From a virus, in IMG/VR virus record IMGVR_UViG_3300031715_000012, positions 1-42,482 of that record: 42,482 bases of DNA. One strand, written 5' to 3'. Each line of letters starts with the position of its first letter. Positions within the stretch are counted from its first letter, which is position 1. A program made the translations under genes and the position numbers. The notes under the pieces were generated by a model. That model was not told where the DNA came from. It saw only the letters and a program-made list of their open reading frames with translations, and ran no database searches. Below, piece after piece: positions 1-42,482 of this stretch.

Positions 1-1
1 T

Positions 2-127
2 GTCGAGCTCGCGCGGCGTCGTGCTCAGGAATTCGGCGCGAGTAAGCGCGAGTCGACGCCGGGCCCGGAAGTATAACCAGGCTGGCTCAGCGGCTCGGGC
101 GTCGCCACGGGCGCCGGATCCATTCCC
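2..127. repeat. Terminal direct repeat, left copy
   Basis: These 126 bases are identical to 42357-42482; base 1 (t) differs from the corresponding 42356 (g). Such an exact end overlap is what a circular or circularly permuted genome gives on assembly, and the length is close to a common assembler k-mer. It is therefore more likely an assembly overlap than a true short terminal repeat. The tail chaperone reading frame continues correctly through it. Confidence 0.95.
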
Positions 128-501
128 TCGGCTTCCGGCGCCAGCTCTTTTTTTGCCGCGGGATCCGCCTTCGGCATCGACTGGGTCACGGCCTTCGCCA
201 TCTGCACCGAGATCTCGCCGGCATTTGAGAAATCGACCAGCGCGCCCAGCTCCTCGAGCGTGACCGGCGCTGTCCACTTGCCGTCGGCGAACACGTGCAG
301 CCCGGCCCACAGGCATTGGAGCCAGCGCTGCGGATCCTGGCGGACGTCGATCTTCTCGAAGTTTTCCTGCACGAAGAGCGAGTCGCCGGCCAGCTGCTTG
401 TACAGGATGACGGCGTGCATCGGGTAGGCGAGCGGCCGCTCGACGCCGCGGATCCGCACCGTGATCGGGTCGCCCGAGATTTCCTTGTCGAGAACGTCCA
501 T
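25..501 (-). CDS. Tail assembly chaperone, short form (gpG-like)
   Basis: 158-residue protein just before (in transcription) the frameshift extension and upstream of the tape measure gene, the standard place of the gpG/gpT chaperones that hold the tape measure during tail assembly. The N-terminal half is a compact domain (DPITVRIRGVERPLAYPMHA near residues 10-30); the C-terminal tail from about residue 108 is rich in Pro, Ala and Glu and stops with TGA at 27-25. An A-run at codons 116-118 is a canonical -1 slippery site, and the -1 frame is open across the contig join for about 140 further codons. The family call rests on position, size and frameshift architecture rather than on strong sequence similarity. 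Confidence 0.8.
   Translation of the reverse strand: MDVLDKEISGDPITVRIRGVERPLAYPMHAVILYKQLAGDSLFVQENFEKIDVRQDPQRWLQCLWAGLHVFADGKWTAPVTLEELGALVDFSNAGEISVQMAKAVTQSMPKADPAAKKELAPEAEGMDPAPVATPEPLSQPGYTSGPGVDSRLLAPNS
148..154 (-). promoter_or_regulatory. Programmed -1 ribosomal frameshift slippery site
   Basis: On the minus strand the zero-frame codons read GCA AAA AAA GAG, so the heptamer A AAA AAA sits exactly in the X XXY YYZ register and is followed by G. After a one-base slip the ribosome continues in a frame that has no stop from 148 through the contig join to 42075. This matches the known lambda-like G/GT arrangement. The expected protein is about 118 + 142 = 260 residues. No downstream pseudoknot was worked out. 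Confidence 0.8.
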
Positions 502-554
502 GGGGATTCAGCCTTTCACTGGCCACTGGCCACTAGACCCTGGCCACTGTGATT

Positions 555-1133
555 TTACGACCAGGTTGCGGTGATGGTGCCGACGACCTTGATGCCGCCA
601 GAGAACGTGATCGCCTTGTTGTACTCGGCGCCGAATTTGAAGTCGGAGACGTAGCCCTGGAAAACGAACGTCGAACCATCGGTCGTGGTCAGCTTCCAGT
701 AGTACAGAGCGGCGAGGCCTCCGGTTTCGAGGTTCGCGAGCAGGGCCTGGGTGGTGGGATCGGTGGGGTTCATCACGCCGTCGAAGGTGACGTCGCTGCC
801 ATCGACCAACGTTTTCATGTACTCCTTGAAGACGGCGCCGCTGATGTTCGGCGAATCGAGGTTGGTGATGTCGTCGAAGTCGGCCTTGAGGCCGCCGAAC
901 TTCACGTTCTTCAGCTGCGCGACGTTGGTGTAGCTGCTGCCGGCGGTGCCGCCCGAGGCCAGGTGCGAGCCATAGCCGGGGTAGGCGACGGTGGTGCCAA
1001 ACACGAACGGCGCCAGGGAGAAGATCCACAACAGGATCTTCAGGCCCTTCAGCGCCAGGGTGCCGGCAGTGAGAACGATGAGAACGGCCCCGAGAGGCGT
1101 GGCCGCGAAAACCGCGAGGGCAAGTGGGAACAT
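555..1133 (-). CDS. Tail tube paralogue with N-terminal membrane segments
   Basis: 192 residues. From about residue 50 it parallels the adjacent tail-tube protein: PGYGS then a TxVAQLK-type motif, then a DG-rich beta region ending in a hydrophobic strand. The first 46 residues are instead almost wholly hydrophobic (MFPLALAVFAATPLGAVLIV and a second segment LKGLKILLWIFSLAPFVFG), predicting two membrane helices. The start is well supported: AAAGGAG lies 8 nt before the ATG. A GTG at the VFGTT position would remove the helices but has no Shine-Dalgarno. A tube subunit anchored in a membrane is not expected, so the mature form could be processed. It may be a minor or alternative tube subunit. Confidence 0.75.
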   Translation of the reverse strand: MFPLALAVFAATPLGAVLIVLTAGTLALKGLKILLWIFSLAPFVFGTTVAYPGYGSHLASGGTAGSSYTNVAQLKNVKFGGLKADFDDITNLDSPNISGAVFKEYMKTLVDGSDVTFDGVMNPTDPTTQALLANLETGGLAALYYWKLTTTDGSTFVFQGYVSDFKFGAEYNKAITFSGGIKVVGTITATWS

Positions 1134-1166
1134 TGGAATTTCTCCTTTAAGCGAACTGGGAATTTT

Positions 1167-1598
1167 TCAGGCTGCGCCGGCGGGGCCGGTGAGAGCGCCC
1201 TGCACGCGGATCTTCGCGGTGAAGCCCATGGCCTTGGCGACATCGATCGAGAACGGCACGAACTCGCTGAGGAAGCCGCGCCAGGTCCAGACCGTGATGC
1301 CATCCGAAAGCAGCAGCTTCCACCAGGCGAGTGTCAGATTCGCGTGCACGGTGCCGAGCTCGAGCTGCGAACCATCGGCCGGGGAGAGCACGCCTTCGAG
1401 ATTGATCTCGCCGGAATCGAAGCGCGCGGCCAGCGGCGCCATGCTGTTGCCGGCGGTGAGAATGTTGGTCTGGTCGACCATGGTCTGCTTCGAGCCTTGC
1501 GGCAGGATCTTGCGCAGCTGCGCGACCGTGGTGTAAGTGGCACCATCGAGCGAGCAGCTCAGCTTCGAGCCGTAGCCGGGGACTGCAGTTGTCGTCAT
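1167..1598 (-). CDS. Major tail tube protein
   Basis: 143 residues beginning MTTTAVPGYGSKLS, with TTVAQLRKI near residues 23-31 and a C-terminal beta-rich half (DGITVWTWRGFLSEF). Size, start motif and position between the tail terminator and the chaperone G fit the lambda gpV/SPP1 gp17.1 class of tube-forming proteins that polymerise around the tape measure. It lacks a hydrophobic N-terminus, unlike its paralogue immediately downstream, so it is the better candidate for the main tube subunit. Two copies of CCTAAGG lie just upstream of its start (about 1602-1616). Confidence 0.75.
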   Translation of the reverse strand: MTTTAVPGYGSKLSCSLDGATYTTVAQLRKILPQGSKQTMVDQTNILTAGNSMAPLAARFDSGEINLEGVLSPADGSQLELGTVHANLTLAWWKLLLSDGITVWTWRGFLSEFVPFSIDVAKAMGFTAKIRVQGALTGPAGAA

Positions 1599-1610
1599 GA
1601 CCTAAGGTGC

Positions 1611-2084
1611 CTAAGGTTGCGCGAACGACCCCTGCTCGCTGTAGAACGCGCGCAGGCGCAACACGGAGCGGAAGACGTAGCCGCCGCCGCCGAGATCATA
1701 GGGGTCGTCGGCATCCATGCTCACCGAGTAGAACTGGATCGCGGTGCCATCGGCGAGCGTGGTGCCAAGATTCTTCAGCACATCGCGCACGGCCTGCGAG
1801 AGCCGCCGCGCCGTGACCTGGTCGTCGGCGTAGCTGTCGAACTGGAATTCGCCATCCATGGTGTCGCTGACGCCGTCGAGCGTCTCGCCGGCCGGCAGCG
1901 TCTCGACCAGATGCAACACGATGTAGGGCCGCGGCGCCTGCTTCTCCGCCAGCGAAAAGTAAACGCTGTACTGCGGCGTGGCCCCAACCGCCGGCAGCGG
2001 GGCGAGCAGCCCTTGCACGCTGCCCGCACCCCCGTTCTGGGTGAGAAAGTTAAACAGCCCTCCGCAAACAGCTCGCACGGCCAT
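1611..2084 (-). CDS. Tail terminator / tail completion protein (DUF3168-like)
   Basis: 157 residues from ATG 2084, 28 bp after the preceding fibre gene. The pattern MAVRAVCGGLFNFLTQNGG, then PYIVLHLVETLPAG, then DGEFQFDSYADDQVTARRLS and a late RSVLRLRAFY strand fits the DUF3168 tail completion family, which caps the tail tube and joins it to the head. Its neighbour downstream is the tube protein, as in other siphoviruses. The reading frame is open upstream into the fibre gene, but that part is a shadow. The family assignment is from recalled pattern. Confidence 0.75.
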   Translation of the reverse strand: MAVRAVCGGLFNFLTQNGGAGSVQGLLAPLPAVGATPQYSVYFSLAEKQAPRPYIVLHLVETLPAGETLDGVSDTMDGEFQFDSYADDQVTARRLSQAVRDVLKNLGTTLADGTAIQFYSVSMDADDPYDLGGGGYVFRSVLRLRAFYSEQGSFAQP

Positions 2085-2112
2085 GGGATTCAGTCGTTCG
2101 CTGGGCTGCGTT

Positions 2113-4857
2113 TCATTGCGGAATCTCGATGAACCAACCGGCCCCGCCCGGTCCGCCGTTCCCAGCCGTGCCCGTGGCTCCCGTGCCGCCGGCGCCGCCG
2201 CCCACGTTAAAGGTTGCTCCGTTGTCGGTGAGGTTCGGTGATCGAATGATGACGGCGCCGCCGCCGCCGCCGCCGCCGCCCCCAATGTTTGAGCCGCCCG
2301 CTCCGCCGTTCCCCCCGGTGACTGTGAAAATCGCCGTGTTCGAGAGAACGACAAAAGGCGCGTCCAGGATGATGACTCCGCCCCCGGTTCCAGCAGCTCC
2401 TCCGCTGCTGCCGCCCGCGCCGCCAGGCGCGCCGCCCGCCAGGTTTCCCTCTACTTCGCCAGGACCGAAGTCCAAAATTGAATTTTCGTAATATGAACTG
2501 GAACTCATGGCAGCGCCGGCGCTGCCGGCTGGAGTGCCGGAGGTGCCAGCCGCGCCGCCAGCGAGCACCGCTGCCACGCCGCCCTGGAAAAGGTTCTTGC
2601 TGGCCCCTCCGGCCGCGCCCGCGGCCGCGCCATAACCGCCGCCGCCGCCAGCTGCTCCTATGTCCCCTGACGCCACTGTATTCCCACTTGCCACGATAGT
2701 GCAGTAGGGGCCGATGGTGATTGTTCCGGTTGCGCGAATGATGTATGGTTTCCCGCTCGTGCTGTCGGTGAGCACCGTGGGCGTGCCGCTGGTGCCGCTG
2801 CAGCTGAAATTCCCGACGTAAAACACTCCTGGGGTTACCGTCGCGCTCGTCGTGTTCGTGCTCGTGCTGGTGCCGTTGCCGTAGTAGGCAAGCCATCCCG
2901 GCGGCAGCATCGTGACCTGCGCGGGATCGTTCGCATTCGCCTGAGAGTAAGGCTGAGACAGCACCGCTCCGGTGATCTTGCGGCCGCCCGATGAGCTCGT
3001 GCTGTTCAAAATGCACGGCGCGGTAGTGCTGCCCTGGCCAAAGGTGCCCGGGCACGGGTTGGCAACGTCAGTCACCACGTCGACATTGCTGAAACCGATT
3101 GTGGAGGTTCCCCGGTCGACGGTGTTTCCGTAGCTCGCAAAGGTGTCAAGGTATGCGATCTGGCAAGGAACCGAGCCGCATTGCGCCGGAGCGCCGCCAT
3201 TGTTGGCCGTCGAGATGCCGTGCAACGTGACCCCGTACGTTAGATTTTGTGGCCCCAGCCACACGCTTCTAGCCGTGTACTCGTTGTGCATCGGCGCCAC
3301 GTCGATGCGGCCGATTGCCTCGGCAACCAGATCGTTGTTTATCCAGGCGCTCGAAGTTCCAGTGCAGGTGCCGAGCTCCATTTGGCCATTGGGGCCGTCA
3401 GAAGCGTTCGAAGACGTCAGTGCGTAGGCCTCGTAAATGTGGCAGTCGGTTTCCCAATTCGTCATGCCGAATAGGGGGCCGGCCACGCTGCCCACCGGCG
3501 TGAAGGTCACGCCGCCGTTACCGGGACCGCAGTTCTGCAGGTGATAGCTGGCGTGGCCGAAGCCAACATTGAAATCGGCCGACTGAAAACTTTTGTCGGC
3601 AATCGTGCAGGCAGCCGCTGGGCCCTGATTCGCGGCTCTGGTGCCGGTCTGTTGCTGATTGTCGAAATTCACCCAGGCCTGAAGGTCAGTGGCCTCTTCG
3701 GTGTTCGTGGTGAAGATGCCGACAAAGCCGGCAACGCCTTCCCCGTCTAAGAAGATTTTCCCGATCTTGCCGCCCTGAGCCGTCTCGTAGCTTGAGCCGT
3801 TCGAGCCTGCGACCCAGAGCAGAGGAGTGATGTTGGGCTGGTAGATGACGTAGAAATACGAGGTCGAGGCAACCAGCCCGGTGAAGCCATTCAAGGGCAG
3901 ATTCAGTGTGAGCGTGTAGGTGGGCTCGGTCCCACTTTTTGCCAGAATCTGGGCAGAGTGGCAGGTTCCCGCGGATCCGCTTCGGCAGTTCGCCACCGTG
4001 GGCGAGGCGTTGGGCGCGAACACGATGTAGCCGCCAACCGTGAGCAGGTTGGCGCAGTTGGCGGTGCCGGTGTTGGTCTTGGTGACTCCGCGCCACGAAC
4101 TGGTGCACGAGCCGTTGGTGCCATCGGTCACGGCTGGAACCGTAATCTGGCTGGTCGCGAGAGAGCTCGGCGTGGTGAAGCTGCTGGCGATAAAGACCAG
4201 AGGTTCTTCACCGGAAGTGTTGGTGAAGGCCGTGGCTGCCGGGTAATTGTTGGGGCCGCATCCGCCAGAAGTAGCGCAAAACTCGAGCATCTCATTCGAG
4301 CCCGGCGCGGTTTTCTCGCCCTGGCCAGGTTCGTCGGCGTCAATGATGTCAGCCGGGCCCGTCGTCCACCCCACTGATGTGACGATCTCGATTCCTGGCG
4401 CCTTTTTGATTTTGTAGACGCAGCCCGTATTGGAGTGAGTGGCCCGGGCGTAGCCAATGGGATCGGTGTTGGCATAGTACTTCCCTGGGGCCAGACCTTC
4501 GAGCGTGACCCCGCCGGCGCCGATGCCTATGTTGCACTGCAAAGCAAGAATCTGGCCGATGACCAGGCCAATGTCGCTGCTCGCGCCCGCCCAGCCTGGG
4601 TAATCGACGACCCTCATATAGTCTGGGATGTTCACCGCCACGCCATTGCCCGGAGAGACGCTGCCCACCGAGCAGCTTTTGATTTGGCCATTGGCGGAGT
4701 TGTACCAGAGTCGACCGGCCGTGCAGGCGTTGGGATCGCTGGTTACGGTGACCGGCACCGGCGGCGAGCTGACGCTAGTGGCGCCGTTTCCGTTCTGGGC
4801 CGCGCACACGCACAAGCTGAGCAGCGCGGCCGCGACAACTGTTTTCAGGAATCGCAT
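2113..4857 (-). CDS. Large secreted tail fibre / adhesin with glycine-rich tip
   Basis: 914 residues. A clear Sec-type signal peptide opens the protein (MRFLKTVVAAALLSLCVCAA, then QNGNG), and GGAGA lies 9 nt before the ATG. Residues about 30-700 are low-charge, Thr/Ser/Gly/Asn-rich and beta-rich, with many Cys residues in pairs, as in extracellular beta-helical proteins. The C-terminal ~200 residues carry repeated Gly-rich blocks, including runs such as GGGGGYG and nine consecutive Gly residues, separated by short beta strands. This resembles the poly-glycine sandwich tip of gp38-type fibre adhesins (family knowledge, inferred here). It sits between head closure and tail terminator genes, an unusual place for fibres. 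Receptor binding is the likely role. Confidence 0.7.
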   Translation of the reverse strand: MRFLKTVVAAALLSLCVCAAQNGNGATSVSSPPVPVTVTSDPNACTAGRLWYNSANGQIKSCSVGSVSPGNGVAVNIPDYMRVVDYPGWAGASSDIGLVIGQILALQCNIGIGAGGVTLEGLAPGKYYANTDPIGYARATHSNTGCVYKIKKAPGIEIVTSVGWTTGPADIIDADEPGQGEKTAPGSNEMLEFCATSGGCGPNNYPAATAFTNTSGEEPLVFIASSFTTPSSLATSQITVPAVTDGTNGSCTSSWRGVTKTNTGTANCANLLTVGGYIVFAPNASPTVANCRSGSAGTCHSAQILAKSGTEPTYTLTLNLPLNGFTGLVASTSYFYVIYQPNITPLLWVAGSNGSSYETAQGGKIGKIFLDGEGVAGFVGIFTTNTEEATDLQAWVNFDNQQQTGTRAANQGPAAACTIADKSFQSADFNVGFGHASYHLQNCGPGNGGVTFTPVGSVAGPLFGMTNWETDCHIYEAYALTSSNASDGPNGQMELGTCTGTSSAWINNDLVAEAIGRIDVAPMHNEYTARSVWLGPQNLTYGVTLHGISTANNGGAPAQCGSVPCQIAYLDTFASYGNTVDRGTSTIGFSNVDVVTDVANPCPGTFGQGSTTAPCILNSTSSSGGRKITGAVLSQPYSQANANDPAQVTMLPPGWLAYYGNGTSTSTNTTSATVTPGVFYVGNFSCSGTSGTPTVLTDSTSGKPYIIRATGTITIGPYCTIVASGNTVASGDIGAAGGGGGYGAAAGAAGGASKNLFQGGVAAVLAGGAAGTSGTPAGSAGAAMSSSSYYENSILDFGPGEVEGNLAGGAPGGAGGSSGGAAGTGGGVIILDAPFVVLSNTAIFTVTGGNGGAGGSNIGGGGGGGGGAVIIRSPNLTDNGATFNVGGGAGGTGATGTAGNGGPGGAGWFIEIPQ

Positions 4858-4889
4858 GAGGATTGTCTCCTGGAAAAATCGAGGGCTAC

Positions 4890-6314
4890 CTAAGTGCCGG
4901 TGACGGCCACCGAGGCCCCAGTGCTGGCGGCGATCACATAGACCAGGTTCGTGTTCGAGAGACTCCAGCAGGCCGTCTGGCCAGGCTGCAGTGGAAAGCC
5001 CGTGGAAGTGGTGACGCCGGAGGGCCCCACGTAGATGTTGATCGTGTTCGCGGGCAGCGCGGTGACGCAGAAGGAATGCGCCGCGTTCGAACTGAGCGCG
5101 ACGGCCGACGCGGTCACCGCCTGCTGGAAGCCGATCAGCGTGCCAAAGCCGGTGGGCTGCGTGTTGACCGCCCCGATCGTATTGGCTCCCGCGGGCAACG
5201 CCGCACTTACATTCACCTTGAGGTTTGCGCTCGAGTCGAGCTGCAGAGGTTCTTGCTGGCCAGTCGACGGCGTGGGCGCGCTAGCGTTGTAAGTGCCGCC
5301 TGCAGCGACAGAATTGGCGGCCGCGGTGGCTCCGGCAGCGGCATCGACTGCCGCGCCGGCGTTGCCGAGCAGATCGACTTTGCCGACCGTATTCGCACCG
5401 GCGGGCAACGCGCCCACAATCGACGCGGGGGTGCTGGGCGCGAAAGCAACCGAGATGGTGCCGGCGCTGGGATAGGTTCCGCAGGTGTAGGTCGCGATCC
5501 ACGCATCGCCTGTGGGGTTGGTGGGGTTCACGGCGAACAGCTGGGTGGAATTGCCTGGGGTGAAGGTGATGGTGGCTTGCGCCGCGCTCGCCGGTGCGCC
5601 CGTGTTCGGCTGGTAGGCAAGAGCGATCTGGCACCCGGAAGGCGAGCCCGCGATGGATGCGCCGCTGATTTCGAGCGTGCCCGTGCCGGCGAAGTCGGGG
5701 ATCCTTACTGCTCCGCTCGTGGCTGTGGCAGTCGCCGACTGCGCGCTGAACAGCGTGGCAAAGAGGCTGAGCGCAACTCCGCCCATTTGCTGGATGTTGG
5801 TGTTCTGCGTGCTCGGGAAGTTGCTGACAGTGACGCTGCCGCCGCTGGTGCCGCCGCCCGCGGGGTTGTTGGTGTAGCCGAAGATGATGACCGTGACTAT
5901 GCCCGAACCGGTGATCGTGGGCGTGAGCTGCATGAAGTTTGTGGGTGACGTCGCGGTCGTGTTGGCATACGACCCAGCCGAGGTCATGGCTCCGATCGTC
6001 GCCGCAGCGATGACGCCGCCAGTGCTCCAGGATCCGCTAATACCGGTGGCGGAGGAGTCAAGCGAGAGCGTGGCACCCGTGACCGTGCCTGAGGGCACGA
6101 AGATCACCTGCCAGAAGGTCAGGCCGCTGACGCTGAAACCGCCCACGGGGCCGGAGGCGGAAGTGAAGTTGCACTTCTCGCCGAGCTGGAAGGCCGACTG
6201 ATTTGGCGTGATCTGGACGCAGGGAGGGGACTGGGCATTCCCGGCAGGCACCAGGCAGAGCAGAAAGAACGCGAGCAGTCCGATGATCGTTGGAGCATGG
6301 CGTTGCCGTCTCAT
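4890..6314 (-). CDS. Secreted fibre-like structural protein
   Basis: 474 residues from ATG 6314, which has GAGG 7 nt upstream; an earlier ATG at 6347 overlaps the previous stop as ATGA and would add 11 residues. The N-terminus is a signal peptide (IIGLLAFFLLCLVPAGNAQ). The body is poor in charge and rich in Thr, Ser, Ala and Gly, with several Cys. The last ~80 residues (a SSNAAHSF, NIYVGPSGVTTSTGF, LQPGQTACWSLSNTN, VYVIA series) match a module often seen at the end of phage structural proteins. There is an internal duplication of LPAGANT(V/I)G. The role is probably a fibre or decoration; the exact function is unknown. Confidence 0.65.
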   Translation of the reverse strand: MRRQRHAPTIIGLLAFFLLCLVPAGNAQSPPCVQITPNQSAFQLGEKCNFTSASGPVGGFSVSGLTFWQVIFVPSGTVTGATLSLDSSATGISGSWSTGGVIAAATIGAMTSAGSYANTTATSPTNFMQLTPTITGSGIVTVIIFGYTNNPAGGGTSGGSVTVSNFPSTQNTNIQQMGGVALSLFATLFSAQSATATATSGAVRIPDFAGTGTLEISGASIAGSPSGCQIALAYQPNTGAPASAAQATITFTPGNSTQLFAVNPTNPTGDAWIATYTCGTYPSAGTISVAFAPSTPASIVGALPAGANTVGKVDLLGNAGAAVDAAAGATAAANSVAAGGTYNASAPTPSTGQQEPLQLDSSANLKVNVSAALPAGANTIGAVNTQPTGFGTLIGFQQAVTASAVALSSNAAHSFCVTALPANTINIYVGPSGVTTSTGFPLQPGQTACWSLSNTNLVYVIAASTGASVAVTGT

Positions 6315-6343
6315 AGTTTGCCTCTTGTCGTGGAGAAGTGAAT

Positions 6344-7117
6344 TCATCGCAGTCCAGGGAAAACGCCCAGCTCGCGCAGCCTTACTCCTGCGTTGGGGCC
6401 GCTGTTATCGAGCATGGAGACCTCGTTCGAAAACGCGGCATTCGAGATGCCGCTGCCTGGCACCGCAGGGTAGATCTGCCCCATGTCGAGTGGGCCTGTG
6501 GTGGCCGTCACGGTGGGCGTTGAACTGAAGCCGGAGCCCGCAAAGCCTGAGCCACCGCCCGAGATATCCATCTGATCGCACGAATAGATCGAGTCCTGAT
6601 AAGCGGTGCCATTCCAGTTGGTGCAGGTGGGGAACACTGCTCCCGTGCCACCCCCGCCGGAGAAGACGAAGCCCGGCGAGTTTGCCCGGCCGGTGCTGAG
6701 TCCATAGTTGTAGCCGCTTCCACCGCTGGTGAGCGTCACGCTGGTTACGCAGTCGAGGGCTCCTGGGCACGCGTTGCTCGAACCGGCGGTGCCGATCGTG
6801 GCCGTGGCAGTGGCGGCCGTGGGCGCCGGCGCCCAGTCGGCCACGACGTAGTAATACGTGACGCCGGGCGTGACCGCGGTGTCGAGATAGCTGCAGCACG
6901 CAACGCCGGTGGCGATCTCGGCGTAGGGGCACGGGGTTACCGCCGGGGAGGTCCAGCCGCAGTTGCCGTTGCCCGAGGTTGTGCTGCGCCAGACGCTGTA
7001 ATTCTGGATGCCGCTGGTAGTCGATGCCGTCCAGGTGAGCTTGATGCCGTGCTGGGCCAGGGCCTGACAAGAGAGCAGAAACCCGAGAAGCGCGACCTGG
7101 ATTGCCCGGTTGCTCAT
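6344..7117 (-). CDS. Secreted fibronectin type III-containing structural protein
   Basis: 257 residues. Signal peptide MSNRAIQVALLGFLLSCQ followed by ALAQ. Residues about 23-90 form a fibronectin type III-like domain (HGIKLTWTAS, QNYSVWRS, YLDTAVTPGVTYYYVV) with six Cys residues, which suggests disulphides and an oxidising location. The rest is Gly/Ser/Thr-rich, with SGGSGY and SGGGSGF repeats. GGAG lies 8 nt before the ATG. Fn3 domains are common in tail proteins as surface-binding modules; a signal peptide on one is not. It is the first of three consecutive secreted genes. Confidence 0.65.
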   Translation of the reverse strand: MSNRAIQVALLGFLLSCQALAQHGIKLTWTASTTSGIQNYSVWRSTTSGNGNCGWTSPAVTPCPYAEIATGVACCSYLDTAVTPGVTYYYVVADWAPAPTAATATATIGTAGSSNACPGALDCVTSVTLTSGGSGYNYGLSTGRANSPGFVFSGGGGTGAVFPTCTNWNGTAYQDSIYSCDQMDISGGGSGFAGSGFSSTPTVTATTGPLDMGQIYPAVPGSGISNAAFSNEVSMLDNSGPNAGVRLRELGVFPGLR

Positions 7118-7513
7118 TCACGAGGCTCCGCCGGCGTTCGAGCCGATTTCGAAGCAGTAGATTTTTAGCTGCACCCGCAGCTCGTCGGGATCCTCGATGG
7201 CGGCGATCTGGAAGTTGCGCTCGCCGCCCGCGTCGAGGTACTGAATGGTCATGTTCTCCGCGGCTCCCTGAGCGTACTGAATCACCACCAGGTGGGTGAC
7301 GCGCTGCGCGATCTGCTGCGCCTTGTCGAGTTCGTCGCCGGCCAGGGCATAGAGCGCTGCCCAGCAGCTGAAGGCCGCCGACGGCGCGCCCATGCTGTTG
7401 TCGACGGGGCTGCGCACCGCCGGCGAGTAGAACGTGATCTGCCGGTTGAGCGCGCCCAGGGCCACGTATTGCCCTGGGCGCGGCAGCCCGGCGCTAAGAC
7501 GGCGGAGCGGCAT
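7118..7513 (-). CDS. Head closure protein (SPP1 gp16-like head-tail adaptor)
   Basis: 131 residues. The pattern LNRQITFYSPAV near residue 22, a central FSCWAALYALAGDELDKAQQ, VTHLVVIQYAQG, then an ERNFQIAAIEDPDE strand and LKIYCFE at the end fits the phage head-tail joining family (gp16/FII class), which closes the portal channel after packaging. The ATG overlaps the stop of the upstream gene (TGATG). It follows the connector by one gene, as expected for the neck module. Confidence 0.75.
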   Translation of the reverse strand: MPLRRLSAGLPRPGQYVALGALNRQITFYSPAVRSPVDNSMGAPSAAFSCWAALYALAGDELDKAQQIAQRVTHLVVIQYAQGAAENMTIQYLDAGGERNFQIAAIEDPDELRVQLKIYCFEIGSNAGGAS

Positions 7514-7965
7514 CAGTTGTACTGAACGACGGCAAACTTCATGGTGGCGGCGCTGCAGGCCAGCGCGATCGATGTGCCCGAGATCCAGCCCGTCTGATAT
7601 TTCATCTGCACGGCCGCGATGGCTCCGGCCGCGAGCGAGTAAGCCGTCAGCGAAGTGTCGCTGCGCCCGAAAGGATCGGGCACGCTGGTGACGGTGAAGG
7701 TGCCGGCGCTGCCCGCGGTGTTGTTCACGAGCAGGACCTCGCGGCCGGTGGAGACGAACGAATTGCCGTTCACGTTGTCGCAGGCAGTGAAGGCGACGAC
7801 CAGCTGGCCGGCGGTGACGGCGACGTTGTTCTGCACCAGCACGATCGTCGACAGCGCCGTCGGCGTGGCAAAAGCCGGCAGGGCGAACATGAGCAGCGCG
7901 GCCAGCACGCAGGTGGCTTTCTTCAGAAACGACGGGCTGCTGTAAACAGTTTGCTGTGTCTTCAT
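7513..7965 (-). CDS. Decoration-like structural protein with signal peptide
   Basis: 150 residues. The N-terminus is a textbook signal peptide (FLKKATCVLAALLMFALPAF, AxA cleavage site near residue 34), with GGAGAA 7 nt before the ATG. The mature part contains GNSFVSTGREVLLVNNT followed by PDPFGRSDTS and a late beta strand, a pattern seen in small phage head proteins encoded next to the connector. Thus a virion-type domain appears fused to an export signal. It may be exported to the envelope, or the N-terminus may act as a membrane anchor during assembly. No biochemical function is known. Confidence 0.65.
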   Translation of the reverse strand: MKTQQTVYSSPSFLKKATCVLAALLMFALPAFATPTALSTIVLVQNNVAVTAGQLVVAFTACDNVNGNSFVSTGREVLLVNNTAGSAGTFTVTSVPDPFGRSDTSLTAYSLAAGAIAAVQMKYQTGWISGTSIALACSAATMKFAVVQYN

Positions 7966-7987
7966 GGGTAAGTTCTCCTGGCGAAAG

Positions 7988-8881
7988 TTAGCCGCGGGTG
8001 GCGGCCTTGATTTGAATCTTCCAGCGATAGAGCAGGCGCATCAGAGTGGGCGACTCGGCGATCGAGCCGCTGAACGAAGTCTCGCGGTTGTAGTAGCCGT
8101 CGGAGATCAGTAGCCGCATGGCCTGGCGTAGCGTGGCCGGCACGGCTTTGCCGTTCGCGCCATAGCCCGCGATGAAGTGGATCTGCGCCGCGTTCGGAAC
8201 ATAGAGCACCGGCGGCCAGGTCTGGCCGGGCAGCGGAAAGATGCGCGGCGGCACCGAGTCGTAGTCGTAGACGAAATCGCCGGAGTCGGGTACCGGCCCC
8301 ATGCACGTCCAGGTCAGGCTGCCATCGGAAACGGTGTTACCAGAGATGACGGGCCAGGTGGGCTGCGTGGTGCCCGACATCGATGTCGAATCCTCATCGC
8401 CCTGGGCGACGGCCGTCACCACCTGCAGGTTGCCGTTCGGATCCTCGATCTGGTCGGTGAGGTTGTACTCGTTGAGCGGCTGCCAGTTGAACAGTGCCGG
8501 GTAGAGCGCCTGGATCTCGCCGGTGACGCTGTCGCTGTAGGTGATTTTGGTGATCGACTGCAGCGGCGCGCGCAGCAGTTTGATCATCTGGGAATAGTTC
8601 CACAGCGTGGTGGAGTACCGCGGCAGCGAATAGTAGCTGGGCGGGTAGGCCATCTGCGACATGACCGTGTCGACGAAGTAAGGAAAGGCATCGAGCGATT
8701 GCCGGTATCCCTTGTTCACCAGCGAGCGGCCGGTGAAGCCCTCGACGTATTCGCGCGCCGACTGGATCAGCTCCTGGATGAAGGCGTCGTCGTTCGACAC
8801 GTTCACCTTGAGATAGTTCTTCACGTCGGCGAGCGCGAGCGGCTCAGCGACCGGGGCGACTTCTTCGACGATGTAGGACAT
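7988..8881 (-). CDS. Head-tail connector protein (gp6/phiE125 gp8-like)
   Basis: 297 residues. The N-terminus (PLALADVKNYLKV, DDAFIQELIQSAREYVEGFTGR) and the C-terminus (PATLRQAMRLLISDGYYNRE) are the typical ends of the HK97 gp6-type connector that forms a ring beneath the portal. The family is usually near 100-200 residues; here an extra ~80-residue region lies at about 120-200. It contains SGTTQPTWPVISGNTV and DGSLTWTCMG, resembling a module also present in the central tail hub of this phage. It is a plausible surface-exposed insertion. Confidence 0.8.
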   Translation of the reverse strand: MSYIVEEVAPVAEPLALADVKNYLKVNVSNDDAFIQELIQSAREYVEGFTGRSLVNKGYRQSLDAFPYFVDTVMSQMAYPPSYYSLPRYSTTLWNYSQMIKLLRAPLQSITKITYSDSVTGEIQALYPALFNWQPLNEYNLTDQIEDPNGNLQVVTAVAQGDEDSTSMSGTTQPTWPVISGNTVSDGSLTWTCMGPVPDSGDFVYDYDSVPPRIFPLPGQTWPPVLYVPNAAQIHFIAGYGANGKAVPATLRQAMRLLISDGYYNRETSFSGSIAESPTLMRLLYRWKIQIKAATRG

Positions 8882-8915
8882 TGGAAAGGCGGCTTCGGGC
8901 TTCGGCTATCGGGCT

Positions 8916-9155
8916 TCAGCCGGCGCGCTTGCGCGAGAACATCGGCTTGCGCGATGGCGGCCCGACTGCCATCGATTCGATTCCGGCGGCGGCGGCTTTT
9001 CCGATGGGACCGGCATCGTCCACCAGTTCGCGCGGAAGTTTGATTGCCGGCTTCACTTCTTCGGCCGTGCCGCCGTTGATCATGGCTCGGGCGACGGCTG
9101 GGACCATGTCGGTGACCTGGCCGGTGGCGCGGATGCGAATTTTGATCATCCTCAT
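8916..9155 (-). CDS. Small head-module protein of unknown function
   Basis: 79 residues, basic N-terminus (MRMIKIRIRATGQVTDMVP) and a Lys/Arg C-terminus. Its ATG overlaps the stop of the previous gene (ATGA), so it is translationally coupled. Small proteins of this type between the capsid and connector genes are common in HK97-like phages and are often virion accessory proteins. Nothing more specific can be said. The 34 bp after it carry a repeated ggcttcggg-type heptamer sequence. Confidence 0.6.
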   Translation of the reverse strand: MRMIKIRIRATGQVTDMVPAVARAMINGGTAEEVKPAIKLPRELVDDAGPIGKAAAAGIESMAVGPPSRKPMFSRKRAG

Positions 9156-9400
9156 AGCGGGAACATCCTTTCGAACTCGGCGGCGAGCTCCTCTTCGGTG
9201 AGGGCAAAGGCCAGCTTGAACTGGCGATCGTCCTCGGGGCTACAGCGCCGTTTCCTGCGCGTGCCGGGCGGCTGGGCTGGCACGGGCGCGGCCGGACGAT
9301 AGAACTTTCCGCCCTCGGTCGGCGACAGCACCGCCTGGGCCACCTTCTGGCCGCCGCCCGCTTGCTTGACCGCCCGTAAGTGGTAGGAACGGTTGAACAT
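9152..9400 (-). CDS. Small basic head-module protein of unknown function
   Basis: 82 residues (MFNRSYHLRAVKQAGGGQ), Pro/Arg-rich in the middle and with an acidic, helical end (LTEEELAAEFERMFPL). It is unrecognised. It lies between the decoration-like gene and the connector, and a perfect 9-bp-arm inverted repeat ends 10 nt before its start codon. It is coupled to the next gene by ATGA. Confidence 0.5.
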   Translation of the reverse strand: MFNRSYHLRAVKQAGGGQKVAQAVLSPTEGGKFYRPAAPVPAQPPGTRRKRRCSPEDDRQFKLAFALTEEELAAEFERMFPL

Positions 9401-9410
9401 CGGACTAGCC

Positions 9411-9429
9411 CGTCAATTTGAAATTGACG
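9411..9429. repeat. Perfect 19-bp inverted repeat
   Basis: CGTCAATTTgAAATTGACG has 9-bp arms around one central base and is AT-rich in a GC-rich genome. It lies 10 nt upstream of the minus-strand ATG at 9400, in the 150-bp gap after the decoration-like gene. It could be a protein-binding operator or an RNA hairpin that terminates or processes the capsid transcript; no U-run follows, so a simple terminator is less likely. Confidence 0.8.
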
Positions 9430-9550
9430 AATTTACAGGGGCGGCGCCGCTCCCCGGATGCGCGGGAAAGCGAGGGGGTTTGGTCAGCCGCCCCTGCAGC
9501 CAGGCGCTGGGAGAGAGGCTCTAAGGCGATCTCCCCCGGCTGGCAAACAG

Positions 9551-10108
9551 CTAGCTGATGGTAACGCCGGACTGCTGCACCGGGATCCACTTGCCGTTCC
9601 GGGCCACCAGGGTGACGAAGCTTCCCTGTGTGCCGTTGAACGTGATCAGGTGGTGCGCCGGTGTGATCGAGTTCGCCGGCGCGGTCACGGTATGGGCGTG
9701 GCCGCTGTTGTCGACGATCGTGATCTCGAGGCCGTCGTTGCCGCCGGCCGATGGAGCGCCAGCCACCGGACCCGCCAGCGTAGTAGCATCCACGCCCGCG
9801 GTTTCGATGAAGCTGGTGCCGCAGATCGGCACGCTGGTGGTAGCCGACAGGCCAGGCGGCAGATTGAGCGAGCCCCCGCCACCGGTGATGACGTCAGTGG
9901 TGCCGGTGAGCACTTCGAACTGGAAGGGCAGGTTGCTGCTCTGCCCCACGACGGTGTCGTAGTCCGGAGAGCCGGCGCTGACCATGGGGCCGGGAGTTTG
10001 TGCGGTGATGAAGGTGCCGAGGGCACCGAGAGCGGCGAGCGCAGCCAGAACTTTCAGGACCGCGGCGCCGTGAAAGAACAGCAGGCAAACTAAAAGAATC
10101 GGGTTCAT
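9551..10108 (-). CDS. Head decoration-like protein with hydrophobic N-terminus
   Basis: 185 residues directly after the major capsid gene, the usual place of decoration proteins. Residues 1-36 (MNPILLVCLLFFHGAAVLKV then LAALAALGALGTFITA) form a signal peptide or membrane anchor. The remainder is a beta-rich domain containing DGLEITIVDNSGHAHTVTAP and an ARNGKWIPVQ end, a pattern common in phage surface proteins. GGAGA lies 6 nt before the ATG, so the hydrophobic start is real. Role inferred: capsid decoration or surface protein. Confidence 0.65.
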   Translation of the reverse strand: MNPILLVCLLFFHGAAVLKVLAALAALGALGTFITAQTPGPMVSAGSPDYDTVVGQSSNLPFQFEVLTGTTDVITGGGGSLNLPPGLSATTSVPICGTSFIETAGVDATTLAGPVAGAPSAGGNDGLEITIVDNSGHAHTVTAPANSITPAHHLITFNGTQGSFVTLVARNGKWIPVQQSGVTIS

Positions 10109-10197
10109 CGTTTTTCTCCAGTTTCTAAATTTGTTGGGGCCACCAGATCAGCCGCCAGCGGCAGGTTCGCGCGCTGGCGGCCAAAGCTGGGCGGTTA

Positions 10198-11796
10198 CTA
10201 GCTGGCTGCCTGCTGCAGGTAGCAGATGGGGTGCGTGCCGGCGTCGAGCAGCTGGCCGTCGGCGCGGCTGAAGCCGATGAGAGCCAGCTGGCCGTAATCG
10301 GCAAAGCGCTCGCGCAGGGTGATGATGCCGAGCTCTTTCACCCGGCGAATCACGTACTTGTCGAGCTGCCCGTACAGCACCGTGTTCTGGTTGGCGGCGG
10401 CGACGGCGGGCACCGGCGTCATGTCATTGTTGATGTAGAACGGATAGTCGTTCAGACGATCCGGCTCTCCGGAGGCCATGCTGGGCTTCCACAGCGGGCG
10501 CCCGTACTTGTCGAGCAGCACCTTGATGCGGCGCAGCGTCTGATCGTGGAACATGTACGCGGCCCCGCGGCGATACAGTGGATCGACGGTGTGCTCGAGG
10601 TTGTCGATATCCTGCGAGCCGATGGAGGTGCCGCCGGTTTCAGCGCCGCCGTCGTTGGTGGCGGCTCCGCTCGCGATCAGCGGGATGCCGTAGCCGTTAT
10701 TAGCGCCAGCCCAGGCCGTGGCCGAAGGCGCGCCGCAAGCGGCGATGACCGCGGTCACGATTCCGTTGGGCGCGTTGGTGCCGGTGCCGATGGTGAATTG
10801 CTGGTTGTAGATGCGGCCGATGCGGATGGCGAGCTTCTTTTTGAGATAGCTTTCCATGTCGAAGGCCGAATCCTGCATCAGTTCGAGGGACAGCTTCACC
10901 ATCTTTGAGCTGAACTTCCAGGCGCCGAACAGCACCTGGCCGAGGCTCACGTCTTTGTCCGAGACCTGCTGGCCTTCCCCGACGAGCTCACCCATGATGG
11001 TGGTGTCGTTGTCGGTGGGGTACGGCAGGGGCTGGCCGGTGGCCGTGTCCATGATCTCGGCGACGAGCAGCATGGGGCCGTAGTACTTCAGGGCCTCTTC
11101 GACGTCGTACACGAAGCCTTTGGGCACGAAGTAGCCGCCGAGCGAGAGCGTGCCGATGCCCATGTCGCGCTTTTCCTTGTCGCCGATCTCGGGGCCGCCG
11201 AGCAGGAAGCCGCGGAAGTCTTCGTGCCGACCGAAGACGATCTCGCGATCTTCGTTTTGGGCACGCGCGGGATCGCCGGTGGCGACGGCGCACATGTAGC
11301 GTTTGAAGGATTCGAAGAAGCGCCGGTTCAGGCTCTCGACGGTTTGCCGCACGTCGCTGTGCACGTGATCGAGCGCGAGGTTCTTGAATTGGAGCTGGCC
11401 TCCGCGCTTCGTCACCTGCACGCCATGGCGCCGCAGAGCAGCGTCATAGATCTGGATGTGCGTGGCGCGATCGGTGCCGGGGCGCCGGCTGGGATCGTCC
11501 TGGGGCAGCGTTCCGGAGTTGCCCAGTTCGCGGCTCAGGTTGCCGAGGCGCACTTCGCGCTCGTTGTCGGCAATGATTTCGTCGCGCTCGACGATCAGCG
11601 CGCAGATGGTATCTTTCGCGGGTTTGTCAACGGTGAAGCCTTCGCCGCCGAAATCCATCTTGTCGAATGCGGTGCGGGCCTCCTTCACTTGCTGCGGGGT
11701 GGAGTTTTTGTCGGCGATCTTGGTGCGGAACTCCTGGGCCTGCTGGTTCAGCTGCAGGAGCTGCTGGCGGATCGCGCTCAGTCGGGATTGAGACAT
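10198..11796 (-). CDS. Major capsid protein, HK97 fold
   Basis: 532 residues. An N-terminal ~110-residue, charged, helical region (LSAIRQQLLQLNQQAQEF) is a delta/scaffolding domain of the kind removed by the protease. The mature part has the family pattern: GTLSLGGYFVPKGF, LVAEIMDTATGQPLPYPT, FGAWKFSSKMVKLSLELM, LAIRIGRIYNQQFTIGTGTN and GAAYMFHDQTLRRIKVLLD, then a YGQLDKYVIRRV strand. The length exceeds HK97 gp5 (385) because of the long N-terminal region and a central ~150-residue stretch with Gly/Asn loops. GAGGAC lies 8 nt before the ATG. Confidence 0.93.
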   Translation of the reverse strand: MSQSRLSAIRQQLLQLNQQAQEFRTKIADKNSTPQQVKEARTAFDKMDFGGEGFTVDKPAKDTICALIVERDEIIADNEREVRLGNLSRELGNSGTLPQDDPSRRPGTDRATHIQIYDAALRRHGVQVTKRGGQLQFKNLALDHVHSDVRQTVESLNRRFFESFKRYMCAVATGDPARAQNEDREIVFGRHEDFRGFLLGGPEIGDKEKRDMGIGTLSLGGYFVPKGFVYDVEEALKYYGPMLLVAEIMDTATGQPLPYPTDNDTTIMGELVGEGQQVSDKDVSLGQVLFGAWKFSSKMVKLSLELMQDSAFDMESYLKKKLAIRIGRIYNQQFTIGTGTNAPNGIVTAVIAACGAPSATAWAGANNGYGIPLIASGAATNDGGAETGGTSIGSQDIDNLEHTVDPLYRRGAAYMFHDQTLRRIKVLLDKYGRPLWKPSMASGEPDRLNDYPFYINNDMTPVPAVAAANQNTVLYGQLDKYVIRRVKELGIITLRERFADYGQLALIGFSRADGQLLDAGTHPICYLQQAAS

Positions 11797-11934
11797 CGGA
11801 TTTGTCCTCGTGTTGAAATTCGCGCCCTGCCCACCGCTCCGCGGCGGGGTCGCACGTTTTCAGAAGGCCGCGCTTCGGCCACTACGCCGCGCCGCATCCG
11901 GCACGCCGCCTTCCGGGTGGATCTCGAAAAGTTG

Positions 11935-13140
11935 TTAGCGGACCGCGCGCAGGCGGTCTTCGATGTGGGCCAGCGCGGCGCCGCGGTCGTCATCGGCGCT
12001 CGAGCCTTCGTGATTGCAGCCTTCGTCGTCGCAATCGGGCTCGCTGCAGTTCTCGCAGTCGCCCACCAGGCATTCGGGGCAGTCGCACTCGCAGTTCTCG
12101 CCGCCGCCGATCGTGGCTCTTTGCTCGGCCGTCAGGTTGAAGCTCTTCGACTCCTGGTCGCTCACCGTGATGCCATACTTTTTGCAGAGCCGCACCAGGC
12201 GCTTCCACACGCCGGCCTTTTTGTCGGCCGGCACGTTCTGAGTCTGGTTGAAACGCGCGAGCGCGTTGCGCAGGTGTGACTTGGTTTTCGCGTCGGTCGA
12301 GAACTTCCAGGGCAGCGACCAGGTCGAGGTCTTCTGCGCGTCGCCCACGTAGAGGAACGACGACGCCGGCAGATCTTCGCCGTCGACTCGCTTGGTGAGT
12401 TTGCCGTCGCGCTGAGCGGACCGCTCGGACCGGGTGGCGCTGTGATCGCAGAGGCTCTGGTCGCCGCAGCGCGCCATGTGCATCTCGCATTCGTCGCACT
12501 CGGCCGACTTGCAGGCGCGGCAGCCGCAGCGGCAGGCCTGGTCGTCACCCTGCGAATCGGAAGATCGCAGCTGAGGCACCAGGTCGGTCACGCTGGCCGG
12601 CACGCCGCCGGGGAACATGGCCATGCGCATCTCCATGGCGCGGGCGTTCACGTCGGTGCCGGCATAGGCGGGGTAGGTGACCGGGCTGGCATCGAACAGG
12701 TCGACGTCTTCGATCACGCGCGTGCGGGTGGTTTTGCCGTTGTCCTCTTCCTCGGTGACGGTTTGCTTCGTAACCGTGAAAGCAAAGCTGGCCCCGGTGA
12801 CGTCACCGCGCTTCACCAGCGTCACGACGTCGCGGCCGAGTTGCGTGTCGGGCGGCGTGCAGTCGAAATAAAGCCCGGCGTCATCCTGCTTCAGCTTCAT
12901 GGTGCCGGCGGTGGTGCGGCCGAGCAGCTGGTTGGGATCGTGATTGAAGAGGCAGCGGACGTCCTGCTTTTCCTGCAGGGCGCGGGAGAAGGCGCCGGGC
13001 TTCACCTTCTCGACGACGCGGTAGCTCGAGCTATCCCAGAGCACATACTCTTCGTTGAACACGGCGGCATGGCCCGTGATGTGGCCATCGCCGTCGGCGC
13101 GGATCTCGGCAGCCTTCAGGAATCGGCGTTCGATCGTCAT
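11935..13140 (-). CDS. Prohead protease (S78-like) fused to Cys-rich segments and a DUF6582-like domain
   Basis: 401 residues from ATG 13140, which overlaps the portal stop (ATGA). Residues 1-180 are an S78 prohead protease: GHAAVFNEEY, LFNHDPNQLLGRT with the catalytic-type His, and VTGASFAFTV with the Ser. Then follow a Cys cluster (CRCGCRACKSAECDEC, residues ~213-228), a domain with KRVDGEDLPASSFLYVGD and LARFNQTQNVPADKKAGVWK that resembles DUF6582, and a second Cys/acid cluster at the end (NCECDCPECLVGDCENC). Typical proteases of this family are near 200-250 residues. The Cys clusters suggest metal binding. It matures the capsid by removing the delta domain. Confidence 0.88.
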   Translation of the reverse strand: MTIERRFLKAAEIRADGDGHITGHAAVFNEEYVLWDSSSYRVVEKVKPGAFSRALQEKQDVRCLFNHDPNQLLGRTTAGTMKLKQDDAGLYFDCTPPDTQLGRDVVTLVKRGDVTGASFAFTVTKQTVTEEEDNGKTTRTRVIEDVDLFDASPVTYPAYAGTDVNARAMEMRMAMFPGGVPASVTDLVPQLRSSDSQGDDQACRCGCRACKSAECDECEMHMARCGDQSLCDHSATRSERSAQRDGKLTKRVDGEDLPASSFLYVGDAQKTSTWSLPWKFSTDAKTKSHLRNALARFNQTQNVPADKKAGVWKRLVRLCKKYGITVSDQESKSFNLTAEQRATIGGGENCECDCPECLVGDCENCSEPDCDDEGCNHEGSSADDDRGAALAHIEDRLRAVR

Positions 13141-14957
13141 GGTGCGATCACCTCGGTTTCTTGTTTTGCCGCGGCTGTGGCCGCGTTGCGCCAGGCCTCG
13201 ACGGCCAGGGCGCGGACCGCGCGCAGCAGTTCCTTCTGCGCGATCGAGTCGGCGTTGCCATTGGCTTGCGCCCATTTCTCGTTGCGGGCGCGGTGCAGCA
13301 TGGTTTCGAGATAGCCGGCGAGGAAGCTCGAGCTGGAGAGCGCGTCAGGGCTCAGGTCGGCCGGGAACATCTGGGCCGCATAGTGCTCGAGCTCCTCGCC
13401 GATCGAGACCAACACGGGCAGGAAAACCTGCCGGAAGGCCGCGAGATCAAGGTTGGAACGGGCTGAGATGCGCCCAAAAGCATCACGGAAGAGCCGCGAA
13501 TAGACGCGCGAAACGCGCTGAACCAGCAGGCGGCTGCGGTTGCCGTTACCTTTGCCCTTGGAAGGTTTCGTGTCTGGCTCCTCACCTTCGTCATCCTGGT
13601 TGGCCTCGGGCTCACCACCGGGGCCGGGCAGTGCCGGCGTCTCGTAGAGCTGGTCGACTGGGGCCATGTTGATTTGCATCCAGGTGGCGTCGGCGCCGGC
13701 ATCGCTAAGAGGGTTGTCATTGAGCCGGGCGCGCGCGTCGTTCGGCGCCCACACGCCCCACTGCACCATGGCCTGGATGAACGTGCGCAGGTCCGCGGCC
13801 GCAGGCGTGACCAGGGGCCAGGTATCGAACATCACGGCGAACTTCTTGCCGGCGTTGCGGCCGATGGTGGGCCGCGGGAAGAGCTTGCGATCCATTTCCT
13901 GCTGCCAGCAGATCAGGTCGGGCCGCAGCGAGAATGTGAGGAACTCCTGCCCGATCTGCTCGACGTTGGCGGCGCGGATCTTCTCGGTCGAGCCCACCAT
14001 GTGCGGTGGGACGTTCCCCATCACCCGGCAGCACTCGGCGATCTGGAAATTGCGCGACTCGATGAACTGGCCTTCGTCGGGCTTGGTGGAAGTGGCGACG
14101 TAGTCTTCGCCGCCCTGCAAGACCAGCGGCCGCTGCTGGTTCTCACCGCCCCAGGCTTCCTGCACCTCGCGGGTGAACGCCTGGAAATCTTCAGGAGTGA
14201 GGTTCCCGGGGATCTTGAAAATGCCGTAGCCGAGGGCGCCGTTGCCGAAGAACTTGCCACCGAACTTTTCCGTGGCCAGCGCCAGGCCGACGGCGTTGCG
14301 CGCGAGCTGGATGACGTCTTGCCCGACGCGGCCGTCGAGCGCCAGGCCGGGCAGGCTGATCATGTCGGCCGGCAGGATGGCGCGCTCGCTGGTGTAGCTC
14401 TCGTTGACCGACTCCTCGACGTCCATCGCGGCCGTTTCCATGCCTTCGGTGGTGGCGTAGAACATCTCGCCGGCGCGGATGATTTCACCGCGGATCAGCA
14501 TGGGCTCGCGGGCGCGGCGCACTTTGGTGCGAGCCGGGTTGCGGGGCCAGAGGGCGACGACGCGATCGCCGCCATCGCGCTGCAGCTCGATGTAGCCGTT
14601 GCCCCAGAGCATGCGGTGCGCCTGCACGCACTTGCGCATGGTGAAGCTCGACATTTCGTGGTTCGGCTCTTCGTGCAGCAAATCCCAGAGGTCGTTGTCG
14701 TGATCAGTGCGGCGGTTCAGCCGGCCATCCGGGTTGATGATCTTTTCGAAGATCTTCAGCTCGAGCGCGCCGATCGCTCCTGCCTTCAGCTCGACGCAGG
14801 AATAGATCGTCGTGACCTGCAGGGCCGTCAGCTCGGAGACGCGGATGCCGCTGTCGGTGCGGCCGCCGTTGAAAATATCGAGCAGCCACTCCGCCGGGAA
14901 CGACAGCGGAGTCTGCGGATTTTCGAGCGACGAGCGGAATTCGGAGATCAGGCCCAT
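13137..14957 (-). CDS. Portal protein, HK97 family
   Basis: 606 residues. Family pattern: SELTALQVTTIYSCVELKAG near residue 42, HEEPNHEMSSFTMRK, MLWGNGYIEL, ISLPGLALDGRVGQ, FFGNGALGYGI, and NFQIAECCRVMGNVPPHMVG followed by QIGQEFLTFSLRPDL. The C-terminal ~150 residues are helical and charged (LVQRVSRVYSRLFRDAFGRI), longer than in many relatives. The portal forms the dodecameric packaging ring at one capsid vertex. It starts 7 nt after a small membrane-protein gene and overlaps the protease gene at its end. Confidence 0.93.
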   Translation of the reverse strand: MGLISEFRSSLENPQTPLSFPAEWLLDIFNGGRTDSGIRVSELTALQVTTIYSCVELKAGAIGALELKIFEKIINPDGRLNRRTDHDNDLWDLLHEEPNHEMSSFTMRKCVQAHRMLWGNGYIELQRDGGDRVVALWPRNPARTKVRRAREPMLIRGEIIRAGEMFYATTEGMETAAMDVEESVNESYTSERAILPADMISLPGLALDGRVGQDVIQLARNAVGLALATEKFGGKFFGNGALGYGIFKIPGNLTPEDFQAFTREVQEAWGGENQQRPLVLQGGEDYVATSTKPDEGQFIESRNFQIAECCRVMGNVPPHMVGSTEKIRAANVEQIGQEFLTFSLRPDLICWQQEMDRKLFPRPTIGRNAGKKFAVMFDTWPLVTPAAADLRTFIQAMVQWGVWAPNDARARLNDNPLSDAGADATWMQINMAPVDQLYETPALPGPGGEPEANQDDEGEEPDTKPSKGKGNGNRSRLLVQRVSRVYSRLFRDAFGRISARSNLDLAAFRQVFLPVLVSIGEELEHYAAQMFPADLSPDALSSSSFLAGYLETMLHRARNEKWAQANGNADSIAQKELLRAVRALAVEAWRNAATAAAKQETEVIAP

Positions 14958-14963
14958 CTTGGT

Positions 14964-15227
14964 TTAACGACGTCCTTGCGGCGAGTGCGGGGCGCGCAGC
15001 CCGCGGATGAATCCGGTGGCGAGCTCGAGCCCGGGCAAGATCAGGCAGAACACGCCGACCGCGATCGGCGCCAGGTAGATCCGGATCAGCCCCAGGCCTG
15101 CGGCGACCAGGACCGCGCCGGCGATGTACAGCGTGTCGGATCGGCGCGCGGCTCGCTCGCGCTTCTTAAGAAGCTCGGTTTCGTGCTGCTGCCGGTTGCT
15201 TCCGATCGGGATGGGCTGCGAGCTCAG
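14964..15227 (-). CDS. Small membrane protein between terminase and portal, non-ATG start
   Basis: An open frame bounded by a TAA at its upstream end and TAA at 14966-14964. It encodes about 87 residues with a charged N-terminal stretch (ETELLKKRERAARRSDT) followed by two hydrophobic segments (LYIAGAVLVAAGLGLI and IAVGVFCLILPGLE). No ATG, GTG or TTG occurs before the coding-like part. A CTG at 15227 overlaps the TGA of a 12-codon ORF (15262-15224) as CTGA. It could be a CTG start coupled to that ORF, a -1 slip on its final CCC, or a sequence error. Small membrane proteins at this place occur in other phages. Confidence 0.5.
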   Translation of the reverse strand: MSSQPIPIGSNRQQHETELLKKRERAARRSDTLYIAGAVLVAAGLGLIRIYLAPIAVGVFCLILPGLELATGFIRGLRAPHSPQGRR

Positions 15228-15258
15228 GGCTGTACCTCTGGACTCATATACCGGGAAG

Positions 15259-17073
15259 TCATATGCGCATTAGCCGCGGGCGCGAAGTCGGAATCGGGTG
15301 CGCGTCGGCCGCGGCGATCGCCATGGCGAGCGCGACCATGCCATCGATCTTTTTCGGTGAGTTGGAATTCGAGGGCTTCACCGGCTTCTGATTGCCGGCC
15401 GCGTCGCTCACCACCACCAGGTTGTCGGCCATCCAGTTCAGCACGGGATTGTTGCCGTGTTCGAACTCCGCGCCCTTCACCATGCTGAGCAGGCGCGTGA
15501 TAGGATCGTGCATCGAGACGAAGCCCTGGCGGTGCTCGACCAGCGTGAAGCCATCGGCCTGCAGTTGGTTCACCAGCAGCAGCGCGCGGTAAGGATCGAA
15601 GCGGATCTCGCGCACGTTGAAACGCCGCCCACACTCCCCGACGTCTTTGCGGATAAATTCGTCGTCACGTACGTTGCCTGGCGTCACCTTGAGAAAGCCC
15701 AGGCGCTCCCAGAGTTCGTACGGAATGCGATCGCGCTGCGTGCGCAGAGCCACCGACTCGCGCGGGGCATAGAACCAGGGCAGCACGCGGGCCTTCGGCA
15801 GTTTCGCCTGCTTCGGGAAGAAGAATACGTCGGCGGTCATGTCGTCGGTGGATCCGAGATCGAATGCGCCGTAGCAGGTGAGGCCCTTGAGCTCCTCGAG
15901 CTGGCGAGCTCGCCAGGCCACCGGATCCTCGGCACCGGCGCCGGCACACACGCGCCAGGCCTCGGCGCCGATCGCGCGGGTCTCCCCCTGGGTCCAGAAA
16001 CAGAAATTCAGCCGGCGGACGATGCCTTCCTTGGTCGGCATGGAGACGGCCTCGGTCACGAGCTCGCGCAGATATTCCTTCCGGATGGAGACGCCCAGGT
16101 TCGGGTTGGCTTTGATCCAGACGTCCTCATCGAGCCAGCTGTCGCAATTCGCGCAGCCATCTTTCGGCTGGGTGTGGCCGTTGGCGCGACACTCCTCGCA
16201 GGCGTCGAGGTGGCAGATGAAGGCGAAGTGTGCGTCGTTCTCGAGCACGCCCTCGAGGATCCGCCGCGAGTATTCATGCTGGTGGAAGCAGACCGTCTCA
16301 CGATCGAACCCCGAATTGGTGATCATGAAGATCAGGGCCTGGCGGCGCCCTTTGGTGCCGGCGCGCATCTTGTCGACGACGATCGGGCTGGGATGCTCGT
16401 GGATCTCGTCGAGCAATCCCATGTGCACGCGCTTGCCGTCGAGGCCGCGCTTTTCCGAAGAGATCGGGCGGAAGAAAGAGGCCGTTGCCCGCACCGAGAG
16501 ATTGTTGACGTGTGCCGCGATCTTCTGGCGCAGCAGCGGCGACTGGCTGCGCATGTTCTCGGCGTCGCGGAACAGAATCTTCGCCTGGTCCTTCATGACG
16601 GCCGCGGCGTAGACCTCAGCGGCCGGCTCACCGTCGGCGAGTAGTCCGAACAGACCGATGCCGGCCGCGAGTGGCGACTTACCACTGCCCTTGCCGATCT
16701 CGTTGTAGGCGGTGCGGAAACGGCGGAAGCCGTCGGGGCCCTTCCATCCGAACAGCGACGCCAGGACGAATTGCTGCCAGGGCTCAGGGATGAACGGCTT
16801 GCCGGCGTTCTCGCCCTCGGCGAAGCACAGGAACTTCGAGAAGAACTCGATCACGTACGCGGCCGCGACGTCGTCGTAACGCAGGCCGCGCGTGGGGCCA
16901 TCCGTGAGATCGCGGACGTGGCGCTCGACTGCCAGGAAGACGAGCCGGCCGGTGGGAATGTTTCCGGTCAGGACGTCGAGACAGTAGCGAGCGACGCGCG
17001 GCGTCTTACTGTGCGCGCTCGCTAGCAGGCTTTCGGTCGAGGAAGTCTTGAAGCTGGTCTTGTGCTTTAACAT
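15259..17073 (-). CDS. terL: Terminase large subunit
   Basis: 604 residues from ATG 17073 (a GTG at 17097 is possible), overlapping the small subunit gene. ATPase: Walker A-type NEIGKGSGKSPLAAG, Walker B-type VHMGLLDEIHE. RNase H-like nuclease: GAFDLGSTDDMTA with the first Asp and KKIDGMVALAMA with a later Asp. The protein packages DNA into the prohead through the portal. Between them is CEECRANGHTQPKDGCANC, a C-x2-C-x12-C-x2-C insertion immediately before the DEDVWIKANPNLG motif, likely a zinc-binding loop. The group is HK97/Terminase_1-like. Confidence 0.93.
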   Translation of the reverse strand: MLKHKTSFKTSSTESLLASAHSKTPRVARYCLDVLTGNIPTGRLVFLAVERHVRDLTDGPTRGLRYDDVAAAYVIEFFSKFLCFAEGENAGKPFIPEPWQQFVLASLFGWKGPDGFRRFRTAYNEIGKGSGKSPLAAGIGLFGLLADGEPAAEVYAAAVMKDQAKILFRDAENMRSQSPLLRQKIAAHVNNLSVRATASFFRPISSEKRGLDGKRVHMGLLDEIHEHPSPIVVDKMRAGTKGRRQALIFMITNSGFDRETVCFHQHEYSRRILEGVLENDAHFAFICHLDACEECRANGHTQPKDGCANCDSWLDEDVWIKANPNLGVSIRKEYLRELVTEAVSMPTKEGIVRRLNFCFWTQGETRAIGAEAWRVCAGAGAEDPVAWRARQLEELKGLTCYGAFDLGSTDDMTADVFFFPKQAKLPKARVLPWFYAPRESVALRTQRDRIPYELWERLGFLKVTPGNVRDDEFIRKDVGECGRRFNVREIRFDPYRALLLVNQLQADGFTLVEHRQGFVSMHDPITRLLSMVKGAEFEHGNNPVLNWMADNLVVVSDAAGNQKPVKPSNSNSPKKIDGMVALAMAIAAADAHPIPTSRPRLMRI

Positions 17074-17533
17074 CAGGTTCGAGATCGCGGCCTTCACTGG
17101 CGGCGACTTTGGTGCGGGATGCCGGCGTGAGGCCGAACTCCTGCAGAAATGCTCGGATCAGCCGGCTGCACTCGTTGAAGATCGAGACTGCCGGATTCTT
17201 TTTCAGCGTCGAGACGCCGACCTCGTCGACCTTCGCGATGACGATGCCGTACTTCCTGATCGCGGCGTCGGCCTGCAGCGCCAGGGCGTGCAGTTTGCAG
17301 TAGGCGGCCAGCGCGGGGCCGTCGGCGGTGGTCAGCACGCCCATCTTCTCGAGCACTGGCGTGAGCCGATTCCACTCCTGGCGCGCGGCGCCCTTCAGAT
17401 CTGTGGGCATCTCCGGCATGCCCGCGCGGGGCCGCGGCTCGCGCCGGTTCGGCTTGCGCTTGCCAGGATTGCCGCGGACCGCCTTGACCTTCGACGGCAT
17501 CCGATTGCTGCCGCCTGACCCTCTTCCGCCCAT
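17006..17533 (-). CDS. terS: Terminase small subunit (P27-like)
   Basis: 175 residues from ATG 17533; a GTG at 17563 would add 10 residues. The start MGGRGSGGSNRMPS then KAVRGNPGKRK, the middle EWNRLTPVLEKMGVLTTAD with LAAYCKLHA, and the C-terminal NECSRLIRAFLQEFGLTPAS are diagnostic of the P27/Terminase_4 family. It recognises the packaging site and recruits the large subunit. The downstream end overlaps the large-subunit gene. Confidence 0.9.
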   Translation of the reverse strand: MGGRGSGGSNRMPSKVKAVRGNPGKRKPNRREPRPRAGMPEMPTDLKGAARQEWNRLTPVLEKMGVLTTADGPALAAYCKLHALALQADAAIRKYGIVIAKVDEVGVSTLKKNPAVSIFNECSRLIRAFLQEFGLTPASRTKVAASEGRDLEPDVKAQDQLQDFLDRKPASERAQ

Positions 17534-17617
17534 TTTTGAAAAACTCTTTTGCTGCGGCGTCACGCGTGTGGCTGGACACCGGTCGCTAGCGGCCGCGCCT
17601 GGCGAAAACCGACCCCC

Positions 17618-17950
17618 CTACCCCCCCGCCGATGTCTTTGCCGTGTGATCAGCATGGCAGGCTCCCTGCAAGTTATTCATATCGAAGAAGAACCGCTCGT
17701 CGCCGTTGTGTTGCGCGATGTACTTCGCCGCCGGCACGATGTGGTCCGCGTCAGTGCTCGGCGCGGCCCCACCGCACAGCTTAGCGATCATGCACAGCGG
17801 ATCTCGTGCCAGCACCGCAGGCTGAGTGCGGCGCCGCCACTGCACCGAGTCATAGAGTCGCCGGATCCCGCCGGCGCGACGTTGCCGCTCGCGATCGCGC
17901 GCATCGTGTTCGTGGCCCTGCGGTACAGCTCTCGGCGCTCGGGTAGGCAT
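17618..17950 (-). CDS. HNH nuclease next to terminase
   Basis: 110 residues. LYDSVQWRRRTQPAVLARDP then PLCMIAKLCGG, followed by the nuclease core ADHIVPAAKY, a MNNLQGACHADH segment and the AKT end; this is the HNH order seen in the nuclease encoded beside terminase genes of cos-type phages (HK97 gp74 class), which assists cleavage of packaged DNA. The catalytic His pair is in DHI and the Asn in NNLQ. Its place predicts a cos site in the nearby non-coding DNA, but none was identified. Confidence 0.85.
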   Translation of the reverse strand: MPTRAPRAVPQGHEHDARDRERQRRAGGIRRLYDSVQWRRRTQPAVLARDPLCMIAKLCGGAAPSTDADHIVPAAKYIAQHNGDERFFFDMNNLQGACHADHTAKTSAGG

Positions 17951-17955
17951 TCAAA

Positions 17956-18258
17956 TCAGCGCCGGGTCGCGAGAAACTGCTGTAGCAGCCATAGCGTAAT
18001 GGGCCACAGTCCGATCGCTGACGCGGTGAGAACTCGTGTCCAGATGCGTTGCCAGCCCAGCTGCCGCTGCGTCGTGGTCAGGCGCGTGTTGAGCTTCGTG
18101 TTGATGACAACCTGTTTCTTCAGATTGTCGTGCGCCTTGTTGAGATCGGCCTGCAGCTGCTCCATCGTGCGCTTCTCGGTGTAAGGCTGATAGCGCGTGC
18201 CGTGCTGCTGCACATAGAACTGGAATTCCGACGGCGTCTGGATCTCCGGATGTTTCAT
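17956..18258 (-). CDS. Coiled-coil protein with C-terminal membrane anchor
   Basis: 100 residues. The N-terminal half is polar (MKHPEIQTPSEFQFYVQQHG), the middle is a charged helix (MEQLQADLNKAHDNLKKQ), and a hydrophobic segment near the end (VLTASAIGLWPITLWLLQQF) precedes LATRR. This topology (cytoplasmic coiled coil, tail anchor) resembles i-spanin-like or small phage membrane proteins, but it is not beside the lysis cassette. No function is assigned. It precedes the HNH gene by 5 nt. Confidence 0.55.
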   Translation of the reverse strand: MKHPEIQTPSEFQFYVQQHGTRYQPYTEKRTMEQLQADLNKAHDNLKKQVVINTKLNTRLTTTQRQLGWQRIWTRVLTASAIGLWPITLWLLQQFLATRR

Positions 18259-18397
18259 CGATTACCTTGGTTCCTTGCACCTTCAGCCTGGAAGCGTCAG
18301 GTTTAGACCGTATGGCCGCAAAGCCAGCGTCGGCGCTAGTCTGCGGTCAACACACTCATGCTGGCCCTGCTGCAACTCGCGCCGTACGCTCACGAAC

Positions 18398-18634
18398 TCA
18401 ACCGGTTTGGTTCGGAGTGCGCCGAGGACTGTCCAGCGTGTCTGTGGGTTGCGGAGGTTCAAGCCCATAGTGACGCCGCAATCGCAACTCCGTCGCGCGC
18501 AGCGTCGACCCGTAGTCTGAGGCAATCCCGCCCAGCCAAAGCACCGTATGTGGGGAAAGAGCGTCGGCGCCGTCTGACGCCAGAACCATCTTCACGCACG
18601 CCGCAAGAATTAAATCCTCTAAGCGCCGAAGCAC
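18398..18634 (-). CDS. Possible small protein in the 18.26-18.68 kb gap
   Basis: 78 codons from GTG 18634 with a plausible sequence (LEDLILAACVKMVLASDGAD, later GSTLRATELRLRRHYGLEPP). It is the best reading of a 425-bp stretch between clearer genes. A second minus frame (18468-18283, 61 codons, MGLNLRNPQTRWTVLGALR) overlaps its end and could be real instead or as well. Neither has a strong ribosome binding site, and part of this stretch may be the packaging (cos) region. Confidence 0.35.
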   Translation of the reverse strand: MLRRLEDLILAACVKMVLASDGADALSPHTVLWLGGIASDYGSTLRATELRLRRHYGLEPPQPTDTLDSPRRTPNQTG

Positions 18635-18684
18635 CTGAAATCACGCGGCTGGTCCACACTCCGAGTTAGCCGCCTCGGCGGCAT

Positions 18685-18993
18685 TCACAGCTGCGTTCCA
18701 GCCAAGGCCGGCTGCGGGTTCATTTGCCAGACTGGGATTGGCGTCACTTCAATTTTCAACCGGGGACAGTGGCATCCGGATAGGCGCTTCTGCCACACGG
18801 CCAGGAAATTTCCTGGGACCGGAACGCCGACGTCTTCGGGACGCAGGAATTGCACGGCTTCGCGCCCATCGTTCAGCGTGATATAGTCAGCCTGACCGCT
18901 CTCCACTAGATCGTCGGCCCTGTTGTCCGAGAGGCGGAAACGAAAGGAGTCCACTGCTGGGTTGTCTTCCCAGCCGTACACACGTTTGCTCAT
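18685..18993 (-). CDS. Unknown small protein
   Basis: 102 residues from ATG 18993; the frame is open further upstream, so the start is uncertain. MSKRVYGWEDNPAVDSFRFR, then an acidic middle (ESGQADYITLNDGREAVQFL), then a basic segment with CHC. It looks coding by its amino acid mix but is not recognised. About 125 bp without a gene separate it from the upstream membrane protein. Confidence 0.5.
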   Translation of the reverse strand: MSKRVYGWEDNPAVDSFRFRLSDNRADDLVESGQADYITLNDGREAVQFLRPEDVGVPVPGNFLAVWQKRLSGCHCPRLKIEVTPIPVWQMNPQPALAGTQL

Positions 18994-19120
18994 GATTATC
19001 GAAGGGGGCGGCTTTGGCGCGCGCCCGGCGCTGAAAATGCTCAGAGAAGGGAAAAAACCAGCAGAAGGGGAATTGTGGACCGCTGGCGGGATACTAGCGT
19101 AGTTACGACCGACGCGCAAC

Positions 19121-19384
19121 TTAAGTTTTGTCCATCACTTCGGCGCGCGTTTTGTCGCGGCGGCGGGCAACGATTCGGCGCAGCGCGGTCGCGAGAATGA
19201 ACGGCCAGAACAGCGCGATCACCGTGCTGGTCGAGAGGCGCAGCTCGCGCAGTGGGATCCCGGAAGGGTAGTCCGGATAGGGAACATCCTGTCGCATCTG
19301 CCGCCGATCGTGGAAGGCTGCAAACGCCATTCCGATCAGCAGCCACGCCAGCGCGACGGTGATGGGCAGATCGTCGATCGTCAT
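19121..19384 (-). CDS. Small membrane protein
   Basis: 87 residues with two hydrophobic stretches (ITVALAWLLIGMAFAAF near residues 8-24 and STVIALFWPFILATAL near 53-68) separated by a charged loop and followed by a very basic tail (RRIVARRRDKTRAEV). Its ATG overlaps the previous stop (ATGA). No function is assigned. Confidence 0.6.
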   Translation of the reverse strand: MTIDDLPITVALAWLLIGMAFAAFHDRRQMRQDVPYPDYPSGIPLRELRLSTSTVIALFWPFILATALRRIVARRRDKTRAEVMDKT

Positions 19385-19566
19385 TGCCCCTGAACCTCCA
19401 CGGTGTAGTGCGCGATCGCTGAGTGCAGCGCGCGGTACTGCGCCGAGTCGACTGGTTCGGCGCCATCGAGCTGCGGCCGCAGGATGGCGAGCAGCTCCTC
19501 GATGAGCTCATCCTGGCGATCGGTGAGCGGCTTCTGTTTGGTGGGAGAGTGGGTTTCACCCGCCAT
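19381..19566 (-). CDS. Unknown small acidic protein
   Basis: 61 residues, helical and acidic in the middle (TDRQDELIEELLAILRPQLD). It overlaps both neighbours by a few bases, which suits a tightly packed early operon. It is not recognised. Confidence 0.5.
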   Translation of the reverse strand: MAGETHSPTKQKPLTDRQDELIEELLAILRPQLDGAEPVDSAQYRALHSAIAHYTVEVQGQ

Positions 19567-19810
19567 GGTTCGGCTCCTGGTCTAGCGTGGCGCCGCTGTC
19601 CGGATCCGGCACGCGCCAGCAGCTGCACTCGACGTACTGCAATCCGCCGCGCACGCGCAGCACACGGCGGAAGGCGCGCGCGCCGCAGAAGATCACGTCC
19701 GGAGCCGAGCCGATCGGCAGCTCGGTGCGCAGCAGTAAGCTCGTATCGGCCAGGAAGAGCTCGGCGGGAAAGCCGCGCTTCTCACCCGGCGCGTCGCTGC
19801 TTCTGAGCAT
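19556..19810 (-). CDS. Unknown small protein
   Basis: 84 residues from ATG 19810. Contains a beta-like core (FLADTSLLLRTELPIGSAP, VIFCGARAFRRVLRVRGGLQ) and Cys residues in the YVECSCWRV segment. Its frame is open upstream, but the upstream part lacks coding character. It overlaps the next gene by 11 bp. Confidence 0.5.
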   Translation of the reverse strand: MLRSSDAPGEKRGFPAELFLADTSLLLRTELPIGSAPDVIFCGARAFRRVLRVRGGLQYVECSCWRVPDPDSGATLDQEPNHGG

Positions 19811-19867
19811 CGCGCCCGGCCTGGGGGCTTGGCGCGGTGTTGAGCAGCTAAATCGGAAGGAGGATTT

Positions 19868-20167
19868 ATGGCTCTGATCTTCACAGAGGGATTCGATAAT
19901 CCGCAGCAGCAGGGCTGGGACGTAGACCAACGCCGATCGCGCGGATTCCAGATGCTACGAAATGCGTGCATGCACTTGATTGACGCCCCTTCTATCGACG
20001 TGGCCGCACTTCGTGTATTGCGCCGATGCCAGCGCCGCATGATCGCCGAAGATATCAGCCGCCACGCGCCCCGGCTCGAACGCGACGATCACCCATCTTC
20101 CGACGTTCCGATGGCCGCAAGTGGTCTCCGCCTCATGTGGCAGATCGGCGAGCTTGGGCAGTACTAG
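19868..20167 (+). pseudogene. Possible plus-strand fragment of a LamG-type tail gene
   Basis: A strong Shine-Dalgarno (AAGGAGG at 19857-19863) sits 4 nt before an ATG that begins MALIFTEGFDNPQQQGWD. This resembles the start of the LamG-like minor tail protein of this phage (MAYQFCDGFDN). After about 30-45 codons the frame runs antisense to the gene at 20194-19955, and the similarity is lost. It is best read as a broken gene start left by recombination, or as a short plus-strand gene. Confidence 0.3.
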
Positions 20168-20194
20168 CTTCGTTTTCGGGGATGCTGTTTCCAT
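19955..20194 (-). CDS. Unknown small protein
   Basis: 79 residues, METASPKTKLVLPKLADLP, then CGHRNVGRWVIVAFEPGRVA. AAGGAG lies 6 nt before the ATG, and codon third positions are GC-rich as in the confident genes. It overlaps the end of the upstream gene by 62 bp and is antisense to the plus-strand fragment. It is not recognised. Confidence 0.5.
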   Translation of the reverse strand: METASPKTKLVLPKLADLPHEAETTCGHRNVGRWVIVAFEPGRVAADIFGDHAALASAQYTKCGHVDRRGVNQVHARIS

Positions 20195-20414
20195 CGCTGG
20201 CTCCTTCCGTGGGCTGCGTGAGTCGATACTTCGCGATCAGGATCAGCGCCGTCGGCCGCAGGATCATGAAATCCCTGCGCGTGGCCGCCAGCACCGCGGT
20301 CGCAAAGTAGCTGAGGAAACGATTGTCAGCGCTAGGCGCAACGGTCGAGAAAACCGTCTTGATTTCCTCGTCGGTCAGCCGCGCAGATTTTTTCAGATCG
20401 ATCGCATCTAGCAT
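20133..20414 (-). CDS. Unknown small protein
   Basis: 93 residues: MLDAIDLKKSARLTDEEIKT, then a hydrophobic helix-like middle (RFLSYFATAVLAATRRDFMI). Start supported by GGAGG 9 nt upstream; the ATG overlaps the end of the preceding frame (GAATGCTAG), indicating coupled translation. Not recognised. Confidence 0.55.
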   Translation of the reverse strand: MLDAIDLKKSARLTDEEIKTVFSTVAPSADNRFLSYFATAVLAATRRDFMILRPTALILIAKYRLTQPTEGASDGNSIPENEASTAQARRSAT

Positions 20415-20521
20415 TCGTGCGGCACCTCCGTCGCCGCCAGAACTTCGTTCACGCATTCCTGTAGCCCGAGTCGCTCCTGCTCGTCCTGCCACACCCGATG
20501 TTCCCGCAGCCGCTTCTCCAC
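20408..20521 (-). CDS. Short coding frame downstream of a heptamer repeat, possibly phase-variable
   Basis: From GTG 20521 the frame reads VEKRLREHRVWQDEQERLG and ends PHEC, 37 residues, and its stop is coupled to the next gene. The same frame extends upstream through the heptamer repeat but meets TGA before any ATG. A good ATG at 20592 (MRELK) opens a different frame through the repeat. With one more 7-bp unit the two frames would join into one protein of about 60 residues. So the present copy may be the OFF state, or the GTG may be the true start. Confidence 0.4.
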   Translation of the reverse strand: MEKRLREHRVWQDEQERLGLQECVNEVLAATEVPHEC

Positions 20522-20533
20522 GAAGTCGGAAAA

Positions 20534-20575
20534 GGGCTGAGGGCTGAGGGCTGAGGGCTGAGGGCTGAGGGCTGA
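20534..20575. repeat. Heptanucleotide tandem repeat, six copies
   Basis: Six uninterrupted copies of GGGCTGA (plus strand). On the minus strand the three frames encode Ser-Ala-Leu-Ser-Pro-Gln-Pro permutations. Because 7 is not a multiple of 3, copy-number change would shift the frame of the small gene across it. Similar but degenerate heptamers appear in gaps near 8890-8920 and 36372-36405. Confidence 0.9.
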
Positions 20576-20579
20576 GGTT

Positions 20580-20774
20580 TCAGTTCACGCATATTGCCAC
20601 CCCCACCAGACAGAGCTCGCGCCGCGGATGGTCCGGATGCTGCGCCACCGCCAGCTTGCGCAGCCCTGGGCGCCAGTCCAACTCGAGGTGCGGCGCAATC
20701 CAGATGTACATGCCGAACTTCGGGTGCGGAGCGGCGACGGTCGGCAGCATCTTTCCGAGCGGAGCGGTCACCAT
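20580..20774 (-). CDS. Unknown small protein
   Basis: 64 residues, MVTAPLGKMLPTVAAPHPKF then MYIWIAPHLELDWRPGLRKL. It begins 7 bp inside the end of the upstream gene. The Trp-containing beta pattern and GC-rich third positions favour a real gene. Not recognised. Confidence 0.5.
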   Translation of the reverse strand: MVTAPLGKMLPTVAAPHPKFGMYIWIAPHLELDWRPGLRKLAVAQHPDHPRRELCLVGVAICVN

Positions 20775-21319
20775 GTGCCACCTCGCGCGTTCGCCATGAT
20801 CGCGGCGATTTGTCGCGGAACCGATTCGCCTGGCTTGCGGCCGCCCCCGCGGTGCCGTTCTGGAATGATGCGTTCGATCTCAAGCTGGCCGTCGCACCAG
20901 TGCTCGATCACCAGCCGGCTCTTCGCGCGCCAGCCACTCACCACCAGGCGGTGGAACCGGAAGAACCGCATGCGCCGCGCCGGATTCACGCGACTCATTT
21001 CCGGGTAAGGATCGCCGAGCACGAAGTTGAGCAGGTCGGCGAGCTGTGATGGGGTCAGCTCGGGTTGGGGCCAGTTGCGTTCCTGCAGCAGCTTCAGCTC
21101 GAGCCGCGGTGCGCGATCCACAGTTTTCCGTGACTCTGCTCTGGTTCCTGAAGTCAGATATTCAAAATCATTAGAACCAAGAGCCGTAACCGTTTCCTGT
21201 GGAATCTGTGCAAAACCTCGGGCCGCGCTGTCGTCGCGCGGCTCGCGTGCTACTTCAATTTGTGAAAATGCTGTGGGGCCGAGAGTTGCGATCGACCTAG
21301 AAGCGAACCCATGGTTCAC
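20768..21319 (-). CDS. Unknown accessory protein
   Basis: 183 residues from GTG 21319, chosen because GGAGGG lies 6 nt upstream and the start follows the stop of the Fis-like gene by one base. N-terminal ~90 residues are polar and probably flexible. The C-terminal half is compact: LTPSQLADLLNFVLGDPYPE, RRMRFFRFHRLVVSGWRAKS and ERIIPERHRGGGRKPGESVP. Positive charge in that half would allow nucleic acid binding, but no motif is recognised. The open frame further upstream is a shadow of the Fis-like gene. Confidence 0.6.
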   Translation of the reverse strand: MNHGFASRSIATLGPTAFSQIEVAREPRDDSAARGFAQIPQETVTALGSNDFEYLTSGTRAESRKTVDRAPRLELKLLQERNWPQPELTPSQLADLLNFVLGDPYPEMSRVNPARRMRFFRFHRLVVSGWRAKSRLVIEHWCDGQLEIERIIPERHRGGGRKPGESVPRQIAAIMANARGGTW

Positions 21320-21320
21320 G

Positions 21321-21677
21321 TTATGCCCTCCGGCGCGCAGGTTCTTCCACGCGCGATACACAGGTTTTTCCACCGGCCCGGCGAGGGCCATGGGAAGGTT
21401 CGAAGACGAGCCGCAGCTGTCGCCGCGGCAGTTGCCGCAGCTGCTTGGCAAAGCCCGCGAGATTGAATTCGCGGAGCATGCGGTCGAGCGTGTTGCGGTG
21501 GATCTCGAGATCGACGGCCGCGCGCGAGACGTTGCCTTCGGTGCGCTCGAGCGCAGCGACGACGAGGGAGTAGTCATGGTTGTCGAGCGACTGGCTGCGA
21601 GTCATGCCGGCGCGCAGCTCGAGTCGCGCGACGTGCAGGGCTGGGGATGAAGGGCTGGGCTTCAGCAGTGGGTTCAT
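21321..21677 (-). CDS. Fis-type HTH regulator
   Basis: 118 residues, ATGA-coupled to the gene before it; an internal ATG at 21605 is an alternative start. Residues about 33-72 (LVVAALERTEGNVSRAAVDL, then EIHRNTLDRMLREFNL) match the Fis/HTH_8 domain found at the end of NtrC-type activators, here without an ATPase domain. The basic tail may add DNA contact. It is a candidate phage transcription factor or nucleoid-type protein acting on the repeated operator-like sites. Confidence 0.7.
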   Translation of the reverse strand: MNPLLKPSPSSPALHVARLELRAGMTRSQSLDNHDYSLVVAALERTEGNVSRAAVDLEIHRNTLDRMLREFNLAGFAKQLRQLPRRQLRLVFEPSHGPRRAGGKTCVSRVEEPARRRA

Positions 21678-22018
21678 GCGCGCCGCACCACCTTGCCGTT
21701 AGTTGGCTGCTGCACATGCGGTTCTTCAGCAGGCGGCTCGAGATCGCGCAGCACGCTAGCCAGTGACTGCGCGTGGGCGTAGGCGAGGAAGATGTGTTCC
21801 ACGTCAGCGCGAGCGCCGACGTACTCGGTGTTGCGCAGGATGACCTGGCCCGAATGCGACTGCAACACTTCGAGCTTGCGCATCGGGGTATCGATCACCG
21901 CCGTCGCGTCGTACGCCGTGATGATCTGTGTCGTGGTTTTCCGGTTGTCGCGCGCGCGCAGCGTCTCAAGCGCGCGGTGGCTGACTCCAGCAGTCAATTC
22001 GGCCTCACTGAGGCTCAT
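21674..22018 (-). CDS. Unknown early protein
   Basis: 114 residues: MSLSEAELTAGVSHRALETL, a central TTQIITAYDATAVIDTPMRK, and a helical end. Starts and ends in ATGA overlaps. Not recognised; the composition suggests a soluble cytoplasmic protein. Confidence 0.55.
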   Translation of the reverse strand: MSLSEAELTAGVSHRALETLRARDNRKTTTQIITAYDATAVIDTPMRKLEVLQSHSGQVILRNTEYVGARADVEHIFLAYAHAQSLASVLRDLEPPAEEPHVQQPTNGKVVRRA

Positions 22019-22104
22019 AGGGTCTTTGGTCGGCTCGCGGGATTAAACCGCCGGCGAGAAGGGCGCCGGCGGCTGCTCTGGCGGATCTCCGCGAGCCTCG
22101 TCAT
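22015..22104 (-). CDS. Possible 29-residue arginine-rich micro-ORF
   Basis: Begins MTRLAEIRQSSRRRPSRRRF and stops at TGA overlapping the next ATG (CTATGAG), the coupling found throughout this operon. It would fill the 121-bp gap between clearer genes. Ribosome binding is weak and the Arg content may just reflect GC-rich DNA. Confidence 0.3.
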   Translation of the reverse strand: MTRLAEIRQSSRRRPSRRRFNPASRPKTL

Positions 22105-22139
22105 TTTCCGATCGCGCGAAAGCTGCCCTTCTCCGCGAT

Positions 22140-22346
22140 CTAGATTCGCCGTCTTTCCGGCCTGCCATTTCTGCGGAGCAGGGCGCGGCTGGGTCGGTCA
22201 CCGTGCCCTGCTCCGACAGGAACTTTGCGCCCCGGCCGGGCCATGATCGCGTGGTGCTTCACGCGAGCCGCTGTCGCTAGCGGCTTCCGGCCGGGGGTGC
22301 GCGCTTCCCGCGATGGGATTAGGTCGCGCGCAAAAAGTGTGCTCAC
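22140..22346 (-). CDS. Possible small basic protein
   Basis: 68 codons from a GTG that overlaps the previous stop (GTGA). Very basic (ARPGRKVPVGAGHGDRPSRA, RRNGRPERRRI). The coupling favours a gene, but no similarity is recognised and the composition is biased, so this is tentative. Confidence 0.4.
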   Translation of the reverse strand: MSTLFARDLIPSREARTPGRKPLATAARVKHHAIMARPGRKVPVGAGHGDRPSRALLRRNGRPERRRI

Positions 22347-22600
22347 GCAGTCCTCGGTTCTTTCCGCGGCGGGGCCACCAGCGCCGGGGCTTCGGACCTC
22401 TTCGCGAGGAACGATGCGGCGGTTTCGCCGCCGACCAGGTCGAGGTATTTCAGTTCGACCTTCGCGGAATCAATCAGGCTCCGGGAGACGTTGCAGATGG
22501 CATTCGCGCGGGCGACGTCCATCGGCTTCTCGTCGTCCTTCAGCGCTTCGATCGTTTCGAACAAGTGATTACGCAGATCGTCGAGCGTGTTCTTCGGCAC
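22343..22600 (-). CDS. Unknown small helical protein
   Basis: 85 residues from GTG 22600, chosen because GGAGG lies 5 nt upstream. Helical sequence (NTLDDLRNHLFETIEALKDD, then ARANAICNVSRSLIDSAKVE) of a type common in early regions of siphoviruses near replication or HNH genes. It overlaps the HNH gene by 32 bp. No function is known. Confidence 0.6.
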   Translation of the reverse strand: MPKNTLDDLRNHLFETIEALKDDEKPMDVARANAICNVSRSLIDSAKVELKYLDLVGGETAASFLAKRSEAPALVAPPRKEPRTA

Positions 22601-23243
22601 CAGCGCCTCCAATTTTTCTGATCTTCCGTTTCAGAACTCCGGTCAGTTGAATCACGCGCCGCAGCGGCTCTGGCAGGCGGTGTACGGTGGTGCGCGCGAC
22701 ATGGTCCTTGCCGGCAAGCAGCTCCAGATTCGAGAGAGCGCAGTTGAGGTGGTCACCGTCTTTCCACCAGAGCCGTGCCAGCGTCCAGTGCGGCAAGGGG
22801 CCGTTGGCCTGTTCCCAGATCAGCCGGTGAACGTATTCCCAGCCAGTGTTCGGGGCCGCGTGGGCTTTGCCGGTCTTCAGCATCAGGTAGCCGTCGACCA
22901 TACGAAAGCTCCACATGGGCATGGCGTTCCGCGAGACCTGGCCCTTCTTGAATTCGGTCTCCGCCATGCGTCCAGGCGCCCAACCGGGCATGCGCATGCC
23001 CTTGTTCGCCGGAACGTGGCCCTTCGGGAAGCGAAAGGCAATTCCAGGGTTAGGGCTGCGGCGCAGACGGCACGCCGCTGGGCTGTCGAGATAGGCTTGG
23101 GTTTTGACCAGGCCGAGCTTCTGCGCGTGGCCGTTCACGCCGCAGATCGAGCGCCCGAGAATCTTCGCGACCTCCGACGTCGGCATGTCGCTGTAGATCG
23201 ATCGCAGTCGATCATCCTCGGCGGCTGACCAGAATCGCCTCAT
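22569..23243 (-). CDS. HNH endonuclease with Myb/SANT-like N-terminus
   Basis: 224 residues, ATGA-coupled. Residues 1-50 (RRFWSAAEDDRLRSIYSDMP, SEVAKILGRSICGVNGHAQK) are a Myb/GcrA-like DNA-binding helix set. The middle has the FPKGHVPANKG linker, then the nuclease core: YVHRLIWEQANGPLPHWTLA, DGDHLNCALSNLELL and DHVARTTVHR. This is the classic free-standing phage HNH homing-type endonuclease. It may be a selfish gene or take part in phage DNA processing. Confidence 0.85.
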   Translation of the reverse strand: MRRFWSAAEDDRLRSIYSDMPTSEVAKILGRSICGVNGHAQKLGLVKTQAYLDSPAACRLRRSPNPGIAFRFPKGHVPANKGMRMPGWAPGRMAETEFKKGQVSRNAMPMWSFRMVDGYLMLKTGKAHAAPNTGWEYVHRLIWEQANGPLPHWTLARLWWKDGDHLNCALSNLELLAGKDHVARTTVHRLPEPLRRVIQLTGVLKRKIRKIGGAGAEEHARRSA

Positions 23244-23431
23244 GCGGACCTCGCAGGGCTCGTGCGGCGCTGGATGAAGCGTGCAACGTCTTCCTGGCGA
23301 AACCGCACCGAGCGGTAGCCGAGGCGGATAAATGGAATCCTGTGCAGGCGGCGCCATCGGTTCAGGCAGTCGCGGTTGACGCGCAGCAACTGCTGCACCT
23401 CGACCGACGTGAGCAGGCGTCCTGGCCTCAT
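23240..23431 (-). CDS. MerR/excisionase-type HTH protein
   Basis: 63 residues: LTSVEVQQLLRVNRDCLNRW then IPFIRLGYRSVRFRQEDVAR, the HTH_17 winged-helix pattern of phage excisionases and AlpA-like proteins. It is ATGA-coupled on both sides. With the integrase present, a directionality factor or small regulator is the likely role. Confidence 0.7.
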   Translation of the reverse strand: MRPGRLLTSVEVQQLLRVNRDCLNRWRRLHRIPFIRLGYRSVRFRQEDVARFIQRRTSPARSA

Positions 23432-23640
23432 GCGGGGCCTCGCTGGCGGCCTTCGCTCAGGAATGGCCGCAGGGTTTCAGCGCGGTCGCCTCGCCGCAGC
23501 TTTTGCATGGCGCTGCAGTAGAGCTGCCAGACGCGCGCCTTCGAGATGCCGAGTGCGTGCGCGATTTCCTCGAAGCTCATCTCACGATCGGGAGCGTCGA
23601 GACGAACCTTCACCGATGACGATTGCGCGGTCTGCTCCAT
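23428..23640 (-). CDS. Sigma-70 region 4-like DNA-binding protein
   Basis: 70 residues. MSFEEIAHALGISKARVWQL then YCSAMQKLRRG closely follows sigma-70 region 4 (helix-turn-helix reading the -35 box), but no region 2 is present. Comparable small proteins in phages modulate sigma or act at phage promoters. It is a good candidate to act on the conserved promoters of this phage. It starts 7 nt after the DUF6745-like gene. Confidence 0.65.
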   Translation of the reverse strand: MEQTAQSSSVKVRLDAPDREMSFEEIAHALGISKARVWQLYCSAMQKLRRGDRAETLRPFLSEGRQRGPA

Positions 23641-23646
23641 GGCTTG

Positions 23647-25053
23647 TTAGGTCTGGGCCACCAGGCGCTCCAGATATTCCTTTCCGGTGAGGCCAAAGGT
23701 CGACGCCACCGCGTTCAGTGGGGAAAGCTTCTGCGGGTCACCCATGCCGTCTTTCAGCAGTGGCCGCAGATCGGGATTCACGCGCAGGAAGTAAGGCTTG
23801 CGAGTGCCGTCCAGTTCAGGCGTGGAGTTGATCACCTTGACCATCACCAGGGGCTCGTCGCCGGGGATCTCGGCGCAATACAGCTCGCCGAATTCATCCT
23901 CGGCCAGCTTCTTCGCTCCGCTGTCGATCAGGTAGCGCGTGAGGCCATAACGCTCGATCATCACGCGCCGCACTTCGGCATTCTCTTCGTCGCCGATGTG
24001 CTTCAGCGTGATCCAGTCCGGGCGTGTGACAACAAATGCCGGCACCATGACGCCGTGCCAGTAATAGAGCCCCTCGACGTCCGATTGAAGCGCGGGGCCG
24101 CTGTCATTGTGAAAGCGCTGCCCGGCCCCGGTTTTCTCGCGCGCGAGCTCAGGCTTTGCCACCCAATAGAGCGTGTCCTCGGTCCAGTGCAGCATCCAGG
24201 CGCCAGCGAGGAAGGCATCGAAGACAGGTTTAGACCAGCGCTCGACCGCTTCAGATTTGAGTTCACGCGCGCCGAGGTAGGTCGTTGCGATCCACGAGAG
24301 ATCGAATCGCCACCACCAGCCGTAGCTCTGCACACACCAACAAGCAAAGCGGTGAATCGCTGATCCCACGCTCGCCAGATCCAGCGCATCCCGCGCATCC
24401 AGCGCATCCCGCGCATCCCGCGCAGCCCGCGCATCCCGCGCAGCCCGCGCATCCCGCGCATCCCGCGCAGCCAGCGCAGCCCGCGCAGCCAGCGCATCCC
24501 GCGCATCCCGCGCATCCCGCGCATCCCGCGCAGCCAGCGCATCCCGCGCAGCCAGCGCATCCCGCGCAGCCAGCGCAGCCAGCGCATCCCGCGCAGCCCG
24601 CGCAGCCAGCGCAGCCCGCGCAGCCCGCGCAGCCAGCGCATCCCGCGCAGCCCGCGCATCCAGCGCATCCCGCGCAGCCCGCGCATCCAGCGCATCCCGC
24701 GCAGCCAGCGCATCCCGCGCATCCCGCGCAGCCCGCGCAGCCCGCGCATCCCGCGCAGCCCGCGCATCCAGCGCAGCCCGCGCATCCCGCGCAGCCAGCG
24801 CATCCCGCGCATCCCGCGCAGCCCGCGCAGCCCGCGGTTCGACGCGACTGATCACGTCGAGGGTGTATTTCAGCAGGGCCGGCTCATCTCGAAGATCCCA
24901 GCCCGCGTTGAGGCGCCGAATCGTGCGCGTGACCTTCAGTGCCCCGAGATACTTCTGTAAGGCCTGCTCCACCGCGGGCGCGTCGAGCACGCCCGGATAG
25001 TTGCAGGCCTCGCTGAAGCGGCCGAGTAGCTGTTGCGCGCTAGTCGGCGACAT
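23647..25053 (-). CDS. DUF6745-like protein with an A-(R/L)-(D/A) repeat helix
   Basis: 468 residues from ATG 25053, overlapping the previous stop by 14 bp. Residues 1-74 are a normal globular start ([20 protein letters not shown]). Residues ~76-225 are 50 tandem triplets of the form Ala-(Arg/Leu)-(Asp/Ala), encoded by a 9-bp DNA repeat. The C-terminal ~240 residues ([51 protein letters not shown] and an [14 protein letters not shown] end) match my memory of the DUF6745 family, whose function is unknown. Family members often have Ala-rich helices before this domain, but here the repeat is unusually regular. The repeat is open in all frames, which creates large shadow frames. Confidence 0.75.
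24379..24828. repeat. 9-bp minisatellite, 50 units
   Basis: Plus-strand unit CGC-A(T/G)C-C(C/A)G, in four variants. In coding sense each unit is GCG-C(G/T)G-G(A/C)T, giving Ala, Arg or Leu, then Asp or Ala. Only two bases vary, each with two states. One further degenerate unit lies at 24829-24837. It is an in-frame coding repeat; length change would keep the frame. Confidence 0.95.
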
Positions 25054-25654
25054 TGCGGATCTCGGCCGGCGAATATTCCTTCTGGATCTCGACTTCGTAG
25101 TTGCCCGCGGGCAGGTCGATCGGCGCGTGCTCCTCGTGCACGACACGCACTCCTTCCTCACCCACGCGCAGATACAACCCTTCGCCCACTTCGAGCACTT
25201 CGGCTCGCGTGAGGTCCTCGATCTTGTGTGCGTGGCCGGTGACCTCGCCGTAAGCGAGAATCCCGGTTGCTCGTGGTGCGGCCTTTTGCGTCGGCAGGCT
25301 GCTGATGCGCCGAATGAGAACATCGCCCTGGCGGTAGATGTGTTGCTTCATGGCGTTAATCCTTTCGACCAACGGTTGGAACGAAAAATCAAATTGAGCG
25401 GAGGGAGCTTTCAGTGGAGGAGGAGAACTCGGCGCGGCGATGGCAGGTGCCGGCAGCCGTTGTTTACGTGGTCCGCCGACGAGCGCGAGGGACTCCTCCA
25501 ACCTTGTGGCGAAGCAGGTCGAGCACAGCGCCTTGCGCAGGCCCGAGGCCAGCGTCAGCGTTCCGGCCGTCGATCGGCCGCAGGCAAAACATTCGCGCTC
25601 GCGGCCCTTGCTCGAAATGCTCCACTCAAAGTGGTGCCTCCGGCTACTCGCCAC
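25040..25654 (-). CDS. Zinc-ribbon N-terminus joined to a conserved small phage protein
   Basis: 204 codons in one open frame. Residues 20-50 carry C-x2-C ... C-x2-C (CFACG ... CSTCF), a zinc-ribbon pattern. Residues from 102 on ([68 protein letters not shown]) match a widespread small phage protein normally encoded alone at about 100 residues. An internal ATG at 25351 with AAGGA 9 nt upstream could produce it separately, so the locus may make both a long and a short form. Confidence 0.7.
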   Translation of the reverse strand: MASSRRHHFEWSISSKGRERECFACGRSTAGTLTLASGLRKALCSTCFATRLEESLALVGGPRKQRLPAPAIAAPSSPPPLKAPSAQFDFSFQPLVERINAMKQHIYRQGDVLIRRISSLPTQKAAPRATGILAYGEVTGHAHKIEDLTRAEVLEVGEGLYLRVGEEGVRVVHEEHAPIDLPAGNYEVEIQKEYSPAEIRNVAD

Positions 25655-26003
25655 AGATCACCTCGCGGTAGAACCAGCGCAGGGTCGCGCGCAGACGGGG
25701 CCAGCGCTCCGGCACCTCCGACAGGATCTCGATCGCCTGGCGAAATTGCTCTTCACGGCGCCGCACGGCCGCGAGCTGCAGAACCTCAGAGAGCTCGCCG
25801 AGTTTCAGCTCCGCCACGGTCTTCGAGGTGCCACGCGCGCGGTTCCACGCGCAGAGCGCAGCCAGCAGGTGGTGATCGTGGTTCTGGTAGTTCGACGGGA
25901 AGGTGTGCGCGGGAATGGCGCCCGCGGTTAAGACTGGGGCCACCGCGGGCGTGAGCAAACGATCGGACGCAGACGACGTTGGTGCGGACGTTGGTACGGA
26001 CAT
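25644..26003 (-). CDS. Unknown early protein with start codon in a hairpin
   Basis: 119 residues: Ser/Thr/Pro-rich first third (MSVPTSAPTSSASDRLL), then a helical domain (NHDHHLLAALCAWNRARG, KLGELSEVLQLAAVRRREEQ, WPRLRATLRWFYREVICGE). It is the first gene of the 26-18 kb block, directly after attP. Its Shine-Dalgarno (AAGGGA) and ATG are inside a perfect inverted repeat. No function is recognised. Confidence 0.6.
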   Translation of the reverse strand: MSVPTSAPTSSASDRLLTPAVAPVLTAGAIPAHTFPSNYQNHDHHLLAALCAWNRARGTSKTVAELKLGELSEVLQLAAVRRREEQFRQAIEILSEVPERWPRLRATLRWFYREVICGE

Positions 26004-26025
26004 CGGCTTTCCCTTCGATGTCCGT
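25996..26025 (-). promoter_or_regulatory. Hairpin enclosing the ribosome binding site and start codon
   Basis: Arms ACGGACATCG and CGATGTCCGT (10 bp, perfect) flank a 10-nt loop AAGGGAAAGC on the minus strand. The loop holds the Shine-Dalgarno and the ATG at 26003 is in the 3' arm. It could block translation or be a dimeric operator. Confidence 0.7.
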
Positions 26026-26059
26026 CTCTGATTCCGTCTTTTGCTGTAACCGGGCCGCT

Positions 26060-26092
26060 TTAGAGCTGCAGCTTATGAGTCCACGGCTCTAA
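26060..26092 (-). other. attP: Predicted attP core
   Basis: On the minus strand TTAGAGCCGTGGA, then CTCATAA, then GCTGCAGCTCTAA: two imperfectly inverted 13-bp sites (7 bp perfect at the outer ends) flanking exactly the 7-nt anticodon loop of a tRNA-like sequence. It lies about 200 bp from the integrase stop. This is the geometry of core-type integrase sites with a 7-bp overlap region (known for tyrosine integrases). Confidence 0.7.
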
Positions 26093-26110
26093 CCGCTGAG
26101 CTACGGGCCC
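26073..26110 (-). tRNA. 5' half of a tRNA with CAU anticodon (Met/Ile2 type), partial
   Basis: Minus strand GGGCCCG (acceptor 5' strand), TA, D arm GCTC-AGCGGTTA-GAGC, then CGTGGA and anticodon loop CTCATAA. Beyond the loop the sequence cannot pair with the anticodon stem, and no T arm or 3' acceptor strand follows. So it is not a working tRNA but a copy of the 5' half, ending exactly at the anticodon loop. It is interpreted as the host-identity half of attP. Confidence 0.75.
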
Positions 26111-26180
26111 AAGGTCGACCAGGCTACTGCTGAAAAGACTGGGATCAGGGACGAAGCAAAATGTTTCGACTACGCCGTGG

Positions 26181-26209
26181 ACAATACACGAAGCCGTGGG
26201 GCCACGCAA
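26181..26209 (-). promoter_or_regulatory. Candidate promoter facing the tRNA 5' half
   Basis: Minus strand TTGCGT, 17-bp spacer holding GGCCCCACG, then TATTGT, about 70 bp upstream of the tRNA half. After integration it could drive the host tRNA whose own promoter was separated. The spacer contains a perfect copy of the operator-like near-palindrome (26195-26206). Confidence 0.45.
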
Positions 26210-26289
26210 GAGGAAAATGCAAGATCGCGGCCCCGCGCGGGGTTCGGGTTCCCAAAGTGGTAACTGCGTTGCTGCACTTTAACGCGGTT

Positions 26290-27390
26290 TCATTTTTTCA
26301 CCAGCATCAGCTGCGCTCTCTCGGCCGGCGCCGCGCCCTTCTTTGCGAGGCCGTCGACGGCCTCGCGCTTCGTGCGCATGCGGATGTGCGAGTAGCGCTC
26401 GAGCATCGCCCGCGACACATGGCCAGCCAGCTCGATCACCGTGCGCTCGCTGACGTCTTCATCCTCGAGCAGCCGAGTGATGGCATGGTGCCGTAGATCA
26501 TACATCCGGAGCTGGGGAAGTCCAGCGGCCGCGCGCAGCTTTTTCCAGGCAGTGCGCCAGCTGGTGATCGGCCGCGTCACGTCAAAGCCCTGGCGGCCGT
26601 TCGCCGCGCGGTGGGGCAGCAGGTAGTGAGCTGTGTCGACGGCGCCGATCTCTCGCGCGCGCTGTGCGAGAGTTCGCACCGCCCACGCGGCCGTCTCGTT
26701 GAGCGGGATGGTGCGGCGCCGGTATTCGTTCTTCACGCCTTCCGATATCCGGATCGCCGGCGGCATGTCGGGTTGCCCTGCACCGATATCGAGGTCGCCG
26801 AGCTTCAGGTGGCGGATCTCGTTCGGGCCCGCGGTAGTGTTCGCGGTGATCAGGCTACAGCAGTAGGCCACAAGCCAGCGCGGGTTCGAGCCGGCCATGC
26901 GAAACAGCCGAGTCTCATCTTCCGCGGCGATCGCGCAGCCCACCTGCGGCCGCGGCAGCCGCAGCGGCTTGTAGTGCTCGGCCATCGGCTGCCACAGGCC
27001 TGCGCGCCCGAGGATCTGCGAGAGCGTGTTCAGCTCGTGGTTCACGCGCGACGGGCCGACGCCGCCGGAGCGCATTTTCTGGTACCACTCGAGATGCCCG
27101 ATGTGGATCTGGCCGAGCTGCAGCTTTCCGAAGAACGGAGTCAGCGCCTTGATGCAGTTGCGATAGTCGCGCACGGTGCCGGCGGAGATGTGCTGCGCGT
27201 GAGACTCGAGCCACGCCGCAGCTGCGGACGGAAAAGCCATGGCGCCGAGAGCGTCTGGGAAGAGCATGCGCCTGCGAGCCTCGTCGCACGCCGGGCAGTC
27301 GATGTGTCCGGTCGTGTGCTCTAGTTCCCTGGGTTCGGCCCGAGCGCCTCTCACCGCCTCGCAGTTGTTAGACGCCATCAGTGGCCTCAT
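26290..27390 (-). CDS. int: Integrase, tyrosine recombinase
   Basis: 366 residues. N-terminal C-x2-C (DCPACDEARRR, near residue 33), a SAM-like core-binding domain (FPSAAAAWLESHAQHISAGT to about 145) and a catalytic domain with ArgI in AGPNEIRHLKL, the Arg of MYDLRHHAITRL, the AGHVSRA box and the nucleophile in MLERYSHI. In the box usually written HxLR the His is Tyr here. The gene reads towards the predicted attP, which follows after about 180 bp. It catalyses site-specific integration and, with a directionality factor, excision. Confidence 0.9.
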   Translation of the reverse strand: MRPLMASNNCEAVRGARAEPRELEHTTGHIDCPACDEARRRMLFPDALGAMAFPSAAAAWLESHAQHISAGTVRDYRNCIKALTPFFGKLQLGQIHIGHLEWYQKMRSGGVGPSRVNHELNTLSQILGRAGLWQPMAEHYKPLRLPRPQVGCAIAAEDETRLFRMAGSNPRWLVAYCCSLITANTTAGPNEIRHLKLGDLDIGAGQPDMPPAIRISEGVKNEYRRRTIPLNETAAWAVRTLAQRAREIGAVDTAHYLLPHRAANGRQGFDVTRPITSWRTAWKKLRAAAGLPQLRMYDLRHHAITRLLEDEDVSERTVIELAGHVSRAMLERYSHIRMRTKREAVDGLAKKGAAPAERAQLMLVKK

Positions 27391-27398
27391 GTGTTGGC

Positions 27399-27450
27399 TT
27401 TGTTCGGATTTCGTAAAGACCTAGGGGAGGGTTTTGTTCGGATTTCGTAA
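27399..27450. repeat. Two 18-bp direct repeats upstream of the integrase
   Basis: TTTGTTCGGATTTCGTAA occurs at 27399-27416 and 27433-27450, a 34-bp period (about three helical turns), directly before the integrase ATG. They are candidate operator or integrase/excisionase arm sites. The inner part (TTACGAAAT on the other strand) resembles the -35 area of the conserved promoters. Confidence 0.9.
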
Positions 27451-27466
27451 CAAAGCCCGATTGTCG

Positions 27467-27547
27467 CGCGGCCCCACGGCCCCGCGTGAAGTGGAAGAAA
27501 GTGCGGGGAAATATGGCCCCACCCCTTTACGATTTCGCGGGGCCACG
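27467..27547. promoter_or_regulatory. Cluster of operator-like near-palindromes
   Basis: Between the divergent integrase and the plus-strand gene at 27579 are copies of CGYGGGGCCRCG: 27467-27478 (minus, exact), 27475-27486 (minus, one change) and 27536-27547 (plus, exact), with a further GGCCCC at 27515. Other copies lie in gaps at 26195, 26226, 29685, 32215 and 38447. A common regulator is inferred. Confidence 0.55.
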
Positions 27548-27555
27548 GCTAGAGT
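27526..27555 (+). promoter_or_regulatory. Conserved phage promoter (TTTACG-N18-TAGAGT)
   Basis: Same layout as the promoters at 29675, 30745 and 32204. The spacer holds an exact operator-like site. Here a 23-nt leader with GGAGG separates the -10 box from the ATG at 27579, so unlike its relatives it gives a leadered mRNA. Confidence 0.65.
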
Positions 27556-27578
27556 GACGAATCGGAGGTTTCCAGAGA

Positions 27579-27818
27579 ATGATTGTGAAGGCGATCAACG
27601 ACGCGGTCGTGTTCTACCAGATTCCCATCGCCGAGGAGGGCACAGCGAACGCGGCCATCCTAGTCCACCGAGACAATGGCGATTCATTGGTGCTTTCGCA
27701 GGAGGGCCGGGAAATCGTTCTCGATCTGCATCGGGGGAATGTGAAGGAGTTCATTAAGGCGCTTGACGGCGTGGTCGCTTTGTCCGAGGCTCGCGCTCGC
27801 GAGCGCGGGAAGAAGTGA
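27579..27818 (+). CDS. Unknown small plus-strand protein
   Basis: 79 residues, MIVKAINDAVVFYQIPIAEE then HRDNGDSLVLSQEGREIVLD, a compact beta/alpha pattern. GGAGG is 10 nt upstream and a conserved promoter precedes it. It is divergent from the integrase, the place often held by lysogeny-control genes, but no HTH motif is visible. Confidence 0.65.
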   Translation: MIVKAINDAVVFYQIPIAEEGTANAAILVHRDNGDSLVLSQEGREIVLDLHRGNVKEFIKALDGVVALSEARARERGKK

Positions 27819-27837
27819 CGCGAGGAAGCTACTGCAC

Positions 27838-28146
27838 GTGAAGATTCCGGGGCACGAGGGCGTTGCGATCATCTGCGGCGGACGCTCGCGTCCGCGCTAT
27901 TGCGTCCAGTGCGGCCGCCCGGCCGAACTGCTCTGCGATTGGAAGGTCGAAGGCCGGAAGGACGGAACCTGCAGCCGGCCGGTTTGCAAAGTTCATGCGA
28001 TCGAGGTCGGACCAGGCAAGCATCTCTGCCCGGAACACCAGCGTGCGTACGAAGCCTGGAAGCGGCGGCGCTGGGCAGCGGGGCTGCCGCCAGATCCCCC
28101 GGGTGCTCAGCAGATGGGATTGTTTCCGGGGCCCGTGTCGGGATGA
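27838..28146 (+). CDS. Small zinc-binding phage protein
   Basis: 102 residues from GTG 27838 with GAGGAA 10 nt upstream, 19 bp after the preceding gene, so one operon. Ordered metal ligands: CVQCG, LLCDW, TCSRPVCKVH and LCPEHQ, a B-box/treble-clef type arrangement seen in many small phage proteins of unknown function. The Pro/Gly-rich C-terminus is probably flexible. Confidence 0.65.
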   Translation: MKIPGHEGVAIICGGRSRPRYCVQCGRPAELLCDWKVEGRKDGTCSRPVCKVHAIEVGPGKHLCPEHQRAYEAWKRRRWAAGLPPDPPGAQQMGLFPGPVSG

Positions 28147-28243
28147 AGATTGCGGCGCCGCCACGGTAAAAACACTCCCGCCCTCTTAGTTTTCAGACAG
28201 ATAGGGTGAAAAGGACCACGAACGTGTGCTTTGCGCTCGGCGG

Positions 28244-29032
28244 TCAGTCGCCGGCTTGTGAGGCTGGAGGATTTTCTGGGACCGCGCTGCGCTGGGGCTT
28301 CCTGGCTGCGCGGGTTGGGGCAATTTCGGGGCTGGTGGCGAGAGGCTCAGGCTCCGAAAATAGGTTAGTCTGGCGGAGCTGCCGGAAGGCGTCGCGGCTG
28401 CTGATTGCCCTGGCCACACTGTGGGCGGTTTCATCGGCATCGGCCCGGGTGTAGTGGTCAGCCGTCTTCAGCGACTTCCAGCCCAGCCAGAGCTGCACTT
28501 CGTTCACCGGTAGCCCGGAGCGCATGAGGTGTTTCGCGATCGAGTGCTTCAGCTTGTGGGGGCTGCGTTTCTTCCTCTGGATCCCGGCCTCGGTGGCGTA
28601 GGCCCGAAAGAGCTGGTAGTAGCGGATCCGGGTGATGGGGAACAGCCGCTCGTCGTCATCGGGAGGCGAAAACTTAACATTCTGGATAGATTGTAAAGTT
28701 TTCGCCGCACGCCTTCGGCCCTCCGGTTTGGCGGCTCCCTTCACCCCGCGGGTGCCCATCTCGGCCAGCCAGGTCCGCACCGCGGTCACCTCGTCGAGCA
28801 GAGGGTTCTCGTGCCCCTGCAGCGGCTGCTCGGTCTCTTCGCTGCCCTTGCCGCGATAGACCCGCAGGAAGTTGCCGTCGAGATCTCGCCGGCGGATGTT
28901 CAGCGCCTCGCTCGCCCGAAGGCCGTGTCTGTAAGTAACCAGCAGCAGCACCCAGTCGCGCAGCCGGCGCGCGCGCGCGATCGCGAGCACACGCAGCAGC
29001 TCGTCTTCGGTGAGTGAGACAGGTGGCTTCAT
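28244..29032 (-). CDS. Second tyrosine recombinase (Xer-like), with Lys in place of a catalytic Arg
   Basis: 262 residues from ATG 29032 (a GTG at 29101 is possible). It has ArgI in YRHGLRASEALNIRRRDLD, a box reading PHKLKHSIAKHL where relatives have HxLRH, LWLGWKSLKTADHY with the Trp variant of the His/Trp position, and the nucleophile in DHYTRAD. Residue K of HKLK replaces the usual second Arg. The N-terminal arm domain is very short. It is separate from the integrase and could resolve multimers, work with it, or bind without full activity. The C-terminal 50 residues are Pro-rich and disordered. Confidence 0.8.
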   Translation of the reverse strand: MKPPVSLTEDELLRVLAIARARRLRDWVLLLVTYRHGLRASEALNIRRRDLDGNFLRVYRGKGSEETEQPLQGHENPLLDEVTAVRTWLAEMGTRGVKGAAKPEGRRRAAKTLQSIQNVKFSPPDDDERLFPITRIRYYQLFRAYATEAGIQRKKRSPHKLKHSIAKHLMRSGLPVNEVQLWLGWKSLKTADHYTRADADETAHSVARAISSRDAFRQLRQTNLFSEPEPLATSPEIAPTRAARKPQRSAVPENPPASQAGD

Positions 29033-29107
29033 AGGAGGCGGCCGCGGCGAATGGTTCCCGCCGCGGCCGTTGCAAACGCTGGGGGGCCCTGGCGTTCGCA
29101 CAATCGT

Positions 29108-29332
29108 TCAGGCAACAGCTTTTCGAGCCCGTTCCAGTTTGTCCTGCTCGGCGATCTCGTACTTCACCAGCTGCGCATCGACGATGCTCGCCGCCGTCAG
29201 CAGATATCGGCTCACGCTGGTCTTCGCCAGCTCGGCCTTCTCGCGGATCCGCTGCTTCGTCATCGCGTCCGGAAATCGCACGTGGATCTTCGGCGGCTCC
29301 GACCGCTGGCGTTTTTTAACAGGACGTTTCAC
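29108..29332 (-). CDS. Ribbon-helix-helix-like protein B
   Basis: 74 residues from GTG 29332 overlapping the stop of its paralogue (GTGA). PPKIHVRFPDAMTKQRIREK then AKTSVSRYLLTAASIVDAQL follows the MobC/NikA type of RHH domain: one beta strand (IHVRF) and two helices. A basic N-terminus (KRPVKKRQR) would support DNA binding. It probably dimerises, perhaps with protein A. Confidence 0.6.
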   Translation of the reverse strand: MKRPVKKRQRSEPPKIHVRFPDAMTKQRIREKAELAKTSVSRYLLTAASIVDAQLVKYEIAEQDKLERARKAVA

Positions 29333-29667
29333 GCGGTGACTTTGCTGGCCGAGCGATCGAGTGCCGCCGTGGTTATGTAGAGGTTCACGCTCATGCCCGC
29401 GGCTGCAGCCTTCGCCGCGACAGTGTTGTAATCCTCGTGCGTCGAGAACCGCACGTTGATTTTCTTTTCCGCGCCCGTGGGACGTGGGGCCATCTTGAGC
29501 AGTTTGCCGTCGCCGGCGGTCGGCGCTGCGATGTGAGTTTTCACTTTGCGCTGCGCCTTCGGTTTGCGCTGGCCCTTCGCCTTCATCTTCGACTTCGGCT
29601 GGGGCCGCGGCTTGCGCGCGGCCTTCATCCTGATTCGGTTGCGCGTCTTGCGGGTTTTTGTTTTCAT
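29329..29667 (-). CDS. Ribbon-helix-helix-like protein A with long basic arm, leaderless
   Basis: 112 residues from ATG 29667. The first ~55 residues are Lys/Arg/Pro-rich (MKTKTRKTRNRIRMKAARKP), like a histone tail; residues 70-105 (KKINVRFSTHEDYNTVAAKA, GMSVNLYITTAAL) form an RHH-like domain related to protein B. A promoter places its -10 box 7 nt before the ATG, so the mRNA is probably leaderless. An in-frame ATG at 29679 lies in the -10 box and is unlikely. It is a candidate regulator or nucleoid-like protein. Confidence 0.65.
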   Translation of the reverse strand: MKTKTRKTRNRIRMKAARKPRPQPKSKMKAKGQRKPKAQRKVKTHIAAPTAGDGKLLKMAPRPTGAEKKINVRFSTHEDYNTVAAKAAAAGMSVNLYITTAALDRSASKVTA

Positions 29668-29674
29668 GGGCGCG

Positions 29675-29704
29675 ATCATAACGGCGTGGCCCCGCCCGCG
29701 TGTA
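29675..29704 (-). promoter_or_regulatory. Leaderless-type promoter (TACACG-N18-TATGAT)
   Basis: The -10 box ends 7 nt before the ATG at 29667. The spacer contains GGGGCCACG of the operator-like site at 29685-29696. An AT-rich inverted repeat lies directly upstream. Confidence 0.7.
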
Positions 29705-29711
29705 GGGTGGT

Positions 29712-29727
29712 GTAAGAAAAATCTTAC
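29712..29727. repeat. Inverted repeat upstream of the RHH operon promoter
   Basis: GTAAGA-AAAA-TCTTAC, a perfect 6-bp-arm palindrome 8 bp upstream of the -35 box. It is suited to bind a small dimeric regulator, possibly one of the RHH proteins acting on their own promoter. Confidence 0.7.
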
Positions 29728-29743
29728 GGCCCCAAAAGGGAGA

Positions 29744-29784
29744 GCGCCCCGCCGGTCGGCTCGCGAGAGCAACCAGCGGGGCGC
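29744..29784 (-). terminator. Long hairpin, probable terminator; gap 29668-30015
   Basis: Minus strand GCGCCCCGC ... GCGGGGCGC (9 bp perfect) with an almost continuous inner stem ending in GCTC-TCGC-GAGC, followed by TCTCCCTTTT. It would end transcription coming from the lysis side before the RHH operon. The rest of the 348-bp gene-free stretch holds a second imperfect stem at about 29865-29935 (GCGAGG/CCTCGC outer, TGGG/CCCA inner) and no convincing ORF; a structured RNA is possible. Confidence 0.55.
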
Positions 29785-30015
29785 CAGTGGTCAACCAAAC
29801 ACTCGTGATCAGAATGGCTGAGACGGCCGCGAGGCGAGACCTGCACGCTCGGGCATCGGTGTTTCCCGCGGGGCGAGGACGGCTTCTGAGTGGGCCCTTC
29901 TTACCCACCCAAAACCGCCCTCGCTGGTGGGAAAGTACTGTTGCGCCGATCTTCTCATGCCTCAGCCTTGGTGCAATAGCTCTTTAGCGCCGTAAGCACT
30001 TGAAAACTCATAGGT

Positions 30016-30225
30016 TCACACGCCGATGGTGCGCGAGCTTTGCAATGGCATGCTCGCCGCCTTCCGTTGCGCGGCGGCCAGTTGCCGATCTCGATACCCC
30101 TGCCGGCGCAGCGCTTCGCCGAACGGATCCTTGCGCTCCTCGAGTGCCCGCAGTCCGCAGCTCTGCGCCTTGTGCCCGTGGCCGCCGCAAATGTCGCAGG
30201 TGACGAAGTGATTGCCGATGCCCAT
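30016..30225 (-). CDS. CCHC zinc-knuckle protein
   Basis: 69 residues, ATGA-coupled to the gene before it. Residues 10-23 (CDICGGHGHKAQSC) are an exact C-x2-C-x4-H-x4-C knuckle of the retroviral nucleocapsid type, which binds single-stranded nucleic acid. The rest is a charged helix (RRQGYRDRQLAAAQRKAASM). An RNA- or ssDNA-binding role is inferred. Confidence 0.6.
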   Translation of the reverse strand: MGIGNHFVTCDICGGHGHKAQSCGLRALEERKDPFGEALRRQGYRDRQLAAAQRKAASMPLQSSRTIGV

Positions 30226-30737
30226 CAGCTGGCCTTAGCCGACTCCGTTCCCTTGCGCGGCCGCACCTTCGCCAGGCGCGGCGCGCTGGTGGTGACGACG
30301 CTGCACTTCACCAGCTTCACCATCAGCGCCGGCGTGAGCACGCCGGTGCCGCGGGCGATCTGATCGGCCTCGGGCCGCGTGCGCCAGTAGGAGATCCGCT
30401 CGAAGATCTTCCCAAAGACTCGCGTCTTCCCCGCGGCCTTGCAGGCCTTCATGAACAGCTCGACCGCGGCCTGGTCGAGCGAGCTGCTGGCCGAGACCGT
30501 CGTCATCACCTCAAAGCTCAGGCCCACCAGCAGCTTCGATTTTTTCTCGTGCGCCGAGCCGAAGTCGACGCACCAGGCTAGGAGCTGTTTGCCGAGCTCC
30601 TCGAGCCGGGCCCGGGCCGGCTCAGTTTCTTTCGTGAGCGCGAGCTGCTTCTGCAGCAGGTCTTCCTGGATGGCGATATATTCCTTCGCCACGTCGTCGA
30701 CCAGCTCGGGCGTTGGTTTTGCAGGCTGGGTGGTCAT
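30225..30737 (-). CDS. Coiled-coil protein, possibly Gam-like
   Basis: 170 residues. A long N-terminal helix (ELVDDVAKEYIAIQEDLLQK, ALTKETEPARARLEELGKQL) is followed by a small domain (KSKLLVGLSFEVMTTVSASS) and a basic end. Helix then compact domain recalls host-nuclease inhibitor Gam, but the similarity is loose. A leaderless-type promoter with its -10 box 7 nt before the ATG drives it and the zinc-knuckle gene. Confidence 0.5.
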   Translation of the reverse strand: MTTQPAKPTPELVDDVAKEYIAIQEDLLQKQLALTKETEPARARLEELGKQLLAWCVDFGSAHEKKSKLLVGLSFEVMTTVSASSSLDQAAVELFMKACKAAGKTRVFGKIFERISYWRTRPEADQIARGTGVLTPALMVKLVKCSVVTTSAPRLAKVRPRKGTESAKAS

Positions 30738-30744
30738 GCGCGTG

Positions 30745-30774
30745 ATGCTAAGCGGCCGATCGGATCCGCGTGTA
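30745..30774 (-). promoter_or_regulatory. Leaderless-type promoter (TACACG-N18-TAGCAT)
   Basis: Identical spacer length and -10 to ATG distance (7 nt) to the promoter at 29675; TACACGCGG is shared at the -35 side. There is no room for a Shine-Dalgarno. The GGGGCC core is not present in this spacer. Confidence 0.7.
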
Positions 30775-30795
30775 GGTTACTTCCGCGGAAACTGC

Positions 30796-31191
30796 TCAGG
30801 CCGCGGGAGCTGGCGCGGGGATCCCGTTCAGCAGTGCGACGACGCCGTTGATCCATTTGGTGATCGTGGCCTCATCGCTCGGCAGCTTGGCCGCGGTGAG
30901 CAGTTGCTGCGCCACCGGCTCGATCACGCTGAGAACGCTCGAAAGCTTCTGTGGGCCGGTGCCGCTCTGCTGGCCGATCGCCGCAAATTTCTGTTCGGTC
31001 GAGATCACCTCGTTCGCGGTCGAAGCAAACAGCGGACCGAAGCCGGGGAATGCCAGGCTGACGTAAGGTTCCGCGTCCTGCACGATGGGCGCGGCTTTAG
31101 CAAAGCCCTTTTCGATGTCCTGGCCAACATGTTCCAGGAAGCTGACGATTTTCTTCTCAGTGCTCGGTTTCTGGGCGGGTGTGGTGCTCAT
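30796..31191 (-). CDS. Lysis-cassette protein of unknown function
   Basis: 131 residues from ATG 31191 (ATGA overlap). Amphipathic and helical (KIVSFLEHVGQDIEKGFAKA, GFGPLFASTANEVISTEQKF, ITKWINGVVALLNGIPAP). It is the last gene of the endolysin-holin unit. Comparable proteins are found beside phage holins, but their role is unknown. Confidence 0.6.
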   Translation of the reverse strand: MSTTPAQKPSTEKKIVSFLEHVGQDIEKGFAKAAPIVQDAEPYVSLAFPGFGPLFASTANEVISTEQKFAAIGQQSGTGPQKLSSVLSVIEPVAQQLLTAAKLPSDEATITKWINGVVALLNGIPAPAPAA

Positions 31192-31532
31192 GATTTTTTC
31201 TCCTCGTTTTTTCCATCGGGTTTTTCGATCGTTTGAAATCCTGCGGCGAGTTCCTTGGCGGCCTCGTCGCCGGGCAGCGCCACCAGCATGCCCTTGGTGA
31301 GCCGCGACGTTTCGCGGCGGAACAGGTAGGTCATCGCCATGGCGGACCAGATCATGCCAAAGCCGATCGCGACTCCCGCCGGCGCGCGGCCGAACAGCAG
31401 CGTGCCGCACGCAAACAGAAACGACACCACCGCGGAGAAGCCCAGCTCGAACAGGAACTTGAACCACTGCGCGGTGGCAGATTGCTTCAGCCGGCCGAGC
31501 AGAAAATTAACGCCTGCCTGGAAGGGATCCAT
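31188..31532 (-). CDS. Holin-like membrane protein
   Basis: 114 residues with two membrane segments (FLFELGFSAVVSFLFACGTL near residues 26-45 and GVAIGFGMIWSAMAMTYLF near 53-71) and a charged C-terminal tail (KPDGKNEEKKS), the usual class II holin topology. It is coupled to the genes on both sides in the lysis cassette. It may be the holin or the antiholin, with the smaller protein as partner. Confidence 0.65.
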   Translation of the reverse strand: MDPFQAGVNFLLGRLKQSATAQWFKFLFELGFSAVVSFLFACGTLLFGRAPAGVAIGFGMIWSAMAMTYLFRRETSRLTKGMLVALPGDEAAKELAAGFQTIEKPDGKNEEKKS

Positions 31533-31721
31533 TTAGGCCTTCGGTTTCGGAGGCAGTTCGCTGTTGTCGGCCGCGTGGAGCAGGCCGAGCCCGGCCGTCA
31601 CTCCAGCGATCGTGGTGGGCAGATCGGGCTGGTGCCCGTTCAGCAGTTGTACGGCGCCGGCCGTGAGCGTGCCGATGATGGTGAGCACGCCCAGGACGGT
31701 GGTTCTCCAGCTTCGCGTCAT
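31533..31721 (-). CDS. Small holin-like membrane protein
   Basis: 62 residues; one hydrophobic segment TTVLGVLTIIGTLTAGAVQL, and a second weaker one (IAGVTAGLGLLHA). The pattern resembles small phage r1t/BlyA-like holins whose second half reads TTIAGVTAGLGLLHA. It overlaps the endolysin stop (ATGA). It likely forms or regulates the membrane lesion. Confidence 0.65.
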   Translation of the reverse strand: MTRSWRTTVLGVLTIIGTLTAGAVQLLNGHQPDLPTTIAGVTAGLGLLHAADNSELPPKPKA

Positions 31722-32191
31722 GATGTTTTTCCTCCTGAATTTGGCGAGTAAAGATATTCCTCGTAAACCCCCAGAACCTTCAGAGCTCGGTTGGGATCCG
31801 TCGACCAGGTCTTCGAGACCTCGGTGACGAACGTGCGCGCGTCGGTGGCCTTCAGCGCGGCCGCGTAATGCCGGTAGACGTTCGAGAGCCGCTCGAGCGT
31901 GGCCAGGCGATCGGCGAAGCAGGAGCGCCAGTCCGGGTACTTCACCCAGTTCGCGCTACACACGACCCACTTGCCGTCGAGGCACTCGCGCGTCGGCAGC
32001 GTGATGGTGCCGTAGATCTCGTGCGCGTGCTGCTTCATCCCAAAAAGATTGTTGTCTTCGAGCGCCAGCTGGCTATGGCCCCAGGTCGACTCGAGTGCGG
32101 CTTCGCATGCGGCCATCACCGGGAAGGGATGGCTCGCCTTCAGCGCCTCGGCCGCGGCTAGCGAGACGAATTGTCGTTGTAGATCGTTCAT
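31718..32191 (-). CDS. Endolysin, glucosaminidase (GH73, FlgJ-like)
   Basis: 157 residues. FPVMAACEAALESTWGHSQL carries the expected catalytic Glu, followed by NNLFGMK and a later FADRLATLERLSNVYRHYAA end, the GH73 pattern. It cuts the glycan strands of peptidoglycan. No signal peptide, so it needs the holins encoded directly downstream. It is divergent from the plus-strand gene at 32242. Confidence 0.88.
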   Translation of the reverse strand: MNDLQRQFVSLAAAEALKASHPFPVMAACEAALESTWGHSQLALEDNNLFGMKQHAHEIYGTITLPTRECLDGKWVVCSANWVKYPDWRSCFADRLATLERLSNVYRHYAAALKATDARTFVTEVSKTWSTDPNRALKVLGVYEEYLYSPNSGGKTS

Positions 32192-32203
32192 TTCTGGTTA
32201 CCC

Positions 32204-32233
32204 TTTACGGAATTTGCGGGGCCGCGCTAGACT
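32204..32233 (+). promoter_or_regulatory. Leaderless-type promoter (TTTACG-N18-TAGACT)
   Basis: The -10 box ends 8 nt before the ATG at 32242. The spacer contains GCGGGGCCGCG, and CCCTTTACG is shared with the promoter at 27526. It lies between the divergent endolysin and this small gene. Confidence 0.7.
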
Positions 32234-32241
32234 CTGGCCCC

Positions 32242-32562
32242 ATGACGGTCAGCCCCCAAGCGCTTCACGTCGGCCAGCGCTATCGCGTGCGTGGTTACTG
32301 GACCGGAGAATTCATTGGCGAGCTTTACGAGATACGCGGCCGGCTCGGCGGCAGCGCTGCCTATCCTCTCGCCGTCTTCACCGTGACCGATCCTTTGCGG
32401 CCGCTTCCCCGCGTCAGCGAGAAGTGTCCCTTTCCCTACTGCGTGGCCCGCGACTTTCACGAAGGCGAGCACGAGTTCTGCGTGGTGCGCCCTGGCGCCC
32501 GCATCGAGATCGGCTTCGCCCTCGCGCGCTTCGAGGCAGTCGCCGCCGATCGCGCGGCATAA
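32242..32562 (+). CDS. Small plus-strand zinc-motif protein, leaderless
   Basis: 106 residues. A beta-rich start (HVGQRYRVRGYWTGEFIGEL) and a Cys/His motif in EKCPFPYCVARDF and HEGEHEFC (C-x4-C ... H-x3-H-x2-C), as in other small phage zinc proteins. A moron-type gene inside the minus-strand late region with its own promoter. Function unknown. Confidence 0.65.
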   Translation: MTVSPQALHVGQRYRVRGYWTGEFIGELYEIRGRLGGSAAYPLAVFTVTDPLRPLPRVSEKCPFPYCVARDFHEGEHEFCVVRPGARIEIGFALARFEAVAADRAA

Positions 32563-32587
32563 GTGTTCACTCCACCCCTTCGGTCGT

Positions 32588-32866
32588 TCATGGTTCCCCC
32601 GGAAAATCGCCGAGAGTGTAGTCGCTCAGCTTTAGCCAAACGTGCCAGCCACACCCCGGCTCGTGCGTGTAGGTTTTTCCCTCATGGACGAAGCTCGATG
32701 CCTGGGAATGGAAGAACGAAGCCGTGACCGTTCCGTCAGCGTGCACGTGGTGAAGACCGATTCCGGTGATCTTTCCGCACTTGCATTTGATCAGCGGCTT
32801 CGCGCCCTCGCGCGGGATCCAGCAGGGGCCCGGCGAGTCATAAGCGCCTTTTGGGATCAGCTCCAT
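32588..32866 (-). CDS. Small protein after the tail hub
   Basis: 92 residues from ATG 32866, overlapping the hub stop; a GTG at 32869 is equally possible. Contains KCKCGKITGIGLHHVHADGT and two more Cys (PCWIP, PGCGWHVW), perhaps a metal site. It closes the tail operon. Not recognised. Confidence 0.55.
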   Translation of the reverse strand: MELIPKGAYDSPGPCWIPREGAKPLIKCKCGKITGIGLHHVHADGTVTASFFHSQASSFVHEGKTYTHEPGCGWHVWLKLSDYTLGDFPGEP

Positions 32867-34980
32867 CACTCCACCCCCGTCATCACGCCGGTGATGCCGT
32901 AGGGCGAGTACTCGCCATAATCGCTCGCGCTCAGCGGCCCCTGGAATTCATAGATCGACGGATCCACCTGGCGCGCGACGACGTCGACGCCCAGCACCGG
33001 CGTGTCGTCTTTGCTCGCGTCACCGCCGGAATCGAACGTCACCGAGACCTGCTGCGCCTCGAACACCTGCGCCAGAATTCCCCAGCGCGAGTGGGTGAAG
33101 CTGAACGTGTCGCCGGCCTCGAGCTGCAGCGCGGTGATCTTGCAGGGCAGCGTCAGCGTCTGCTGGAAGCGCGTGCGCATCATTGCGATCTTCTCGAGCC
33201 GCTGCGCCGTCCACAGCGACGTGGTGAAGTCGAGCTGCAGCTTGGTGCGCAGGATCTGGCCACCGTCTTCATTGGCGAGGTAATTGGGCTTGCCGGCGAG
33301 GCCGTTGGCCTGGTACTCCGGAGCGCTCTGCGCCTGCCAGATGCCGGGCACCTGCGTGAGCGACGTGGCGCCCCCGGGGTTGGTCGGCAGAAATGCCGGC
33401 ACGAAGGTCGAGGCCACGGTGTTGAGAGCGTCGCGGGCCGAGAGCCGGAAGTCGCCCTTGATGGGGCCGCGCATGTCGGTATCTTCCAGCGTGACCAGCG
33501 GCGCATAGTAGGCGCCGGCGAACACGTGCCAGAGATCGCCGGGCGGCACGGCCCAGCCGGCCATCGAGCCGCACAGCGCCGTCAGCACGTCGCCGCGCGT
33601 CGAGGAGTGATCGAACATGCCGTTGCAGCTGTACAGGTTCTCGAAGACGACGGTGTTGTCGGCGTTCCAGATGATCGTGGCGGTCTCTTCGCAAATATTC
33701 GCCGCGGCGATTACTGAGCTTTCGTCGATCGTGCTCGCGGCCGCGCCCAGGCCTGCGTCGGTGTCCTGCAAATAATCATTCACCACCAGCGCCGAGTTCG
33801 ATGGATTGAGGGCGTGCCACGAGCGGCCCAGGCACGTCCAGGTCGTGGATCCATCCGTCGTCGTCGACCCCACCGCCGTGGCGAATGCCGGAAAGCTCGA
33901 GCCCGTCGTGCCGCTCGCCGAGGTCTGCTGCTGCAGGTAGCCGAACGGCGCCTCGATGATGTCGTGCTGGCCATAGGTCTCGCCCGGCGCCCAGGCGTCG
34001 TTCATCAGGCGGTTGTTCACCAGGTGGCCCTGCGGGTTCGAGTCAAGGCCGGCCGAAGCGGTGCCCTGGGTGAATCCGTAAGTCGTCCAGCTGCAGGTGT
34101 TGTCGCTGAGCGTGGCCGGAAAGCTCGAGGCGCCCTCAAAATTCGGCCGAGCGCTGGCAATGCCCGAGGTGCCACTCGAGTTCTGCTGCACCCAGATCGC
34201 GCCGCGGCCGTCGACGATGTAGTTGAATTCCACATAGCCCGCGGAAGGCTGCCAGGCGATCGTGACGCGCGGGTCGACGATCTTTTTTCCGGTCACCAGG
34301 AACTGGATGTTGGGGAGCTGCCCGTTCTGGAACAGTGCGCTCTGGTTGGAGTCGTAGCGCAGGATCACGTGCACCTTGGCGCAGCCGCGCTGCAGGCAGG
34401 CCGAACTCCACGTGGAGTCGCCCCCGGCCAGGCTCGGGAAGGGCTGCGAGACGTTGTTCTCGCGGCCAAAATCGCACTCGAAGAACACGTGCTGCCAGTA
34501 AAAATCGTAGTCCGTTGAGGCCGGATACAGGTGCCACAGCGTGTCGCTCGACATCGGGTCATAAACCAGATCGGTGCCGAAGTTGTAGATGGTGCCGTTG
34601 ATGATCACGGCGTCGAAGCTGGTGATCTCGTGGCCGGTGAGCGTGTAGACGAGATGAAGGTACTGGTTGGTGGTGACCTGGTTCGCGGCCGCCGGGAAGC
34701 TCGCATAGGTGAGCACGCCGGCCGTCTGGAATTGCCCGTAGATGACGCGCCGCGGCGAGGGGCCATTGTTGAAATTGAGAGTGTTCGCTGCGCCCACCGG
34801 CGTCTGAGTTTGCCGGAGCGCGATGCCCACGCCCGTCAACGCCGTGGTGAGCCCAATGCCGACCATGGCGTTGAACATGGCCACGTTGCCCTGCATGGCG
34901 ATGATGCCCACGGGGCCGGCCAGCACAGCCAGAGCCAGGCCTCCGACGATCAGCCCGAGTTCTTCGACGGTTTTCGACAT
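32866..34980 (-). CDS. Central tail hub / tip attachment protein (gpJ-like)
   Basis: 704 residues. Two hydrophobic segments near the start (LIVGGLALAVLAGPVGIIAM and VAMFNAMVGIGLTTALTGVG) as in other gpJ/TipJ-type proteins. Then NNGPSPRRVIYGQFQTAGVL, HLVYTLTGHEITSFDAVIIN and DPRVTIAWQPS, typical of the hub domains. Residues ~345-395 hold a SGTTGSSFPAFAT ... DGSTTWTCLG module. The end has MRTRFQQTLTLPCKITALQL and TFSFTHSRWG. It forms the tail tip and likely touches the receptor or carries fibres. It follows the peptidase-like gene as in lambda-like tips (K-I-J order). Confidence 0.85.
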   Translation of the reverse strand: MSKTVEELGLIVGGLALAVLAGPVGIIAMQGNVAMFNAMVGIGLTTALTGVGIALRQTQTPVGAANTLNFNNGPSPRRVIYGQFQTAGVLTYASFPAAANQVTTNQYLHLVYTLTGHEITSFDAVIINGTIYNFGTDLVYDPMSSDTLWHLYPASTDYDFYWQHVFFECDFGRENNVSQPFPSLAGGDSTWSSACLQRGCAKVHVILRYDSNQSALFQNGQLPNIQFLVTGKKIVDPRVTIAWQPSAGYVEFNYIVDGRGAIWVQQNSSGTSGIASARPNFEGASSFPATLSDNTCSWTTYGFTQGTASAGLDSNPQGHLVNNRLMNDAWAPGETYGQHDIIEAPFGYLQQQTSASGTTGSSFPAFATAVGSTTTDGSTTWTCLGRSWHALNPSNSALVVNDYLQDTDAGLGAAASTIDESSVIAAANICEETATIIWNADNTVVFENLYSCNGMFDHSSTRGDVLTALCGSMAGWAVPPGDLWHVFAGAYYAPLVTLEDTDMRGPIKGDFRLSARDALNTVASTFVPAFLPTNPGGATSLTQVPGIWQAQSAPEYQANGLAGKPNYLANEDGGQILRTKLQLDFTTSLWTAQRLEKIAMMRTRFQQTLTLPCKITALQLEAGDTFSFTHSRWGILAQVFEAQQVSVTFDSGGDASKDDTPVLGVDVVARQVDPSIYEFQGPLSASDYGEYSPYGITGVMTGVE

Positions 34981-34986
34981 TGCTTC

Positions 34987-35421
34987 TTAGCCCACGCGCC
35001 AGGCGCGGCGCCAGCGCTGCAGGTGCACGCGCTTCGTGCCCTGCTCCGACATGCAGACGGCGAACCGCGCGTCGAGGTTCACTACGCCCAGCGCGCCATA
35101 GGTGGTGAGGTTGTCGACCCACACGACGTCGCCGCGCCGCGCCAACGTCGGCGCGACTTCCGGCATTCCGTTCGCGGCAGCGATCGCCGCGGCGAAGCTG
35201 CCGAGATCCTGATGCCCGTTCAGAAACAGCGCTTCCGCCGAGGCTTCGTCGCTGCACTTGCCCACGTAGGGCGCGCTGAGATCGACGCCGGTGCACTCGC
35301 GGATCCAGCGCGCGACGAACAGCCCGCAGTTGTAGCGGCCCCAGTCGAAGGTGACGGCCTTCGAGCTCTCGACCAGCAGGTGCAGCCGGCGGGGCCAGTC
35401 GGGAAATCGTTGCATCGTCAT
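34987..35421 (-). CDS. Tail tip peptidase-like protein (NlpC/P60 type, DUF6950-like)
   Basis: 144 residues from ATG 35421, ATGA-coupled. WPRRLHLLVESSKAVTFDWG then RYNCGLFVARWIRECTGVDL: the Cys after YN matches the catalytic Cys of NlpC/P60-like tail proteins (gpK class). The His of the pair could be in LFLNGHQDLG, but the site looks reduced, so it may be structural. Role: local cell-wall degradation or tip assembly. Confidence 0.75.
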   Translation of the reverse strand: MTMQRFPDWPRRLHLLVESSKAVTFDWGRYNCGLFVARWIRECTGVDLSAPYVGKCSDEASAEALFLNGHQDLGSFAAAIAAANGMPEVAPTLARRGDVVWVDNLTTYGALGVVNLDARFAVCMSEQGTKRVHLQRWRRAWRVG

Positions 35422-36362
35422 GAATGCACAAACAGCGCCGCCGAGGCGCGGTACTGGCCGCCCGGCGCGCTGCTCGGGAAAGGTAGCGGATAGGTCACGC
35501 GCGCCATGATGCTGCACTTGCCCGGCGAAACGCCTACCGCCTGGAAGCTGCTGTTGATGATGGCAATTTCAGGGTTGCTCGAGGCCAGATACAGAGTGAA
35601 GGGGAAAGGCGAGCCGCCGCCGCCGCTGATGCCGCCAGGCTGTTTGTAGAACGAGCCATCGGAGTAATTGATCTGCGCTGAGACCTGCACATTGCCGCCC
35701 ACGCCGACGTCCGGGTTCGCGAGCAGCACGGCCATGCTGATCGGCCAGGGGCTGCCGGAGGCGTATGGAGACGGCCAGAACAGCGTGAGGTTGCCGAGCG
35801 CGCCGACGAAGCTCATGCCCAGGTCGCCCGGAGCGTAGATCTGCTGGTCCGCATCGTCGAAGCGCCGATCGGGCGCTTCATTCAGCCGCAGCAGCGGATT
35901 CTCGGCAGTGATCGAGATGGCGCAGGTCTCGCCCGAATCGGTGAGCGAGGGCACGTCGAGCTCGCCGGCAAACAGCTGGATCGGGTCAGCGATCAGCGCG
36001 CCCGAAGAATTGAAGAACCCGAGAAAGATCTGCGCGGTGCCCCAGATGCGAACCTGGCCGATCGTCTCGCTGACCAGGCTGCTCGGGATGCCGGAAAGCG
36101 ACAGCGTGACGCCCTGGGCCTGCACCTTGGTGGTCTGCGGAATCGTCGAGACCTTCGCCAGCCAGCCGAGCCCGGTGAAGGTCTGCCCATACGGGAAGGT
36201 CGAGCTGGCGCTGTAGGCCGGGCCCGCGGGCGTGAGGCTACCGACGCCGCCCCACAGGTAGAGCGTGTGATCGTTAAAGGCCAGCACGCAGAACAGCACC
36301 GGGGCGCACGCACCCGACGATGCGAGCTGCGCCAGGAATGTGGGGCTGAGGGAGCGGGGCAT
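35418..36362 (-). CDS. Tail tip protein (DUF2163-like N-terminus, Big-like C-terminus)
   Basis: 314 residues. PTFLAQLASSGACAPVLFCV at the start and RLNEAPDRRFDDADQQIYAP then GDLGMSFV agree with DUF2163, a domain of baseplate/tip proteins in siphoviruses and gene transfer agents. The last ~90 residues (SNPEIAIINSSFQAVGVSPG, CSIMARVTY) resemble a bacterial Ig-like (Big_2) domain, suited to surface binding. Typical order: distal tail, this, peptidase, hub. Confidence 0.75.
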   Translation of the reverse strand: MPRSLSPTFLAQLASSGACAPVLFCVLAFNDHTLYLWGGVGSLTPAGPAYSASSTFPYGQTFTGLGWLAKVSTIPQTTKVQAQGVTLSLSGIPSSLVSETIGQVRIWGTAQIFLGFFNSSGALIADPIQLFAGELDVPSLTDSGETCAISITAENPLLRLNEAPDRRFDDADQQIYAPGDLGMSFVGALGNLTLFWPSPYASGSPWPISMAVLLANPDVGVGGNVQVSAQINYSDGSFYKQPGGISGGGGSPFPFTLYLASSNPEIAIINSSFQAVGVSPGKCSIMARVTYPLPFPSSAPGGQYRASAALFVHS

Positions 36363-36404
36363 GAAAGAAAAAGCGGCTTCGGGCTTCCGGACTTCGGGCT
36401 GCGG

Positions 36405-36617
36405 CTAACTTGCGCGCGCGGCTTTGGCGGCGGCGATCCAGGCCCGTTTGATCTGCTGCGATTGAACTTCCCATCGCGCGTACATAGCGAGGTTCGTCGG
36501 CGCCCACGGCCGCACGCTCTCGCAGAAGGCTTCCCAGGCCGCGCGGCCGGCGGCTTCTTCCTGAGCAGTCCACACTGAAACTGCGTAGGGTGGGACCGCC
36601 GGGAGGTTCGCGCTCAT
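36405..36617 (-). CDS. Small protein in the tail-tip operon
   Basis: 70 residues from ATG 36617, ATGA-coupled to the distal tail gene. Trp/Ala-rich helical sequence (WTAQEEAAGRAAWEAFCESV, NLAMYARWEVQSQQIKRAWI). Not recognised. It is followed by a 42-bp gap with degenerate heptamers. Confidence 0.55.
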   Translation of the reverse strand: MSANLPAVPPYAVSVWTAQEEAAGRAAWEAFCESVRPWAPTNLAMYARWEVQSQQIKRAWIAAAKAARAS

Positions 36618-37363
36618 GGCAGCAGCGCCTCTCTCGCCTTGAAGCTGATCGTGTACATGCGGTTGCGATCGATTTTCCACGTGGCCGTGTTTTGCTGCAA
36701 GCGGAAAGTGCCGGCGCAGTTCGCGGTGACGATCGCGGTGCCGTCGACAAGCGACTCGCGGAGGTTCGGGAAGATCTCGAGCGTCACGTCCCCCGAAGGG
36801 TCGGTGCTCGCGTTCTGCAGGATTTTGTGAAGCCGTTGCTGGCCGCCAGAGGCCGTCACCTGAAGGTAATCGCCGGCAAACGCCCAGTCGCCCACGCTCA
36901 GCGCGGTGGTGCGAACCAGCAGCTGGTTCGAGCCGCTCAGGTTCGAGCCATTCACCACCGGGCTGCCACTCATGGGGCCTTGCGGCGTCGGCCGGTTGTA
37001 ATCGCCCATCAGGAAAGTGCCAAACTTGCCGAACATCGCTCCGAGGAATGCGATCCACTGCTCGGCCTCGGCGTATGGCATGGGCGGCAGGTTGGCTTCG
37101 ATCGTGAACATTTGCCCCGGCCACTGCTGCTCCTGGTCGCTCAGGGTGAAGGGCGACACAGCTTCGCCGACGACGTTCTGCATGCTCAGCGTGAAATCCT
37201 GCGGGCCGATGCCCGCGATCGCCGGCGGCGTAAGTGGATAGTTCAGGCCCACGGGTTCAATTGGAAGCTCGAAGATGAGGACGTCCTGCGTGTCGCGCAC
37301 CAGGCCGGTGCCCACGCTCGGCACCTCGAAGATGAGAACGTCCTGCGTGTCACGAATAGCCAC
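36614..37363 (-). CDS. Distal tail / minor tail protein
   Basis: 249 residues. The N-terminus has RDTQDVLIFE twice (residues 4-13 and 23-32), like the R-TQ-VEVL repeats found at the start of many phage minor proteins. The body (FTLSMQNVVGEAVSPFTLSD, EAEQWIAFLGAMFGKFGTFL) is of distal tail type. It lies between the LamG-like protein and the tip genes and probably forms the ring joining tube and tip. Confidence 0.65.
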   Translation of the reverse strand: MAIRDTQDVLIFEVPSVGTGLVRDTQDVLIFELPIEPVGLNYPLTPPAIAGIGPQDFTLSMQNVVGEAVSPFTLSDQEQQWPGQMFTIEANLPPMPYAEAEQWIAFLGAMFGKFGTFLMGDYNRPTPQGPMSGSPVVNGSNLSGSNQLLVRTTALSVGDWAFAGDYLQVTASGGQQRLHKILQNASTDPSGDVTLEIFPNLRESLVDGTAIVTANCAGTFRLQQNTATWKIDRNRMYTISFKAREALLP

Positions 37364-37366
37364 AAG

Positions 37367-38425
37367 TTACGCAGTCTCCTGTTTGGCGTGGTGCGCGGCG
37401 TCGGCACCGGCCGCGGTCCATGCGGCGCTGGTCGCCGGGTCGAGCGGAATGCAGGAATCGATGAAGGCGTAGCTAGAGCCGAGGTTGACGCCTGCGCCAT
37501 AGCTATAGCTGCTGCCGCTCTTCACCCCGATCTCGAGCGTGCGAGTGGCTCCGTCATCTTTGCGCACCATGCTGCGCGCCACCACCATCGCCGGGGCCGT
37601 GCTAAGGCCTGCGCTCGGCATGGCGTAATCGTCGATCAGCCCGCTCGAGGATCCTGAAACGTAAGTCGTGTCACCATCCGGCGGATTGTCGTCGACGCAC
37701 TGCCAGTTCGCCGCGGCTCCATTCGGCGTGAACGCCGCGGAGCTGCCGGCACCGCTCGGCAGCTTTATGACTATGCGGCTGTCCTGCCCGGAGTTGCCCA
37801 GGGCCGCGTTCTGCGTGCTGCCGGTGTTATCCCAGATGCGGAAGTCGTCCATCATGGTGTTGACCAGGCCATCGTCGCTGATGTCGCCGATCAGCACCTG
37901 GTTCGCATAGGCGTTGGCACTGGCCTGGGTGTTGATTCCGCTGACGTTCATCGCCCGGATGCCGTTCACCCAGACCACGGCGCTGCCGCCGCCGCTCGCG
38001 GCCACAGTGACCTCCACTTCCAGGCCGTACCACAGGCCGGCAGAGAACAGCCCTGGACCGGTCTGGGCCTGCACCGCTGAAAAAAGCCCCTGATGCAGCA
38101 CGAGGGCCCCGGCCGTGGTAACGCAGAACGTCCACTGCGAGGTGCCGGCATCTTCCGCGTTGAGGAATGGATTGCCGCCGGCGCCGGGGTTGCCGAGGCT
38201 GGGGAAGTTCACCGCGAACTTGATGATCAGCGTCTGCTGGTTCGAGCTCAGGTTTTTCTTGAGATAGCTGCCGTTCGTGACGAACTTGATTCCCTGGCCG
38301 GGCAGCCCCGAGGGCGGCGCGAACCGCCGGTAGGCCGTGCTGGGGGTCACGGTGCCGTTGACCAGGTCCCAGAGCGTGCTCAGGGTCGAGTAGTTGTCGA
38401 AGCCGTCGCAGAATTGGTAAGCCAT
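37367..38425 (-). CDS. LamG/concanavalin A-like minor tail protein
   Basis: 352 residues. MAYQFCDGFDNYSTLSTLWD and SNQQTLIIKFAVNFPSLGNP, FCVTTAGALVLHQG, WYGLEVEVTVAASGG and the MMDDFRIWD strand follow the LamG/ConA jelly-roll seen in phage tail proteins, which bind surface glycans. The remaining 140 residues are a beta-rich tail. It is the first gene after the tape measure on this strand, interrupted by two plus-strand genes. Confidence 0.75.
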   Translation of the reverse strand: MAYQFCDGFDNYSTLSTLWDLVNGTVTPSTAYRRFAPPSGLPGQGIKFVTNGSYLKKNLSSNQQTLIIKFAVNFPSLGNPGAGGNPFLNAEDAGTSQWTFCVTTAGALVLHQGLFSAVQAQTGPGLFSAGLWYGLEVEVTVAASGGGSAVVWVNGIRAMNVSGINTQASANAYANQVLIGDISDDGLVNTMMDDFRIWDNTGSTQNAALGNSGQDSRIVIKLPSGAGSSAAFTPNGAAANWQCVDDNPPDGDTTYVSGSSSGLIDDYAMPSAGLSTAPAMVVARSMVRKDDGATRTLEIGVKSGSSYSYGAGVNLGSSYAFIDSCIPLDPATSAAWTAAGADAAHHAKQETA

Positions 38426-38440
38426 GGCTCGTTAGTGTGG

Positions 38441-38469
38441 TTGACTCGCGGCCCCACCGGTGGCATCAT
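38441..38469 (+). promoter_or_regulatory. Plus-strand promoter for the moron pair
   Basis: TTGACT, 17-bp spacer with CGCGGCCCCACC (one change from the operator-like site), then CATCAT, 11 nt before the ATG at 38481. It is closer to a standard sigma-70 -35 box than the other four promoters. Confidence 0.5.
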
Positions 38470-38480
38470 GCTGCCGATTG

Positions 38481-38930
38481 ATGAACACCGTGGTCATCGC
38501 CGTTGCCGTCGTGGTGCTCGCTGGATCTGCAATCCCTCAGAGTGCGCCGGCTCATCCGATCGTCTTCATCGAGGGCAACGGAAGCGAACCGGAAGCGGCT
38601 CACGAGACGCAGCACGTGCGCCGCGACGATCAGACGATGGAGCTGGCTCGTCACCTTCTGAAGGCGTGCCCGGAGATCTCGATCACGCGGAAGGAAGACG
38701 CCGATATCGACTACTCGCTGCTGTTGAATCGCGGCGACGAGTACGGCATTTTCAAGAATGCGGTGAGCCAGGTGATGCTGCTCGATCGCGATAAGAACGT
38801 GCTCTATTCGAACAAAGAGGGAACCGTCTCTCGAGCCGCGAAAGATGGCTGCAGGGCGATCCTCGAGGACTGGAAGAAGCGGCGGCCGGCGCGAACTGCC
38901 GAGCCGCTGTGGAACAAACAGAATCAGTGA
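38481..38930 (+). CDS. Secreted host-like periplasmic protein (moron)
   Basis: 149 residues from ATG 38481. Signal peptide MNTVVIAVAVVVLAGSAIP. The mature part contains ELARHLLKACPEISITRKED, ADIDYSLLL, VMLLDRDKNVLYSNKEG and a Cys in KDGCRAIL, a pattern I associate with small periplasmic proteins of soil bacteria including acidobacteria. Its strand and promoter are opposite to the tail operon around it, which suggests a lysogenic-conversion cargo gene. Function unknown. Confidence 0.65.
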   Translation: MNTVVIAVAVVVLAGSAIPQSAPAHPIVFIEGNGSEPEAAHETQHVRRDDQTMELARHLLKACPEISITRKEDADIDYSLLLNRGDEYGIFKNAVSQVMLLDRDKNVLYSNKEGTVSRAAKDGCRAILEDWKKRRPARTAEPLWNKQNQ

Positions 38931-38943
38931 GTGAGGTGAACCC

Positions 38944-39135
38944 ATGGCAACAAAAGCCGACTCCGTAATATTCGAGGGATCGACGCGGCCCGTGACTTTG
39001 CCGACGACCTTCGATCCGGCGACGCAGGTCTCAGCGGATGCGAAGTACATCGTGAAGCAACTCGTGCTCTGGTTTCTGGGGCTTCCCCTGGTGCTCACGC
39101 TCGGGGCCTGGGCAATTTATAACGCGACTCACTAA
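38944..39135 (+). CDS. Small membrane protein (moron operon)
   Basis: 63 residues; GAGGTG is 6 nt upstream, 13 bp after the secreted protein. One membrane helix near the C-terminus (LVLWFLGLPLVLTLGAWAIY). Its stop overlaps the convergent tape measure stop by 4 bp. It likely acts with the secreted protein at the host envelope. Confidence 0.65.
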   Translation: MATKADSVIFEGSTRPVTLPTTFDPATQVSADAKYIVKQLVLWFLGLPLVLTLGAWAIYNATH

Positions 39136-41228
39136 CGCTGCCCGGCCGTACGCTTCTGCACCTCGCTGAAGTTGGCCAGCGCCTCGCCGATGAACCGCGG
39201 TTTCGCCGCGGCCAGCGCGCGCACAATTTTTTCTTCCACGCCGATCTCCGCTCCCTTGGCATCGATGTAGAAATGCTGGTCGCCACCGCCCGCGCGCAGT
39301 GACGAGGACGGTGTGACCTGGCTGCCTGCCGGCAGGTTCAGCAACTCGGGGCCCTGCTCGCCCACCCATGCCATGCCGCCGGGCGCGTCGTCGGTGCCGC
39401 TGGCGAAGCCGGGAATCAGACTCTCGATACTAGGAAAGCCGCCGCTGTTCGCAACTCCGCCCGCGGCGCCGCCGCTCAGCGTGGTGGCCGCGGCCTGCAG
39501 CGTGGTGGCCGCGCTGAGCAGCAGCGTGGATCCGCTCTGCAGCGTCGTAGAAGCTGCCGCCAGGGTCGCTCCGCCGGCGCCGCCCCCTCCCGTCAGGCTC
39601 GGCACCAGGCTGCCCAGGCCCAGGCTCTTGCCCGCGCCGGTGCCGCTCACCATCTGGAAGAAGCCGGCAATATCTTTGTTCAGCAGAAATTTGAATGCTT
39701 CCTCGGTGAGGCTGCGGAACAGGTCTTTCCACTTGGCTTTGCCGTCGAACACCATCTTCGTGAGATTGTCTTCGAAGCCCTTCAGCCCGCTGTTGAGCAG
39801 GTCGAAGGCGAACTTGCCGTTCTGCGCGCTGTTCACCTCGAGCTGCAGGAAGAAGGCCTGCACGCCGGCTCTGGCCGATGTCGAGTGCGCGAGCATCTCG
39901 TCGAGCTTCTTCGTCAGCTCCTGCAGGTGAAGCTCGGCCTGGGTGGCGCTGGCGCCGAGCTTGGCCAGCTCCGCGTTGAATGCCGCCTGGGTCGCTGCAG
40001 TGTTCTTCAGCTCAGGGCTAAGGCTGGCGAAGGCCAGCTTCAGCTCCTGCACCTTGAGGGCATACTGCTCGGCCGGCGTGATGGCCGACTGGAAGGCTTG
40101 CTTGATCAGAGCCTGCTGCGCGTCGGTGTCTTTCGCGAATGCGGCGAGCTGGTCGTTAGCCGTGCCGCCGCCGGTGCCGAACACTGGGGCCACGACGGGC
40201 GTGGTGATGCCGGTTTTCTGAAAGCGCTGCGCGCTCTCAGACAGGCCGCTCACGTCGCGCAGGTTCGCGATCGCCTTCTCGAGCTCCTCGTTGATGTGCA
40301 TCCAATTCTTCCAGCCGGAGTCGGCCGCCTCGTTCCAGCGCTTCAGATCGCCCTGCAGGTAGGCGATATCGGCACGGGCCGCGGCCGTGGCCGCGTCGGC
40401 ATCGTCGCGGAAGATCTTCCACTGCGCTTTGGTGATTTCGTCGTTGACCTTTTTGATCGCCTCGTAGAGCGGCTTCATGGCCTCGGCGAGCTTATTAGCG
40501 GCGACCTGCTGCACCTCCTCGTCCTTGGCCTGGCTGATGCCGAAGACACTCAGCAGGCCGCTGGCGACGGGGCTGACGGCGCTGGCTCCAATCTGCGCGA
40601 GGCCGCGCCAGCCTGGCTCGCTGGCCCGCGCCTGAATCATCAGCATCTGTTCGGTGAACTGCTTCTGCAGCTCGGCCGTCTCCTGCTTCATCAGCTCGAG
40701 GTGCGCGCGTTCGAAGTCGCCGCCCTTCAGCCCCAGCACCAGCTGGTTGTAGGCGTCCTGCATCTCGATTTTGTGCTTCAGATTGGCGATCAGCACCGTG
40801 TCGGCCGCGGTCATTTCCTTCGCGACCTCTTCGGCGGTCTCGCCCACCAGGCCGAGCATCTGCTTCCAGCCCTCGAGGGCCCCGGTTACCTCCAGCAGTT
40901 TCTTGCCCGACTCGAGCAGCCGCGCGATGCCCTCGAATGCGACAAGGCCGGTGGCGCCGGCGATGCTGATCCCCATGATCGATTGCAGGCCTTTGGCGAA
41001 GCCAGGGAACTCCTGGGTCAGGATCCGGGTAAGGGGCCGCGAGACGTGGACGCCGAGCGCTTCGTCGATCAGGCGGAAAGATTCCGCGCCCTCGCGCGAG
41101 GTGCGCTTCATCTCGGCCGACATGCCGGCAGTCTGCGTATTGATCAGCCGGAAGGCCTCGGGCGCGCCCTTCTCCAAAGCGGAGAGATCGTAGCCAAGGC
41201 CGACCATCAGTGTGGCGAGGTTGGGCAT
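39132..41228 (-). CDS. Tail tape measure protein
   Basis: 698 residues; the longest gene after the 914-residue fibre and the hub. Helical overall, with a hydrophobic segment near residues 82-105 (LQSIMGISIAGATGLVAFEG) and heptad-rich regions (ATAAARADIAYLQGDLKRWN, LAFASLSPELKNTAATQAAF). The end is Gly/Ala-rich, then SGTDDAPGGMAWVGEQGPEL and LPAGSQVTPSS, the C-terminal motif of tape measure proteins. It sets tail length; about 700 residues predicts a tail of roughly 100 nm by the usual 0.15 nm per residue rule. Confidence 0.9.
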   Translation of the reverse strand: MPNLATLMVGLGYDLSALEKGAPEAFRLINTQTAGMSAEMKRTSREGAESFRLIDEALGVHVSRPLTRILTQEFPGFAKGLQSIMGISIAGATGLVAFEGIARLLESGKKLLEVTGALEGWKQMLGLVGETAEEVAKEMTAADTVLIANLKHKIEMQDAYNQLVLGLKGGDFERAHLELMKQETAELQKQFTEQMLMIQARASEPGWRGLAQIGASAVSPVASGLLSVFGISQAKDEEVQQVAANKLAEAMKPLYEAIKKVNDEITKAQWKIFRDDADAATAAARADIAYLQGDLKRWNEAADSGWKNWMHINEELEKAIANLRDVSGLSESAQRFQKTGITTPVVAPVFGTGGGTANDQLAAFAKDTDAQQALIKQAFQSAITPAEQYALKVQELKLAFASLSPELKNTAATQAAFNAELAKLGASATQAELHLQELTKKLDEMLAHSTSARAGVQAFFLQLEVNSAQNGKFAFDLLNSGLKGFEDNLTKMVFDGKAKWKDLFRSLTEEAFKFLLNKDIAGFFQMVSGTGAGKSLGLGSLVPSLTGGGGAGGATLAAASTTLQSGSTLLLSAATTLQAAATTLSGGAAGGVANSGGFPSIESLIPGFASGTDDAPGGMAWVGEQGPELLNLPAGSQVTPSSSLRAGGGDQHFYIDAKGAEIGVEEKIVRALAAAKPRFIGEALANFSEVQKRTAGQR

Positions 41229-41232
41229 TTTG

Positions 41233-41790
41233 TTACGACGTCAGGACGTCGATACGAGCGAGCGCGGCCCTGGTGTGTTCGGCGAGAACTTCGACGGCCG
41301 CGGCCTGCGATTCCTTGAACGCCGGCGCGAGCCAGGGATGGGGCGGGACGTCGTGCGAGCCGAGCTCGATCTCGCGGCCGGTGCGGCGCCGCTGCTTTGC
41401 GCTGCCGAAACGCGAGGCCCAGCTATAGCCGGGCATGCCGTGACCGCGCTCGACGAATCCGCCGAAGACTCCGGGCGACGTGGTGCGATCGAGCTGGCCG
41501 GCGTACTTTCCGCGCAGCCGGATCTTCATGCCGGGGCCCGGATAGCCGGGGCCGACAAGCACGCGGTTCGACGCCAGGTCGCCGGAAACTTTTACGACGA
41601 CGATGATGTCTTCGGCGAGCTCGCCGGTGCGCTTCGGCGCCGAGGCCTCGGCCGCCGCCTGGATGACTTCGCCGGCAGCTTCGAGCGCTTCGCGTGCAAC
41701 GTCGCGTGAGAGCGCCAGTGGGATCCTGTCCAGGCGCCGCAGCAGCTCCTCGAGGCCCTGCACTCCAGTGATGGCTATGCCGTCTGCCAT
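41233..41790 (-). CDS. HK97 gp10-like neck/tail protein
   Basis: 185 residues. ITGVQGLEELLRRLDRIPLA, AAEASAPKRTGELAEDI, a GKYAGQ loop and FVERGHGMPGYSWASRFGSA, ending PPHPWLAPAFKESQAAAVE: the gp10 pattern from start to end. In most siphoviruses this gene lies between head closure and tail terminator; here it lies between the chaperone GT and the tape measure. Confidence 0.85.
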   Translation of the reverse strand: MADGIAITGVQGLEELLRRLDRIPLALSRDVAREALEAAGEVIQAAAEASAPKRTGELAEDIIVVVKVSGDLASNRVLVGPGYPGPGMKIRLRGKYAGQLDRTTSPGVFGGFVERGHGMPGYSWASRFGSAKQRRRTGREIELGSHDVPPHPWLAPAFKESQAAAVEVLAEHTRAALARIDVLTS

Positions 41791-41791
41791 C

Positions 41792-42064
41792 TCACTCCAT
41801 CCGGCAAGTCTTCACTCCGTCAGCCTGGTTATCGATATCGATCGCCAGATCGCGCTGCAGGTGTGCGTCGCTCACATCGAAGGCGGTGAGCTCGCTGTCG
41901 GCGACCAGGCCGCCCAGGACCTCGTCGTGCTTTGTGCCCACGGCCAGCTCGGTGTCGGAATTCATGATGCGGATGATGACCTGGTGCTGCTCGATCGAGC
42001 GGACCTCGCAGAGTAGCAGGGCCGCGGCGCCCTCGCGCAGCTCGTGGCCGTTGATGTCTTTCAT
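41792..42064 (-). CDS. Unknown small tail-module protein
   Basis: 90 residues; GAGGA 9 nt upstream. MKDINGHELREGAAALLLCE then QHQVIIRIMNSDTELAV, a small beta-barrel-like pattern. It lies between the chaperone extension and the gp10-like gene. Not recognised. Confidence 0.6.
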   Translation of the reverse strand: MKDINGHELREGAAALLLCEVRSIEQHQVIIRIMNSDTELAVGTKHDEVLGGLVADSELTAFDVSDAHLQRDLAIDIDNQADGVKTCRME

Positions 42065-42074
42065 TCGACAATCC

Positions 42075-42482
42075 TCACGCGGAGGCGGGCCTCACGTTCT
42101 TGAAGCTGGTGAGCATTGCGCGGCGGAAGGCAGCGACCTGCTCCGGATCCACCTCGAACTTCTCACCGCGCATGACGGCCTCGGCGAATTCGCGCATGTC
42201 GTCTTCTTCGGTGGAGGCACCGGGCAGGAAGTCGGCGGGGGTGAACGGCTCAGCGCGCTTCTCTTCGTCGCGGTGGCAGTTGGCTACGACCGAACAGATC
42301 ATCGCGGCCGGCAGCAGGCGATCGCGCGCAACGTCGGCATCGGCGGCGAAGAACTGGTCGAGCTCGCGCGGCGTCGTGCTCAGGAATTCGGCGCGAGTAA
42401 GCGCGAGTCGACGCCGGGCCCGGAAGTATAACCAGGCTGGCTCAGCGGCTCGGGCGTCGCCACGGGCGCCGGATCCATTCCC
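42075..42482 (-). CDS. gpT-like frameshift extension of the tail chaperone (partial, runs through the contig end)
   Basis: Open frame that enters from the contig end and stops at 42075. It is the -1 frame continuation of the gpG-like gene at 501-25 after circular closure. The translated segment before the internal Met at 42302 contains TRAEFLSTTPRELDQFFAA and RDRLLPAAMICSVVAN, an arrangement typical of the T domain of tail assembly chaperones, which bridges tape measure and tube protein. An ATG at 42302 could make a 75-residue protein alone, but the conserved part begins well upstream of it and has no ribosome binding site, so it is most simply the GT fusion. The next gene starts 10 nt later. 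Confidence 0.8.
   Translation of the reverse strand, partial: GNGSGARGDARAAEPAWLYFRARRRLALTRAEFLSTTPRELDQFFAADADVARDRLLPAAMICSVVANCHRDEEKRAEPFTPADFLPGASTEEDDMREFAEAVMRGEKFEVDPEQVAAFRRAMLTSFKNVRPASA
42357..42482. repeat. Terminal direct repeat, right copy
   Basis: Right copy of the 126-bp end overlap, identical to bases 2-127. Joining the copies gives a circle of about 42,356 bp and restores the -1 frame extension of the tail assembly chaperone, which supports the closure biologically. Confidence 0.95.

Follow-up and report, generated by a model that had tools for sequence, protein, structure and literature searches.

In an uncultured lineage of tailed phages, several proteins of the particle itself seem to be directed to the bacterial membrane, either into it or through it; this apparently applies even to a tail-tube protein. 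The window, by which we mean the whole 42,482-nucleotide stretch analyzed here (IMG/VR virus record IMGVR_UViG_3300031715_000012), carries genes for an HK97-type capsid, portal, terminase, and tape measure, which mark it as a tailed double-stranded DNA phage and rule out an exported-coat phage of the Inovirus type. Six genes of its head-tail module encode proteins with hydrophobic N termini. We give an even chance to the explanation that these are true leaders of two kinds, four serving Sec export and coating of particles at lysis and two targeting their proteins to the membrane. Comparison with orthologues establishes, at the level of sequence, that leaders are translated, selected, and present in some orthologues and absent from others, and that cysteine pairs track export or swap in two of the four Sec-type proteins; we infer cleavage, periplasmic oxidation, virion membership, the timing of attachment, and membrane topology. 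When genome contigs were scanned with the capsid alignment for a host, the only match was a weak one of 52 residues, to a Flavobacteriales MAG. The features concerned are as follows (a slash marks a predicted cleavage site or leader junction).

10198..11796 (-), major capsid protein, leaderless (PF05065)
9551..10108 (-), 185-aa protein encoded immediately behind the major capsid gene; leader plus a predicted beta domain that may resemble tailspike, T4 gp9-gp10, and capsid-spike modules
10016..10108 (-), hydrophobic leader of the 185-aa protein, residues 1-31, ending ...LG/TFITAQ; used for leader comparison and selection
7988..8881 (-), gp6-like head-tail adaptor, leaderless (PF05135)
7513..7965 (-), 150-aa protein between the head-tail adaptor and head-closure genes; predicted Sec signal peptide plus a beta-sandwich with a conserved Cys pair
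7867..7965 (-), signal peptide of the 150-aa protein, MKTQQ...FALPAFA/; the predicted signal peptidase I site yields the N terminus of leaderless orthologues
7118..7513 (-), head-closure protein, leaderless (PF05521)
6344..7117 (-), 257-aa protein, predicted signal peptide MSNRAIQVALLGFLLSCQALA/; Fn3-like by eye
4890..6314 (-), 474-aa protein, predicted signal peptide MRRQRHAPTIIGLLAFFLLCLVPAGNA/; N-domain with swapping Cys pairs and C-module akin to a Gordonia phage virion-module protein
2113..4857 (-), 914-aa protein, predicted signal peptide MRFLKTVVAAALLSLCVCA/; C-terminal third glycine-rich, fiber-like from composition alone
1611..2081 (-), tail terminator, leaderless (phrog_347)
1167..1598 (-), Tub1, paralogous tail-tube protein, leaderless (phrog_158, E = 4e-10)
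555..1133 (-), Tub2, second tail-tube protein, lambda gpV type; hydrophobic leader ending ...VFG/TTVAYPG
996..1133 (-), hydrophobic leader of Tub2, 46 residues; used for leader comparisons, selection, and composition

All six leader-bearing open reading frames were confirmed at these coordinates, and each has a hydrophobic segment within residues 1 to 40, in agreement with the signal-peptide-like or membrane segments claimed in a preliminary description of this DNA. Signal peptides and N-terminal segments were scored by a simple hydropathy rule, not by SignalP. The maximum 15-residue Kyte-Doolittle mean ranged from 1.9 to 2.8 across the six N termini; five lay above the cut-off used for controls, and the 257-aa protein fell slightly below it (1.89). 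The window has six such N termini among 13 genes, the first of which encodes the capsid protein and the last the second tail tube. For the controls, four siphophages in which the capsid or tube proteins are related, the same cut-off found such N termini on 3 of 71 virion-module genes and on none in the terminase-to-tape-measure part. By this rule, the 150-, 257-, 474-, and 914-aa proteins carry K/R-led Sec-type signal peptides with AXA-type ends, showing the charged n-region, hydrophobic core, and small residues at -3 and -1 expected of signal peptidase I substrates. The N termini of the 185-aa protein and Tub2 are not usual signal peptides; they lack a charged n-region and D/E and have a central Lys or His.

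Strong ribosome sites accompany the hydrophobic N terminus in all six genes. Among relatives in the three families tested, a Shine-Dalgarno match of at least 5 nt preceded the leader start in 69 of 72 leader-bearing genes, against a background of 6% of all ATGs. Near the leader/mature junction, 113 in-frame start codons were checked, and all lacked such a match. The earlier statement that Shine-Dalgarno sites directly precede these starts, and that the starts are not mis-called, was thus upheld; given the relatives, mis-calling is very unlikely. The 474-aa gene has an alternative upstream ATG at 6347 without a good Shine-Dalgarno site.

Tub2 matches PF16461 (32.3 bits, over the curated cut-off of 26.1), phrog_158 (E = 1.1e-17), and the lambda gpV profile (E = 0.005), and lies between the terminator and a tail assembly chaperone that was identified from its position and a weak phrog_2115 match. 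One cultured-phage relative, a weak one, was found. No leader occurs on Tub1 in the relatives examined, and in two 40-kb relatives, L032 and L006, the leader-bearing protein is the sole tube-family protein found (the L006 record ends within the tube gene). Because of this, display on the lysogen surface, an option raised earlier and otherwise possible, is disfavored for the tail tube. For the 185-aa protein, AF2 predicts a 28-residue helix (residues 3 to 30) and then a beta domain; as a predicted fold, this domain may resemble a phage spike/connector domain (VIA Z = 9.7 to 6.4 over about 90 residues against phage tailspike, connector, and spike chains; Foldseek E = 6e-4). No relatives of this protein were found in cultured phages.

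The leaders of these two families share a layout over 30 to 60 residues (hydrophobic stretch, His/Lys turn, hydrophobic stretch, Phe-Gly/Thr), and their profiles recognize each other above shuffles. His falls at leader positions 9 to 16 in 12/16 and 11/13 members of the two gene sets, against 4.8 and 2.6 expected. Composition is 24 to 26% A and 6 to 12% G, and the combination of hydrophobicity with absence of D/E/R/N/Q is rare in random frames. In the closest pairs pN is below pS, indicating purifying selection (for the 185-aa leader compared with L002, pN is 0.106 and pS 0.37). The leader is variably present, with many orthologues lacking it, and the junctions FG/TTIAYPG and FG/TFITAQ match the leaderless starts M/TTIAYPG and M/TQITAQ. 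The leader profile matched no other gene among those searched; a single leader common to all exported genes was rejected, since the profile matches these two genes alone.

These hairpin-type leaders contain no K/R in residues 1 to 10. With neither a charged n-region nor a consistent AXA site, their route and processing are guesses. We propose that the hairpin-like leader would target the 185-aa spike-like protein and Tub2 to the inner membrane and would probably be removed at the conserved Phe-Gly/Thr before or during assembly, leaving an N terminus identical to that of leaderless relatives. A tentative extension, possible though we doubt it, is that this is a transferable membrane leader which brings both tube and capsid spike into or through the inner membrane ahead of assembly, a membrane or periplasmic morphogenesis. 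Decoration proteins exported by Sec and bearing disulfide bonds would then join at lysis. Rather unlikely is membrane-tethered morphogenesis, in which the leaders mainly hold tube and spike at the inner membrane for assembly of the tail and head decoration and are removed or kept until release. Such tethering would suit the finding that just two genes of the virion module share related leaders, their central Lys/His and lack of D/E, the predicted 28-residue helix, and a leader-bearing tube as the only one found in L032 and L006. However, positive-inside reasoning places the mature domain outside, no protease was identified, and many orthologues dispense with the leader. In addition, the N-terminal loops of lambda gpV sit at ring contacts (PMC10721106), so an uncut leader should disturb tube stacking. 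Of the options in the preliminary description, membrane-assisted assembly is the one that best suits the tail tube and the capsid-adjacent protein; the leaders of these two form a different pair, related to each other.

In the 150-aa family, one of the Sec type, the same two cysteines occur in 35/35 full-length orthologues with a signal peptide and in 0/13 leaderless ones (Fisher 5e-11). Predicted cleavage after AFA/ yields AQT, SQT, or TPT, and leaderless orthologues begin M/AQT or M/SQT. The family tree needs six changes for the signal peptide and six for the Cys pair, but how many of these events were independent is uncertain, because a single contrast in signal peptide and cysteines falls on branches with strong support. 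The gene's position is conserved, and in L033 a leaderless orthologue stands at the same place; leaderless relatives match phrog_16194, "tail protein" (E = 1.6e-5). Fold searches gave at best weak beta-sandwich matches in the PDB and, in a viral structure library, uncharacterized Caudoviricetes proteins as best matches; no cultured-phage relatives were found.

In the N-domain of the 474-aa protein, Cys pair A is present in 15/20 sequences and pair B in 5/20, the window among the latter, with no mixed cases. Its C-module has two cysteines in every phage-cluster copy found and none in leaderless Gordonia phage homologues. Cysteine pairs are thus gained or lost together, with export or swapped, in three domains of two Sec-type proteins. 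Pairs tied to a signal peptide or swapped pairwise suggest extracytoplasmic disulfides, and because signal peptides and disulfide cysteines come and go together, export seems to be real. Many cysteines had been noted in three proteins, correctly (9 and 22 in the 257- and 914-aa proteins, and 7 in the product of 4890..6314 counted as a 485-aa protein). The proposed likenesses to known proteins held in part: the tube family stood for Tub2, and the 185-aa protein may have a spike/connector domain. For the Fn3 and fiber labels of the 257- and 914-aa proteins, family profile searches gave no significant match, and they gave no significant match to a characterized virion family for any of the four. 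As a query against viral contigs, the 914-aa protein found no relative.

We propose that the four Sec-type proteins would be exported and then cut by signal peptidase, with the mature proteins folding with disulfides in the oxidizing periplasm. At lysis, cytoplasm and periplasm mix, and the exported proteins would most likely coat the outside of finished particles, where they may act as decoration proteins and fibers. Of the earlier options for these proteins, export and coating fares best: the Cys pairs support export well, and coating at lysis is the best fit. Overall, the preliminary interpretation is partly supported.

It is unlikely that the exported proteins are instead non-virion products that act at the cell surface or in the periplasm (in superinfection exclusion, in lysogenic conversion, or as envelope adhesins), their genes being inserted in the structural operon. 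Signal peptides, large proteins without a family match, and a cassette between the head-closure and terminator genes that varies across relatives would all suit such a role. However, the 150-aa gene stays between adaptor and head-closure genes, with its leaderless orthologue there in L033, the C-module relative sits in a Gordonia phage structural block, and the tail tube is left unexplained. An enveloped or lipid-associated tailed virion, with uncut spike and tube leaders anchoring a membrane and disulfide-bonded exported proteins outside, is very improbable; membrane-type leaders on both candidates for a repeated surface and Cys-rich exported proteins in the same module are in keeping with it, but no C-terminal anchors were noticed on the exported proteins, relatives have the same genes leaderless, and we know of no precedent among tailed phages. 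That the starts are mis-called and the hydrophobic stretches untranslated or separate small ORFs, as leaderless orthologues and an in-frame GTG at the window's Tub2 junction might hint, is extremely improbable and was rejected on the ribosome sites at leader but not inner starts, a reading frame preserved in all, pN below pS inside leaders, and covariation of cysteines with the signal peptide.

To our knowledge, the virion proteins of tailed phages are all taken to be assembled in the reducing cytoplasm, and the literature searched offered no precedent for exported or membrane-anchored ones. If structural proteins are first exported and oxidized, particle building includes a periplasmic step that has gone unrecognized, disulfides could be present in virions, and the secretion machinery takes part in making the phage. 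Because leader-bearing and leaderless orthologues both occur in nature, the question is directly testable.

The coat proteins pVIII and pIII of the filamentous phage M13 are exported by signal peptides, and pIII acquires periplasmic disulfides before assembly. The likeness to our Sec-type proteins would lie in these features; the window phage differs in being tailed, with double-stranded DNA and genes for an HK97-type capsid, a terminase, and a tape measure. The SAR leaders of lysis proteins, weakly hydrophobic segments that leave the membrane on depolarization, may be comparable as Ala/Gly-rich hydrophobic N termini on phage proteins; the leaders here are on structural-module genes, are related between two genes, and have a conserved FG/T junction. 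Relative to decoration and spike proteins of tailed phages (the Pa223 capsid spike, the TSP4 anchor domain, and T4 gp9/gp10), the 185-aa protein shows a possibly similar beta domain, as a predicted fold only, and a gene adjoining that of the capsid; it differs by its membrane-type leader. Mature Tub2 matches the lambda gpV-type tube (PF16461, PHROG 158) in family and in gene position between terminator and chaperone, but has a 46-residue hydrophobic leader in place of the initiator Met, and a leaderless paralogue adjoins it. The gpJ-like tail hub of the window (34980-32866) has a further hydrophobic N-terminal stretch, which the preliminary description missed. It resembles a known feature: for roseophage R4C, the iris/penetration region of the megatron protein has been described as capable of forming transmembrane helices (PMC10276861). 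The gpJ/megatron proteins of R4C and RcGTA thus share with the window a hydrophobic N terminus on a tail protein; that feature has been described as a hub domain for membrane penetration, whereas the leaders on tube and spike are distinct from it and not always present.

The 42,482-base record (GC ~64% in the window) codes for a siphophage with an HK97-type terminase, portal, protease and capsid, a gp6-like adaptor, a head-closure protein, a tail terminator, two lambda-type tube proteins, a tape measure, a gpJ-like hub and an endolysin. Judging from gene order, this is probably a nearly complete, permuted sequence, because tail genes apparently leave the record at its low end and resume at its high end. 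The first ~55 residues of the gpJ-like hub (34980-32866, minus strand) are mostly hydrophobic, resembling the membrane-penetration region described in the R4C/RcGTA megatron proteins. Two small moron-like genes on the opposite strand (38460-38930 and 38944-39135, plus strand), one with a signal-peptide-like start, lie between tape measure and tail tip, and two genes (27390-26290 and 29101-28244, minus strand) look by eye like tyrosine recombinases.

The preliminary description gave six genes signal-peptide-like or membrane N-termini, and all six are present in the window. Hydropathy rules identified classical signal peptides in four; the other two carry longer hydrophobic leaders lacking a charged start.

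10108-9551, minus strand: 185-aa protein, encoded beside the major capsid gene; longer hydrophobic leader, start uncharged
7965-7513, minus strand: 150-aa protein; K/R-led signal peptide, AXA-type end
7117-6344, minus strand: 257-aa protein; K/R-led signal peptide, AXA-type end
6314-4890, minus strand: 474-aa protein; K/R-led signal peptide, AXA-type end
4857-2113, minus strand: 914-aa protein; K/R-led signal peptide, AXA-type end
1133-555, minus strand: Tub2, the second tube protein; longer hydrophobic leader, start uncharged

From the capsid protein to the second tail tube, 6 of 13 genes have such N-termini. In four annotated control siphophages (cultured phages matching the capsid or the tube protein), they occur on 3 of 71 virion-module genes, with none between terminase and tape measure.

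Homologues were gathered from viral contigs. A Shine-Dalgarno (SD) match of at least 5 nt precedes the leader start in 69 of 72 leader-bearing genes of the tube (Tub2), 185-aa and 150-aa families, versus 6% of all ATGs, a count somewhat favored by the method because starts were picked partly by SD score. The stronger half of this evidence is that, in these families, not one in 113 in-frame start codons close to the junction has such a match; the earlier claim that SD sites directly precede correctly called starts thus holds. Between the most closely related sequences, leaders differ much less at nonsynonymous than at synonymous sites (0.106 versus 0.37 for the window and locus L002, 0.099 versus 0.32 for L041-L005, and 0.119 versus 0.35 for L034-L035), and mature parts change more slowly than leaders. 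The hydrophobicity of the least hydrophobic leader is reached by ~1% of random in-frame stretches from the same loci. The leaders are almost certainly real.

Some orthologues begin exactly where the mature part starts, each with its own SD site: leaderless M-TTIAYPG or M-TTTAYPG versus leader-bearing FG-TTIAYPG in the tube family, and M-TQITAQ versus FG-TFITAQ or FG-TTITAQ in the 185-aa family. An intact Met is retained downstream of the leader in L130 (LFG-MATTAFP) and L006/L007 (KF-MTQITA). Quick trees give roughly three changes of leader state for the tube and six for the 185-aa family, with L129 (a true leader) and L006 (a different leader) entered as absent. On contigs giving both states, we read tube leaders as occurring only together with 185-aa leaders. 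Tub2 leaders reach their greatest length, 56-60 residues with one more hydrophobic stretch, in L032, L006 and L039, where the leaderless paralogue Tub1 was not found.

In the 150- and 474-aa proteins, cysteine pairs accompany the signal peptide or swap as pairs. The 150-aa family has a conserved pair in 35/35 full-length signal-peptide orthologues and 0/13 leaderless relatives (Fisher 5e-11); both characters change six times on the tree, and strongly supported branches carry just one such contrast, so this value overstates independence. Close leaderless relatives (L033, L050, L087, L090, L092 and L093) have M/S and T/S in place of the pair, and the very distant L104 has two Cys without a signal peptide, the second located elsewhere. 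Predicted AFA| cleavage would expose AQT, SQT or TPT, equal or close to leaderless N-termini minus Met. Of 20 sequences of the 474-aa N-domain, 15 carry pair A and 5 carry pair B (L054, L064, L069, L121 and the window, in each of which the upstream Cys of pair B was read by eye from upstream residues), with none mixed. Two Cys occur in every copy of the 474-aa C-module found within this phage group, and none in leaderless homologues from Gordonia phages Vivi2 and Bakery; one Gordonia homologue sits in the structural block, with the major tail protein on one side and the adaptor on the other. Such pairs would be expected of disulfides formed outside the cytoplasm. For the 257- and 914-aa proteins, the signal peptide and high Cys number suggest export. 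Export of the four Sec-type proteins is very probably real.

The Tub2 and 185-aa leaders are alike: ~25% Ala and 21-26% Leu with no Asp/Glu (close set), a mid-leader His or Lys, and a conserved FG|T junction. His falls within positions 9-16 in 12/16 and 11/13 leaders, versus 4.8 and 2.6 expected. Each profile scores the other gene's leaders higher than shuffled sequence, even once the junction is cut away, and among the loci retrieved as far as L107 it has no further ORF match. Either shared origin or shared constraint could account for this likeness. Tail building probably tolerates the leader, because the sole tube-family protein found in the L032 (39.9 kb) and L006 (40.0 kb) records bears one, the L006 record stopping inside its tube gene. 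We infer that removal is likelier than retention, because lambda gpV places N-terminal loops at ring contacts (PMC10721106) and the lumen must hold the tape measure; on balance we favor cleavage of both leaders.

Resemblance to known virion proteins, claimed earlier, stands for Tub2, a lambda-type tube protein, and is suggested for the 185-aa protein by a predicted spike-like domain; for the 257- and 914-aa proteins no family was found. The 185-aa AlphaFold2 model (moderate confidence, pLDDT 77) has a helix and a beta domain that would resemble those of phage tailspike, T4 gp9/gp10 and capsid-spike modules. The mature 150-aa protein is modeled as a confident beta sandwich (pLDDT 92) matching mainly uncharacterized Caudoviricetes proteins; its relatives that lack the leader hit a PHROG with the annotation "tail protein" (E 1.6e-5). 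Leaderless relatives also stand in tandem, three per locus, at L100:5229-6345 and L107:463-1556. In the 914-aa protein, the C-terminal third (2113-3000, minus strand) is glycine-rich, with a composition like polyglycine-type adhesin tips.

Between head closure and terminator, the set of signal-peptide proteins varies among relatives, and some relatives have additional ones between capsid and adaptor. In L003:12611-15229, L008:12564-16475 and L015:12274-16209, a further cassette lies between the capsid-adjacent genes and the adaptor and encodes two signal-peptide proteins, one of 180 aa (PHROG 5417) and one large. The 257- and 914-aa proteins possibly serve non-virion roles; that the Sec-type proteins are virion parts is somewhat more likely than not.

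In vitro, known decoration proteins are able to attach to capsids that are already complete. The four Sec-type proteins would most likely be held, oxidized, in the periplasm and attach to particles at lysis; membrane tethering is probable for the tube and spike proteins, which cleavage would set free. Taken together, real leaders, export, virion membership and cleavage form a reading that we consider evenly balanced. The literature searched, with many subscription papers outside it, yielded no tube or decoration proteins with signal peptides or membrane leaders in tailed phages. Filamentous phages export their coats, so the principle of exported coats is known; here the leaders are on the tube and spike of a tailed phage, and that use would be a new variation on it.

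Follow-up and report, generated by a model that had tools for sequence, protein, structure and literature searches.

What becomes of a host tRNA gene when the phage that enters it brings along the 5' half of that gene and not the 3' half? The question is raised by a tRNA-like sequence next to the integrase gene of a virus record in IMG/VR, analysed here over its whole length of 42,482 bp (the window). The first 127 bases of the window (1-127) recur as its last 127 (42356-42482), a direct terminal repeat of the kind that k-mer overlap in an assembly usually leaves; the genome is therefore circular, with a length of about 42,355 bp. Its genes for portal, capsid, head protease, tape measure, tail fibre and integrase are those of a tailed temperate phage, from soil.

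The integrase gene and the tRNA half

The integrase, a tyrosine recombinase of 366 aa, is encoded on the minus strand at 26290-27390 (Pfam Phage_integrase, E 4e-11; PHROG 1, E 2e-34), and its translation shows the conserved R, K, RH, GH and Y motifs. A tblastn search against named phages gave no match. The nearest relative, at 69% identity, is the integrase of L002; no tRNA half was found near L002 or G003, the L002 record being linear and possibly partial. A second tyrosine recombinase of 285 aa (28244-29101, minus strand; Phage_integrase, E 4e-24) is located 850 bp past the start of the main integrase gene, and on the other side a DUF6745 protein of 558 aa (23647-25323, minus strand; E 2.5e-32) is encoded near the tRNA half.

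As the original prediction stated, the integrase gene reads towards the tRNA half, which lies 179 bp downstream of its stop codon (gap at 26111-26289, minus strand, read directly) and runs in the same direction. The minus strand from 26110 reads GGGCCCGTAGCTCAGCGGTTAGAGCCGTGGACTCATAA, then GCTGCAGCTC..., and we could follow the predicted course of the tRNA-like sequence from the acceptor 5' strand to the end of the seven-base anticodon loop, where it stops (26110-26073). This block (26073-26110, minus strand) is identical at 38/38 positions to nt 1-38, the 5' half, of intact tRNA-Ile2(CAU) genes (L003, L004, L005). Its last seven bases, the loop CTCATAA (nt 32-38; 26073-26079, minus strand), would form the integrase overlap region. 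The right flank of the core that follows, GCTGCAGCTCTAA (26060-26072, minus strand), is phage-specific and differs from the host 3' half, TCCATTGGTC....

In a comparison with 72 Acidobacteriaceae tRNAs, the block (38/38, E 9e-12) was the only part of the window with a significant likeness to a tRNA, and no significant 3' tRNA stretch was found anywhere in the window; ARAGORN detected no whole tRNA gene in the window either. The site thus contains the 5' part of its target tRNA and lacks the 3' part, as do members of the 5' class of Islander islands. Concerning the two inverted 13-bp core sites proposed to surround the loop, the right and left flanks agree at 9/13 positions when inverted, which is chance level, and 109 equal places occur in the window, so that this part of the prediction is not retained. 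A reading of the 61-nt stretch as a hairpin was likewise rejected (z = -1.05, not significant).

The host tRNA gene

A scan of 84,980 species genomes with the exact 38-mer (26110-26073) returned three places, all of them intact tRNA-CAU genes in two Acidobacteriaceae MAGs (two in palsa_199, one in palsa_246); host tRNAs starting with this 5' half, on which the prediction hinged, therefore exist. Acidobacteriaceae genomes have three CAU tRNAs, namely the initiator, the elongator Met and the target. By elimination among these, and from its likeness to known Ile2 sequences, the target is tRNA-Ile2, the reader of AUA; of the two identities offered beforehand, tRNA-Met falls away and tRNA-Ile2(CAU) stands. 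The tRNAs of palsa_199 and palsa_246 are intact, and no displaced 5' half or close integrase was found in these two MAGs. No lysogen of the window phage appeared in the 38-mer scan of the 84,980 genomes or in an integrase search of 398 family genomes.

The full host gene continues with TCCATTGGTCCCAGGTTCGAATCCTGGCGGGCCCACCA, whose TCCAT pairs with the GTGGA of the phage in the anticodon stem. This bears on a different use of tRNA sequence by phages, tRNA-dependent lysogeny, in which the host tRNA is destroyed and a separate whole phage tRNA compensates. Such a strategy is known in actinobacteriophages (PMC10865867), and a whole extra tRNA adjoins the att site in two relatives (G264 and G032), yet no tRNA gene is detected by ARAGORN in the window, and the phage half plus the host 3' half make a complete tRNA. 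We regard this reading as the least credible of those considered, with next to no chance of being right.

A related prophage and its empty site

We searched the window integrase in the 398 Acidobacteriaceae genomes. In G027, contig C2 starts inside an integrase whose last 117 residues are 62% identical to those of the window integrase. Its gene stops at 363; 202 bp further on, at 566-641, comes an intact tRNA-Ile2 in the same direction. If a 5' half had been integrated here, an orphan 5' half would be expected elsewhere in the genome. It is found at C10:327634-327675, where nt 1-42 are present at 100% identity with no match beyond, and the 1.9 kb from there to the contig end hold phage-like reading frames, among them a deoxyribosyltransferase-like one and, at the contig edge, an ERF recombinase-like one (assigned by eye). 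The two G027 copies have no common sequence upstream of nt 1. The draft genome shows a single gene each for tRNA-Ile2, the elongator Met and the initiator.

Another genome, G093, has a single unoccupied tRNA-Ile2 at 9335, around which both host flanks of G027, from different contigs, are collinear over more than 9 kb upstream (4304-16889 of 17634, corresponding to G093 1-9265) and 8 kb downstream (1314-10216, corresponding to G093 10661-19000). The phage-side sequences of G027 have no match in G093. Judged by this collinearity, the G093 locus is the empty site of the G027 prophage. The expectation of prophage junctions at the anticodon loop is thus borne out by a relative, with both junctions in one genome; for the window phage itself the search yielded no lysogen, and junctions elsewhere were not seen.

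5' halves in other phages

IMG/VR was searched with degenerate patterns for the 5' and the 3' half of tRNA-Ile2. The 5' pattern matched nine contigs: five have just the 5' half (L135, L136, L137, L138 and L140), and the other four contain whole tRNA genes. The 3' pattern matched 20 whole genes and three places with a 3' half alone, of which one is at a contig end. The integrases of L137 and L138 group with that of the window (58% identity), with the half 1.5-2.2 kb past the gene, that of L136 is distant (35%), and those of L140 and L135 belong to other subfamilies. In all six phages, window included, the integrase gene lies upstream of the half, in the same direction, and points to its 5' end; the distance between them is 0.2-0.4 kb or 1.5-2.2 kb in five of the six. 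Identity with the host stops exactly where the loop does in the window, L135, L136 and L138, and runs 2-4 nt past it in L137 and L140 and in the host loci of G163 and G027. Ends at or shortly past the loop edge fit a 7-nt overlap at nt 32-38, a length known for anticodon-loop integrases (PMC8371274).

The exact 5' half with its host matches, the related prophage with both junctions and an empty site, and the five other phage attPs all agree with the predicted attP, its crossover in the anticodon loop and its 5' polarity. The window site is thus very probably the attP of a temperate Acidobacteriaceae phage that would use it for 5'-mode integration at the anticodon loop of tRNA-Ile2(CAU), with cleavage predicted at the borders of the loop. 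The opposite, classical arrangement would make the 5' half incidental and place the true attP, with a 3' half, elsewhere in the phage. The 3' mode is the general rule, accounting for 3,760 of 3,919 Islander islands (PMC4383910), and it is seen in relatives of the same integrase clade; nevertheless, the window has no significant 3' tRNA stretch to serve it, both junctions seen in relatives with this 5' half are those of the 5' mode, and identity stops at the loop edge in independent phages. We consider the classical arrangement highly improbable for this phage.

Displaced tRNA fragments in Acidobacteriaceae genomes

A census of 300 genomes of the family, in which only those with at least two matches to the Ile2 gene were counted, revealed an orphan 5' fragment in seven (G027, G088, G163, G011, G206, G202 and G042) and an orphan 3' fragment in seven others (G138, G026, G057, G002, G107, G086 and G230); a 3' fragment of G011 that starts at a contig end was left out of the count. 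A displaced 5' fragment upstream together with an intact tRNA downstream is found in G027 and G163, and also, with contig gaps, in G088 and G206. In G163 the whole arrangement is on a single contig, with the orphan 5' half, 7.3 kb, the integrase, and the intact tRNA 7 bp past its stop; across G163, G088 and G206 an integrase ORF stops short of the intact tRNA by 2-33 bp. The pairs of G202 and G042 are relics 0.7-2.6 kb apart in which no integrase was found.

Such relic pairs suggest that the half in the window could itself be decayed: acquired from an older prophage or a host, it would no longer serve as an attP. Its identity to the host at 38/38 positions, the intact integrase ORF 179 bp off and the recurrence of the same layout in independent phages speak against decay, which we judge to have only a slim chance of being correct.

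The 5' share at Ile2, 7/14, exceeds that among Islander islands (159 vs 3,760; Fisher P ~6e-7, a value that is only a guide since the census methods differ). As a control, the elongator Met gene gave three 5' and about 13 3' fragments in a subset of the genomes. The 5' share may therefore be raised across Acidobacteriaceae and be highest at Ile2.

A sequence upstream of the rebuilt tRNA (GCTACAGTATCCG...GTCATTGAA) is common to the attR of G206 (L227), the attR of G042 (L222) and the orphan 5' half of G042, as if successive elements had entered an already replaced 5' half. In G002 (C21:89934-99275; L005, L009) the same tRNA-Ile2 gene is occupied on its 3' side by a 9.2-kb element, which has a displaced 3' copy at the end away from the gene; an integrase remnant adjoins the tRNA. 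Integration thus targets either half of this gene. In G086 (L233; 5592-5667, 5676-5894) 9 bp separate the end of an integrase remnant from the intact tRNA-Ile2 that follows it, and a 3' fragment lies downstream; this locus is the remains of a 5'-mode and a 3'-mode element at one gene.

Predicted junctions and the promoter of the rebuilt tRNA

We propose that the integrase recombines nt 1-38 of the phage with the host gene, using the 7-nt loop CTCATAA as overlap. At attL, the host 5' half would be left with the host promoter as a dead fragment, with the phage right flank behind it, so that the junction would read from host upstream sequence through nt 1-38 into GCTGCAGCTCTAAAGC. At attR, the phage 5' half and the host 3' half would give a complete tRNA-Ile2 downstream of the integrase gene, reading from window 26111-26200 (minus strand) through nt 1-38 into TCCATTGGTCCC. 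Relatives agree with such a partition: a promoter-like host sequence, TGTAAAAT, is present upstream of unoccupied genes (L003, L005), and in G163 it is found at attL and is absent from attR. In relatives the host promoter region stays with the dead 5' half.

By this geometry the phage half would displace the host promoter, and the rebuilt tRNA-Ile2, probably essential, would therefore be transcribed from prophage DNA, either by read-through from the integrase gene or from a putative promoter in the 179-bp gap. The claim that the phage must supply a promoter accordingly keeps its general, geometric part and loses its particular sequence, TTGCGT-N17-TATTGT (26181-26209, minus strand), which is unsupported: it matches the consensus at 7/12 positions, matches as good turn up about 8 times per kb on each strand, and shuffled sequences attain this score 99% of the time. 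A consensus scan found no promoter in the window's 179-bp gap. Just past the integrase stop, L136 has TTGACA-17-TATTGT (10/12, shuffle P 0.015) and G027 has TTGACA-18-GAAGAT (9/12, P 0.05); no candidate of this quality occurs in the window gap.

Short repeated motifs were also noticed around the attP core. L261 has a core-like motif on both sides of the attP core, at 7321-7333, 7363-7375 and 7418-7430 (AAAGAGCAGGGGA / TTAGAGCAGGGGA / AAAGAGCAAGGGA), and the similar motifs AAAGAGCATGGGAT and AAAGCGCAAGGGAT stand directly upstream of the half in the G027 attR and in L138. They are possible candidates for integrase-binding arm sites.

Direction of the tRNA and half carried among related integrases

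A tree of 58 integrases, built by a quick method and with partial labels (L050, labelled in it as 5' mode, is actually a 3'-fragment case), contains two clades. In clade one the tRNA faces the integrase gene, in the classical manner, with 3' repeats of 46-55 bp; in clade two the tRNA runs in the direction of the integrase. Both halves occur within clade two, 3' fragments for example in G196 and 5' halves in the window, L138, L136 and G027. In G196 (L055; G196:C1, ~3810347 and ~3792012) the displaced 3' fragment is beside the integrase and the intact tRNA-Arg(CCG) is 18 kb away, and this layout, which puts the integrase and the intact tRNA at opposite ends, is common in its clade. The distribution of the two halves suggests that tRNA direction is a trait of the clade and that the half carried can change.

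The idea that every same-direction pair of integrase and tRNA reflects the 5' mode was discarded, as BLAST with a tRNA library revealed many with a displaced 3' fragment. Two single candidates were also set aside: G052 (tRNA-Arg), which is not a clean pair because its orphan 5' half has a different acceptor end, and G032 (tRNA-Lys), in which the whole gene is duplicated 40 kb apart and the mode is ambiguous. G032:C51 (L046-L048; concatenated 1601-1676, 41889-41964) has two identical whole tRNA-Lys(TTT) genes in the same direction with about 40 kb between them and an integrase beside one copy, and its att site seems to contain the complete tRNA gene. The L050 element (G264:C162; 14-90, 9444-9519, 9539-9587), at a tRNA-Pro gene, has an additional, diverged tRNA-Pro(TGG) gene immediately ahead of the displaced 3' fragment, sharing 38 nt with the start and leader of the host gene; this arrangement may resemble tRNA-dependent lysogeny.

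Relation to known integration systems

The 5' mode itself is already known. A displaced 5' fragment characterizes 159 of 3,919 Islander islands (4%) (PMC4383910), 5' fragments in bacteria had been noted earlier (Zhao and Williams 2002, as cited in PMC6563490), and a 2021 review describes the mode as seldom met in bacteria (PMC8371274). With the Islander 5' class, the window has in common a tyrosine integrase, a tRNA target and a 5' part in the attP, and its relatives also have the displaced 5' fragment upstream and the intact tRNA, off its promoter, at the other end. Unlike that class, it is a complete phage genome and belongs to a clade of Acidobacteriota phages, and about half of the displaced fragments at tRNA-Ile2 in Acidobacteriaceae are 5' fragments, against 4% there.

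The pTN3-like integrases of Thermococcales (Cossu et al. 2017, PMC5495485; reviewed in PMC8371274) offer a second parallel. Their attP likewise has a tRNA 5' part up to the anticodon region (41 bp in pTN3), and the rebuilt tRNA loses its original promoter and is placed downstream of integrase sequence. However, the pTN3 attP is part of the integrase gene, and integration splits this gene, whereas the attP of the window is 179 bp past the stop and leaves the gene whole; pTN3 is moreover archaeal, from another domain of life, and has another target tRNA. With classical anticodon-loop integration (Williams 2002; Campbell 2003, cited in PMC8371274), the place of the crossover and the kind of enzyme are shared, and relatives in the other clade of the same integrase family integrate in this way, but the opposite tRNA half is carried and the tRNA has the opposite direction with respect to the integrase gene. 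As in the tRNA-dependent lysogeny of actinobacteriophages (PMC10865867), phage DNA would keep the tRNA function; there this is done by a separate whole phage tRNA gene with a phage promoter, and here by a phage half gene spliced to the host half.

No paper describing the 5' mode for Acidobacteriota was found in the literature covered, which is weak evidence, as that literature includes few subscription papers. What is new is a clade of Acidobacteriota phages using the 5' mode, together with the unexpectedly high frequency of 5' fragments at tRNA-Ile2 in Acidobacteriaceae (7/14 displaced fragments). The mode being common in one bacterial family, its rarity elsewhere becomes testable there, and an integrase family with an apparently clade-bound direction and a changeable half provides a natural comparison.

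Most elements that enter tRNA genes give back the 3' half, and the host promoter stays in charge; in the 5'-half group, a probably essential host tRNA would pass under the control of prophage DNA. We tentatively raise the idea, itself rather doubtful, that Acidobacteriaceae phages of at least three or four separate integrase lineages converged on replacing the promoter and 5' half of tRNA-Ile2(CAU). The decoding of AUA in a lysogen would then rest on a prophage promoter or on the integrase transcript, and the prophage might control host decoding, or be selectively locked to it.
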